From: a virus
DNA: 39,859 nucleotides
Reading direction: 5' to 3' (one strand)
Virus record (IMG/VR): IMGVR_UViG_3300017987_005481
Location: 1-39,859 of that record
Shown here: one piece after another, positions 1-39,859 of the stretch
Layout: each line of letters begins with the position of its first letter
Numbering within the stretch: position 1 is the first letter of the stretch
The notes under the pieces: generated by a model
Seen by the model: the letters and a program-made list of their open reading frames with translations, nothing else
Database searches by the model: none
What the model was told of the DNA's origin: nothing
Made by a program: the position numbers and the translations under genes

Positions 1-468
1 ATGTGCTACCGGGCTGAAACAATCGCCAATCGCTTTCTCAATATTGCTTCACTGAGCAATAAAAGCATTTCGCCAATGAAAATGCAAAAGTTGATTTATC
101 TTGCTCATGCCTATTGCCTCGTTTACCAAAAAAAACCCCTTGTAAACGAACTTTTTGAAGCATGGAAGTTTGGGCCAGTTTTACCTTCGATTTACCACGC
201 ATTCAAGAGGCACGTATCCCAGAAAATTGACAGGCAAATTCCCAAATTTGATGCACAAATTGACGATCCAAAAATCCTCAAGATTTTGGAGTTTATCTGG
301 GACAATTACGCTGATTTTCCAGCAGAAAAACTCTCAAACTGGACGCATGAACGCGGAGGACCCTGGGATCGTATTGTGAACGCGTCAGGAACACATTATC
401 GGAATCAGACCATTCCAAACGAATATATCCAGGAGTATTTTGAAAAGATGTTGGGAGCCGAACATTGA
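1..468 (+). CDS. Panacea-domain (DUF4065/SocA-like) protein, putative antitoxin, copy 1
   Basis: A 155-residue protein with the Panacea hallmarks: a Met-Gln-Lys-Leu-Ile-Tyr-Leu-Ala-His helix near residue 29 and the Glu-Ala-Trp-Lys-Phe-Gly-Pro-Val segment near residue 53. Panacea proteins are known as promiscuous antitoxins encoded beside varied toxins, including small membrane proteins, and as phage-borne SocA-like adaptors. The stop codon overlaps the TTG start of a small membrane protein, an arrangement typical of a coupled antitoxin-toxin pair. A diverged second copy lies at 2183-2648 and is frameshifted, so this copy is the intact one. The antitoxin role is inferred from family and context. 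The window starts at the ATG, so the RBS cannot be seen. Confidence 0.8.
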   Translation: MCYRAETIANRFLNIASLSNKSISPMKMQKLIYLAHAYCLVYQKKPLVNELFEAWKFGPVLPSIYHAFKRHVSQKIDRQIPKFDAQIDDPKILKILEFIWDNYADFPAEKLSNWTHERGGPWDRIVNASGTHYRNQTIPNEYIQEYFEKMLGAEH

Positions 469-797
469 AAAAGCTTCGAGATCCTGATCCGGAAAATGTA
501 ATTAATGCAGAAAAAAAAGACGACTACACAGGAGACAATGCTTCAGAGCGATCTTTCTTTATCAGCTTAAAATTTATGAAGTTTGGGACACGTGACGACC
601 TTCAGGGTGCTGCATTCTTTTTTGCAATTTTCTTTTCTTTTATCTGGATTTTAGTTTTTTGTTTCCAACTCAAATGCGAAACTTCAAGCAACTGCATCGA
701 TACTGCAAGGTCATGGCTTGAAAATTTAATTTTTTCATCCTTCAGCGTGGTTATCTCAAGATACATCCCAACAAAACAATCTCAAGACTCACTTTAA
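465..797 (+). CDS. Small membrane protein paired with Panacea copy 1, putative toxin
   Basis: A 110-residue protein. It has a charged N-terminus rich in Asp and Lys, a strongly hydrophobic aromatic segment near residues 47-70 (membrane span) and a second moderately hydrophobic stretch near 85-102. The start is TTG, overlapping the upstream TGA as TTGA, and no in-frame ATG occurs before the hydrophobic part. A close paralogue follows the second Panacea gene at 2645-2971 with the same overlap. Panacea systems are known with membrane-active toxins, so this is the likely effector. It could also be a superinfection-exclusion protein. Function is inferred from pairing only. Confidence 0.65.
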   Translation: MKKLRDPDPENVINAEKKDDYTGDNASERSFFISLKFMKFGTRDDLQGAAFFFAIFFSFIWILVFCFQLKCETSSNCIDTARSWLENLIFSSFSVVISRYIPTKQSQDSL

Positions 798-852
798 GTC
801 TTTCCTCCTAAGACCCTAAGCCCTTATGAGGCTGTAAAATCGTTTCAAAACC

Positions 853-903
853 GACTTCATCGTCTTCTGGAGAAACGGCGACGTGTCCTTTACCGTGAAG
901 TGA
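853..903 (+). pseudogene. Remnant of a DUF1064 nuclease gene
   Basis: Translating from 853 gives a 16-residue piece (Asp-Phe-Ile-Val-Phe-Trp-Arg-Asn-Gly-Asp-Val and on) ending in TGA. It matches the intact DUF1064 protein at 3080-3403 around its Asp-Phe-Ile-Glu-Phe-Trp-Glu-Asn-Gly-Asp segment. The preceding bases (about 830-850) also resemble the leader of that gene (about 3028-3048). The first two thirds of the gene are therefore deleted and the end is lost. This shows the duplicated block originally held three genes. Confidence 0.7.
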
Positions 904-957
904 CGAAGATAAGCCAATGGACGCTTGGACTGGTAGGCATTGAGGATGTTTGTAAAT

Positions 958-981
958 GCAACATAACATACATTCCCAGAC
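958..981. repeat. Left copy of a 24-bp imperfect direct repeat, possible attachment site
   Basis: GCAACATAACATACATT, two variable bases, then CAGAC. It recurs in the same orientation at 36667-36690 with 22 of 24 positions identical. The two copies bracket about 35.7 kb, a plausible size for a podovirus genome, and the right copy lies just before the promoter of a host-like gene. Against an att role, phage-like genes also lie to the left (1-903) and no integrase is visible. It may be a dispersed intergenic repeat. Confidence 0.4.
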
Positions 982-1082
982 ACGGTTTTTGAATTAAAAC
1001 CCTTCTTAATGAGTGCTTTACAGCACTTTCTTCACACAGACAACTCTTAGAAAATATTTAGAAACTTCGCCCCCCAGGGCAT

Positions 1083-1110
1083 AAAAAAAGCCGCCTCTAG
1101 ATGAGGCAGC
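1083..1110 (-). terminator. Rho-independent terminator reading leftward
   Basis: On the minus strand, GCTGCCTC and GAGGCGGC form an 8-bp stem (one G-T pair) with a 5-base loop, followed directly by seven T. No convincing minus-strand gene lies just upstream, so it may stop antisense transcription or be a leftover. The rest of 798-1229 holds only the DUF1064 remnant and the direct repeat; I see no other gene there. Confidence 0.6.
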
Positions 1111-1229
1111 CCTAAACATAACTTTATAGATATGAAAAAAAATAGCACGCCTATGGCGATTTGTGCAACACGAAAAAACGGAAATTTTCGTGCACGCTCC
1201 CTCCAATCCCAAAATCTGAAAGGTCAAGG

Positions 1230-2174
1230 ATGACCGAAACAACAGATCGTCAAAAACTTAAGGCTCCTGAATCAATTCCGCCAGTCCCAATGAAGTTAAT
1301 GCGTGATAAGAGAATTAACCATGGAGCAAAAAATCTTTACCCGTACCTGGTCGTATTCTGCAAAAAGAAAGATTACTGCTGGGCTTCAAATGAAGAGCTG
1401 GCCGAAATTGTCGGGTGCTCCGTATCGACTTTTCAAAGACGGGTAAAAAGTCTCGTTGACCATGGATATGCCTTCATCACTCAAGAAAATACACCCTACC
1501 AGAAAAACGGAAAACTTCGATGGAAAGAATCAAGAAAAATTTTTATCGACAAAAACAAATTCAAAAAATTTGCGGGCAGGTCAAAAGTGACCACCTCCAA
1601 CGGGCAGGTCAAAAGTGACCTACAATCTTCAGATATACCTAAAGGTATATCTTCAGAAAGCAAGAAAAAGCAGGAAAGGGCTGCTCCCTGCTCTAAAATT
1701 GTTCATAACTCAGAAAACTTGACGCCGAATCAGCGGGTGGCATACGAAAAAATCCTGGCCATGAACCTCAAAAACCACAAAGGCGAGTCGTTCAACGAAA
1801 AGACAGCTCTGGATCTTTGCAGGAGTCATCCGTTGGATCGAGTGGAAAACTTCATCGAGGCGTTTCGGCAAAGAGCCGACCGATACCGAAGGCAGGGGAG
1901 GGAGATGACCAATTGCGCGGGAACTTTTCTCCAGATTTGCCGACAGAACATCGAGGCCACACCTCCCGGTGTTGAGTTTGGCAGGGAGGTTTTCAGGCAG
2001 TGGCAGAGGCAAAATAATTTCTATGAATTCCAGGAAAACGGAAACTTTGTTATCATCCCCAACATGCCAGGGACGGAAATTCCTCTTTTCATGAGAGGAC
2101 AAGAGCTTATACGCCGACTTGACGAGAAGATGGAAGCGGTTGAGAGAACGAAACTCCACGCTGGCTGTTACTGA
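1230..2174 (+). CDS. Helix-turn-helix replication initiator-like protein (lambda O-like layout)
   Basis: A 314-residue protein. Residues about 20-85 form a winged-helix domain of the HTH_36/phage replication type (Lys-Asn-Leu-Tyr-Pro-Tyr-Leu; Ser-Asn-Glu-Glu-Leu-Ala-Glu; Cys-Ser-Val-Ser-Thr-Phe-Gln-Arg-Arg). A polar linker (about 110-150) follows, then a charged C-terminal region. ATG 1230, with AGG six bases upstream, is preferred over an in-frame TTG at 1161. The DNA coding for the linker carries palindromic repeats, as in lambda O, where the origin lies inside the gene. The likely role is binding the phage origin and recruiting replication proteins; a transcriptional regulator is the alternative. 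Panacea copy 2 follows after 8 bp. Confidence 0.7.
   Translation: MTETTDRQKLKAPESIPPVPMKLMRDKRINHGAKNLYPYLVVFCKKKDYCWASNEELAEIVGCSVSTFQRRVKSLVDHGYAFITQENTPYQKNGKLRWKESRKIFIDKNKFKKFAGRSKVTTSNGQVKSDLQSSDIPKGISSESKKKQERAAPCSKIVHNSENLTPNQRVAYEKILAMNLKNHKGESFNEKTALDLCRSHPLDRVENFIEAFRQRADRYRRQGREMTNCAGTFLQICRQNIEATPPGVEFGREVFRQWQRQNNFYEFQENGNFVIIPNMPGTEIPLFMRGQELIRRLDEKMEAVERTKLHAGCY
1573..1651. promoter_or_regulatory. Cluster of palindromic repeats inside the initiator gene, candidate replication origin
   Basis: A 20-bp unit occurs twice, at 1573-1592 and 1601-1620, with 28-bp periodicity. Each contains the inverted repeat GGTCA-AAAG-TGACC. A third palindrome with 8-bp arms, GATATACC and GGTATATC, spans 1632-1651. 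All fall in the part of the gene that codes for the flexible linker between the DNA-binding domain and the C-terminus. This resembles lambdoid origins, where O binds iterons within its own gene. Two copies are few for an origin, so an autoregulatory operator is possible. Confidence 0.45.
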
Positions 2175-2182
2175 GGGGAACC

Positions 2183-2648
2183 ATGTGCTACCGCGCTGAA
2201 ACAATTGCCAATTGCTTTCTCAAGCATGCTTCGATGAGCAACAAAAGCATTTCACCCATGAAAATGCAAAAGCTGATTTATCTCGCTCACGCTTATTGCC
2301 TGGTTTATCAAGGCAAGCCCCTCGTCAACGAGCTTTTTGAGGCCTGGAAATTTGGTCCAGTTTTACCCTCAATTTACCACGCATTCAAGAGGCATGTTTC
2401 CCAGAAAATTGACAGGCAAATTCCCAAGTTTAATGCGCAAATTGACGATCCAAAAATCCGCGAGATTTTGGAGTTTATCTGGGAACTACGCAGATTTTCC
2501 AGCAGAAAAGCTATCGAACTGGACGCATGAGCGTGGAGGGCCCTGGGATCGTATTGTGAACGGATCAGGGACCCACTACCGCAACCAGACAATCCCCAAC
2601 GAATATATCCAGGAATATTTTGAAAAAATGCTGGGAACCGAACATTGA
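2183..2648 (+). pseudogene. Panacea-domain protein, copy 2, broken by a 2-base deletion
   Basis: It aligns with the gene at 1-468 over its full length, with many mostly third-position differences. Around 2481-2487 it lacks two bases present in copy 1. The original frame therefore leaves the family sequence after residue 101 and stops at 2530 (115 residues). The remaining Panacea C-terminus continues in another frame to 2648. Start ATG 2183 has a GAGGGG site and follows the initiator stop by 8 bp. Programmed frameshifting is unlikely, since no slippery heptamer is visible at the junction and copy 1 needs none. The downstream membrane partner is intact. Confidence 0.8.
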
Positions 2649-2971
2649 AAACACTTCGAGATCCCGATCCGGGAAATGTCCTTGATGCGGAAAAAAAAGA
2701 CGACTACACTGGAGAAAATGCTGCCGAGAGATCCTTCCTCATAAACTTTAAATTCATGAAGTTTGGAACTGCCGACGACCTTCAGGGCGCCGCATTCTTT
2801 TTCGCAATTTTTTTCTCCTTCATCTGGATTTTAGTTTTTATTCTTCAAATCTACTTGGGAAGTTCAAGTGAATGCATCGATACAGCAAGGTCATGGATTG
2901 AAACCCTGATTTTTTCATCCTTCAGCGTTGTTATTTCAAGATTCATCCCAACAAATCAAAACCAAGACTGA
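2645..2971 (+). CDS. Small membrane protein paired with Panacea copy 2, putative toxin
   Basis: A 108-residue paralogue of the protein at 465-797. It keeps the charged N-terminus, the Asp-Asp-Leu-Gln-Gly-Ala-Ala start of the first hydrophobic segment and the Cys-Ile-Asp-Thr-Ala-Arg-Ser-Trp motif before the second. The start is TTG overlapping the TGA of the broken antitoxin. The frame is intact although its cognate antitoxin is not, so it may rely on the first Panacea copy or may not be toxic. Function is inferred. Confidence 0.65.
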   Translation: MKTLRDPDPGNVLDAEKKDDYTGENAAERSFLINFKFMKFGTADDLQGAAFFFAIFFSFIWILVFILQIYLGSSSECIDTARSWIETLIFSSFSVVISRFIPTNQNQD

Positions 2972-3079
2972 TTTTAAAGCCTTTTAAGACCTCTAAAATT
3001 TTTAACTGGACTCTTACCATTAAGAAGCTATAAAGTCGTCTCAGACACGCTTAAAATAAGCCTGAGAGGTAATTCCGGA

Positions 3080-3403
3080 ATGGCATTCAAACCGATCAAA
3101 CACAAATACCGCGCAAAACGCACAGAAATTGACTCCTTCCGCTTCGACTCAAAACTTGAAGCTCGCTACTACCAGAAGCTGAAACGCGCTGAGGAAGCAG
3201 GAGACCTCATCTTTTTCCTTCGCCAGGCACCTTTCCACCTACCAGGCAACATCCGCTACGTGATCGACTTCATCGAGTTCTGGGAAAACGGCGATGTAGT
3301 GTTCACGGACGTCAAAGGCATTGACACGCCTGTCTCAAAAACGAAAAGAAAACAGGTCGAAAGCCTGTTTCCAATCCAAATTAACGTGGTAAATAAAGTA
3401 TGA
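3080..3403 (+). CDS. DUF1064 putative phage nuclease
   Basis: A 107-residue basic protein with DUF1064 landmarks: Phe-Asp-Ser-Lys-Leu-Glu-Ala-Arg-Tyr-Tyr near residue 23, Tyr-Val-Ile-Asp-Phe near 62 and Asp-Val-Lys-Gly near 78 followed by Lys-Arg-Lys. This Glu/Asp/Asp-x-Lys arrangement is that of a PD-(D/E)XK-like nuclease. The family is common in phage replication regions and is suspected to process recombination or replication intermediates. GAGAGG lies upstream of the ATG. The stop overlaps the next ATG. A deleted copy lies at 853-903. Confidence 0.75.
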   Translation: MAFKPIKHKYRAKRTEIDSFRFDSKLEARYYQKLKRAEEAGDLIFFLRQAPFHLPGNIRYVIDFIEFWENGDVVFTDVKGIDTPVSKTKRKQVESLFPIQINVVNKV

Positions 3404-3714
3404 ATAAAAAAGATAATCCATTTTCAATTGAAGATGTAAGGCTATTAAATATTGCTAAAGACACATTGACAACAGGTCTTGAGCAGATTTTTTTACTATG
3501 TCTTGAGAAGGATAAAAAACTATATCGAGAGTCTTTCAAGGCTATCTGTGAGATGCTTTTCCTTGACTCGCTTCAAGCCTTTGAGCAAATATACTATTTC
3601 GACGACGATGGAAAGATTCAGCCCAAAGACATGGTGGAGCAGGTCAAAGACGACATCAACCTGATCGATGGGGCTTTCTACAAAACAGAAAAGCAAAGAG
3701 AAGATGATGATTGA
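3400..3714 (+). CDS. Hypothetical acidic phage protein
   Basis: A 104-residue protein that starts in an ATGA overlap with the DUF1064 stop. It appears mostly alpha-helical, with hydrophobic heptads near residues 10-60, and ends in a run of acidic residues. No family recognised. Coupling to DUF1064 suggests co-expression in the replication region. Its last 11 bases overlap the start of the next gene. Confidence 0.6.
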   Translation: MNKKDNPFSIEDVRLLNIAKDTLTTGLEQIFLLCLEKDKKLYRESFKAICEMLFLDSLQAFEQIYYFDDDGKIQPKDMVEQVKDDINLIDGAFYKTEKQREDDD

Positions 3715-3904
3715 AGAGCATGCCTTATCACTGATCGGAGAGCTGAAGAAAGAAGATCTTGAGTACCTTGTCAGAAAAGCGAACAAGCTCGGAACAGCTG
3801 GCAGACGACTCTCAGGGATAAAGATTGAAAGACTGGACGCTTCGAAGGAAATACTTTTTATCGTAGATGACCCTTCAACAAAAACCAATCTTCCGCTATG
3901 TTGA
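3704..3904 (+). CDS. Small hypothetical protein
   Basis: A 66-residue protein starting at ATG 3704 after a purine-rich AGAGAAG site; an earlier in-frame start at 3668 has no good site. The N-terminal half is predicted helical (Glu-Glu-His-Ala-Leu-Ser-Leu-Ile-Gly-Glu-Leu), the C-terminal half more strand-like. It is the last gene before a strong terminator. No family recognised. Confidence 0.5.
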   Translation: MMIEEHALSLIGELKKEDLEYLVRKANKLGTAGRRLSGIKIERLDASKEILFIVDDPSTKTNLPLC

Positions 3905-3965
3905 AATGGTGATCAAGTAATTGAACTTCATTTTTTTCCATTTGAATTTCATATGAATCCTCCAG

Positions 3966-4018
3966 GCCCTCTACCTCCTAATGGTTCAAATTAAGGAAAG
4001 AGGGCTTTTCTTTTTATT
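3966..4018 (+). terminator. Rho-independent terminator after the left gene block
   Basis: Arms GCCCTCT (3966-3972) and AGAGGGC (3999-4005) pair, with a further inner TCCTAAT/ATTAAGGA helix containing one bulge. TTTTCTTTTTATT follows. It separates the left block from the packaging genes, so the small terminase gene should have its own promoter. Confidence 0.8.
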
Positions 4019-4067
4019 CATGCTCAGCAAAAATAAGCTTTCATAACCAAGCGTCAAGGACGACGAA

Positions 4068-4493
4068 GTGGCAGACAAGAAAAGTAAACATGGTGGCCAT
4101 GGCATTGGAAGGCCTGAAAAATGGACGGCTGATTTAATTGAAAAAGAAGCAGAACAGCTCATTGAGTGGTCTAAAACAGACGACGCAATTATCTTAAGAG
4201 AGTTTCCTGCATCGAGGGGGTACGGGCCACAATGGCTCACCTATTTAGCCGACAAATCCCCCACCTTTTCCGAAGCTCTTAAAATTGCCAGGTGTAATGT
4301 CGGAGTAAGAAGAGAGAAAATGGGACTAAGAGGCGATGTAGATGCCGGCATTGTAAAAGCGTCTCTAGCTACATACGACGATGAGCATCGAGCTATGCTT
4401 AAAGAGATGAAAAGGGCTGAGAAAGAGGGCGACCTCATGAAAGCTTTCTTAGCAGGTCAGCAGGCTCAAAGAGACATGGGAAAGGAAAACTAG
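4068..4493 (+). CDS. terS: Putative terminase small subunit
   Basis: A 141-residue protein with a GTG start and a CAAGGACG site upstream. The N-terminus is Gly/His-rich (Gly-Gly-His-Gly-Ile-Gly-Arg-Pro). A helical DNA-binding-type segment follows, with Ile-Leu-Arg-Glu-Phe-Pro-Ala-Ser-Arg-Gly-Tyr then Leu-Ala-Asp-Lys-Ser-Pro-Thr-Phe, as in small terminase HTH regions, and then a charged helical C-terminus for oligomerisation. TerS recognises the packaging site and hands DNA to the large subunit. Position and order support this; the large subunit lies past a minus-strand insertion. By motif alone it could be another phage HTH protein. Confidence 0.65.
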   Translation: MADKKSKHGGHGIGRPEKWTADLIEKEAEQLIEWSKTDDAIILREFPASRGYGPQWLTYLADKSPTFSEALKIARCNVGVRREKMGLRGDVDAGIVKASLATYDDEHRAMLKEMKRAEKEGDLMKAFLAGQQAQRDMGKEN

Positions 4494-4497
4494 CCCT

Positions 4498-4740
4498 TCA
4501 AAGAAACACCCTATAATCACACTTAAATACCTTAGCCAAACGCTTAGCGATGTCTTTTCCAATAGGTCTATGACCCCTCTCCATCTTTGAAATATTGTAT
4601 TGTGATACGCCGATCATCTCGCCAAGCTGTGCCTGGGTAAGATCTTCCCTTTTCCTTGCGCCAGCAAGACAAACAGATCCCTTTGGTCTACCACCAAACA
4701 CTTCTTCATGAAATTCGTCAGCACTAAAAAAAGCACTCAT
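4498..4740 (-). CDS. XRE-family helix-turn-helix protein
   Basis: An 80-residue protein. A classic HTH occupies about residues 32-70: Leu-Thr-Gln-Ala-Gln-Leu-Gly-Glu-Met-Ile-Gly-Val-Ser-Gln-Tyr-Asn-Ile-Ser-Lys-Met-Glu. Its start overlaps the stop of the DUF2442 gene in an ATGA arrangement, making it third in a minus-strand operon. It probably acts as antitoxin-like repressor of the operon by binding the palindrome at 5286-5330. Its stop lies 4 bp from the terS stop, so the two units converge. Confidence 0.85.
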   Translation of the reverse strand: MSAFFSADEFHEEVFGGRPKGSVCLAGARKREDLTQAQLGEMIGVSQYNISKMERGHRPIGKDIAKRLAKVFKCDYRVFL

Positions 4741-4991
4741 CTAATATCCCTCCCCATTTCATAGAGAATGTCGGGGCAGATATCAGCCCCATTAGGCCAG
4801 CAGATACTGCTAGGGTAATCAGGATCATCAAGAGATAATGTTTTAAAATATTCTAAATCTTTAAGGGACGAAAAAACTTCACCACCCTGGTTCACGATCT
4901 CCTCAAGATCTACAATCTTAAATTCTGCATTATCAAACTCCAAAAGCACCTTGTAATCTTTAAGATAAAAAAACCTGCTCACAGTATGCAT
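4737..4991 (-). CDS. DUF2442 protein
   Basis: An 84-residue protein starting at ATG 4991; a GTG one codon earlier is possible. It matches the DUF2442 pattern: Tyr-Lys-Val-Leu-Leu-Glu-Phe-Asp-Asn, Phe-Lys-Ile-Val-Asp-Leu near the middle, and Ile-Cys-Trp-Pro-Asn-Gly-Ala-Asp-Ile-Cys-Pro-Asp at the end. DUF2442 genes often lie next to DUF4160 genes in toxin-antitoxin-like pairs, as here. The molecular activity is not established. Confidence 0.8.
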   Translation of the reverse strand: MHTVSRFFYLKDYKVLLEFDNAEFKIVDLEEIVNQGGEVFSSLKDLEYFKTLSLDDPDYPSSICWPNGADICPDILYEMGRDIR

Positions 4992-4993
4992 CA

Positions 4994-5254
4994 CTACTCC
5001 AAGGGTTCAATTTTATTCAGAGGCTTTCGCTTTTCAGCCAGCTCCCAATTGCTCAACAATTCTTCTTTGTGAATAGAAGCCCACTCAAGCACCAACTTAA
5101 GCGCTCTTTTTGGAAGATTTCCCTCAATCATCTCGCAAGACTCAATAGAGATTAAACCAACAAACTCTTTGTAGTGTGCGTGAAAATGCTTAGGAGGGTG
5201 GTCTACATAGTACATTCTGATAATAATTCCCAGGAATCGGCTGATTTCAGGCAT
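4994..5254 (-). CDS. DUF4160 protein
   Basis: An 86-residue protein with the family signature Pro-Glu-Ile-Ser-Arg-Phe-Leu-Gly-Ile-Ile-Ile-Arg-Met-Tyr, then His-Pro-Pro-Lys-His-Phe-His-Ala-His-Tyr. The C-terminus has the usual Leu-Val-Leu-Glu-Trp-Ala and Asn-Trp-Glu-Leu-Ala motifs. It is first in the minus-strand operon, transcribed from the palindromic region at 5286-5330. It is a partner of DUF2442 in a TA-like module; which partner is toxic is unknown. The cassette interrupts the packaging operon. Confidence 0.85.
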   Translation of the reverse strand: MPEISRFLGIIIRMYYVDHPPKHFHAHYKEFVGLISIESCEMIEGNLPKRALKLVLEWASIHKEELLSNWELAEKRKPLNKIEPLE

Positions 5255-5285
5255 TGAGCTAAAGTCTCTGTTTTATTGTTTATCT

Positions 5286-5330
5286 TGATTATATTATATG
5301 TCAATGAATGACATAAAGTCAATATAATCA
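5286..5330. promoter_or_regulatory. Nested palindromic operator of the DUF4160/DUF2442/XRE operon
   Basis: Outer arms TGATTATATT (5286-5295) and AATATAATCA (5321-5330) are exact inverted complements. Inside them, ATGTCA (5298-5303) and TGACAT (5309-5314) form a second inverted repeat. The site lies between the divergent DUF4160 and large terminase genes. It probably binds the XRE regulator and could also influence terminase transcription. Confidence 0.7.
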
Positions 5331-5368
5331 GCATGTTAAATAATTCTTTTTCTTTCATAAATTATTAA

Positions 5369-6118
5369 TTGTCGTTTATGTTCCATCTCATGACTTCAGA
5401 TTTTAGAAAAGTTGTTGAGATATACGCCAAGGATAATCCAAAGCTTTTAGATAAAGAGTGGCGATTATCAAAGAAGTCTGGGCTTTATTGGATAAAGGGT
5501 AAAGACGGAAAGCCTGTGCTTTTTGAACCCAACTGGGCGCAAATTGAGCTCTTGAAAGACCCTCACCCGCTGAAGATCATCCCCAAAAGCCGTCAGCTTG
5601 GCGTGACTACATTCTACGCCATTAACTACATCGATGACTGCATCTTCAATGAAACTCCGATCGACACGACGTTTATTGCTGACAGAAGAGAAAACGCTGA
5701 ACTTATCTTTGAGAACAAGGTCAAGTTTGCCTGGGAGCGGATGCCTGATTGGGTAACCAAGCTAAACCCAGCTTCCAAGGATTCAACGCGAATGCTTAGA
5801 TGGGCAAATGGGTCAAGCTACGTGGTAGATACCGCTCCACGCGGTGGAACGTTCCAGAGGCTTCATATCAGCGAATTTGGAAAGATATGCGCCAAATACC
5901 CAGCAAAAGCGCAAGAGATCATTGAAGGGGCGCTTGAGACGGTTGCGATAGGTCAGCAGGTGACTATCGAGTCAACGAGTGAGGGGAGAGGCGGGTATTT
6001 CTACGACATTTGCAAGCAGGCGCAGGAAAAGGCTGTTAAGGGAGAGGAGCCAGGTGAGATGGATTACAAGCTGTTCTTTTTCCCTTGGTGGAAGGAATCC
6101 ACATACACATTAAATTAG
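5369..6118 (+). CDS. terL: Terminase large subunit, ATPase half (split gene)
   Basis: 249 residues comprising only the packaging ATPase. Walker A-like Pro-Lys-Ser-Arg-Gln-Leu-Gly-Val-Thr-Thr is at 72-81, Walker B Leu-His-Ile-Ser-Glu-Phe-Gly at 165-171 with the catalytic Glu, and coupling motif Glu-Ser-Thr-Ser-Glu-Gly at 201-206. It ends after Phe-Phe-Pro-Trp-Trp-Lys-Glu-Ser-Thr-Tyr, which in related full-length terminases leads straight into the linker and nuclease domain. That domain is encoded separately at 9589-10389. The start is TTG 5369 or ATG 5378, neither with a clear RBS. It powers DNA translocation into the prohead at the portal. Motifs look intact, so activity in trans with the nuclease half is plausible. 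Confidence 0.9.
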   Translation: MSFMFHLMTSDFRKVVEIYAKDNPKLLDKEWRLSKKSGLYWIKGKDGKPVLFEPNWAQIELLKDPHPLKIIPKSRQLGVTTFYAINYIDDCIFNETPIDTTFIADRRENAELIFENKVKFAWERMPDWVTKLNPASKDSTRMLRWANGSSYVVDTAPRGGTFQRLHISEFGKICAKYPAKAQEIIEGALETVAIGQQVTIESTSEGRGGYFYDICKQAQEKAVKGEEPGEMDYKLFFFPWWKESTYTLN

Positions 6119-6126
6119 GAGAATGA

Positions 6127-6471
6127 ATGGGCAACGAAGCAAAAGATGAAAGAGCGTTCCACACCAATCTTATCAAAGAGATGTTAAGAGAGAATCAGCG
6201 GTTTCTAACGCAGTACGGGCAGGTACAGGAGCAAAAGCTTAGTAAGCTTAATGGATGTCTTCTTAAAGTTGAGAAGTCGCTAAAGAAGTACGATGAGGCG
6301 CTTAGGCTGTCACAAAAGCAGTTTGAGATCGTTGAAGAGACGCTTTGCAATGTTCTGCTAGCCATCCGTCAAAACGAGTATTTGCAAGCCTACTACCCAG
6401 AAAGCCAGGGACACCCTGCCGGTAAGTATGTCGGCAGACACCCTGTACAAGAGAGAAGGGACAAAAAGTGA
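6127..6471 (+). CDS. Hypothetical coiled-coil protein, first gene of the terminase island
   Basis: A 114-residue protein. An AGGAG site overlaps the terminase stop, giving tight coupling. Residues 10-85 look like a continuous helix with coiled-coil heptads (Leu-Lys-Val-Glu-Lys-Ser-Leu-Lys-Lys-Tyr); the tail is polar and basic. No family recognised. It overlaps the next GTG start. Confidence 0.55.
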   Translation: MGNEAKDERAFHTNLIKEMLRENQRFLTQYGQVQEQKLSKLNGCLLKVEKSLKKYDEALRLSQKQFEIVEETLCNVLLAIRQNEYLQAYYPESQGHPAGKYVGRHPVQERRDKK

Positions 6472-6836
6472 TCAGTGAATACACAAAACGATACACCGAT
6501 TATTTAGAGTCTGAAATTAGACGACTTCTATATGAAAATGAAAAGCTCAGAAATCAATTTGAAGTAAACAACCCGATCGAAACGTTTGATTTTGAAGATA
6601 GTTTTTCAAGAAACAGCTGGACAGTTCCAAGGCAGGCTTCACTTCTTTACAAGCAATCTCCAGAAGAATGTCAAACAGTTGTTCGTTTAAAGGTGGGAGA
6701 TCATCAATCAGATATGTTTTGTTCCGATCATATGGTTTTTCATGAAAATGTTCTTGAAGAGTTCATAAGAATATTTTTGCACAGAGTCTTTAGCGACAGG
6801 ATTGAGAAAGTAAAAAAAGAAACAAAAGAAAGGTGA
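6468..6836 (+). CDS. Hypothetical protein of the terminase island
   Basis: A 122-residue protein with GTG start in a GTGA overlap with the previous stop. The N-terminal 35 residues are helical and charged. The middle contains strand-like Thr-Val-Val-Arg-Leu-Lys-Val-Gly, and the C-terminal helix is basic. No family recognised. It is part of the co-directional cluster between the two terminase halves. Confidence 0.55.
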   Translation: MISEYTKRYTDYLESEIRRLLYENEKLRNQFEVNNPIETFDFEDSFSRNSWTVPRQASLLYKQSPEECQTVVRLKVGDHQSDMFCSDHMVFHENVLEEFIRIFLHRVFSDRIEKVKKETKER

Positions 6837-6837
6837 A

Positions 6838-7131
6838 ATGATGGCTCTTATTTTTTTATTGGCACTGTTAGCTGCTATCAATGTCTATTATGCTTTCAAT
6901 CGCGAGATAAAATACGTCGAGTATACGCCTGGATGGATCAGTGTAGAGGACGATCTACCTGATTATGGTGAAATGGTTATGACGTTTGACGGTAAAAGGG
7001 TGCGATATACTTCTGTCTATTTTGATAGGTACGGAAATTTTGTTGATTGCATCGGAGGAAAGATTGATTACTGGATGCCGAATCCAAAACCGCCGAAGCC
7101 GCTTAACCGGATGAAGGAGTATTTGGCATGA
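6838..7131 (+). CDS. DUF551 protein with an N-terminal membrane segment
   Basis: A 97-residue protein. Residues 2-18 are a hydrophobic anchor (Ala-Leu-Ile-Phe-Leu-Leu-Ala-Leu-Leu-Ala-Ala). Residues 33-90 are DUF551: Trp-Ile-Ser-Val-Glu-Asp-Asp-Leu-Pro, and at the end Asp-Tyr-Trp-Met-Pro-Asn-Pro-Lys-Pro-Pro. DUF551 is a common small phage domain of unknown function. It is one of four DUF551-type genes in and just after the island and the only one with a membrane anchor. Confidence 0.7.
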   Translation: MMALIFLLALLAAINVYYAFNREIKYVEYTPGWISVEDDLPDYGEMVMTFDGKRVRYTSVYFDRYGNFVDCIGGKIDYWMPNPKPPKPLNRMKEYLA

Positions 7132-7364
7132 CTTGGCTGGAAGAAAGAGGTCAATCAAAGGATGTTATTGAAGGGAGAGAAACAGACGTTTCTATGATAG
7201 CCAGCAGTCTTTACCGCCTAGTAAGAGAGGCGTATGAGATAAACAAGGTACCTTATGAAGTGCTTTTACGTCTTGAGTCATTAACACGCACACTCGACAA
7301 ATGCGAATCAGAAATTCAGTGGATCATTCAAGAGGTTGAAAGGGATTATTTAAATGAGGATTGA
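7128..7364 (+). CDS. Small helical hypothetical protein
   Basis: A 78-residue acidic protein starting in an ATGA overlap with the DUF551 gene. It is predicted as two or three helices (Ser-Met-Ile-Ala-Ser-Ser-Leu-Tyr-Arg-Leu-Val-Arg; Leu-Leu-Arg-Leu-Glu-Ser-Leu-Thr-Arg-Thr-Leu). No family recognised. Its position beside another two-helix protein is compatible with small counter-defence proteins, but nothing proves this. Confidence 0.55.
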   Translation: MTWLEERGQSKDVIEGRETDVSMIASSLYRLVREAYEINKVPYEVLLRLESLTRTLDKCESEIQWIIQEVERDYLNED

Positions 7365-7366
7365 AA

Positions 7367-7606
7367 ATGACTAAAAGCTCATTCAGACTAGATTACATAT
7401 CAGATTTTGATGAAGAAATAATTCAGAAAATGTCTGACATGCGCTCAAAATATATTGAATTGGAAAATTACGTTTCAGAGGCTTTCCCTTTGTTAGTGGA
7501 TGAAGATCTGGGAAGCTGTATGCGTGTATTTGAAGAGGCATTGACTCATCTTGAGCAATCGCAAATGTATGCGATCAAGATGCTTTGTTTGTTGGGGGAA
7601 AAATAA
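7367..7606 (+). CDS. Small two-helix protein, possibly Acb2/Tad1-hairpin-like
   Basis: A 79-residue protein. ATG 7367 has GAGG 7 bases upstream and is preferred to TTG 7361. The layout is a first helix (Glu-Glu-Ile-Ile-Gln-Lys-Met-Ser-Asp-Met-Arg), a short linker, then a second helix (Phe-Glu-Glu-Ala-Leu-Thr-His-Leu-Glu) ending Ala-Ile-Lys-Met-Leu. This loosely recalls the helical hairpin of phage nucleotide-sponge proteins of the Acb2 type. The similarity is at pattern level only; an unrelated helical protein is equally possible. Confidence 0.5.
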   Translation: MTKSSFRLDYISDFDEEIIQKMSDMRSKYIELENYVSEAFPLLVDEDLGSCMRVFEEALTHLEQSQMYAIKMLCLLGEK

Positions 7607-7611
7607 TTGAA

Positions 7612-7690
7612 TCGGTGTACCAGCTTAGCAAAACACCGAGTTTTACCTTGTGGTTTAATGGTACAAAGGTTCGAATCCCTCCTCGGCTTA
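7612..7690 (+). other. tRNA-like remnant with competing hairpin
   Basis: A D-loop-like TGGTTTAATGG (7651-7661) and a perfect T-loop core GGTTCGAATCC (7668-7678) are flanked by CCGAG (7636-7640) and CTCGG (7682-7686), as in an acceptor stem. There is no room for an anticodon arm, and the T-stem is poorly paired, so it is not a functional tRNA gene. CCGAG also belongs to ACACCGA (7633-7639), which pairs with TCGGTGT at 7612-7618, giving two mutually exclusive folds. It lies in the 113-bp gap between two genes. Confidence 0.4.
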
Positions 7691-7719
7691 CGAAAGGTTA
7701 CGAAATTTAAAGGAACTAA

Positions 7720-7947
7720 ATGGAAAACATTATCGAAGTAGACGGCAAATGCTACCAAGAAATACCGAAGGACAACGGCCGGATGCACTTGTCTATATCG
7801 CACGGATCAAGACCACCAACGTGGTCTGAGATAAAGGAGGCTCGTTATAAGTACCTACCTCAAGTAAAGTATGCAGCAATCATACTCCCACCCGATGAGG
7901 AGTACGTAGATGTGCATCCTTTTTGTTTTCATGTGTGGGAGATTTGA
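7720..7947 (+). CDS. DUF7694-like small phage protein
   Basis: A 75-residue protein. I recognise the pattern Met-His-Leu-Ser-Ile-Ser-His, Pro-Pro-Thr-Trp-Ser-Glu-Ile-Lys-Glu-Ala-Arg-Tyr and the ending Glu-Tyr-Val-Asp-Val-His-Pro-Phe-Cys-Phe-His-Val-Trp-Glu, found in many phage proteins of unknown function. An AAAGGAAC site precedes the ATG. It belongs to the terminase island. Confidence 0.65.
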   Translation: MENIIEVDGKCYQEIPKDNGRMHLSISHGSRPPTWSEIKEARYKYLPQVKYAAIILPPDEEYVDVHPFCFHVWEI

Positions 7948-7950
7948 GAA

Positions 7951-8136
7951 ATGATTTCAAAGCCGATCGGTGTATTTTTCTTAATTCTGTCTTTGTATTT
8001 GATAGGGCAGTTTGAAGGTGTTGAGGTGCTAAAACGCTGGGGTGCATATGGGTGCTTAGGCTGTTCGATATCCATTGTTCTTTTCGAGTTTAAATTCACA
8101 AGAAAGTTAGTTTATGGAGATGACGATGACACCTGA
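7951..8136 (+). CDS. Small membrane protein
   Basis: A 61-residue protein with two hydrophobic stretches, about residues 6-20 (Ile-Gly-Val-Phe-Phe-Leu-Ile-Leu-Ser-Leu-Tyr-Leu-Ile) and 33-47, and an Asp-rich C-terminus. It starts 3 bp after the previous stop. No family recognised. Its end overlaps a 23-residue micro-ORF. Confidence 0.5.
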   Translation: MISKPIGVFFLILSLYLIGQFEGVEVLKRWGAYGCLGCSISIVLFEFKFTRKLVYGDDDDT

Positions 8137-8185
8137 GGAGTTCTTAGAATTTAAAGAGAAAATGGTGTACGAGGGATTCAGATGA
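8114..8185 (+). CDS. Possible 23-residue micro-protein
   Basis: ATG 8114 opens a frame (Met-Glu-Met-Thr-Met-Thr-Pro-Glu-Glu-Phe-Leu) that overlaps the previous gene's end and stops in an ATGA overlap with the DUF551 gene at 8182. It is short, acidic and helical. It may serve only to couple translation between the flanking genes. Confidence 0.3.
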   Translation: MEMTMTPEEFLEFKEKMVYEGFR

Positions 8186-8538
8186 CTGAGTGGCAACCAA
8201 TAGAGACAGCTCCCAAAGACGGATCTGAAATTCTCGTCTATATAGATGGATTAAACTTTAAGGGATATAATTTAATATCTTGGGACAAGGAAAACAATTT
8301 CTGGTTGAGTGGCAAGTTTGATAGGTGGAATGAGTCAAGTATTTTGGGATGGATGCCTTTGCCTGAGCCTCCAGTTAAGTTGCATTTTTGTGGTGTTGGG
8401 TACCTTAAACCCTACATTTGTAAAGAAAAAGAGGGATACTTTTATGTTTCATCGTCTGGAACAAACCTCTGGAATCTGATGGTTAAATATTGCCCTTTTT
8501 GTGGCGAAAAAGCGCCGAGGTATCAAGATGAGAATTAG
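8182..8538 (+). CDS. DUF551 protein with C-terminal zinc-ribbon-like Cys pair
   Basis: A 118-residue protein. The N-terminal DUF551-type domain runs from Trp-Gln-Pro-Ile-Glu-Thr-Ala-Pro-Lys-Asp-Gly to Gly-Trp-Met-Pro-Leu-Pro-Glu-Pro-Pro. The C-terminal 45 residues end with Tyr-Cys-Pro-Phe-Cys-Gly, a half zinc ribbon seen in related phage proteins. An upstream Cys (Phe-Cys-Gly, Ile-Cys) could supply further ligands. Function unknown. Confidence 0.7.
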   Translation: MTEWQPIETAPKDGSEILVYIDGLNFKGYNLISWDKENNFWLSGKFDRWNESSILGWMPLPEPPVKLHFCGVGYLKPYICKEKEGYFYVSSSGTNLWNLMVKYCPFCGEKAPRYQDEN

Positions 8539-8743
8539 CACTCTGAAATGGAGTTCTGTAAGGGAAGATCCACCTCCTTTTAATGTGAAAGTATTGGTGA
8601 GGGTAGAGGACGGTGATGAGGTTGTTTATTTTGAAGATTGTCGTCAATTTAATGGCTTGTGGAAAAATGCAATAGACGATTGTGTAACACACTGGATACC
8701 GCTTCCAAAGCTGAAATGCCCTACATGTGGGGTTGTAAGCTAA
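8528..8743 (+). CDS. DUF551 protein
   Basis: A 71-residue protein. ATG 8528 with a GAGG site overlaps the end of the previous gene by 11 bases and is preferred over GTG 8501. The pattern is Trp-Ser-Ser-Val-Arg-Glu-Asp-Pro-Pro-Pro, a strand-rich middle and Thr-His-Trp-Ile-Pro-Leu-Pro, then Cys-Pro-Thr-Cys-Gly. Adjacent to another DUF551 gene, so local duplication is likely. Confidence 0.65.
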   Translation: MRISTLKWSSVREDPPPFNVKVLVRVEDGDEVVYFEDCRQFNGLWKNAIDDCVTHWIPLPKLKCPTCGVVS

Positions 8744-8845
8744 ATGCACTGGTCTGAGGTGTTTCTAATGTGCTGTTGCTGGCTCCTTTTCGTTGCTGGG
8801 GTCGGTTTTGTGGCTTGGCTTTGGAAAGTGATCTTGGTGAGTTAA
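8744..8845 (+). CDS. 33-residue membrane micro-protein
   Basis: ATG 8744 directly follows the previous stop. The product is almost entirely a hydrophobic helix (Cys-Cys-Cys-Trp-Leu-Leu-Phe-Val-Ala-Gly-Val-Gly-Phe-Val-Ala-Trp-Leu-Trp), a plausible single-span membrane peptide. It stops 2 bp before the next ATG. The exact tiling between neighbours supports a real gene. Confidence 0.5.
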   Translation: MHWSEVFLMCCCWLLFVAGVGFVAWLWKVILVS

Positions 8846-8847
8846 GA

Positions 8848-9150
8848 ATGCTTATAAAAAACGGAGAGATCCATCCCCTTGATGAAGGCTTCGCTTACAT
8901 TTTAGAAGAAGGCGATTTTGATGAAAACGCCATCGAAAAGATGAATAATAGATTTTTTAAAAAGTATGCAGAATATCTGCTAAAAACAGATTATGAAAAT
9001 ACTTTGGATCTCTTGACTTGGGCACTCCAAAAATTATACTTAGGGGAGGATGTTCAATTTATACATCGCCCCCCTATGTATTGTGATCCACTTCAAACAA
9101 AAAGCACATATGCCATGAAATTTAAAAGAAAACCTGATGATTATCTTTGA
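8848..9150 (+). CDS. Hypothetical acidic helical protein
   Basis: A 100-residue protein starting at ATG 8848, 2 bp after the membrane micro-protein. An earlier in-frame start at 8770 would overlap that gene completely and is rejected. It is mostly helical, with Asp-Glu-Asn-Ala-Ile-Glu-Lys-Met and Leu-Leu-Thr-Trp-Ala-Leu-Gln-Lys-Leu, and has a basic tail. No family recognised. Confidence 0.5.
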   Translation: MLIKNGEIHPLDEGFAYILEEGDFDENAIEKMNNRFFKKYAEYLLKTDYENTLDLLTWALQKLYLGEDVQFIHRPPMYCDPLQTKSTYAMKFKRKPDDYL

Positions 9151-9163
9151 GGAGTTTTATTGA

Positions 9164-9349
9164 ATGGGAAGTGAGCTATCACGTGAACACATACTTAAAA
9201 GTCGGTGCTTATATAGTGAGGACTGCAAGTGTGGAAATAAATTTCAGGTCTACGCGCAGGAAGACAATGATCCTGAATACTATACTGATGTATGGGTGGA
9301 GTGTGATCAGTGCAATGGTTTGGTACATTTTTCACTTCCAGTAAACTAA
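9164..9349 (+). CDS. Small zinc-ribbon-like protein
   Basis: A 61-residue protein with GAGGAG upstream of the ATG. Cys-Lys-Cys-Gly near residue 21 and Cys-Asp-Gln-Cys-Asn-Gly near residue 48 make a CxC...CxxC set suited to one zinc ion. It probably binds nucleic acid or protein in a regulatory role. An alternative overlapping frame (9147-9344) lacks such features. Confidence 0.6.
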   Translation: MGSELSREHILKSRCLYSEDCKCGNKFQVYAQEDNDPEYYTDVWVECDQCNGLVHFSLPVN

Positions 9350-9406
9350 GGGTTATATCTGGTTCCAGGTATAAACATGTATAACTTACTATAAACAAGG
9401 ACGTTT

Positions 9407-9592
9407 ATGACAGAGCTAACGATCACGATTAAAGTCGTGGAACAGACCTACAAGCAAAAGTTTCTGATGTACGATGAATACAAGTTCTTAGCTGATGACC
9501 CAGTGGTTAAGCATTGCATCAATGAGGCTTTGTCAAATGCCAGGTTTGAGCCGGAAGACATTAAAGTAAGGGCTTTGCTTCAGATTAAATGA
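9407..9592 (+). CDS. Small hypothetical protein coupled to the terminase nuclease half
   Basis: A 61-residue protein with AAGGACG before the ATG. The N-terminal strand is Leu-Thr-Ile-Thr-Ile-Lys-Val-Val; the rest is helical and acidic. Its TGA overlaps the ATG of the terminase nuclease gene, so its translation probably drives that of the nuclease half, which lacks its own RBS. No family recognised. Confidence 0.55.
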   Translation: MTELTITIKVVEQTYKQKFLMYDEYKFLADDPVVKHCINEALSNARFEPEDIKVRALLQIK

Positions 9593-10389
9593 AAGACTAC
9601 CAAGCCTATTTCGACAAGCTATGCAAAGATCACGACATTAGGCTTTCGCAAGGTCAAAAGAACTGGTATATCAAAAAGGCCTCAACGCTCGGCGATGGTA
9701 TGAAGACGCAATACCCCTCCACACTTGATGAGTGCTGGGAGGTCGCAAATGACGGCCTATGGTACGGAAAAGGCATCTCTAAAGCTCACAGTGAGGGGTG
9801 TATATGCTCTGTGCCGTATGAGCGTTTATCTGAGGTGCATACGGCTTGGGATCTTGGCAGACGTGACCCTACGGCCATCTGGTTCTTTCAATTGGTTGGA
9901 AAAGAGATCAGGTTAATCGACTACTACGAAAACAATTTTGAGGACATATCCCATTATATCACCGTCCTTAGGCAAAGAAACTACATCTATGGGAAACACT
10001 ATGTCCCACACGATGCAGGAATAAAGTCGTTTCAGACTGGCCGGTCTCTGGTAGACTTTGCCAGGGATCTTGGAATCAAATTGATCAAGCTTGAAAGGGA
10101 AAATGACATCATCCCGGCCACCAACTACGCACGATCGATGCTGGATCGATGCTGGTTTGATAAGGATAAATGCGCTCAGGGGATCAAGGCTTTGGAGAAC
10201 TACCGCAAAGAGTGGTCAGAGAAGAATCAGTGCTACGTGGAAAGAGAGTTGCATGACTGGGCATCTCATGGGGCATCTGCTTTTAGATACCTTGGAAGGG
10301 CTGAGCAGTTAATATCTGGTGGAACGTCTGATAAAGCTCTCAAAGAGCATTTAGACAGAATGGATCGGTATCGAAGGAATAGGATATGA
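9589..10389 (+). CDS. terL: Terminase large subunit, nuclease half (split gene)
   Basis: 266 residues beginning exactly where the ATPase half stops in related terminases: a linker with Gln-Gly-Gln-Lys-Asn-Trp-Tyr-Ile-Lys-Lys and Gln-Tyr-Pro-Ser-Thr-Leu-Asp-Glu-Cys-Trp. The RNase H-fold nuclease follows, with acidic residues in Ala-Trp-Asp-Leu-Gly (Asp88), Val-Pro-His-Asp-Ala-Gly (Asp142) and Leu-His-Asp-Trp (Asp223). The usual Ala-Asp-Ala in the final motif reads Ala-Ser-Ala, so one conserved acid is absent. The start is in an ATGA overlap. It should cut concatemeric DNA during packaging and would need to assemble with the ATPase half encoded 3.5 kb upstream. Confidence 0.9.
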   Translation: MKDYQAYFDKLCKDHDIRLSQGQKNWYIKKASTLGDGMKTQYPSTLDECWEVANDGLWYGKGISKAHSEGCICSVPYERLSEVHTAWDLGRRDPTAIWFFQLVGKEIRLIDYYENNFEDISHYITVLRQRNYIYGKHYVPHDAGIKSFQTGRSLVDFARDLGIKLIKLERENDIIPATNYARSMLDRCWFDKDKCAQGIKALENYRKEWSEKNQCYVERELHDWASHGASAFRYLGRAEQLISGGTSDKALKEHLDRMDRYRRNRI

Positions 10390-10928
10390 GTGATTACTTG
10401 CATGGTTTTTTAATGATTTTTGATTATGACGGTTGTGGTGTCGAGAAAAGGGTTCAGGAGGTTTCATCGAGGTTATCAGACTATAGCATGGAAAAAGAGA
10501 TTTCTGTTCCCATGACATTCATTAAATTTAGAAAGAAATGGGGTTCTGTTCCTGTTTTACTTCAGAGTCTGGAAGAGTTTGACTGGAGTGGTTTTTGGGA
10601 TGTTGTTTTTTATGGTGATGATGAATCTGGTTATCCCTCTTTCTATAATTTGAAAGACTATCATAGAAAAGTAGAAGCATCCAGGGTGTTTCTGGTTCAG
10701 GGTTTTAATTGGATAGACGCTGAGTCAAGCCCTCCTCTTCATAGCGATGAGGTATGGGTTTTTGGAAAACCTTTATCAAACGGTGAGAATTATGATAAGG
10801 GTCGCCATGAAGATGGAAGATGGTTTCTTGGAAAAACCGATGTAGCTCTTATAGGTGTAACGGATTGGTCGCCACATCCTGAGCCGCCTGAATGGGTTAA
10901 AAAAGAAACAATGGCAATGATGAAATGA
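10386..10928 (+). CDS. Large protein with C-terminal DUF551-type domain
   Basis: A 180-residue protein starting in an ATGA overlap with the terminase nuclease gene. Residues 1-100 are unrecognised, with many aromatic and acidic residues. Residues about 105-172 follow the DUF551 pattern, from Phe-Asn-Trp-Ile-Asp-Ala-Glu-Ser-Ser-Pro-Pro to Val-Thr-Asp-Trp-Ser-Pro-His-Pro-Glu-Pro-Pro. It is the fourth DUF551-type gene in this region and the only one downstream of the nuclease half. Confidence 0.6.
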   Translation: MSDYLHGFLMIFDYDGCGVEKRVQEVSSRLSDYSMEKEISVPMTFIKFRKKWGSVPVLLQSLEEFDWSGFWDVVFYGDDESGYPSFYNLKDYHRKVEASRVFLVQGFNWIDAESSPPLHSDEVWVFGKPLSNGENYDKGRHEDGRWFLGKTDVALIGVTDWSPHPEPPEWVKKETMAMMK

Positions 10929-11200
10929 AGCTTGATATCGCAGGGGCAAGGAAAAGCCAAAGGATATTATGCGTCTCAAACTATTGCGCTATTGCTCTTG
11001 GATCGAGCGATCTCGTAGAGGCGTTTCATGAATGGGCTTTTGGTAAAGAGGCTATGGGAAGGGATTTGAAAGAATACCCGGCTTTTTGGAATGATAAACA
11101 CTCTGATTTATTTGTTGTTAAACCGAGTGACGACATCCTTGATACTCTTGATAAAATGATGAAATCTTTTATCGAAATAACTATTGAAAAATCTAGTTAA
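10925..11200 (+). CDS. Hypothetical phage protein
   Basis: A 91-residue protein starting in an ATGA overlap with the preceding gene. The order is helix (Asp-Leu-Val-Glu-Ala-Phe-His-Glu-Trp-Ala-Phe), polar middle, then a C-terminal helix. No family recognised. It is the last gene before the structured spacer and the portal. Confidence 0.5.
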   Translation: MKLDIAGARKSQRILCVSNYCAIALGSSDLVEAFHEWAFGKEAMGRDLKEYPAFWNDKHSDLFVVKPSDDILDTLDKMMKSFIEITIEKSS

Positions 11201-11337
11201 TATATCTACACTAAAAATTTAGCACGCTGACAAGCGTGCGTCGTCGGGCTGATCACCCTCACACTGCCGTTACAGTGGCGACGCCGTCCTTTTCCTAACG
11301 GGGGAAAGTTATTAACTAACTCCAAGGAAGGAACGGA
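11201..11337 (+). promoter_or_regulatory. Structured leader upstream of the portal gene
   Basis: A 137-bp non-coding spacer with consecutive small stems: GCACGC/GCGTGC (11222-11239), GGG/CCC around CTGATCA, CACTG/CAGTG with a 6-base loop, and GGC/GCC. It ends with a strong AAGGAAGG site at 11324-11331. No long T-run follows the stems, so it is not an obvious terminator. It may be a regulatory leader, an RNA processing site or part of a packaging signal. Confidence 0.45.
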
Positions 11338-13416
11338 TTGCCACGGATGGCAGATTTCGCCTCGATCGAACAAGACTACAATGATTTTTGGCAGCGTTCA
11401 GAAAGGTATTGGGTAAACTATACTTCCAATGCCCTTAAAAGCTTGCAGGCCTATACAGGCCGTACATGGACGTCCAATGAGATTTCACGTCTATTGGATG
11501 AAGGTCGCGATCCTTCAGAATACAACCTCATTCGCTCAACCGTAAACTTCTTCTCTGGTTACGCTCGAGACAACATAAAATCTACAGTGATCGCTCCGAT
11601 GGAGGGTTCTGACGAGAAGACTGCCGATCAGCTCAACACGGTTGTTAAGTACGTATTCGACAAGGGAGATGGTGACCAGTTCCTATTGCAAGGCTTTGAC
11701 GATGCTTTGAAAACAGGCCTTTCTCTTGTCGGTCTTTGGATCGATTACTCAGAAGATCCTGTCTTTGGGGATATCAAGTTTTATAAGCGCTCGTACAACT
11801 CTTTCATTATCGACCCTAACTTTACCCGTCTGGATTTGTCTGACGCATCCGAAGTGCTTCTAAGGGACTTCCTTACACGTGAAGACGCTAAGGCTCTTTT
11901 GCCTTTTGTCGATCCTAAAGTGATCGATCAGACTCCGACGGCTACATTCGACAACAAGTTCCAGCAATACAGGCCAAATAAGAACCGTTTCGACTCAGAT
12001 GATTTGATCACCTACGATAGCTACTACAGACGTACATCAAGGCAGGTACAAGAGATCGTCGACATGTCTACCGGAGACATCCTGCTTAGAAACGGTAGTC
12101 CATCCGAGACGGAAGAGCATGAAAGGCTAGTTGCCATTGCAAGAGAAGGCGGTATTAATGCCGAGATCATGAATCGTAGCAAGCAGTATGTTGAGCTGAA
12201 TGTTCTACTTGGCGGCCGTGCTGTCTATTCCGGTGAAGATCCAACTGGTCTTGATGATTACCCACTCACCCTTGTGGCCGGTTATTTTGAGCCTCAGCTT
12301 GATGACTTTGGATTAAAGATACAAGGCTTTGTCCAACCTCTTATCCCTGCTCAGAGGAGCTTTAACAGGCGTCTTCTAAGAGCACAAGACATCATGGATA
12401 CCAGCCTCAATACCGGGATGCTCTACAAAGTTGGTGCTGTCGCTGATGAGAAAGCAATGAATCGTGTTGGTGTCGGAAATATTCCGGCTCGTGACGAGGC
12501 AGACCTTGACCGTGACTTTAAGCCTATCCAGATGGGTCAGGTGCCTCCAGGCTGGCTTGAGTACGCTCAGACGATTAACACGCTATTCAACGGAATTTCA
12601 GGCGTTAACGAGTCGATGCTCGGTGACGATGAAGGTGGTAATACCCAGGTTTCAGGAAGACTTGCAGAGGTAAGGGCTGCTAACGGTTTACGAGCGAATC
12701 GTGCGATTTTCGATAATTTCGAGCGCTCGCAACGCTATCTCACTAAAAAGGTAATGTACACGGTACAACTAAACTGGGGACCTGGCAAAGTCGCTCGTAT
12801 TATCAATGAAGAGCCGACACAGCAGTTCAATGACGAGTCTTTTGAGCGTTACGATGCTGTGATCAAGCAGGGTGTGAAGTCTCAGTCTCAAAGAGACGCT
12901 TTCTATTTTGAGCTTCTAAGGGCAGTAGAGCTTTTCGGTCCAGAAAAGATCCCTGTCGATCTGATCATTGAAAACATGCCGATGGTCGGCCACTCAGAGT
13001 TGATGGAGCGCATCGAGCAGGTTAATCAACAGCAAGAGCAGATAGATCTGCAACAACAGCAATTGCAGATTCAGCAGATCCAACAACAGCTGGAGCTTGT
13101 CCAGTCACAGATTGACCTGAACAAATCAACGGCTAACGAAAGAGATACAAGAGGTCTTGCAAATTTAGGTCTAGAAGGGGAAAGAGAGTCTGAACAAATA
13201 CAAAATATCGCTCAGGCAAATCTCGATAGAGCTAAGACGCTTGCAGAAATTGAAGGCTTAAAAGCTGACAACATTCAGAAGATCGTTTCCTTCCTTCAGT
13301 TCTTAAGGCAGCAAGAGCAATCAGAGTTTCAAGAAAATCGCGCGAAGAACATCGAAGTTTTTAGCGCTATCGATCAAGAGTCACCACAACAACCACAACA
13401 ACAGGGAGGTCTGTAA
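11338..13416 (+). CDS. Portal protein, P22 type
   Basis: A 692-residue protein of P22-like portal size. The N-terminal region (about 1-90) includes Asn-Leu-Ile-Arg-Ser-Thr-Val-Asn-Phe-Phe-Ser-Gly-Tyr; the central core has Tyr-Asn-Ser-Phe-Ile-Ile-Asp-Pro-Asn near 160 and a Gly-Asp-Asp-Glu-Gly-Gly-Asn-Thr-Gln-Val-Ser-Gly loop near 430. Residues about 560-690 are a Gln-rich helical barrel or coiled coil. TTG 11338 is chosen because AAGGAAGG lies 6 bases upstream; ATG 11347 would be 15 bases away. The dodecameric portal forms the DNA channel at the capsid vertex and docks the terminase. TAATG overlap with the next gene. Confidence 0.9.
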   Translation: MPRMADFASIEQDYNDFWQRSERYWVNYTSNALKSLQAYTGRTWTSNEISRLLDEGRDPSEYNLIRSTVNFFSGYARDNIKSTVIAPMEGSDEKTADQLNTVVKYVFDKGDGDQFLLQGFDDALKTGLSLVGLWIDYSEDPVFGDIKFYKRSYNSFIIDPNFTRLDLSDASEVLLRDFLTREDAKALLPFVDPKVIDQTPTATFDNKFQQYRPNKNRFDSDDLITYDSYYRRTSRQVQEIVDMSTGDILLRNGSPSETEEHERLVAIAREGGINAEIMNRSKQYVELNVLLGGRAVYSGEDPTGLDDYPLTLVAGYFEPQLDDFGLKIQGFVQPLIPAQRSFNRRLLRAQDIMDTSLNTGMLYKVGAVADEKAMNRVGVGNIPARDEADLDRDFKPIQMGQVPPGWLEYAQTINTLFNGISGVNESMLGDDEGGNTQVSGRLAEVRAANGLRANRAIFDNFERSQRYLTKKVMYTVQLNWGPGKVARIINEEPTQQFNDESFERYDAVIKQGVKSQSQRDAFYFELLRAVELFGPEKIPVDLIIENMPMVGHSELMERIEQVNQQQEQIDLQQQQLQIQQIQQQLELVQSQIDLNKSTANERDTRGLANLGLEGERESEQIQNIAQANLDRAKTLAEIEGLKADNIQKIVSFLQFLRQQEQSEFQENRAKNIEVFSAIDQESPQQPQQQGGL

Positions 13417-13628
13417 TGGGAGCTAATAAAGGCTACGGTTCAGCAGTTCCTCAGGGTAAAGGTCGCGGTATGTACAGCGTTAATTCGCCAAACAGCCCGG
13501 CGCCAGTGCCTATGAAAGGTTCTCAGTTGAACAACAGATCTAAGCTTCAGGGTCAAGGTTCCATGAAGGTTAGAGAAATGATGAAACAGGAAGCAAAGGC
13601 GGAAAATCAACGTGGTCGCGGAATGTAG
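13416..13628 (+). CDS. Small basic Gly-rich virion-region protein
   Basis: A 70-residue basic protein rich in Gly, Ser, Asn and Lys (Lys-Gly-Tyr-Gly-Ser-Ala-Val-Pro-Gln-Gly-Lys-Gly-Arg-Gly). The start is a TAATG overlap with the portal stop. Probably disordered; may accompany the portal or bind DNA. No family recognised. Confidence 0.6.
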   Translation: MGANKGYGSAVPQGKGRGMYSVNSPNSPAPVPMKGSQLNNRSKLQGQGSMKVREMMKQEAKAENQRGRGM

Positions 13629-14004
13629 TGGGTTAATACTTCCCTCGAAGTATGCCGAGAAAAAATTAAGTGATAAGGGTGTGCTTAAAGCAAGGGTTAA
13701 TAAGCAGGTAGATCGTTTCTTAGACGATCATCAGCATATTGACCACCCTTACTTCATCTTAATGAAGGCAAACAACCAGGGTACCCACATGGTTGGGGCT
13801 GACCCCAACAAGATTTCTGCAACACTTGAGTATTTCGAGATGAAGCCACCGTTTATCACTCGGACGATGGTTTTCTGGGTAGACAACTCAAGAGGGCTGA
13901 TCACTTGGCTCTGGAGGGTTACTCCCGATAAGAAGGTGATCTTCAACAAGACTTTTGCTGAGTCTTGTAAAGACATCTTACGGGTGAAAGAGCCGCCATC
14001 TTAA
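13612..14004 (+). CDS. Hypothetical protein between portal and scaffold
   Basis: A 130-residue protein, GTG start overlapping the previous gene by 17 bases; the exact start is uncertain. It has strand-rich segments such as Thr-Arg-Thr-Met-Val-Phe-Trp-Val-Asp and Trp-Leu-Trp-Arg-Val-Thr-Pro-Asp. Position suggests a head morphogenesis accessory protein. No family recognised. Confidence 0.55.
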   Translation: MVAECSGLILPSKYAEKKLSDKGVLKARVNKQVDRFLDDHQHIDHPYFILMKANNQGTHMVGADPNKISATLEYFEMKPPFITRTMVFWVDNSRGLITWLWRVTPDKKVIFNKTFAESCKDILRVKEPPS

Positions 14005-14128
14005 GGGCGTTTATGGTGTCGCCGACCGGACCTTTTTCGTGACTCCACGGAAATGGTGAACGGGCGTTTTCACAAGTGTCGCCGACTTTGAAGGGCGTAA
14101 TTTTTGGGCGTTAAACATGGAGGTTTAA
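14005..14128 (+). promoter_or_regulatory. Repeat-bearing non-coding spacer before the scaffold gene
   Basis: GGGCGT occurs at 14005, 14062, 14093 and 14106. GTGTCGCCGAC occurs at 14016-14026 and 14076-14086, exactly 60 bp apart. Between the latter, TTTTCGTG and CACGGAAA (14034-14053) form an 8-bp stem with a 4-base loop. The spacer therefore looks like a duplicated structured unit of about 60 bp. It ends in the GGAGG site of the scaffold gene. Function unknown; a regulatory RNA element or protein-binding site is possible. Confidence 0.5.
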
Positions 14129-14758
14129 ATGTCAGACACACCTGAGGCTGCCGCCGAAGCCGAAACTACACAAGAGGCTCCAAAAGAGGAGTCGCAAACA
14201 GAGCCGAAAGAGGAGAAGAAACAAGTTCCTCTTGAGGCTTTGGAAGCTGAAAGGAAAAAGCGTCAAGAAGCTGAGTACCAGGCTAAGTGGTACCAGGAAC
14301 AGATAGCTAGGGCTTCTCAGGCAAAACAAGAGCCTGAGCAGGATGAAGACGAATACACCAAGCAGATTAAGCAGGAGATTCGTCAGGAGTTAAGACAGGA
14401 GCTTCAGAATAAGTCTGAGCAACAGTTCTTAGCCAGTCATCCGGAAGCTGCCCACGCTATTGAAACTAAGCTTGCGCCGATCCTTCAGCAGAAGCCGCAC
14501 CTAGCCTATTCGATCCAGTATGCGGAGAACAGGTATGAGGCGGCGATGGATTTAATTGAGAAGTATTCTCCTAAGGCTGCAAGCGAAAGTGTGAAGAAAA
14601 AGATCGAGGATTCCAGCAAAAAACCTGGCTCTCCGGCTTCTACCGGAAAGGCCGGAGGGATTGGAAAGTCTGAGATGCTCGATCGGATGAAGAAAAATCG
14701 TCGTGAATTCTCGCACTATCGCGCACAGCTCAGGGGGAGACAGCCTAACATTCTATAA
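14129..14758 (+). CDS. Capsid scaffolding protein
   Basis: A 209-residue protein. An acidic Ala/Glu/Gln-rich N-terminus is followed by long coiled-coil helices (about 28-100, with Glu-Ile-Arg-Gln-Glu-Leu-Arg-Gln-Glu-Leu). The basic C-terminus (Asp-Arg-Met-Lys-Lys-Asn-Arg-Arg) is the usual capsid-binding element. Directly before the major capsid gene, with a GGAGG site. Scaffolds guide prohead assembly and then leave the shell. Confidence 0.85.
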   Translation: MSDTPEAAAEAETTQEAPKEESQTEPKEEKKQVPLEALEAERKKRQEAEYQAKWYQEQIARASQAKQEPEQDEDEYTKQIKQEIRQELRQELQNKSEQQFLASHPEAAHAIETKLAPILQQKPHLAYSIQYAENRYEAAMDLIEKYSPKAASESVKKKIEDSSKKPGSPASTGKAGGIGKSEMLDRMKKNRREFSHYRAQLRGRQPNIL

Positions 14759-14770
14759 CAGGGAGGTTAT

Positions 14771-15709
14771 ATGGGCGTTTCAACAACAGCTGATATCAAT
14801 CCAGAGGTTGATAAGTATTGGGATGGTGTGCTAATTGACCGTGACAGGCAGTGGTTTTCACACTTGCTATTTGGTCAGGTTCGCAAGATTCCAATGAAAA
14901 ACAGCTCTACGCTGGTAGCGAGAAAATACGACAATTTAGATGACACACCAGCCAGTTTGACCGAAGGAGTCACTCCGGCTTTAGATGATGTCACCAAAAA
15001 CGACATTGAAATTGGATTGCAGCAATTTGGTAAAGCGGTTGCGATTTCCGATAGAGTGAATATCGAAGTTCAGGATGAGACCGCTGAGGAAATTGCAGAT
15101 ATGCTTTCTCAGAATATGTTCGCCATGCTGGACAAGGTCACAAGAAATACACTGCAATCCACAGCAACGCAGTTCGACTGCATGAACGGTAATGCCACAC
15201 CAATCAGCGGTGTGACTGAATTGACAGAGCTTGATATCGACGAGGTGTTGGATCACTTATTTGGAAACAACGCATTGAGGATGACACCATCTCTTGATGC
15301 TTCCACAGGGATTCAGACAAGTCCGATCGATGCTTCTTACTGGGCGATCATTCACTCTGATTTGAGAAAAGACTTAGAGGCTTTATCGTCTTTTGTCCGC
15401 AAGTCTCAGTACTCAACTCCAAGAGAAGCTCTGCAGAATGAGCTTGGTTCGACCAACTACATGCGATGGGTGTACACCACTGAAGCTTTCAAGTCTTCTA
15501 CGAACATCTACTCAAACTTCGTGTTTGGACAGAATGCTTATGCCATGGCTGACATCGATGATGTAGCCACAGAGATGATCATCAAGCCTTTAGGATTTGG
15601 CGAGGATTATCTTGACCAAAGACAGACGATGGGTTGGAAGGCTCTTTATGGGGTCGGTATCATCGACGATGGCAAGATGGCTAACCTACGTGCAATTGCA
15701 TCAACTTAA
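14771..15709 (+). CDS. Major capsid protein, N4-gp56 family
   Basis: A 312-residue protein. The order of features fits the N4-gp56 family: Lys-Tyr-Trp-Asp-Gly-Val-Leu early, Gly-Gln-Val-Arg-Lys-Ile-Pro-Met-Lys-Asn, Leu-Thr-Glu-Gly-Val-Thr-Pro near residue 63, and near the C-terminus Ile-Ile-Lys-Pro-Leu-Gly-Phe-Gly-Glu-Asp and Leu-Asp-Gln-Arg-Gln-Thr-Met-Gly-Trp-Lys. It builds the icosahedral HK97-fold shell. A very strong GGGAGG site fits high expression. Confidence 0.88.
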   Translation: MGVSTTADINPEVDKYWDGVLIDRDRQWFSHLLFGQVRKIPMKNSSTLVARKYDNLDDTPASLTEGVTPALDDVTKNDIEIGLQQFGKAVAISDRVNIEVQDETAEEIADMLSQNMFAMLDKVTRNTLQSTATQFDCMNGNATPISGVTELTELDIDEVLDHLFGNNALRMTPSLDASTGIQTSPIDASYWAIIHSDLRKDLEALSSFVRKSQYSTPREALQNELGSTNYMRWVYTTEAFKSSTNIYSNFVFGQNAYAMADIDDVATEMIIKPLGFGEDYLDQRQTMGWKALYGVGIIDDGKMANLRAIAST

Positions 15710-15720
15710 GGGAGGTATAG

Positions 15721-16431
15721 ATGACCGCTTCTAACTTTAATGAAAACTACATGCGCTCCTATGCCGGACACTTTGAGTCTGATGGAGGCGCATACGATTT
15801 GGTGGTTCCTTTCGAGCCCCATTGCATCAAGCTGTACAACTACACGAAGTACGGTACTGACGGAACAAACGCTGAGTGCATCTGGTTTAAGGACTTTCCT
15901 GCGGCTGATGCCCTTGTAAAGGTTGTGATTGAAAACGATGGCGGATCTGACCGTCAGAGTTTGGATCTGTTGACCTCAAATGGTTTTACCACCAACAACA
16001 CAGATGGTGGCGTAACAGATACTCATTTGGCAATCTCGGGTGCCACTCAGGCTAGTCCCTGTGTGATCACGACTGCGGCTCACGGTATCACTGTGGGAGA
16101 AAGAGTGAGATCCAGGATCACAAAGGTATTGGGGATGACAGAGCTCAATGATGTCTCTCGCAACCCGTACCTTGCCGAAGCTCTAAGCTCTACTACTCTT
16201 GCTTTGTATGACCTCAACGGTAATGCGATCGATAGTAGCGGTTTCACAGCTTACAGCTCAGGTGGTCAGTTCAACAACCTGAACAAGACAGGCGATGACA
16301 AGGTTCTTTACGATCCACCAGTCTATCGACTAACTCTTGGTACAGGTGTTGTAGGTGCCGACGGCGATGAGATCTATTTCGAGGTCTTTGGATACAACAA
16401 ATATGAAGATTTGGGTGATATCGACGCCTAG
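15721..16431 (+). CDS. Structural protein with an E1-FCCH-like beta domain
   Basis: A 236-residue protein. Residues about 115-185 match the domain annotated in phages as ubiquitin-activating E1 FCCH: Val-Ile-Thr-Thr-Ala-Ala-His-Gly-Ile-Thr-Val-Gly, then Met-Thr-Glu-Leu-Asn, Leu-Ala-Leu-Tyr-Asp and Thr-Ala-Tyr-Ser-Ser-Gly-Gly. This is a beta-barrel surface module, not an enzyme. Located just after the capsid gene, it is likely a capsid decoration or vertex protein. The same module occurs in the protein at 18351-20558. GGGAGG site. Confidence 0.7.
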   Translation: MTASNFNENYMRSYAGHFESDGGAYDLVVPFEPHCIKLYNYTKYGTDGTNAECIWFKDFPAADALVKVVIENDGGSDRQSLDLLTSNGFTTNNTDGGVTDTHLAISGATQASPCVITTAAHGITVGERVRSRITKVLGMTELNDVSRNPYLAEALSSTTLALYDLNGNAIDSSGFTAYSSGGQFNNLNKTGDDKVLYDPPVYRLTLGTGVVGADGDEIYFEVFGYNKYEDLGDIDA

Positions 16432-16442
16432 ATAAATTTCTA

Positions 16443-16527
16443 GAGGGGAAGGCAAGGAGGCCAACCCCTCATTTAACAATTTTATATGACGGGTTACCCC
16501 TCATATTAGATAGGAAACCCCTCATAT
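16443..16527 (+). promoter_or_regulatory. Hairpin plus three CCCCTCAT repeats in the capsid operon
   Basis: GAGGGG (16443-16448) pairs with CCCCTC (16465-16470). Inside, after symmetric AA pairs, GGC pairs with GCC, leaving the loop AAGGAG, which looks like a ribosome-binding core. ACCCCTCAT recurs at 16464, 16496 and 16517, so any of three copies could pair with the single GAGGGG arm. It lies between the capsid-proximal gene and the next gene. It may limit read-through or stabilise the capsid mRNA. Confidence 0.5.
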
Positions 16528-16549
16528 AAATTAATAGCATGGAGGCTAT

Positions 16550-17038
16550 ATGCCACGAGGCAGACAAAAGAAAGATCAAACTCAGGTCTTGGACGATCAA
16601 ACCCAGGTCCGAAGTTTGCCACAAAAAAACCAGCAGATTGTCAACGTTGAGGTAAAAGATGTCGTCGACCTTTCAGAGCTTCCACTTGAGACAATTGAGG
16701 ATTATCAAAACTATGCCGTAGAGGCTAGAAAGCAAAGACGTCCAATAAGATTCATCCCTCACGATATGTACCCGATGCAAAGGGTGAAGTTTCGTCGTGT
16801 GGATAATCAGAAAGGATCACCTGCAAAGATCAGGTTCAGGTCAGGCAAGCACTTGCTTGATTACAAAGCAGAGATTGCAGACGGGGAAGTTTTAGACCTT
16901 CCAATCCCTGTGATCGAGTACATCAACAGCAGGCAGGTGGATCGTTACAAACAGGTAAAACACTCTGACGGCACATCAGATACTGTGTACAGCCATTCAG
17001 ATCCCAGATTTTCATGCCAACCGCACTATGAGGGGTAA
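16550..17038 (+). CDS. Hypothetical head protein
   Basis: A 162-residue protein with a Gln/Lys-rich N-terminus. It then has a compact basic domain (Arg-Pro-Ile-Arg-Phe-Ile-Pro-His-Asp-Met-Tyr-Pro-Met-Gln-Arg-Val-Lys-Phe) and ends Arg-Phe-Ser-Cys-Gln-Pro-His. TGGAGG precedes the ATG; the stop overlaps the next start as TAATG. Position after the capsid genes suggests a structural or assembly role. No family recognised. Confidence 0.6.
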   Translation: MPRGRQKKDQTQVLDDQTQVRSLPQKNQQIVNVEVKDVVDLSELPLETIEDYQNYAVEARKQRRPIRFIPHDMYPMQRVKFRRVDNQKGSPAKIRFRSGKHLLDYKAEIADGEVLDLPIPVIEYINSRQVDRYKQVKHSDGTSDTVYSHSDPRFSCQPHYEG

Positions 17039-17676
17039 TGTCTAAGACCTACGGTGATGCAAGAGATATTATGAGACGTGTGATCGGCCAAAACGATGGC
17101 GACGATCCTGACGCTACAGGCGATCTTTTGCTCACCTATTTAAGCGATTTTGTTTCGTTAATTATGGGCCAGGATATAAAGAGCGTGGACCTGTATTCCT
17201 GGTTCACCTTCAATACGGTAGCTAACCAGGATACATATGCATTCAAAGACCAGGGATTCACAAATATTTTTCCAAGAGCAAGGGCGGATGGCAACGACAT
17301 GCGCTACTGGGAAAGCCCAGACAGGTTTTACGACATATGGCCAGACACGGTGGATACAACGAGCACAACAGGCCGTCCGACGGATATGCTTTTCTACAAT
17401 AACGAGATTCTTTTACGCCCAGTACCTGATCAGGTGTATGAGATCAAACTTAAAGGCTACAAAGACCTTCCTGAAGTGAACGATGGTTCATCTGAACTAC
17501 AACAAAGTTATTGGCTGAGGTACATAGCGTATGGAGCTGCCCTGGATTATCTGGCTGACTTTTCAGATTTTGAAACCTACGAGAAAGTATTTCCTGTCTA
17601 CCAGCGTTACCGCTCCCTGGTACTGACAAGGACTGCTGTTCAACAATTAACTCAAAGGCCGCTGCCGGCCCTATAG
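17038..17676 (+). CDS. Head-to-tail adaptor, P22 gp4-like
   Basis: A 212-residue protein. The N-terminal helical part has Tyr-Gly-Asp-Ala-Arg-Asp-Ile-Met-Arg-Arg; a beta-rich middle contains Pro-Thr-Asp-Met-Leu-Phe-Tyr-Asn-Asn-Glu-Ile-Leu-Leu-Arg-Pro-Val-Pro-Asp; and the C-terminal helices end Ala-Leu-Asp-Tyr-Leu-Ala-Asp. This is the layout of gp4/gp6-type adaptors that form a ring under the portal. TAATG overlap with the previous gene. The ring prolongs the portal channel and seals packaged DNA. Confidence 0.7.
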   Translation: MSKTYGDARDIMRRVIGQNDGDDPDATGDLLLTYLSDFVSLIMGQDIKSVDLYSWFTFNTVANQDTYAFKDQGFTNIFPRARADGNDMRYWESPDRFYDIWPDTVDTTSTTGRPTDMLFYNNEILLRPVPDQVYEIKLKGYKDLPEVNDGSSELQQSYWLRYIAYGAALDYLADFSDFETYEKVFPVYQRYRSLVLTRTAVQQLTQRPLPAL

Positions 17677-17690
17677 GAGAGAGTAAAGAG

Positions 17691-18350
17691 ATGACATGGC
17701 TTGGTAATGGCACTGTTGATGGTGATAAATCTGTAAAAGATAATAAACCCAGGATCAATGGGTCTTTTAAATATATAGAAGACACTATGAAAAATGATCA
17801 CTTTTGGTCACCTGAAGGAAATTCAAACTTGGATGGTCATCATCAGTTCAACCAGATGCCGAAGTACGAGTCTGGAGGTAACCCTGCAGATCCTGCAATT
17901 GCCACCGATATGGACTTGGTCTACTACTCAAGGGAAAAGACTTCGACAGAAGCGCCTGACTTACAGACTGTAGAGCCTTTTGCCAAAATGAATGACGGTA
18001 CCAACGATCAAATTATGCAGCTTGGTTGTAGGGCTATGGTGCAGTTCGATGGTAGATCTACTAATGGCAGTTGTACGATCAAATACTCACATAATGTTTC
18101 TTCTGTGACCCGCACAGCACAAGGCCAGTATACAATTAACTTTTCGACTGATTTGCCTACAGAAAACTACATCGTTCAGGGAAGCAATATGAGAGGTTCA
18201 ACAGACGCGATCCTTGCTACTTCAGTACAAGGGGCAGCTTCTAAATCGAGTTCAATGACTAAGTCCCTAGTGAAAGTCTCTTTTGCGTCAACAGATGCAG
18301 GTGGACTAAGAGATCCCCTTGTTGGCATGATTAGTGTGATAGGAGGGTAG
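17691..18350 (+). CDS. Beta-rich structural protein, probable fibre or decoration
   Basis: A 219-residue protein. The N-terminal part includes Lys-Pro-Arg-Ile-Asn-Gly-Ser-Phe-Lys-Tyr-Ile-Glu-Asp-Thr-Met. A Ser/Thr-rich beta-strand domain at about 115-215 resembles distal fibre domains (Tyr-Thr-Ile-Asn-Phe-Ser-Thr-Asp-Leu). AGGAGAG precedes the ATG. No family is firmly recognised. Confidence 0.6.
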   Translation: MTWLGNGTVDGDKSVKDNKPRINGSFKYIEDTMKNDHFWSPEGNSNLDGHHQFNQMPKYESGGNPADPAIATDMDLVYYSREKTSTEAPDLQTVEPFAKMNDGTNDQIMQLGCRAMVQFDGRSTNGSCTIKYSHNVSSVTRTAQGQYTINFSTDLPTENYIVQGSNMRGSTDAILATSVQGAASKSSSMTKSLVKVSFASTDAGGLRDPLVGMISVIGG

Positions 18351-20558
18351 GTGGCACAGCCTTTTTCCATCTCTAACTTCCGAACGGGTTTAGATGAAGA
18401 GCTTCAGCCATGGCTAACGCCAGAGGACGCGTTTACAGAGCTTTTCGACGCATTCGTATATAGGGGTGTACTTCGTCCAAGGAGGGGGTTTAGAAGGTTT
18501 GCCACAGGCGGTGTAAGGGTTAACACACGCTATGACGACTCAAAGACACAGAGGTCAAGGTCAGAGAACTTCAATATCAGCACCAGCACAACTTTCAATG
18601 AGACGATGGCAAATACCCCATTGTCCAGGCGAACGATCACATTGACTGATGCATCCGGCGGTCCGTTGCAAATTACAATCGACCATAACGGGAATTTCTC
18701 AGGTGATGTCAACTTGGGTGGAACTAATTCAGTTGATTACGATACTGGTCAGATTCAAGCGGAATTCAATGCGGCAACAACAGACCCGATCACTGTAATC
18801 TATCAGACTGAAAGCGCCCAGCCTATCATGGGTATCTTCAACTTTATAAAAGAAGACGGCGAAAGAGAGCTGATCGTTTGTGATCAGGACGTGGTTAACA
18901 AATACAACGCGTCTCGCAACTACTTTGATGGACTGCCGTTTTCTTCAGCGTCGAGCTTAACGACGTTTACTGGAGATAAAACGAATTTCTTCTCTTCGAC
19001 GATGTACTTCGGAAGGAATGGGTCAAACAAGCCTGTAACTCCAAGGCTGATCCTTACAAACAACATTGACAAGCCTGTGTTCTTTGATGATACAGGGGAG
19101 ATAAAGGGGTATAACAACACTACAGACAACCCTGACTATAATGCTCCGGCTGATGGCGATATCAACAAAGCCCTTCATGTGTTCTATATTAACGAGAGGC
19201 TTTTATGGCTTTCTCCGACTCTTGGTAGCGTTCTTTTTCCAAGACGTCTTCTTTGGTCTGGTATCTTAGATAACTCTGGCAATGGAGATGACTACAACGC
19301 ACCAAGTTCAGGGTTTTTAGATATATCAGACCAGGGGGTAATAAGGGCGGCCAAACAAGAGCACAATGAGATCACGATCTGGACGACAGAAAATATTTGG
19401 ATGGTCTCGATCACAGCAGACGTTGATGAGCCTTTCCGTGTTCGTAAGATTGGCGCTTCTCAATTCAGAGGGTCTCAAGCTCCTTATTCCGGGGTCAATT
19501 GGTTTGGTGAAGCGATAGCCATCGGAAGACATGGGATAGTTTCATCAGATGGAAGGCAGGCATCTCGCATCGATGACAAGCTTCCAAAGTTTACTGAGGA
19601 AAGGGTCCAGCAAAACGACTTCAATCTCATCACAGGTGGTCTTGCGTTTGAGGATTCTCAATTCTGGTGGCCGTACCCTGATCCACTGGATGATCCTACG
19701 ACATCATCTAGGATTTTAGTAAGAAATTTTGAAGAGCAGTCCTGGTCGATATTCCGCTACCCTTGCAACGTGGTAGGATACTTCAAGCGCACTGAAGAAA
19801 TATCCTGGGACGACGTTCACTGCGATCCGACAGACCCGGACAACTGCAATGATCCGACATGGGCTGAATGGGATACGACAGAGGATGTCTGGGATGAGTT
19901 GTCCTGGCAAGATGATGCGTTTATTACCTTAGTTGGAGATGCAAACGGCATTGTCTACAATCTTGTAGAAGACGCCAATGACCAGCTGACACAGATCACT
20001 GGAGTTACACAGGCAAATGGCGCAGTTGTCACTGTTGAAGATGATTTGTTTGAGGTAGGTGATGTCGTTTTGATTGACGGCGTGTCAGGAGTTGAGGAAA
20101 ACGGCGAGAGTGTGATCAATGACAAAGAGTTCACCGTCACAGCGGTTTCAGGAAATACGATCACGATAAACCTCGACAGCTCAAGCGCAAGCGCATATTC
20201 ATCTGGTGGGTATGTGGTCAAAGGCTTTGAGTTTCTATCCAAGACAAAGCCTTTAAACCCCTTTGTAGAGCAAGGTAAGAAGGCAAGGCTTAAAAAGGTG
20301 CAGTTCTTTGTTAATGCTGATTCAGGAACGTTTGAAGTTGACTTCTTCACTGATCAAAATCCAGACCCCTGGAAAGAGAGTGTGACACTTAACACAACAG
20401 CTGAGATACCAGGTCAACAAAAGGTATGGAAAACGCTCACTGTGAACCAGGTGGCAAATTTCCATTCCATGAGGATAAGGCAAAAAGATACAGCAGTGAA
20501 CGGTGCGTTTCATGAATTCAAGTTCTGGTTTGAGCCGGTTGGGAGGCTTGTGAGATGA
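18351..20558 (+). CDS. Large head-closure/tail-hub protein with E1-FCCH-like domain
   Basis: A 735-residue protein with GTG start directly after the previous stop; the AGGAGGG site lies inside that gene's end. The N-terminus (Phe-Arg-Thr-Gly-Leu-Asp-Glu-Glu-Leu-Gln-Pro-Trp-Leu) and the Glu-Asn-Ile-Trp-Met-Val-Ser and Gly-Ile-Val-Ser-Ser-Asp-Gly repeats resemble beta-propeller-like gp10/stabilisation proteins. Residues about 545-625 form the FCCH-like module (Gly-Val-Thr-Gln-Ala-Asn-Gly-Ala to Ala-Tyr-Ser-Ser-Gly-Gly). The C-terminus is a beta-sandwich-like domain. Likely part of the short tail or plug below the adaptor. Confidence 0.7.
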   Translation: MAQPFSISNFRTGLDEELQPWLTPEDAFTELFDAFVYRGVLRPRRGFRRFATGGVRVNTRYDDSKTQRSRSENFNISTSTTFNETMANTPLSRRTITLTDASGGPLQITIDHNGNFSGDVNLGGTNSVDYDTGQIQAEFNAATTDPITVIYQTESAQPIMGIFNFIKEDGERELIVCDQDVVNKYNASRNYFDGLPFSSASSLTTFTGDKTNFFSSTMYFGRNGSNKPVTPRLILTNNIDKPVFFDDTGEIKGYNNTTDNPDYNAPADGDINKALHVFYINERLLWLSPTLGSVLFPRRLLWSGILDNSGNGDDYNAPSSGFLDISDQGVIRAAKQEHNEITIWTTENIWMVSITADVDEPFRVRKIGASQFRGSQAPYSGVNWFGEAIAIGRHGIVSSDGRQASRIDDKLPKFTEERVQQNDFNLITGGLAFEDSQFWWPYPDPLDDPTTSSRILVRNFEEQSWSIFRYPCNVVGYFKRTEEISWDDVHCDPTDPDNCNDPTWAEWDTTEDVWDELSWQDDAFITLVGDANGIVYNLVEDANDQLTQITGVTQANGAVVTVEDDLFEVGDVVLIDGVSGVEENGESVINDKEFTVTAVSGNTITINLDSSSASAYSSGGYVVKGFEFLSKTKPLNPFVEQGKKARLKKVQFFVNADSGTFEVDFFTDQNPDPWKESVTLNTTAEIPGQQKVWKTLTVNQVANFHSMRIRQKDTAVNGAFHEFKFWFEPVGRLVR

Positions 20559-20824
20559 GTTTCCTTTCTGAAGACTATAATTTCGGCAGGGAAATGGAGG
20601 AGAATGAGCCTCGCGTTGTCGAAACTTTAGATGAGATGTATCGAGACATAGCTGAAAATGCTAACACAAAACCTCGAATCGTTATCCGTGAAAGTGCAAA
20701 TCCAGCATCATCGGATTACAGATATCCTGTGGGTACTTTTTGGCTTAACCAGAACACGAAAAAATTATATATTTTAGATTCTAAAAGCAATTCGACAACG
20801 GCCTCTTGGACGGCGTTGAATTAA
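20555..20824 (+). CDS. Small tail-region protein
   Basis: An 89-residue protein in ATGA overlap with the closure gene. The acidic N-terminal helix is followed by Pro-Val-Gly-Thr-Phe-Trp-Leu-Asn-Gln-Asn-Thr-Lys-Lys-Leu-Tyr-Ile-Leu and Ala-Ser-Trp-Thr-Ala-Leu, a short beta module common in fibre-linked phage proteins. It probably connects or decorates the tail. Confidence 0.6.
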   Translation: MSFLSEDYNFGREMEENEPRVVETLDEMYRDIAENANTKPRIVIRESANPASSDYRYPVGTFWLNQNTKKLYILDSKSNSTTASWTALN

Positions 20825-20834
20825 GGAGACAAGG

Positions 20835-21383
20835 ATGTCATTTTTTAGCAGTTTATTTGGTTCAGGACCATCCAACGAGCAGTTCAGCACACTTACACCA
20901 GAGCAGCAGCAACTCTTACAGCAATTAATATCGGGTATAGGTGGGCAAGGCCCTCTGTCTGGTCTTTTTGGGGTGGATCAGGAATCTTTTCAAAAGTCAT
21001 TTGTAGATCCTGCGATGAACACTTTCAATAACAGGACAGCGCCTGCTATTCAACAGAGGTTTATTGCCTCGGGCGGCGCTAGAAGCTCAAGCGCTGAGGA
21101 CACTCTCACACGCGCAGGAGCTGATGTTCAGGGACAGCTTAACCAAACGCTTGCAGGATTGATTAACCAGGCTCAGGGAAGAGCTATGCAGGGATTAGGG
21201 TTAGGACTAGGCACACAGGCTTTCCAAAACGTACAGGACCCGGGGTCTACAGGTTTATTTGGTGAACTATTTTCTGGTGTTGGTTCGGGTTTTGCAGCTC
21301 CTTTTGGAAATCAATTAGGTAAGAGCGCGGCAGGATTCTTTTCAAGGGGAGGAAATCAAGGTAGACGGGGACAAAGCAGATGA
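20835..21383 (+). CDS. Putative DNA ejection (internal virion) protein, small
   Basis: A 182-residue protein rich in Gly, Ala, Gln and Ser, with a Leu/Gln helix (Glu-Gln-Gln-Gln-Leu-Leu-Gln-Gln-Leu) and a glycine-rich C-terminus (Gly-Leu-Gly-Leu-Gly-Leu-Gly). Such composition and its position first of three consecutive genes fit podoviral ejection proteins released with the DNA to form a channel. AAGGAGA precedes the ATG. Confidence 0.6.
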   Translation: MSFFSSLFGSGPSNEQFSTLTPEQQQLLQQLISGIGGQGPLSGLFGVDQESFQKSFVDPAMNTFNNRTAPAIQQRFIASGGARSSSAEDTLTRAGADVQGQLNQTLAGLINQAQGRAMQGLGLGLGTQAFQNVQDPGSTGLFGELFSGVGSGFAAPFGNQLGKSAAGFFSRGGNQGRRGQSR

Positions 21384-22597
21384 CTATTCAGTTTAGACCA
21401 GAGCCAAGGCGTCCTTTTAAAGCTATAAGCGATAGTTTGTCACAAGGGATACAACAGGGTTTTCAACGCCGGCAGTCATCTGACATCCTTGATCAGGTGA
21501 TTGGCAATGCAATGAATCAAGAAGGCGATTTGTTGAGCAATCTCCTCTCGGGCTTGCAGGGAAGCGGGGCATCTGTAGAAGAGGGATTAGAGGCAATCCA
21601 GAGGTTTGCGCCGTTAATTTCAGCTAACAACAAAAGCCTGGCAGACCAAAGGTCGATACTTGCTGAAAATGAAGAGCTAAACAGGATACAGAGAGGTACT
21701 GCCGGATCAATGCCTCAGGATCAAAGTGTGCCTGGTCAATCTGCCCCATCTATTGGTCAGCCAATACTTGAACAGATACAGCAAACTGGGATTGGTCAAC
21801 GTTTACAGACTGAACAGGAACAAGTGGATCCTCTTGATCAATTTATAGACTCGAATCCACGTGTTAAGGGTACTTTGAATACAATAGATCGTCTTCAGCA
21901 GGATATTGAGGGGTTCAACTCACAGATTGATCAGATATCTGCAAATCCGCGCCTATCCGATAAGGCAAAAGACCGGAATCTGAAGATATTGGATTCCAGG
22001 ATAAAGGATCGGGAAGAGAAGCTAAAGAACCTTAGGGATGTATCGCAAGAGGATAGAAAGGATCTGAGTGAAATCACTAAGACAGCCAGAAGGGCCAGGA
22101 ATTTACAGCCAAAGATTGACCGGCTTGAACAGCTCATTCCTAAAATTTCTAAAGGACAACCTCTTACTGTTGCTGGAAGGGTTGTGAATCCATTTAAAGC
22201 AAGTGATCGGGCTCGTGTCAAAGAAGGGATCTTTACACCTGATGAACAAGAAGCGCAAGGTATCGTATTCGATGTGATTCGTGATCAATTCGAAACACTT
22301 CCAAGGATTAAAACAGAATTTGAAACGATATTAGATAGAAACATTTCCGTGCTTCAGACAGAAGAGGGGAATAGGCGTTTAGTTAACAACTTAAGGGCTG
22401 CAAATGACTTAGCAATAGACAGGGAAAAAACGAAAAACGAGCTTCTTGATAGAGGGGTTCCCGCTTCACAGGTAAATAGCATCTTAGACCAGGCAATGGA
22501 AGCCAGGGAACAATCTTTGATAGGTCAAATCAGATCTGATTTCTCACAAGATACAGGTAAGTTAAAGAATATTCTTTTTCCAAGGAGAGGTGGATGA
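21380..22597 (+). CDS. Putative ejection protein, coiled-coil
   Basis: A 405-residue protein in ATGA overlap with the previous gene. Gln-rich N-terminal half, then a long coiled coil about 160-250 (Asp-Arg-Leu-Gln-Gln-Asp-Ile-Glu-Gly; Leu-Lys-Asn-Leu-Arg-Asp-Val) and further helices. It is the second of three internal virion-type proteins. Assigned by composition and gene order, not by a specific motif. Confidence 0.55.
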   Translation: MTIQFRPEPRRPFKAISDSLSQGIQQGFQRRQSSDILDQVIGNAMNQEGDLLSNLLSGLQGSGASVEEGLEAIQRFAPLISANNKSLADQRSILAENEELNRIQRGTAGSMPQDQSVPGQSAPSIGQPILEQIQQTGIGQRLQTEQEQVDPLDQFIDSNPRVKGTLNTIDRLQQDIEGFNSQIDQISANPRLSDKAKDRNLKILDSRIKDREEKLKNLRDVSQEDRKDLSEITKTARRARNLQPKIDRLEQLIPKISKGQPLTVAGRVVNPFKASDRARVKEGIFTPDEQEAQGIVFDVIRDQFETLPRIKTEFETILDRNISVLQTEEGNRRLVNNLRAANDLAIDREKTKNELLDRGVPASQVNSILDQAMEAREQSLIGQIRSDFSQDTGKLKNILFPRRGG

Positions 22598-25095
22598 GTC
22601 TACCAACTTTTTCGGCAATTGAGAGTGCTCAAAAAGACTTTAACAGTAAACAAATACTGGACTCTATTGCAGAAAATGCACCTGAATTTGGTGAGAGAAT
22701 TAAAGAGGCAAGGAGCAATAACTTCTCCGATGATGATATTTTGAATATTTTAAAAGAAGATCGTCAGCGAGATACAGGAGAGGATATCATAGCAACTGCG
22801 GCGCCTGAACTGGCGTTTGGAGCGGTGACTTCTCCAACAGCTGCAGCAAGGGGCGCTCTTGGTGTAATGGATTTTGTTAAAGATCCTTTAAACGCTACTC
22901 GTCAGCTTTTAGGTTTTGAACCTTTAGACAGAAAGACACCCTTGGAATCGTTAGTAGGAAGAGATAGAGCGGGTCAAATTTTGGAGAGTACTGGTTTAAA
23001 TCAGTTCGATGATTTCGTTTCCGGACTCTTTCAACCCGATCCTGGCACATTGTCTGGGTTTACAGACATTCCTGCAGTTGCACAGGGGCCAAACAGGGAA
23101 GAGTTGAGACAAAGCGTTGAACAGGCAACAGGATTGGATTTAACAGCTCAAACGCCAATAGGTAGGGTTGTCCAAGAGGGAACCGGACGTTTTGGAGAAT
23201 CTTTCCCTTTATTTGGTGCAGGTGTAGGAAGACAGTTTGCTTTGGGAGGGGTAAGTGGTCAAGGACTCAGGGAAATGGATGCACCGGAAGGGGTTGCCAA
23301 CGTAGCTGATTTGGCTTTAAGTCTAACTTCTTTCGAACCGGTAAAACCATCTGCATTAAAAAGAGATCCTGTAGGACCAGAAGCACCCAAGTTTAAGAAA
23401 CAGCTTACAAAACAAAAGACAAGTCAATTAAGGAGCGCGATTAATCCTATCATTGAAGACGCTTCCGAACCTCTGGGGTTTTCTGTTAAAGATCGTGTGC
23501 AGACACCTAAGGTAAAGATTGAGCCTATATCTGATCAACAGTTAGCCAGACAGGTAATACAGGGTGAAGTACCTAGGCTTTTAGATCAGATAGACCCCAT
23601 AAAAAGGACTAGAAAACAGTCCTTACAAACAATCAAAAATGGAATCGGCGAGCAATTCACCAGGCACAAAGCGGTTACATCAAACCTCTATAATAATGTT
23701 GATGCCATGATCGGAGAATCACTGATTAGATTGGATGATTATCTTACAGAGTCAGCCAGATTGGCTGATGAGATTGAGACTAGCGGTATCCCTTCTAGCG
23801 CTCAAAATTCCATCCGTCAACATTTCAGTGATCAACTTGAACTTTTTAATGAAGATGGATCAATCAGTGTTCGCAATGCGATCAAGTTGAAGCAAAATAG
23901 TAACAATTTCACAGATTTTGAGTTTCCTGATCTGCAGGCAAAGAAAACATATAAACGATTGGTCTCGCCGGTTAGAAACGCGGCTAAACAAGACTTGAAC
24001 AACGCTATCAGGTCTCTTGACAGAGATGCCTTTATAGAGTTTAGGAAGGCTGAGAGGTCCCATCAGCAAGATGCTGAGACTTTCGGAAGGGATGTTGTCG
24101 TCAAGCTTCAAAGGGGTGAGTCTCCATTAAATATCATTGGTGACGTGACAAATCCGGCAGAGTTTGAGGCTCTTAAAAACGCGCTTCAGGTTAAAAATCA
24201 GGAAGGCTTTGCTCCACAAGTAAATACTTTAGAAAGACTGGTCCTTGAAGAGATAAACAACCGTACAACGACGCCAGGCAATCAAAGAATTACTGAGGAT
24301 ATCAGACCAAGTTTGTCTCAAAGGTCACAAGATGCTCTGGAATTCATAGAAAAGAAAAATGATCCATTAGTATCCAAACGTCCTGTATTGAAAAAAAGGG
24401 TTTTAGATTCTGTATTTGAAGCCTCTGAAACTGGTCAACTTCCTAAATTTGCCATTGAACTTGGGCAAACACCTCAGGGGTTGGGAATTGTCAGGGAAGC
24501 TCTAAGAGGAAGCGTCCAAGGCAGAAATGCCCTTCAATCTGTTGAAAGAGGGATTGTAAATTCAATTTATGATGGATTCTTAAGTAAAGATGGATTGATT
24601 GAATACCAAAAACTTAAAGAAGTTTTGAAAAATGACGATTTGATGCGTGTTCTTAGATCCATAGATGGAAATACCGCATTTAATACCCTGGCAGATATTG
24701 AATCTGTGGTTAAAGCTACGGACCAAAAAATACAGGATGCCTTTTCCAGAAAAGCATTTGCTGAGAAACAGAGAAAGGTAAAAGGAGCTGCTAAGGCACC
24801 AGAACCTGCTGAACCGGTATTTGAAGAAGATCCTGCTGGATGGTTAAGACACCATGGAAAAGAGGCAGTTTATGGTGCTGCCTTACTGAAAACACTAGGT
24901 ATAGCACCTGCTATATTTAAAGGTGTGGTTGGGGCGCATGTTGTTTCCAAGCTTTTGCCCAGGCTCTTAAAGAATAAACGCATTTTATCCAGATTAAAAT
25001 TCTTGAAGGCAAATCCCAGCCCAAAGGCAATGGAAACAACGATTTTACAACTCAATAAATTAATTGAAGAAGAGTTGAAAAATGATCAGGAGTAG
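22594..25095 (+). CDS. Large putative ejection/internal virion protein
   Basis: An 833-residue mostly helical protein in ATGA overlap with the previous gene. An Ala/Gly-rich amphipathic stretch lies at about 62-95. A long helical body (about 260-700) follows, and near 755-795 there is a hydrophobic segment (Tyr-Gly-Ala-Ala-Leu-Leu-Lys-Thr-Leu-Gly-Ile-Ala-Pro-Ala-Ile-Phe) that could insert in a membrane. Large internal proteins of podoviruses cross the envelope with the DNA. No lytic transglycosylase motif was seen. The last bases overlap the next small gene. Confidence 0.6.
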   Translation: MSLPTFSAIESAQKDFNSKQILDSIAENAPEFGERIKEARSNNFSDDDILNILKEDRQRDTGEDIIATAAPELAFGAVTSPTAAARGALGVMDFVKDPLNATRQLLGFEPLDRKTPLESLVGRDRAGQILESTGLNQFDDFVSGLFQPDPGTLSGFTDIPAVAQGPNREELRQSVEQATGLDLTAQTPIGRVVQEGTGRFGESFPLFGAGVGRQFALGGVSGQGLREMDAPEGVANVADLALSLTSFEPVKPSALKRDPVGPEAPKFKKQLTKQKTSQLRSAINPIIEDASEPLGFSVKDRVQTPKVKIEPISDQQLARQVIQGEVPRLLDQIDPIKRTRKQSLQTIKNGIGEQFTRHKAVTSNLYNNVDAMIGESLIRLDDYLTESARLADEIETSGIPSSAQNSIRQHFSDQLELFNEDGSISVRNAIKLKQNSNNFTDFEFPDLQAKKTYKRLVSPVRNAAKQDLNNAIRSLDRDAFIEFRKAERSHQQDAETFGRDVVVKLQRGESPLNIIGDVTNPAEFEALKNALQVKNQEGFAPQVNTLERLVLEEINNRTTTPGNQRITEDIRPSLSQRSQDALEFIEKKNDPLVSKRPVLKKRVLDSVFEASETGQLPKFAIELGQTPQGLGIVREALRGSVQGRNALQSVERGIVNSIYDGFLSKDGLIEYQKLKEVLKNDDLMRVLRSIDGNTAFNTLADIESVVKATDQKIQDAFSRKAFAEKQRKVKGAAKAPEPAEPVFEEDPAGWLRHHGKEAVYGAALLKTLGIAPAIFKGVVGAHVVSKLLPRLLKNKRILSRLKFLKANPSPKAMETTILQLNKLIEEELKNDQE

Positions 25096-25273
25096 TCAAG
25101 AAACAGCAAACAATAAAACATTCCTACAATCCCTAGAGGAAGGTAAAAGAATGTTAGAAAGGCGCAAAACAAGAAAAACTTTACGTTTTTCGCCTTACGC
25201 TTTGCAGTTTCTTCTTCTAATTGTTTTTTTCTTCGATCAATTGCGTTCATATTTTTATTGTACTAAAACTTAG
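25082..25273 (+). CDS. Small membrane protein, holin candidate
   Basis: A 63-residue protein whose ATG lies 14 bases before the end of the ejection gene. It has a basic helical N-terminal half (Leu-Glu-Arg-Arg-Lys-Thr-Arg-Lys-Thr-Leu) and one hydrophobic segment at about 41-58 (Leu-Gln-Phe-Leu-Leu-Leu-Ile-Val-Phe-Phe-Phe). One membrane span and a charged tail would allow a holin or an ejection accessory. No recognised family. Confidence 0.45.
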   Translation: MIRSSQETANNKTFLQSLEEGKRMLERRKTRKTLRFSPYALQFLLLIVFFFDQLRSYFYCTKT

Positions 25274-25318
25274 TGTTTTAGAAAACTTAAATGAATTTCT
25301 TACTTCAAGGAGGAAGTA

Positions 25319-25897
25319 ATGCCAAAGTACCCCAACAGAACAGCGATGGTAGAGCAGGCTAGAGAAACGAGAGCAGGGATAGCCAGATTCGCCACTGCAA
25401 CCGAGGCTGTAGACGAGACAAGAGACGATGTTTACCTGTCTCCAAAGTCATTAACAACATATCTCGGTCAAGCAGGTTTCCTTCAACACGCTGATGTAAC
25501 GCTTACTTCCGCTGAGGTAAAAGCCCTGCGCGCCACTCCTCAAACCCTCGTCGCTGCACAAGGTGCAGGATCTGCGATTAAGTTCATGGGAGCATTGCTT
25601 AAACTGAATTACGGAGGCTCAAACGCTTTTACAGAAAGTGCTGATAACCTTGCTATCAAGTATACCAATGGGTCTGGTGTAGCAGTCTCCGGTACAATTG
25701 AATCCACTAACTTCATCGATGCCACTGCCGACACCTACACCAACGGTGAGCCGGCATCAGATGCAATCGTAGCTGCCGCTTCAGCAGAAAACCAGGCGTT
25801 GGTATTGCACAATACCGGAGATGGCGAGATAGCCGGAAACGCTGCCAATGACAACACTGTTTCTGTTCGCGTTTACTACGTTGTTCAGTCAATTTAA
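25319..25897 (+). CDS. Fibre-region structural protein
   Basis: A 192-residue protein. The N-terminus is helical (Met-Val-Glu-Gln-Ala-Arg-Glu-Thr-Arg-Ala-Gly-Ile-Ala-Arg). It then has Leu-Ser-Pro-Lys-Ser-Leu-Thr-Thr-Tyr-Leu, a common fibre junction motif, and a Ser/Thr/Asn-rich beta-strand C-terminal domain. A very strong AAGGAGGA site suggests high expression. Likely a tail appendage adaptor or fibre. Confidence 0.6.
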   Translation: MPKYPNRTAMVEQARETRAGIARFATATEAVDETRDDVYLSPKSLTTYLGQAGFLQHADVTLTSAEVKALRATPQTLVAAQGAGSAIKFMGALLKLNYGGSNAFTESADNLAIKYTNGSGVAVSGTIESTNFIDATADTYTNGEPASDAIVAAASAENQALVLHNTGDGEIAGNAANDNTVSVRVYYVVQSI

Positions 25898-25907
25898 GGG
25901 GGAGTAG

Positions 25908-26243
25908 ATGGCTAGATTACCTATTTACGACCCAGCGAGATCATTTGATTCTACCAGTCTAACAGGAAGCTATCAGGACCTGGGATCTGTTCTTGAAAGC
26001 GCTGCATATGGTTTTGTGATTTTCAATGACTCAGATGTGTCTGTACAGAGCTCTTTCGATGATGGTGCGACAAATGGCCCTGTCATACCAGCTGGCGGAT
26101 CTTTCTCAGACAACAGGGATAACTGGGACGGAAGGTCTGAAGACAGCAGGTACTGCCTACCTGGAGGGGCTCAGGTGCAGGTTAAGCAGGTGACGGGTGC
26201 AGGTACATCAGGGGATATTATCTTTAACGTGAAGAGGTTTTAA
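25908..26243 (+). CDS. Small beta-sandwich virion protein
   Basis: A 111-residue protein. Repeated beta-strand patterns are visible: Tyr-Gly-Phe-Val-Ile-Phe-Asn-Asp-Ser-Asp, Val-Gln-Ser-Ser-Phe-Asp-Asp-Gly and, at the end, Gly-Asp-Ile-Ile-Phe-Asn-Val-Lys. It looks like a single jelly-roll-like domain. GGGGGAG precedes the ATG; the stop overlaps the next ATG. Probable decoration or fibre component. Confidence 0.6.
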   Translation: MARLPIYDPARSFDSTSLTGSYQDLGSVLESAAYGFVIFNDSDVSVQSSFDDGATNGPVIPAGGSFSDNRDNWDGRSEDSRYCLPGGAQVQVKQVTGAGTSGDIIFNVKRF

Positions 26244-26947
26244 TGGATGGAACGATAAGTGGAGGTTCTGGTCTATCTACGCCTGTGTCGGCAGATAATG
26301 GTGGTACGGGACAATCAAGTTATAACGCTGGAGATATTCTTTATGCTTCGGATTCTACTACTCTTTCTAAGCTAGCTGCCGGCTCTGACGGTGAGGTATT
26401 GAAGCTGGCTTCTGGAATTCCTTCGTGGGCGGCAGAGAGTGGGGGTACTATTCCTGATAAGGTGTACTATTATAAGGCATCTGATTTCGACGCTTTAGAG
26501 ACAAACTTTGCTCCTTTAAATCAGGATAATGGTTCAACTTCCCGGATATTATCCAGAGCTTTTAATGACACAATTGAGGAGTTCGTGAATTTTTCTTTCA
26601 AAGCACCATCGGATATTGACACTTCAGGAACAGTAACGTTTCGGGTTTGGATGTATGCGGCGACTGCTGTGGCTTCCCGATTTGTACAACTTGCCTTCGA
26701 TCACAGAGCGGTAGATAATTCCGAATCATGGGACGGTTCTTACACAAGTGTTGATTCGGGGGATCTTGCAATTGACGGGACGCAAGATGATATTACAGAG
26801 GCGACATGGACAGAAACGGTCAGCAATCTTGGATGGTCGGCTGATGATTTCGTGATGGCTAGATTGTCACGAATAGCACCTTCAGGTACTAACCTGAATG
26901 GTGATTTATACGTAGTGGGTTTTTCAGTAGAGATACCGAGGGCATAA
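26243..26947 (+). CDS. Short tail-fibre protein
   Basis: A 234-residue protein starting in a TAATG overlap. The N-terminal fibre shaft signature is Asn-Gly-Gly-Thr-Gly-Gln-Ser-Ser-Tyr-Asn-Ala-Gly-Asp-Ile-Leu-Tyr then Gly-Glu-Val-Leu-Lys-Leu-Ala-Ser-Gly-Ile-Pro-Ser-Trp. The C-terminal 150 residues are a beta-sandwich-type domain. Likely host recognition or a fibre adaptor. Confidence 0.7.
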   Translation: MDGTISGGSGLSTPVSADNGGTGQSSYNAGDILYASDSTTLSKLAAGSDGEVLKLASGIPSWAAESGGTIPDKVYYYKASDFDALETNFAPLNQDNGSTSRILSRAFNDTIEEFVNFSFKAPSDIDTSGTVTFRVWMYAATAVASRFVQLAFDHRAVDNSESWDGSYTSVDSGDLAIDGTQDDITEATWTETVSNLGWSADDFVMARLSRIAPSGTNLNGDLYVVGFSVEIPRA

Positions 26948-27606
26948 TGGGGTGTAGCAGATACATCGCTAATTCGATTGGATCGCCGAACATCAATTTC
27001 GGTTCGGATTCTATTCTAACGAATATTTTTTCTGGTGGAGGAACCGTTTGTTTCTGGGCTAGGCCAACGGCATCATCCGGATATTACTTTGAAAAAAACA
27101 ATGGGTGGAACTTTTCTTACACGGTTACTGGAACTGACAGGGTTTTTTTCGTTCAAGAATTTAGTGGCACAAATTATTTCGATCAAGCTGATGTTTCATT
27201 GACAAATGTATGGGGATACTTCTCTTTTGTTTACGACTCAAGCTCAACATCAAATAGGGTGTTGCTGTATTATAATGGGAATCTTTTAACCAACTCCCTG
27301 CAAACTGCACCAACAGGTTCAAGCAGTAGCGATTCAGGAAATGATCTAATTTTTGTAAATAATGCTTCTTTGAATGACAACGCACTTGGTTACTTTTGTT
27401 ACCCACAAATTTGGGATCGGCAATTAAGTCAGTCAGAAATTGTTGAAACGATGCATAAGCCTGGAAGTGTAAGGGAAAATCTTATTGGTTTCTGGTCATG
27501 CATTGGTGATTCACCTGAGAGAGATTTGAGCGGAAATGGAAATAACGGAACTGTAACCTTTACAAATGTCCGAACTGATGATGGTCCACCGATAAGGAGT
27601 TTTTAA
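26947..27606 (+). CDS. LamG/concanavalin-like lectin-domain protein
   Basis: A 219-residue protein starting in an ATAATG overlap. It shows a LamG-like order: Gly-Thr-Val-Cys-Phe-Trp-Ala-Arg-Pro, Trp-Gly-Tyr-Phe-Ser-Phe-Val-Tyr-Asp, Val-Leu-Leu-Tyr-Tyr-Asn-Gly-Asn-Leu, Gln-Ile-Trp-Asp-Arg-Gln-Leu-Ser, and Asp-Leu-Ser-Gly-Asn-Gly-Asn-Asn-Gly-Thr at the end. Such domains bind glycans, so it may be a receptor-binding module carried by a neighbouring fibre. Confidence 0.75.
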   Translation: MGCSRYIANSIGSPNINFGSDSILTNIFSGGGTVCFWARPTASSGYYFEKNNGWNFSYTVTGTDRVFFVQEFSGTNYFDQADVSLTNVWGYFSFVYDSSSTSNRVLLYYNGNLLTNSLQTAPTGSSSSDSGNDLIFVNNASLNDNALGYFCYPQIWDRQLSQSEIVETMHKPGSVRENLIGFWSCIGDSPERDLSGNGNNGTVTFTNVRTDDGPPIRSF

Positions 27607-27608
27607 GG

Positions 27609-28766
27609 ATGCCTAAGCCGAATAATTTTAACAGACAGGCGAATCAGAGATTAGAAAAGTTTACTTGTCCTTATGTCAATGTCTCAAGAGCTCCCTTGTC
27701 GACAGACATCAAAGATCCAAGGACAGCGAAATACTATGAGAGGCCTCACTTTTGGAGAGTAGGAAAAAACCCTACAGACAGCTCAACAGAGGGCGACCTT
27801 TATTATCTGGCGGACATCACGTCTAATTCTGCTGACTGGAAGCTCATATCTACGTCGACTAGTCCAGGTGGTACAGTATCATCTATAACAGGAGACTCCG
27901 GTGGTGCTGTTGGTCCGACTGGCGGTACGATTACGTTCAATGGTAAGACTGTAGCCAATGCAACCAACTCAAAAGCCCTGCATTTTAAAGGAACGCCAGG
28001 ATCTAGCCTGCAAGACGGGGAAATACAGATCAGCACAACGGTGACTCCAACGCCAGGAGACGCTTCCCAAGCTGGGATCTGCTCATTCAATGAGAACCAG
28101 TTCCAACAGGATGCAACTTCAGGAATGGTGTCTTTGAAAGGAAGCACGGTAAACCCACCCATTGCATCCTTTACCCTGGATGATACAAACACTGCAACAG
28201 CTGATGCGAATGGCGACATCGATCTTACAGGAAGCGTGGTCGATAATGGAACCAACTCCAAACCTTTGTTTTCAGCAAGAAATCCTTCGACAGACGACAT
28301 CGATTTACAGTTGCAGGTGGCGGGAAGCTCCTCTTCTGCTCCAGGGAATAAGGATGCTGTTGGACTTGTACAGCTCGACTCCAATTTCTTCAATGTTAAC
28401 TCAGATGGATGGGTAACTCCTGCTGGGGGAGCTAGTGCCGGTTTCGTATGGGATGAGGAGACGGGTACTTCCAGGACTCTGGTAGCCAATGAAGGTATTT
28501 TTGCAAATAACGCAGGAACAGTCACTTTAACGCTTCCTGTATCGTGTAACATTAATGACGCCTTCGCTGCATACCAGGAAGGCGCTGGCAAGGTCAGAAT
28601 CGCTCAAAATGCGTCTCAGCAAATACGGTTCGGTAACACGGCTTCTACATCTGGAGCCGGGGGTTATATCGAATCGTTAAATCAAGGGGATAGCGTGGTC
28701 ATCGTTTGTGTTGATGCAAACAGATTTAGAGTAATTAATTCAGTAGGGAGTTGGACGGTAGCATGA
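27609..28766 (+). CDS. Tail-fibre protein
   Basis: A 385-residue protein. An N-terminal attachment segment (about 1-85) is followed by a Gly/Ser/Thr-rich beta-helical shaft with repeating Asn-Gly-Thr-Asn-Ser-Lys elements near residues 117 and 215. The C-terminal beta domain contains Leu-Thr-Leu-Pro-Val-Ser-Cys-Asn-Ile-Asn-Asp-Ala-Phe, seen at the tips of many fibres. GGAG lies a few bases upstream. Confidence 0.7.
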   Translation: MPKPNNFNRQANQRLEKFTCPYVNVSRAPLSTDIKDPRTAKYYERPHFWRVGKNPTDSSTEGDLYYLADITSNSADWKLISTSTSPGGTVSSITGDSGGAVGPTGGTITFNGKTVANATNSKALHFKGTPGSSLQDGEIQISTTVTPTPGDASQAGICSFNENQFQQDATSGMVSLKGSTVNPPIASFTLDDTNTATADANGDIDLTGSVVDNGTNSKPLFSARNPSTDDIDLQLQVAGSSSSAPGNKDAVGLVQLDSNFFNVNSDGWVTPAGGASAGFVWDEETGTSRTLVANEGIFANNAGTVTLTLPVSCNINDAFAAYQEGAGKVRIAQNASQQIRFGNTASTSGAGGYIESLNQGDSVVIVCVDANRFRVINSVGSWTVA

Positions 28767-29509
28767 CGATAAACAGTATGAATATCACTGGTGAAGGGCT
28801 TCAAATCTTCGATCCATCCGACGGAAGTTTTACCCCTATTGACCTGACGACGAAAGGTGATTTGTTAGTTTACGATGGATCGGCTTATCAACGCATTGGT
28901 GTGGGAAGTAACGATCAGGTCTTAACAGCTGACAGCGGGGAATCGACTGGATTGAAGTGGGCAACAAATGCGGCTGGTTCTGGGGCGTGGACTTTCATTT
29001 CTTCGACTACAGCATCAAACGATGCTACGATTGAATTTACGGATTTAGATTCGAGCTATATCCAATACCAATGGGTGATAACAGATTTAGTTCCGGAAAC
29101 TGATGAAGTTGAGTTTAGAATTCGTACTTCCAGCGACAATGGATCAACTTTTGATTCAGGTGCTTCAAATTATGACTATGGATATATCTATCAATCAGCC
29201 AATAGCAGTAGTAATATTAATGGTTTTGCTGGAGGATTTACTTATATTAGACTATTAGCTGGTACTGAGTTAGGAAGCGACACAAATGAAAGTGGAAATA
29301 TTATTTTAGATTTGTTTAACCCATCAGGGTCAGGATATACAATGATGACGGCCAGGGCAACTTATATGAACTATGTTGATCAATTGGTAAACAATCGAAG
29401 TGCAGGGGCTAGACTGGCGGCAGAAGCTGTGGATGCTATCCAGTTCTTTATGAGCAGCGGAAACATTGAGTCAGGAACATTCCGTTTATACGGTTTAACC
29501 CCATCGTAG
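28763..29509 (+). CDS. Tail-fibre tip/receptor-binding protein
   Basis: A 248-residue protein starting at ATG 28763 in an ATGA overlap with the preceding fibre; TTG 28751 is less likely. The shaft signature is Leu-Thr-Thr-Lys-Gly-Asp-Leu-Leu-Val-Tyr-Asp-Gly-Ser then Gly-Ser-Asn-Asp-Gln-Val-Leu-Thr-Ala and Gly-Leu-Lys-Trp. The C-terminal 165 residues are a beta-sandwich ending Thr-Phe-Arg-Leu-Tyr-Gly-Leu, a common distal fibre domain. Confidence 0.7.
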   Translation: MTINSMNITGEGLQIFDPSDGSFTPIDLTTKGDLLVYDGSAYQRIGVGSNDQVLTADSGESTGLKWATNAAGSGAWTFISSTTASNDATIEFTDLDSSYIQYQWVITDLVPETDEVEFRIRTSSDNGSTFDSGASNYDYGYIYQSANSSSNINGFAGGFTYIRLLAGTELGSDTNESGNIILDLFNPSGSGYTMMTARATYMNYVDQLVNNRSAGARLAAEAVDAIQFFMSSGNIESGTFRLYGLTPS

Positions 29510-29516
29510 GTCAATC

Positions 29517-29738
29517 ATGGTTTTATATAAGCAAGTAAATGGCAGGAAAGTAGAATTAACCCTTCAAGAGGAACAGGCTGTCAGAGATGAATGGGCAGCC
29601 AACGAAGCCATACAGCAACAAGCAGAACAGGAAGAGCAGGCTAGGCAGGCCTTAATGAATTCTGCACGGGATAAGATCGCAAGCTCCGCATCGATGTCAG
29701 ATGACGAAAAACAAGCTTATTTCAATGGGACCTATTGA
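29517..29738 (+). CDS. Small Gln/Glu-rich tail-associated protein
   Basis: A 73-residue helical protein. Opening Tyr-Lys-Gln-Val-Asn-Gly-Arg-Lys-Val-Glu-Leu-Thr and a Gln/Glu/Ala-rich helix resemble the small proteins encoded after fibre genes that help fibre assembly. The RBS is weak. Its TGA overlaps a possible TTG start of the next small frame. Confidence 0.55.
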   Translation: MVLYKQVNGRKVELTLQEEQAVRDEWAANEAIQQQAEQEEQARQALMNSARDKIASSASMSDDEKQAYFNGTY

Positions 29739-29863
29739 TCTTGGACGGACCTTTATTTTTCATCTTCAGAAGACGCAACGAATCGTTCATCTACGATCTA
29801 ACTTATATCAGAGAAGGTTTAAGAGAAGTGGGGCTTTCAGATGTTTACTTCATGGATGAATAA
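29735..29863 (+). CDS. Possible 42-residue protein
   Basis: TTG 29735 overlaps the previous stop as TTGA. The product has a protein-like composition: Leu-Phe-Phe-Ile-Phe-Arg-Arg-Arg-Asn-Glu, then Ile-Tyr-Asp-Leu-Thr-Tyr-Ile-Arg-Glu-Gly-Leu. It fills the gap before the lipoprotein gene. The non-ATG start and short length keep this tentative. Confidence 0.35.
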   Translation: MILDGPLFFIFRRRNESFIYDLTYIREGLREVGLSDVYFMDE

Positions 29864-29906
29864 TTACATAGGATATGAAATGTTCTACAAATACAAGGAT
29901 GTACTT

Positions 29907-30074
29907 ATGAAACTTGCGTTATCAATGCTGTTTGTCGGGATGTGCTTCGGCGCTTGCTCGGTGATCAATGACAAGCTTGGCCTTCAGGATGATCACCCCC
30001 TTGAAGAGGCTATGGAGGATGTTATCGAGCATCACACTGGAATAGATATTGACCTGACACCGGAAGACGGTTAA
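29907..30074 (+). CDS. Small phage lipoprotein, possible lysis accessory
   Basis: A 55-residue protein. ATG 29907 has AAGGA 7 bases upstream and begins a signal peptide (Met-Lys-Leu-Ala-Leu-Ser-Met-Leu-Phe-Val-Gly-Met) with lipobox Phe-Gly-Ala-Cys at about 14-17. Mature part: Asp/Glu-rich, ending Thr-Gly-Ile-Asp-Ile-Asp-Leu-Thr-Pro. An in-frame ATG at 29841 would bury the signal and is rejected. Last gene of the late operon. It may be an Rz1-like outer-membrane spanin or a lipoprotein blocking superinfection. Confidence 0.65.
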   Translation: MKLALSMLFVGMCFGACSVINDKLGLQDDHPLEEAMEDVIEHHTGIDIDLTPEDG

Positions 30075-30113
30075 GCTGAAGATCTCATTTCCGATTCTTA
30101 TTTAAAAGTGTTT

Positions 30114-30596
30114 TCAGGGAGTCTGTAAAGGCTCCTTTTCTTTTTCCATAATCTCAGAAATTTGTTTGGCCAGATATTTTGTTTCTGAAATAGCAAAATC
30201 GAAATCCCTGTACTCTTTAGGGAAAATCTCGCCACCCATGAGCGCAAACATTTTTTCCTCATTGTTAGAGGGCGATATATCGAAAGCGTGGTTGCAGTCA
30301 AAGCCAATACAAAATGATTCTTCTTCATTGAACAAATTAAGGCGAGGACCTTCCCAAGTAATCCCGCCATGCACCTCGCAGTCAGCAAATTTACTCTTCA
30401 TCGACTCATCAACCTCAACATATCCACACCAAACTCCTCCAACAATGAGGTCATCGCTAATAATCTTCCCATTTCGGATCACACGGCAATTTAATCCGTG
30501 AGATACAAACTCAGCTGCATCTGGTTCATCCACCCATTGGCCCGGACCCCAAGCCCTTAGTTTTTGCTCTTTAGTAATTAATGTTCTTGTTTTCAC
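30114..30596 (-). CDS. Conserved-looking hypothetical phage protein
   Basis: A 160-residue protein, GTG start with GAGGTGAA upstream and GTGA overlap with the preceding minus-strand gene. Motifs include Gly-Gly-Val-Trp-Cys-Gly-Tyr-Val-Glu-Val, His-Gly-Gly-Ile-Thr-Trp and Ile-Gly-Phe-Asp-Cys-Asn-His-Ala-Phe-Asp, a His/Cys/Asp-rich pattern I have seen in phage proteins of unknown function and that could bind a metal. Last gene of the early operon; its end carries the late-operon terminator. Confidence 0.65.
   Translation of the reverse strand: MKTRTLITKEQKLRAWGPGQWVDEPDAAEFVSHGLNCRVIRNGKIISDDLIVGGVWCGYVEVDESMKSKFADCEVHGGITWEGPRLNLFNEEESFCIGFDCNHAFDISPSNNEEKMFALMGGEIFPKEYRDFDFAISETKYLAKQISEIMEKEKEPLQTP
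30118..30147 (+). terminator. Late-operon rho-independent terminator
   Basis: GGAGTC (30118-30123) pairs with GGCTCC (30130-30135) through one G-T pair, with a 6-base loop, followed by TTTTCTTTTTCC. It ends the plus-strand late operon 44 bp after the lipoprotein gene and overlaps the 3' end of the convergent minus-strand gene. Confidence 0.75.
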
Positions 30597-30811
30597 TTCA
30601 CCTCTTTCAATAGCATCTGGCGCAGGTTGTCATTTTCCTTCTCAAGACGGATAACAATCTTCATCAGATCGTTGACCATCCCAAAAAGCTTACGCCGGCT
30701 TTTATCCTGGCTAGCTTTCAAAGCATCCACTTTCTGAAACAATTCATCCCTAAGCTTTTCATCATATGACCTGGTGTCGAATAGATCGTACTGCTCGATT
30801 GCAAGCGCCAT
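30593..30811 (-). CDS. Small coiled-coil protein
   Basis: A 72-residue protein. The inner ATG (30811) is preferred because GGGGAGA stands 6 bases before it; an earlier ATG adds 5 residues. It has a charged helix throughout, with leucine heptads at the C-terminus (Ile-Val-Ile-Arg-Leu-Glu-Lys-Glu-Asn-Asp-Asn-Leu). No family recognised; early operon member. Confidence 0.6.
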   Translation of the reverse strand: MALAIEQYDLFDTRSYDEKLRDELFQKVDALKASQDKSRRKLFGMVNDLMKIVIRLEKENDNLRQMLLKEVK

Positions 30812-30879
30812 AAAGTTTCTCCCCATAAATGAGAAAAAATATAGCGGAAGAACAGGTTTTCTCCCACACTAAGGAATTT

Positions 30880-31509
30880 CTATACATCCAATTCAACACG
30901 TATTGGCTTGTTTACCGGTTCGTACCTTTCATTCATGATTGAGCAGTTTACTAGCGTGACATCATGATCAATGCCCTTTAAATCTAAACGACCGTGTCCT
31001 TCATGGATATGGCCAAAAACATGCAATCTCGGCTGTACCCGTCTCAGGGCTCCCCAAAGATTTTCACATCCTACATGATCGCCTTTAACAGTTTCGTCTA
31101 GGCGACCATAAGGGGGGCCATGTGTGATCAAGATGTCTGTATCATCTGGGATCAAATCCCACTTCTCTTTGATCTGCGCACCTCGATCCAGCATGAAGTG
31201 CCAGTTATAGAAGGTCGGTGTCCAGGGGCTACCCCAGATCTTTATTCCAGCGAATTCCGTGCCTGAATCACAAAGATAAACACCAGCACTAAAATAACGC
31301 TGATCCGGCCTGATCTTCTGTAAATGCCTGTCTTGATTCCCTCCAATTATGACTACCTTCGAATAGCATTGTTTGCAAAGCCATGAGTTAAATTCTTTGT
31401 ATTCAGACTCTTTCCCGTATGCTACAAGGTCACCTGCAATGATGAGCAGATCGCCGCCATCGAGTTTAGGATAGTCCCCATGTAAATCTGATATGCAGTC
31501 AATAATCAT
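30880..31509 (-). CDS. Calcineurin-like metallophosphoesterase
   Basis: A 209-residue protein with the dimetal phosphoesterase motifs in order: Ser-Asp-Leu-His-Gly-Asp (D8, H10), Ala-Gly-Asp-Leu (D27), Gly-Gly-Asn-Gln-Asp (N58), Ile-Thr-His-Gly-Pro-Pro (H130) and Val-Phe-Gly-His-Ile-His (H167, H169). The layout fits the MPPED-like branch. The usual Gly-Asn-His-Asp/Glu third motif has Gln in place of His, which may alter activity. Start overlaps the YqaJ stop as ATGA. The substrate could be cyclic nucleotides or nucleic acid ends; unknown here. Confidence 0.85.
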   Translation of the reverse strand: MIIDCISDLHGDYPKLDGGDLLIIAGDLVAYGKESEYKEFNSWLCKQCYSKVVIIGGNQDRHLQKIRPDQRYFSAGVYLCDSGTEFAGIKIWGSPWTPTFYNWHFMLDRGAQIKEKWDLIPDDTDILITHGPPYGRLDETVKGDHVGCENLWGALRRVQPRLHVFGHIHEGHGRLDLKGIDHDVTLVNCSIMNERYEPVNKPIRVELDV

Positions 31510-32354
31510 GTAAAAGATACCCTCGCTCTCATTTCAACAGGTCCCCGATATTGATCCAGGTCAATTCCCTGTAATTCAGGGATGGCATCATACCTCACCC
31601 GCCCCTTTTGGTAATAGTGAGTAAGCTTTAACCCGAATGACTGAATGGAGTTGCCCTCAGAAGCGTCGATCAGCTTTTTTCTAAGCTCTTTCTCCAACTT
31701 GTCAGCCTGTTTCTTCATTGCATTAGCTTCCATGTACTCCGATACCAAGGCCTTCATTGTCTCATTCTCTAATACCAGGTGCGATTGATCCGGAGCGTCA
31801 AACTCTCTCATTCTACGATAGAAGTCCTCTTCCATCTCCATCATTTCACAGATGAAAGCATCGTCACGCTCGACCTCTACCAATGCCCCATCCGATCCGT
31901 CATAAGTAAAGTAGTAGCTCCAGTCGTTTCCAGTTACCGCCAATTGGTGTTGGATCTGCGCATGGTAGTAGGCCGGCAGCTCTCCAGCCTTAGCCATCTC
32001 ATGCGTCTTGTTGTTGGGGCATTTGATCTCAAGTTGAAACTCTCCGTTATCAGACAATCCGTCAAGCGATGCCATCATCCAGGATGTTTGATCGCTTTCG
32101 ACAACGGCCGGAGTCATCTTGATATTGGTGTACTCCTCAAACTTTTCCCTGGCTTCGTCCTCAAGCGCCATTCCGCGCTTCATGGCGGCATTTAACTGTA
32201 CAGGAGGCTCTAACCCAAGCTTACGCTTCCATAGCGTGTATGGGCTTGTAAACGGGTTCTTACCGGTAATGACGCTAGCGTCTGTGGCTGTGATCTTTTC
32301 ATTACGCATATTCAGCCATGCGTCGGAGCCTTGTTCTAATTGTATGAGTCTCAT
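31506..32354 (-). CDS. YqaJ/lambda-type exonuclease (viral recombinase)
   Basis: A 282-residue protein. Gly-Ser-Asp-Ala-Trp-Leu-Asn-Met-Arg (9-17) is the usual YqaJ opening. Active-site elements follow: Met-Ala-Leu-Glu (E65), Ser-Leu-Asp-Gly (D98), Leu-Glu-Ile-Lys-Cys-Pro (E109, K111) and Gln-Ile-Gln-His-Gln-Leu near 133. Helical C-terminus about 200-250. This 5'-3' exonuclease makes single-stranded tails for annealing. It follows a likely ssDNA-binding gene, forming the phage recombination pair. AAGGA site before the ATG. Confidence 0.9.
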   Translation of the reverse strand: MRLIQLEQGSDAWLNMRNEKITATDASVITGKNPFTSPYTLWKRKLGLEPPVQLNAAMKRGMALEDEAREKFEEYTNIKMTPAVVESDQTSWMMASLDGLSDNGEFQLEIKCPNNKTHEMAKAGELPAYYHAQIQHQLAVTGNDWSYYFTYDGSDGALVEVERDDAFICEMMEMEEDFYRRMREFDAPDQSHLVLENETMKALVSEYMEANAMKKQADKLEKELRKKLIDASEGNSIQSFGLKLTHYYQKGRVRYDAIPELQGIDLDQYRGPVEMRARVSFT

Positions 32355-32374
32355 ATGTATTCCTTTTTATTAGA

Positions 32375-32396
32375 GCGGGGCAGAGAGCTACCCCGC
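32375..32396 (-). promoter_or_regulatory. Intercistronic hairpin before the exonuclease gene
   Basis: GCGGGG and CCCCGC form a 6-bp GC stem with a 10-base loop in the 51-bp gap between the ssDNA-binding and exonuclease genes. No T-run follows on the minus strand, so it is more likely an mRNA stability or processing element than a terminator. Confidence 0.5.
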
Positions 32397-32405
32397 ATTG
32401 TTAGA

Positions 32406-33167
32406 CTAAAACGGCACGCTTTCCTTGGGCGCCATTTCTTTTTCCAAACGCTCCTTAGCGTGCAGCTTTACAGACTTCAAGATCGCATCAAACTTTGATG
32501 CCGGTATCTCTGAGAGGTCTGAAATGCCAAACATTTGGCTCACATTCTTTTTAACCTTCACCCTGTAGTCATCGTCATCGCCTATAAGCTCTCTTAACTC
32601 CTTAAGCTGGGCAGAGGATATGCAATCCTCTTTAGGTGCCTCAGACTCGCTAAAAACGCCGTCAGTGTATTCCTCCCATGGACCGTAGGGGTCATCGCCG
32701 CTAAACAGCGCATCGAGGTTGCAACGGTTCTCATTGAACGCCTCAACCACATGATCAGCCACAGGTTTCCTAGGCAGGGGAGTCACCTGGTACTTAGTCT
32801 TCAGATCCTTTCCGGAACGGTGGATCTTAACATCGTAGAAAAAGGGAGCGCCCCAGTCGCTATCCTTGGATAGCTTCTCAAGATCGCGTCTCACAGAGGC
32901 CTGTGTCACTTGCAAGATCTGGATTCTTTCCTCAGCGTAATTCCAGACAATGAACGCCCAGAAATGCTTGCCAGGACGCGCAGGGTCATACCAGCTGTCT
33001 GGCTTGTCCTCATATCTGTAGCGGACAGGGCGCCTGTCCACCCACTCTTCCCATCCAAGGACAGGGGAGGAGAGGATGCGAATCCTGTTCTCTCCATCCT
33101 GTATTTTCATATAGCTTCCTGCTGTACGAGGTGCCTCGTAATCGTGTGGTAAAAATGCTGTACTCAT
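32406..33167 (-). CDS. Putative phage ssDNA-binding protein
   Basis: A 253-residue protein. The central segment (about 68-130) Phe-Trp-Ala-Phe-Ile-Val-Trp-Asn-Tyr, Ile-Gln-Ile-Leu-Gln-Val-Thr-Gln and Tyr-Asp-Val-Lys-Ile-His-Arg-Ser-Gly-Lys has the strand pattern of an OB fold with exposed aromatic and basic residues. An acidic tract (Asp-Asp-Pro-Tyr-Gly-Pro-Trp-Glu-Glu) and a helical tail follow. It sits just upstream of the YqaJ exonuclease, where annealing or ssDNA-binding proteins are expected. AAAGGAGA site. Not proven to bind DNA. Confidence 0.6.
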   Translation of the reverse strand: MSTAFLPHDYEAPRTAGSYMKIQDGENRIRILSSPVLGWEEWVDRRPVRYRYEDKPDSWYDPARPGKHFWAFIVWNYAEERIQILQVTQASVRRDLEKLSKDSDWGAPFFYDVKIHRSGKDLKTKYQVTPLPRKPVADHVVEAFNENRCNLDALFSGDDPYGPWEEYTDGVFSESEAPKEDCISSAQLKELRELIGDDDDYRVKVKKNVSQMFGISDLSEIPASKFDAILKSVKLHAKERLEKEMAPKESVPF

Positions 33168-33184
33168 GTACGTCTCCTTTCGTA

Positions 33185-33361
33185 TTATTGTACCGTGTAA
33201 AATGTATCTATTTGGACCGCCTCGAGCGGTCTTTCTTTCATAGCCAGATACTGAAGGTGTTCCTTCAAGTGATCAAGCCAGGTTGTGCAAAAAGTGTCAT
33301 CTGTATACTTCCCGGCCCTTTCAGCCAGGAAGTAGAGGTATTCAAGGTCCGCGTTATCCAT
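33185..33361 (-). CDS. Small hypothetical early protein
   Basis: A 58-residue protein from ATG 33361, overlapping the end of the upstream gene by 8 bases. Aromatic and acidic, mostly helical (Leu-Glu-Tyr-Leu-Tyr-Phe-Leu-Ala-Glu-Arg). No family recognised. Confidence 0.5.
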   Translation of the reverse strand: MDNADLEYLYFLAERAGKYTDDTFCTTWLDHLKEHLQYLAMKERPLEAVQIDTFYTVQ

Positions 33362-33614
33362 TGACAACCGCCAAAAGTGGTTCGGATCTTGTAATCTTAA
33401 ACTCGGTATTGACCATTCTGGAAAGGTCAGGGGAAAAATCCATTCTGCCCGCCAGGTCTTCCACAGCGTCTACCATGGCTTCTACATCGCCGGTAATAAA
33501 AATGGCCTCGTATATCTTTTGAAGCTCATCCTTGCAGCCGTCTATATCGACCATTTCGCTTTCATGGTGCCAGCCCTCACTGAAATCTATGTATGTACCG
33601 TTGTATTTTTTCAT
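33354..33614 (-). CDS. Small acidic early protein
   Basis: An 86-residue protein with an excellent GGAGG site. Opening Tyr-Asn-Gly-Thr-Tyr-Ile-Asp-Phe resembles the opening of the 34156-34332 product (Tyr-Lys-Gly-Phe-Tyr-Ile-Asp-Tyr), so the two may share a small fold. The rest is acidic and helical. No family recognised. Confidence 0.55.
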   Translation of the reverse strand: MKKYNGTYIDFSEGWHHESEMVDIDGCKDELQKIYEAIFITGDVEAMVDAVEDLAGRMDFSPDLSRMVNTEFKITRSEPLLAVVNG

Positions 33615-33630
33615 GATAACCTCCGTGTTA

Positions 33631-33825
33631 TTATGCTAAGTATTCGTGTAATTTTTTAGGTGTAGGCTTTCCAGCCTGAATCGATCCTAGGCAAACCAAG
33701 GAACCGGCATCCTTAACAAACAGATCCCAGTACTTGGAAGCTTTTTCGGCGTAGTACTCTTTGCCTTCGGTATCGAAAAACTTCATCTCTGTTGGCCTGG
33801 TGGCGAAATTCTTAAATGGCTTCAT
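33631..33825 (-). CDS. Small basic early protein, first gene of the main minus-strand operon
   Basis: A 64-residue protein with AAGGAGG before the ATG. Lys- and aromatic-rich (Lys-Pro-Phe-Lys-Asn-Phe-Ala; Tyr-Tyr-Ala-Glu-Lys-Ala-Ser-Lys-Tyr-Trp). As first gene after the divergent operator region it would be among the earliest made. No family recognised. Confidence 0.55.
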   Translation of the reverse strand: MKPFKNFATRPTEMKFFDTEGKEYYAEKASKYWDLFVKDAGSLVCLGSIQAGKPTPKKLHEYLA

Positions 33826-33840
33826 TTGAACCTCCTTGTC

Positions 33841-33913
33841 TTAAAGTGTTACCTATATTGTGACACATCATAACATTAACCGCAACATAAAATGAGACAC
33901 TTGAAAAGATAAC
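33841..33913. promoter_or_regulatory. Divergent early operator/promoter region 1
   Basis: The motif ACACTTGAAAA appears at 33897-33907 and a close match, ACACTTTAA, on the minus strand at 33841-33849. TTGAAA (33901-33906), 18 bases before TAACAT, would be the -35/-10 of the plus-strand regulator, so the operator motif overlaps its -35. TGTG-A-CACA lies between. The minus-strand copy falls between the early operon's promoter area and its RBS. Confidence 0.5.
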
Positions 33914-33950
33914 GAATAGAGTGTTAACATTTATGCAACAGGTAGATGAA

Positions 33951-34151
33951 ATGAAACTGAATGAATGGCTTGAGGCCAACAACAACAACAGAGCGCAATT
34001 TTGTAGAGACCTAGGGATTTCACGTGCCCATTTATACAGGATACTTAATGGTGAAAATTCACCTGGTCCCAAGCTCGCAGAAAAAATCGAAAAAGCCACA
34101 GACGGCCAGGTAACCGTCATGGAGCTTTTATTTCCGGAAAGATTCAAGTAG
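33951..34151 (+). CDS. Cro/YdaS-like helix-turn-helix regulator 1
   Basis: A 66-residue protein. The HTH is Arg-Ala-Gln-Phe-Cys-Arg-Asp-Leu-Gly-Ile-Ser-Arg-Ala-His-Leu-Tyr-Arg-Ile-Leu-Asn-Gly (12-32), then Ala-Glu-Lys-Ile-Glu-Lys-Ala-Thr-Asp-Gly-Gln-Val-Thr and Glu-Leu-Leu-Phe-Pro-Glu. ATG 33951 gives the same 66-residue length as its paralogue at 34687; earlier in-frame ATGs (33921, 33933) add an unmatched tail. Divergent from the early operon, it probably represses it and itself. Confidence 0.8.
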   Translation: MKLNEWLEANNNNRAQFCRDLGISRAHLYRILNGENSPGPKLAEKIEKATDGQVTVMELLFPERFK

Positions 34152-34155
34152 CCCA

Positions 34156-34332
34156 TTACAGACCCTCTTCCAGAATCATAGCATGAATCTTGGCCTTAGC
34201 GTCCTCTTCAGATGAAGCAAAGCCGCCAATGGTGTAATCCTCCGGATCTTCATCCTCATGGATGAAGTGGTAGTTAAATTGAGTTCCAGGAGCGATGCCT
34301 ATGTAATCTATATAAAACCCCTTGTACTTCAT
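34156..34332 (-). CDS. Small hypothetical acidic protein
   Basis: A 58-residue protein starting at ATG 34332 with a strong GGAAGGGGGG site and ATGA overlap with the upstream stop. Tyr-Lys-Gly-Phe-Tyr-Ile-Asp-Tyr, then an Asp/Glu-rich loop, Thr-Ile-Gly-Gly-Phe-Ala-Ser-Ser-Glu-Glu and a helix Ala-Lys-Ala-Lys-Ile-His-Ala-Met. This strand-loop-helix layout is common in small phage proteins. Convergent with regulator 1. Confidence 0.65.
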   Translation of the reverse strand: MKYKGFYIDYIGIAPGTQFNYHFIHEDEDPEDYTIGGFASSEEDAKAKIHAMILEEGL

Positions 34333-34562
34333 TCTTCCCCCCTTCCTTGGAGGTCTTTCTTAGCCTGCACAAGAAATGCCTGATAAGCTCTATCAGCTTC
34401 CCTGATCGTCTCCAAAAGCTGCCCTTCCTTGTAGCAATACTCCCAGAATTCGCAGATCTTTTTTACCTCTTCAAAAGAAATCTTTCTATCTAAAATGTAG
34501 ATTAAATCATCGCTGTTTAAGCCGTAGTGGCCTGCCAGCGTTTCCCATGTTTGTTTTGTCAT
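34329..34562 (-). CDS. Small helical hypothetical protein
   Basis: A 77-residue all-helical acidic protein (Trp-Glu-Thr-Leu-Ala-Gly-His-Tyr-Gly-Leu-Asn; Glu-Glu-Val-Lys-Lys-Ile-Cys-Glu-Phe-Trp). It is divergent from regulator 2 at 34687 and coupled to the gene at 34156. No family recognised; the start region has GAGAGG. Confidence 0.6.
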   Translation of the reverse strand: MTKQTWETLAGHYGLNSDDLIYILDRKISFEEVKKICEFWEYCYKEGQLLETIREADRAYQAFLVQAKKDLQGRGEE

Positions 34563-34624
34563 GTTTAGCCTCTCAGTTTATTTATCAAAATGATTACACA
34601 TGTAACCTTTAAGATCAATCAAAA

Positions 34625-34641
34625 AGATAACACTTGAAAAC
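34625..34641. promoter_or_regulatory. Divergent operator region 2
   Basis: GATAACACTTGAAAAC repeats the core ACACTTGAAAA found upstream of regulator 1, and GATAAC also occurs there just downstream of the core. TTGAAA (34634-34639) is a good -35 for the plus-strand regulator gene, so the operator overlaps it here too. TTAC/GTAA arms lie about 30 bp upstream. Confidence 0.5.
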
Positions 34642-34686
34642 AAAAAGATTTTATATGTATTCTTAAAACATACAAAAGAGGCACCA

Positions 34687-34887
34687 ATGAACCTGGACGA
34701 ATATCTTTGGAGAAACAAAATCACAAAACAGGATTTTGCCAATCAAATAGGAATATCAAGAGGGCATATCCACCAGCTGATTAATGGAACTAGAAGCCCC
34801 AGCGCAAAACTAGCCAAGAAAATAGAAGAGGCGACAGGGGGAGAGGTAACTAAGGAGGAACTATTGTTTCCGGAGGATTACGAATGA
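34687..34887 (+). CDS. Cro/YdaS-like helix-turn-helix regulator 2
   Basis: A 66-residue paralogue of the protein at 33951. HTH Gln-Asp-Phe-Ala-Asn-Gln-Ile-Gly-Ile-Ser-Arg-Gly-His-Ile-His-Gln-Leu-Ile-Asn-Gly, then Leu-Ala-Lys-Lys-Ile-Glu-Glu-Ala-Thr-Gly-Gly-Glu-Val-Thr and Leu-Leu-Phe-Pro-Glu. The recognition helix differs at several positions. Divergent from a minus-strand pair and coupled (ATGA) to the DUF29 gene. Confidence 0.85.
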   Translation: MNLDEYLWRNKITKQDFANQIGISRGHIHQLINGTRSPSAKLAKKIEEATGGEVTKEELLFPEDYE

Positions 34888-35354
34888 AGAAGAAAACTCA
34901 CCAAAACAGGCCGAAAAAGTTATCGGTTATGCAAAAATCACCTCCCACATATGAGAAGGACTTTTATGGATGGACGCGCTTACAAGCTAATCTTTTGAAG
35001 AACCAGGAGTTTGAAAAAATGGACATAGATCATTTGATAGAGGAGATTGAGTCGTTGGGTAATTCTGAGGAACGTGCATTAGAGAGCCACATATCAAACT
35101 TATTCATGCACTTGCTGAAGATCAAATACCAGCCAGCAATGCATACTAGATCATGGGATAACTCCGTTAAGAACGCATCTTTTCAGTCAGAAAAAATACT
35201 GAAGAAAAATCCAGGTCTTAAACCTAAATTAAAAGAAATCACCAAGGATGCGTATTATTCAGCTAGATTAAAAGCTTCTTCAGAAACAGGTTTAGAGACT
35301 GACATATTTCCCAAGAAATGCCCCTTCAAAATAGCTGAAATAATTAAAATTTGA
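34884..35354 (+). CDS. DUF29 protein
   Basis: A 156-residue protein. After a basic N-terminus it shows the DUF29 pattern: Tyr-Glu-Lys-Asp-Phe-Tyr-Gly-Trp, Ile-Asp-His-Leu-Ile-Glu-Glu-Ile-Glu-Ser-Leu-Gly, His-Leu-Leu-Lys-Ile-Lys-Tyr-Gln-Pro, then Ala-Tyr-Tyr-Ser-Ala-Arg and Phe-Pro-Lys-Lys-Cys-Pro. DUF29 is a helical family of unknown function, often near regulators and mobile elements. Overlaps both neighbours. Confidence 0.85.
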   Translation: MKKKTHQNRPKKLSVMQKSPPTYEKDFYGWTRLQANLLKNQEFEKMDIDHLIEEIESLGNSEERALESHISNLFMHLLKIKYQPAMHTRSWDNSVKNASFQSEKILKKNPGLKPKLKEITKDAYYSARLKASSETGLETDIFPKKCPFKIAEIIKI

Positions 35355-35659
35355 TGAAAAATAAATATCGTTCAATTGATGATCTACTGGAAGACTATCT
35401 TCACGATCCTGAATTCGCTATGAGCTTTCTTAACCAAGCTCTAGAAGATGAAGATGTTGATGCTCTTAAAGTTTCTCTCAAAGACATTATACGCGTACAT
35501 GGAAACGTATCCAATCTAGCAAAAGAGGCGCACATAAGCAGGGGAACCATTTACAATGTTATAAACGGAAGAGGTCAAATGGAGATAGGTACAGTCTTAA
35601 AGCTAATCCATGCCCCTGGATACAACCTAACAGTGTCCAAAAGAGAGCAAACCGCGTAA
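35354..35659 (+). CDS. HigA-like/addiction-module antidote-type HTH protein
   Basis: A 101-residue protein, ATG in a TGATG overlap with DUF29. Residues 10-45 are a helical region (Leu-Glu-Asp-Tyr-Leu, Ala-Leu-Glu-Asp-Glu). The HTH at about 50-80 is Asn-Val-Ser-Asn-Leu-Ala-Lys-Glu-Ala-His-Ile-Ser-Arg-Gly-Thr-Ile-Tyr. It then has Gly-Tyr-Asn-Leu-Thr-Val as in probable addiction-module antidotes. No RelE-type toxin is adjacent. Probably a regulator, possibly with DUF29 as partner. Confidence 0.7.
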   Translation: MKNKYRSIDDLLEDYLHDPEFAMSFLNQALEDEDVDALKVSLKDIIRVHGNVSNLAKEAHISRGTIYNVINGRGQMEIGTVLKLIHAPGYNLTVSKREQTA

Positions 35660-35726
35660 CTAAACACACATTAATTTAAATATTTTCACCTTGTTAATAA
35701 CTACCAAAACATGTTAAAACCTTGGC

Positions 35727-36101
35727 ATGAATATCGAGGTCGTAGAATTTTATCCTTGTTCCGATCCTGTCGCATCCCATGCCGGCAAACATACTAATTT
35801 TATTGGAACGCTGCATATTTATCTCTGCGATCTCGATATTGATTTAAGGGGGCTTCCCGTCTTTAAAAAGGGCAAGCGCATCTTCATACAGATGCCGAAT
35901 AAAAACGCCGTCGACCCAGATACAAAAGAAAAAGTGAAATTCCCCATCTTTAACTTCGCTAATCACGCGAAGCAGCAAGAGCTTGTCAGAGCAATTGTGA
36001 AAGAAGCAGTACCCTTCATTCAGAAGACCTACGTTCCTCCAAAGAAGGCGGCCTCAGGCGCACCCTTTCGAACTCTACGTCGTATCCCAGCATCAAAATA
36101 A
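35727..36101 (+). CDS. Hypothetical protein
   Basis: A 124-residue basic protein. Strand-rich core: Ile-Gly-Thr-Leu-His-Ile-Tyr-Leu-Cys, Leu-Asp-Ile-Asp-Leu-Arg-Gly-Leu-Pro-Val, then Ile-Phe-Ile-Gln-Met-Pro-Asn, loosely like SpoVG-type nucleic-acid-binding proteins. No firm family. The tail is Lys/Pro/Ala-rich and overlaps a minus-strand gene by 86 bp. The RBS is weak. Confidence 0.55.
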   Translation: MNIEVVEFYPCSDPVASHAGKHTNFIGTLHIYLCDLDIDLRGLPVFKKGKRIFIQMPNKNAVDPDTKEKVKFPIFNFANHAKQQELVRAIVKEAVPFIQKTYVPPKKAASGAPFRTLRRIPASK

Positions 36102-36231
36102 TCTGAAGCATATCTTCCGTCAGACTCTTTGTCTTTGTCAACCTGCAAAACAACTGCGCCGACTCATTTTTCGGGTAATATTTTAATTTACCCCATGAAA
36201 AACGTTCTCTAACTATTATTTTATCATCCAT
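36016..36231 (-). CDS. Small hypothetical protein, convergent overlap
   Basis: A 71-residue protein. AGGGG stands upstream of the ATG; the N-terminal two thirds lie outside any other gene and look protein-like (Phe-Ser-Trp-Gly-Lys-Leu-Lys-Tyr-Tyr-Pro-Lys; Leu-Thr-Glu-Asp-Met-Leu-Gln-Ile-Ile-Leu-Met-Leu-Gly-Tyr). The last 28 residues are antisense to the end of the 35727 gene. No family recognised. Confidence 0.5.
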   Translation of the reverse strand: MDDKIIVRERFSWGKLKYYPKNESAQLFCRLTKTKSLTEDMLQIILMLGYDVEFERVRLRPPSLEERRSSE

Positions 36232-36303
36232 TGAACACCCCTATAAATAAAGTGGATTATGTTAATATAAAAATAATGTATTAATCAACCTTAAACAAAT
36301 ATT

Positions 36304-36561
36304 ATGAGTAATTTAAAAAATTGGATGATTAAAAAAAACAAAGGACCAATAAAATTATCTAAACAACTCGGCATGGATTTATTGCAATTATGGACAATAT
36401 TCAGCCACATAAGAAAGCCCAAAGCCTGGGAAGCTAAACGTATTAGCGATTTCACTTTGGGACAGGTTAGCGTCCTGGACCTATACAAGGACTTTGAAGA
36501 GTTTCAGAAAAAAACACCTTGCCAGAAATTAAAGAAATTACGCAGAATCCCTAAAAATTAG
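36304..36561 (+). CDS. Cro-like helix-turn-helix protein
   Basis: An 85-residue basic protein. Pattern Ile-Lys-Leu-Ser-Lys-Gln-Leu-Gly-Met-Asp-Leu-Leu-Gln-Leu-Trp, then Glu-Ala-Lys-Arg-Ile-Ser-Asp-Phe-Thr-Leu-Gly-Gln-Val-Ser-Val-Leu-Asp-Leu matches the Cro/YdaS scheme also seen at 33951 and 34687. There is no clear RBS and the base composition is AT-rich. Last phage-like gene before the host-like segment. Confidence 0.55.
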   Translation: MSNLKNWMIKKNKGPIKLSKQLGMDLLQLWTIFSHIRKPKAWEAKRISDFTLGQVSVLDLYKDFEEFQKKTPCQKLKKLRRIPKN

Positions 36562-36570
36562 TATGGAAGG

Positions 36571-36616
36571 CATGGGATCTTCCCATACAAACACAGATAA
36601 AGATCCCGTGCTTTTC
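36571..36616 (+). terminator. Terminator-like hairpin with alternative folds
   Basis: CATGGGATCTT (36571-36581) pairs with AAGATCCCGTG (36600-36610), 11 bp with one G-T pair, followed by CTTTTC. The first arm can instead pair locally: GTATGG/CCATAC (36561-36588) or ATGGGA/TCCCAT. It ends the phage-side transcription. The T-tract is short, so efficiency is uncertain. Confidence 0.55.
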
Positions 36617-36666
36617 ATGACATTTATGTAGAAGAGCCTGAAGTGCAGTTATTTTTGCTTCAAAAA

Positions 36667-36690
36667 GCAACATAACATACATTATCAGAC
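36667..36690. repeat. Right copy of the 24-bp direct repeat, possible attachment site
   Basis: Same sequence as 958-981 except for two adjacent bases. It lies between the last phage-like gene and the promoter of a host-like gene, as expected for an intergenic attR. No integrase or tRNA gene is next to it, so the att role is tentative. Confidence 0.4.
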
Positions 36691-36691
36691 G

Positions 36692-36721
36692 TTGACCTGA
36701 TGTGTCCCCCTGTGTTATAAT
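36692..36721 (+). promoter_or_regulatory. Sigma70-type promoter of the P-loop gene
   Basis: TTGACC (36692-36697), 18-bp spacer, perfect TATAAT (36716-36721), about 24 bp before the ATG of the gene at 36745. It begins 2 bp after the direct repeat. Confidence 0.75.
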
Positions 36722-36744
36722 GTTGATATGAAATAGGATAGATT

Positions 36745-37848
36745 ATGAATGTCTCAGGTTCTCAACCAATCATCCCAAGTCATACAGAAGAACACTCTTC
36801 ATCATCTTCAACTTCTGAAACTGGAAAAGAATTGCGGGTTTTTGACGATAGAGTTGCCGCAAGCTCTTCCTCCAGCTCCGGCCATGAACCGATCCACGGA
36901 GAAGTTGTCTTGCTCATCGGGACTTCTACTGCCGGTAAGTCTTCGATCATTTCAGGATTGATCCAACATGAGTCCAGGTTTCTGGAAACGGGTGTCGACC
37001 AAGCTGGTGTCAGAATTCTATTGGAATTCTTTGAAAAACATCACCCTGATGAAATGCAGCATTTCAAGGAAATTCTCGATATTAATGAACCTGGGTTGAT
37101 CCTGGATATGATTGTTGGCGGCCTTCCTCCAACATTTAATAACAAAGCAACCCCCTCCGATAAAGAACAATTTTCGCAAGAAGTTCAAAAGATGAAAGCG
37201 ACCTATGACAATTATTTTCCTCCCGACTCTGATGGACCCTGGGCGATGTTGGAAAATATGATGTTGGACGAAGTGCTGCTGCATGCGAAGAGCGGAACTC
37301 CAGTTATTTTTGATGCTTTAAAAACAGATTCCATTGCGACTCACGTACTATTTAGAGATCCTGCCGTAAAGCCTAAGATCGTGCTCGTCTACTGCCCTTT
37401 TCAGGATCTATCTGCCCGTGTGATCAATCGTAATAAAGAAGCTGTCGCTTCAGGCAACCCGGGAGATGTGCGCGCAGGCGTGTTTCCACTAGAACAATTT
37501 GCCGCTCTGTTCAAGCCAAAAGAATCTGATGAGGATCCTGTCATCCAAACCATTTCTAAAAAAGATGCTGAGGAAGCGGTTGGAACTCTCTTTGATCTCA
37601 GTGTGCAATTTCAAAAAGATCATTCCCCTATTCGGCTTGAGGGCAAAGACCTGCTTAAGGAAAGAGAAACTAAAATCCAGGCTATATTGTCCAAGCTGGG
37701 TTTTGAGCAGGATGATCCCCCGGATAAGGTGTCTGAGCTTACCCCTCGTTTCAATGGATATAACATCATAATCAATACATCCGCCCCCGGAGTCTCCAGA
37801 GAAGAGAGCGTTCAGCGTTCTGTCGAGCAAATTTTGTTCGATAAATAA
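36745..37848 (+). CDS. P-loop NTPase/kinase-like protein with Ser-rich N-terminus (host-like)
   Basis: A 367-residue protein. Residues 1-48 are Ser/His/Glu-rich and probably disordered. Walker A Gly-Thr-Ser-Thr-Ala-Gly-Lys-Ser-Ser is at 59-67, followed by a zeta-toxin or chloramphenicol-phosphotransferase-like order with Val-Ile-Phe-Asp-Ala-Leu-Lys near 190 and Val-Leu-Val-Tyr-Cys-Pro-Phe near 215. The disordered N-terminus would suit a secreted effector, but no known signal is seen. AGGATAG site; own promoter. Family assignment is by P-loop only. Confidence 0.65.
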   Translation: MNVSGSQPIIPSHTEEHSSSSSTSETGKELRVFDDRVAASSSSSSGHEPIHGEVVLLIGTSTAGKSSIISGLIQHESRFLETGVDQAGVRILLEFFEKHHPDEMQHFKEILDINEPGLILDMIVGGLPPTFNNKATPSDKEQFSQEVQKMKATYDNYFPPDSDGPWAMLENMMLDEVLLHAKSGTPVIFDALKTDSIATHVLFRDPAVKPKIVLVYCPFQDLSARVINRNKEAVASGNPGDVRAGVFPLEQFAALFKPKESDEDPVIQTISKKDAEEAVGTLFDLSVQFQKDHSPIRLEGKDLLKERETKIQAILSKLGFEQDDPPDKVSELTPRFNGYNIIINTSAPGVSREESVQRSVEQILFDK

Positions 37849-37928
37849 TTTTTTCTTCAAAAAAGTTCACAAGAAATTTTTCAGATGCTACACATTAACA
37901 TGCTTTACGTTACAACATGGAGTATGCA

Positions 37929-38813
37929 ATGAAAAAACATCTATTATTAACTTTTTTAACCCTATTTGCCTGCTTGGACTTGTCTGCCAGCTCTTTTTCA
38001 AAGGTAGATTCGCTCTATTTTGATCTACAGGCCGCTTTGGACAATTCCCAAGACCCTGCGCAGATCATCAACGACATCATTGAGGAACAGAACAAGGCAA
38101 TTGGCGATGCAGATCTCGCACTTTGCGCAATCCTACAGGCCCAACCGTTGATTTTAGCCGGTAAAGGAGAATCTCTTGCTTTACAAGCTCTCGGTTATAA
38201 TTCCCTTTACTTATTCGATAATGACCGTAAAAGCCTTGGAGACGGTGTCGTCAATTATTTCACTCAACTAAAGGTGGGATATCATACCCAAAATGCATTG
38301 ATTAATATCGGTCCTCAAGCCGCACTCGGTTTTTGGTTCAACAACTTACGTCCCTCGTTGATCAACGCTGGCCTCCAAGCTCCTACGGAACCTGCAGGAC
38401 CTGAGTATAACTACGACGTGATCACATTGATTGACTACAATGTTAATCTTTTGAGAGATCTTGACTCCGATAATTTCTTTGACTTGATTGCCATTCAAGC
38501 CCTAATGGCGGTTAACCAACAATCGCACCAGGCAGCAGTCAGCTTCACAGGGCAAGGTATTGACCTAGTTGATAACTTTTCATCAATTGTTCAATCACTT
38601 AATGATGAGAAGAGCGGAGTGAGCGATCCTTCTGTTATTGATGCGCTACTCGCAGCTCTTCCCGATAGCGATACTGCAAACACTTTCCTGTCGATCCAAA
38701 ACGTTTATGAATTGCTTGCAGATTATGTTGATGCCAATGGTTTATCTGATAAAGATGGCTATATTGAACTTTATGATCAATTGCGCCCTCTTTTGATACT
38801 GGCCAGTCAGTAA
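37929..38813 (+). CDS. Exported protein, paralogue 1 of a tandem pair
   Basis: A 294-residue protein from ATG 37929 (GGAG upstream); an earlier in-frame ATG at 37917 would precede the signal peptide. Signal peptide at about 1-21: Met-Lys-Lys-His-Leu-Leu-Leu-Thr-Phe-Leu-Thr-Leu-Phe-Ala-Cys, cleavage after Ser-Ala-Ser. The mature part is acidic and helical with Gly-Pro-Glu-Tyr-Asn-Tyr-Asp near the middle and Asp-Lys-Asp-Gly-Tyr-Ile-Glu-Leu-Tyr-Asp near the end, the latter like an EF-hand calcium loop. No family recognised. Confidence 0.75.
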   Translation: MKKHLLLTFLTLFACLDLSASSFSKVDSLYFDLQAALDNSQDPAQIINDIIEEQNKAIGDADLALCAILQAQPLILAGKGESLALQALGYNSLYLFDNDRKSLGDGVVNYFTQLKVGYHTQNALINIGPQAALGFWFNNLRPSLINAGLQAPTEPAGPEYNYDVITLIDYNVNLLRDLDSDNFFDLIAIQALMAVNQQSHQAAVSFTGQGIDLVDNFSSIVQSLNDEKSGVSDPSVIDALLAALPDSDTANTFLSIQNVYELLADYVDANGLSDKDGYIELYDQLRPLLILASQ

Positions 38814-38826
38814 TCTTTCTCTTTTA

Positions 38827-38860
38827 TTTCCGAGCCCCGATTAGAGGCTCGGAAATTCTA
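38827..38860 (+). terminator. Terminator between the exported paralogues
   Basis: TTTCCGAGCC (38827-38836) and GGCTCGGAAA (38846-38855) form a perfect 10-bp stem with a 9-base loop, 14 bp after the first paralogue's stop, followed by TTCTATTAT. The symmetric A/T flanks allow function in both directions. Confidence 0.75.
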
Positions 38861-38865
38861 TTATA

Positions 38866-38895
38866 TTGAATACAAATTAGTTATCATTTTATAAT
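38866..38895 (+). promoter_or_regulatory. Candidate promoter of the second exported paralogue
   Basis: TTGAAT (38866-38871), 18-bp spacer, TATAAT (38890-38895). It lies after the terminator, giving the second paralogue its own transcript with a leader of about 75 bases. The surrounding AT-richness makes chance matches possible. Confidence 0.5.
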
Positions 38896-38974
38896 AAATA
38901 AAGGATGTTCTATTGCTTTTGAATGAAATATCTTCATTCTTTTGTATTTATTAATAATAAAAAAGGAGGAGTTT

Positions 38975-39859
38975 ATGCTAAAAAATATCATAATTTGCTT
39001 ACTGCTAGTACTTGGGTGCTTAGATCTGTCTGCAAGTGCTTTTTCTAAGGTAGATTCGCTCTATTTTGAGCTGGAAACAGTGCTGAATAATTCACAAGAT
39101 ACAGAATCCATCGTAAATGAAATTGTTCAAGAACAAAATTCAGCCATTGGGCATGCTGATGTGGCGCTAAACGCGATCTTACAAGCGCAACTGCTAATTC
39201 TTGGTGGAAAATCTGAAGCGCTTGCTCTTGAACTTCTCGGGCATCATTCATTGTATATGTATGATAACGACCGTAAAACTCTCGGAGATGGCGCGGTTAA
39301 TTACTTTACGGTATTAAAAACTTCATATCAGGCGCAAAATGCCTTATTACTTATCAGTCCCGAACAAGCCCTTGCAAATTGGTTCAATCAACTTCGCCCA
39401 TTATTAAGAGATGCAGGTTTAAATGCTCCAACTGATCCTGCGGGTCCCGAATATAACTATGATATGCTCACTTTGATTGACTACAATGTGGAATTATTGA
39501 GAGATTTAGATTCAGGAAAGTTGTTGGACAAAATTCTTATTAATACATTAATGACATCCAATCAGCAATCTCAACAAATGGCGGTCAATTTAACGGGGCA
39601 AGGTATACAGTTTGTGAATAATTTTTCATCAGTTGTCCAAGCTCTAAATGATGAAAAAAATGAAGTTGACGATCCATCTGTTATCGATGCTGTTCTTGCA
39701 GCAGTGCCTGACTCAGACACTGAAAATACATTTACGACAATACAAGGTGTTTATCAATCCCTTGCAGATTATGTCGATCAAAACGGCACTTCTGATAAAG
39801 ATGGCTATATTGAACTGTACGACCAATTACGTCCTTATTTAATCCAGGCCAGCCAATAA
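38975..39859 (+). CDS. Exported protein, paralogue 2 of a tandem pair
   Basis: A 294-residue protein, the same length as its neighbour and clearly homologous throughout. ATG 38975 has an ideal AAGGAGGAG site. Signal peptide at about 1-20 (Met-Leu-Lys-Asn-Ile-Ile-Ile-Cys-Leu-Leu-Leu-Val-Leu-Gly-Cys), Ser-Ala-Ser cleavage. Lys-Val-Asp-Ser-Leu-Tyr-Phe, Gly-Pro-Glu-Tyr-Asn-Tyr-Asp and Asp-Lys-Asp-Gly-Tyr-Ile-Glu-Leu-Tyr-Asp-Gln-Leu-Arg-Pro are kept. The window ends at its stop. Role unknown. Confidence 0.75.
   Translation: MLKNIIICLLLVLGCLDLSASAFSKVDSLYFELETVLNNSQDTESIVNEIVQEQNSAIGHADVALNAILQAQLLILGGKSEALALELLGHHSLYMYDNDRKTLGDGAVNYFTVLKTSYQAQNALLLISPEQALANWFNQLRPLLRDAGLNAPTDPAGPEYNYDMLTLIDYNVELLRDLDSGKLLDKILINTLMTSNQQSQQMAVNLTGQGIQFVNNFSSVVQALNDEKNEVDDPSVIDAVLAAVPDSDTENTFTTIQGVYQSLADYVDQNGTSDKDGYIELYDQLRPYLIQASQ

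Follow-up and report, generated by a model that had tools for sequence, protein, structure and literature searches.

In the window, that is, the whole stretch of 39,859 nucleotides that was analysed, the large terminase subunit (TerL) is encoded by two intact genes, one for the ATPase domain and one for the nuclease domain, lying 3.47 kb apart (Table 1). Where a hinge joins the two domains in one polypeptide in other phages, the first gene ends with a stop codon (6116-6118) and the second starts at 9589. Each half has its counterpart in a single TerL protein of the 933W/Stx-phage type, which hundreds of phages encode in one piece. In these relatives, both halves map to one continuous ORF, with a spacing of 33-36 nt as against 3,470 here. 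About five linker residues are missing, and the rest of TerL is covered by the two halves. Searches against full-length terminases thus bear out the proposal of an earlier note on this DNA that terL is split into an ATPase gene and a nuclease gene.

Table 1. Features of the split terL locus (positions in the window)
Feature	Position	Strand	Remarks
Likely terS (small terminase)	4068..4493	+	Homologs immediately precede one-piece TerL: L085 50%, L084 41%
HTH / DUF2442 / DUF4160 three-gene cassette	4498..5254	-	Pfam: HTH_3 6.7e-12, DUF2442 3e-08, DUF4160 1.2e-21
terL-ATPase half	5369..6118	+	249 aa; TTG start 5369, TAG stop 6118
ATTAAAT copy 1	6109..6115	+	Chance-level; not a credible junction repeat
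Inter-half stretch (island)	6119..9588	+	3.47 kb, ~12 small genes, GC 0.397
Small coiled-coil-like gene	6127..6471	+	Only weak coiled-coil Pfam matches
DUF551 gene	6838..7131	+	PF04448 5.6e-06, above cut-off
DUF551-like gene	8182..8538	+	C-terminal zinc-ribbon-like CPFCG; phrog_924 5.5e-07; family HMM 4.4e-17
DUF551-like gene	8501..8743	+	PF04448 0.0054; family HMM 1.9e-11
g61, 61-aa gene	9407..9592	+	Last gene of the island; TGA overlaps nuclease ATG
ATTAAAT copy 2	9584..9590	+	Chance-level; joining at the repeat is out of frame
ATGA stop/start overlap	9589..9592	+	g61 TGA with nuclease ATG, from sequence; presumed termination-reinitiation coupling
terL-nuclease half	9589..10389	+	266 aa; ATG start 9589, TGA stop 10389; RNase H/RuvC-like
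DUF551-like gene	10386..10928	+	Directly after nuclease half; PF04448 0.03; family HMM 2.4e-11

The two halves of TerL

The ATPase half ends directly after FFFPWWKESTYTLN, at the start of the interdomain linker. As the earlier note had described, it holds a Walker A motif, here deviant (K73-S-R-Q-L-G-V-T-T), a Walker B/catalytic Glu region (ISEFGK) and a coupling motif (IESTSEGR). Within these motifs, K73, R75, Q76 and G78, then E169, then E201, S202 and T203 are invariant in 43 homologs. The half matches the PHROGs family phrog_2 (terminase large subunit, 1.6e-17), 260 homologous stretches of one-piece TerL and, by profile, T4 gp17 (5e-08), which is also the best Foldseek match (TMq 0.71) of its AF2 model (pLDDT 90.8).

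The nuclease half begins in the same linker where the ATPase half ends, as had been proposed. It matches phrog_2472 (1.9e-51), and the best Foldseek matches of its AF2 model (pLDDT 93.2) are the TerL nucleases of D6E, G20c, SPP1 and P22. The fold is present, and D88, D93 and D142, invariant among homologs, are kept. However, the third acidic position, residue 230, is a Ser, where 210 of 216 relatives (97%) have Asp. A strict count therefore gives two of the three nuclease acidic motifs, and the RNase H-fold motifs attributed earlier to this gene are found in part.

At columns conserved in at least 90% of sequences, the window departs at 5 of 48 in the ATPase half and at 7 of 30 in the nuclease half, which is among the most divergent; the corresponding values for the split TerL of phage L082, described below, are 1 of 48 and 0 of 27. 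This TerL lineage is very divergent, yet both frames are fully open. No close relative of the window phage with an unbroken terL was found, the best of the distant ones reaching 44-50%. The GC contents of the halves, 0.464 and 0.463, are common to terS and portal and differ from that of the island. In the ATPase and nuclease trees, the window takes different positions; as this conflict is weakly supported and the GC contents are equal, there is no case for a mosaic origin of the halves.

In an HMM survey of 406 loci, one-piece TerL was found at 286, and halves in separate ORFs on only four contigs. The survey found no second TerL, and hence no additional full-length terL, the presence of which, according to the earlier note, would have spoken against its reading. 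Other apparent splits were rejected. Among annotated phages, the odd-looking matches of Vibrio phage VPMS1 and Sinorhizobium phage PBC5 are one-piece genes, the 'nuclease only' loci of the survey are full-length TerLs with another ATPase type, and L032 carries a 1-base frameshift relative to L029.

The island and the gene order

The Shine-Dalgarno (SD) sequence (TTAGGAG) of the coiled-coil-like gene overlaps the stop codon of the ATPase half. At the other end of the island, the ATGA overlap reported earlier between the nuclease start and the preceding small gene is confirmed. The frames of both halves are intact, as also stated then, and stop/start coupling and SD sites are kept.

Among relatives having both genes, g61 is located upstream of terS/terL in 64 of 64 cases and never downstream, and DUF551 genes usually lie just downstream of terL. 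The remaining island genes have no homologs in the loci of relatives; the island was partly examined as a former pre-terS block, g61 and the DUF551 genes alone having homologs there. No tRNA was found in the island, so that a tRNA-linked element was rejected. No HNH gene or remnant was detected in it by Pfam, PHROGs or tblastn, and Rfam gave no match of note. Outside the island, a toxin-antitoxin-like HTH / DUF2442 / DUF4160 cassette on the opposite strand separates terS from terL.

Because the island mixes a pre-terS gene with genes usually found after terL, a rearranged gene order fits the sequence better than simple insertion of cargo. Of the earlier view that the domain boundary served as an insertion site, the recurrent use of the site stands (see below), but insertion of the island as such fits less well. 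Recombination at ATTAAAT, suggested earlier for the two junctions, is not supported: the motif occurs 15 times in the window for 11 +/- 3 expected, and joining the halves at its copies (coordinates corrected in Table 1) leads to the wrong frame (STYTLNERLPSLFRQ...).

The rearrangement may perhaps have occurred by duplication with complementary loss. A terminase module duplicated in tandem would have kept terS and the ATPase half in its first copy, g61 and the nuclease half in its second. Such a history would account for the position of g61 directly ahead of the nuclease half, for the overlap of its stop codon with the nuclease start, an arrangement that g61 shows with the terS start in L082, and for the DUF551 genes present behind each half (6838, 8182, 8501 and 10386). 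However, no remnant of the lost parts is seen, and island genes have so few homologs in relatives that the donor order is unprovable. Tandem duplication is thus a possible, if doubtful, event; it describes how the split may have arisen and can be combined with the explanation preferred below, with which it does not compete.

Fissions at the same linker in other phages

Two further, unrelated fissions at the same linker were found in IMG/VR phages, one in L082 and the near-identical L242, the other in L257; both are new here. At each of the two break points, a single gene for an HNH endonuclease of the homing type (HNH_3) is inserted, and the HNH genes of L082 and L257 are related (phrog_20891, 4e-24 and 8e-23). 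Monophyly of the two fissions is rejected (p-AU 0.0023). Neighbours with uninterrupted terL exist for both, L270 having 93% amino acid identity to L257 and L250 88% to L082; for the window, there are only the distant relatives mentioned above. The comparison with related phages that the earlier note had suggested yields both the fused gene and other cargo, HNH genes, at the same site.

The L082 split is present in two samples, with 1 mismatch in 8.6 kb; in the second, L242, the ATPase half contains a nonsense codon (TAC -> TAA). Between L257 and L270, dN/dS is about 0.08 for the ATPase half and about 0.11 for the nuclease half, which resembles unbroken pairs and shows purifying selection on both halves of L257.

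Counting the window, at least three TerL lineages, unrelated to one another, are thus broken within the same linker of 10-15 residues. The independent breaks by HNH genes in L082/L242 and L257 make this hinge a site of repeated fission, opened most probably by homing endonucleases.

Origin and function of the split terminase

Group I introns and inteins are common in terL of other phages, including ICP1 (PMC10448857), Bastillevirinae (PMC11878797), Campylobacter phage IBB_35 (PMC3322345) and cyanophage Mic1 (PMC7156551). The halves could thus be exons of an unrecognised intron or intein, spliced at the RNA or protein level. In these phages, terL is likewise a preferred target of mobile intervening sequences, but it is spliced back, whereas no splicing element was found in the window. 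Rfam gave no intron at the gathering threshold or at E up to 5, either in the window island or in the L082 insert, and no ribozyme core; the splice-competent intron that the earlier note held capable of overturning its reading was thus not detected. Moreover, the inserts of L082 and L257, 0.5-0.6 kb long, are taken up by the HNH ORFs, so that no space is left for such a core. The window island consists of 12 tightly packed, separate genes and not of an in-frame insert with splicing blocks, a TAG ends the first half, and linker residues were lost. Splicing is very improbable. It is also highly unlikely that two genomes or misplaced fragments were joined during assembly and that terL is undivided in the actual phage. 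It is true that the window is a single metagenomic record. L407, from the same phage, was considered as a second assembly of the junctions; it is 100% identical but starts at window position 11424 and leaves them uncovered. However, an artefact would require two separate false junctions (ATPase/6127 and g61/nuclease), with a clean stop, SD or ATGA overlap at each, and no remnant of missing pieces is seen; the occurrence of the L082 split in two samples also argues against it.

Alternatively, the split may have inactivated packaging, in a defective prophage or remnant where the halves persist because the event is recent. The Ser at position 230, the altered nuclease columns and the nonsense codon in L242 agree with decay, as does the report that T4 requires the hinge: gp17 domains separated from it keep ATPase and nuclease activity but completely lose translocation (PMC9958956). 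Nevertheless, decay is rather unlikely. Both frames remain open despite the divergence of the lineage, D88, D142, K73 and E169 are kept together with the coupling and SD sites, and the remaining morphogenesis module (portal, major head, tail) is open. In addition, the L257 halves are under selection, and L407, a contig of a different IMG/VR sample, matches 11,990 bp of the downstream region with 100% identity; the phage is therefore in circulation.

The best explanation, and on the whole a fairly probable one, is that terL underwent fission at the hinge between ATPase and nuclease domains and that its halves reassemble as a packaging motor. Two polypeptides would be made from one same-strand gene cluster and would most likely associate non-covalently on the portal via the ATPase-nuclease interface. 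In the window's ancestor, an HNH homing endonuclease, or recombination at the boundary, may first have opened the linker; later reordering would have brought g61, a gene from ahead of terS, and accessory genes between the halves. As the window contains no HNH gene, only analogy suggests that its own terL was split by homing. From sequences and models, assembly of the two products into a working motor is plausible: selection on the L257 halves and the intact folds favour it, whereas S230 and the role of the hinge in T4 weaken it.

The window's TerL shares with one-piece 933W/Stx-type and T4 gp17-like terminases the ATPase motifs, most nuclease motifs, the domain order and the folds; it differs from them by its two distant genes, its broken hinge and S230. 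Free-standing homing endonucleases have likewise divided conserved essential genes into two coding regions (mobE in Aeh1 nrdA, mobA in T4 gene 60), and enzymes split in this way stay functional, as for nrdA of Aeh1, gene 60 of T4 and gene 43 of phage 25 (PMC2988022). The L082 and L257 splits resemble these cases by their HNH gene; however, the target is terL, and the window has an island of 12 genes devoid of HNH. In Enterococcus phage iF6, endonuclease genes also separate a terL fragment (PMC10054541), but this is only a 95-aa piece, unlike the clean ATPase/nuclease domain split observed here.

Packaging models based on hinge-transmitted motion cite the translocation loss of separated T4 gp17 domains (PMC9958956). 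Natural terminases split exactly at the hinge in three lineages would mean that non-covalent contact suffices, or that packaging works in another way. The chances appear evenly balanced that tailed phages repeatedly evolved genuine two-subunit TerLs lacking a covalent hinge, the hinge being dispensable if the domains recognise each other. Split TerLs would offer a ready two-component system to dissect motor and nuclease separately, and would illustrate how homing endonucleases turn an essential single-chain machine into subunits.

Position of the TerL break and state of the two halves

The earlier note had proposed that in the window, a virus record of 39,859 bases, the large terminase gene (terL) is split at its interdomain linker, and homology searches bear this out. 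In IMG/VR, GenBank phages and prophages, both window genes find a one-piece TerL as their common match, the two matched parts lying 33-36 nt apart in the relatives versus 3,470 nt in the window. The start of the PHROGs profile that recognizes the nuclease half is also matched by the last 47 residues of the ATPase half; thus, this profile already spans the gap between the two genes. Pfam contains no clear model for either half. The junction alignment places the break in the linker: the ATPase half stops at ...FFFPWWKESTYTLN, the nuclease half opens with MKDYQAYFDKL, and about five linker residues are missing from the window TerL.

Features of the packaging region and split TerL genes in related contigs
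Feature	Position	Strand	Length	Match or content
SocA/Panacea-domain antitoxin-like gene	1-468			Pfam, 8.7e-18
HTH/DUF2442/DUF4160 cassette	4498-5254	-		three genes
ATPase half of TerL	5369-6118		249 aa	phrog_2 terminase large subunit, 1.6e-17 (PHROGs)
g61, last island gene	9407-9592	+	61 aa
Nuclease half of TerL	9589-10389		266 aa	phrog_2472, 1.9e-51 (PHROGs)
L082 (IMGVR 3300021363_000012)				split TerL; insert of one HNH gene (HNH_3, 8.8e-09)
L242 (IMGVR 3300021968_000005)				split TerL; near-identical to L082 (1 mismatch in 8,624 bases)
L257 (IMGVR 3300014838_000079)				split TerL; insert of an HNH gene related to that of L082 (5.9e-10)

The ATPase half retains K73 (lysine of the deviant Walker A motif), R75, Q76, G78, E169 and the coupling motif E201-S202-T203, all invariant in 43 homologs, and the nuclease half retains D88, D93 and D142, also invariant in homologs. 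Nuclease residue 230 is Ser in the window and Asp in 210 of 216 relatives. This residue sits in the C-terminal helix, three residues past a conserved His; in a RuvC-like nuclease, a residue so placed would probably be a metal ligand. With departures at 5/48 and 7/30 conserved columns (leave-one-out counts), the window ranks among the divergent members, though not alone. AlphaFold2 models of the ATPase and nuclease halves (pLDDT 90.8 and 93.2) led Foldseek to T4 gp17 and to the terminase nucleases of D6E, G20c, SPP1 and P22, respectively.

Other fissions at the same linker

In an HMM survey of all 406 loci, which overlap so that counts refer to loci and not to independent phages, 286 have a one-piece TerL and 96 carry the same nuclease on an ATPase of another type; the halves are separate in only four contigs: the window, L082, L242 and L257. 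The alternative ATPase type (L002-L081 and others, up to 96 loci) is shorter, and its pairing with this nuclease would reflect long-term domain shuffling at the TerL hinge. In L278/L305 (IMGVR 3300020017_000422), a piece of the ATPase coding region lies on the minus strand inside terL, either through internal inversion or through assembly error. The profiles phrog_26724 and phrog_2472 are both shorter than a TerL and adjoin close to the coupling motif, so that additional TerLs may be divided elsewhere in the protein.

The breaks share one linker, past the GYR/TYT position and ahead of the IVSKE block. In both L082 and L257, the stop of the ATPase half overlaps the HNH start and the ATG of the nuclease half falls within the last HNH codons; phrog_20891 takes in both HNH genes. 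The sister of L257 is a one-piece TerL, L270 (93% identity, support 100/99). Since a tree uniting L082 and L257 is rejected (p-AU 0.0023) and the window falls outside their clade, at least two fissions, and probably three counting the window, have occurred at this linker.

Comparison of L257 with L270 gives a dS of 0.28 (97% DNA identity) for the nuclease half versus 1.24 (83%) for the ATPase half; several blocks of the two genomes are 92-100% identical. In this pair, the linker, site of the HNH gene, is thus a recombination boundary, in agreement with the reported exchange between phages bounded by nuclease genes and with the reported abundance of homing endonuclease genes near terminases (PMC10448857).

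Gene order around the window's island

The earlier note viewed the island as inserted cargo. Small genes do separate the halves, but insertion of outside cargo would leave the position of g61 unexplained and is disfavoured. Homologs of g61 occur in 64 loci also holding TerL, always upstream of it (537-2142 bases ahead, adjoining the likely small terminase gene terS) and never downstream. The g61 stop overlaps the terS start in L082 and the nuclease start, as ATGA, in the window. Three DUF551 genes lie within the island and one directly after the nuclease half; in relatives, such genes are mostly between terL and portal (28 downstream and 16 upstream, the latter mostly far away). The island GC (0.397) resembles that of the small genes past the nuclease half (0.389), and the ATPase and nuclease halves (0.464 and 0.463) match terS (0.460) and portal (0.464). 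For the remaining island genes, the surveyed loci hold no homologs. The order seen in the window (terS, ATPase half, small genes, g61, nuclease half, small genes, portal) is the one that would remain if the terminase module had been duplicated in tandem and the copies had then suffered complementary losses, or if neighbouring blocks had changed places.

Recombination at ATTAAAT, the proposed junction repeat, is not supported: the window holds 15 copies of the motif, where shuffled sequences give 11 +/- 3, and joining the halves there causes a frameshift. The opposite-strand cassette between terS and the ATPase half indicates that the packaging region holds more than one insertion. An antitoxin-like gene occupies the left window end. 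L407 (IMGVR 3300029267_001187), from another IMG/VR sample, is 100% identical to window 11424-23413 and begins just within the portal gene, adjoining the rearranged packaging region.

A proposed two-chain terminase motor

Interruption of terL by introns or inteins is well known (PMC10448857, PMC11878797, PMC3322345, PMC7156551), and splits by homing endonucleases are already known for other genes, natural cases being T4 topoisomerase and phage 25 gene 43 (PMC2988022). A search of literature that included only a minority of subscription papers found no TerL whose ATPase and nuclease domains are divided between two genes; the nearest case is iF6 (PMC10054541).

That the split gene is dead seems unlikely to us: the ATPase motifs and three nuclease aspartates are kept, although Ser230 points the other way, and in L257 the halves show dN/dS values against L270 of about 0.08 and 0.11, similar to unbroken pairs. 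Caution on the intactness of split genes comes from L242, whose sole difference from L082 over 8.6 kb is a TAC to TAA nonsense codon in the ATPase half (L242:3504-3506; L082:8220-8222), either an error or a decaying split terL. An assembly artefact, which would have produced the break in the window, is very improbable, and hidden splicing rejoining the halves is slightly less probable still; no HNH gene, intron or tRNA was found in the island.

Removal of the hinge from T4 gp17 abolishes translocation, while the separate domains keep ATPase and nuclease activity (PMC9958956), so that by analogy the hinge requirement would be a specific obstacle to a split TerL. There is precedent for reassembly of enzymes that homing endonucleases have divided, as Aeh1 NrdA is fully active (PMC2988022), and the ATPase-nuclease interface in T4 exceeds 1000 square Å (PMC9958956). 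We favour, with some reserve, the reading that terL of the window phage underwent fission and that its two chains, held non-covalently, form a functional motor; the duplication route is compatible with this reading, and a T4-like interface between ATPase and nuclease could keep the split halves together.
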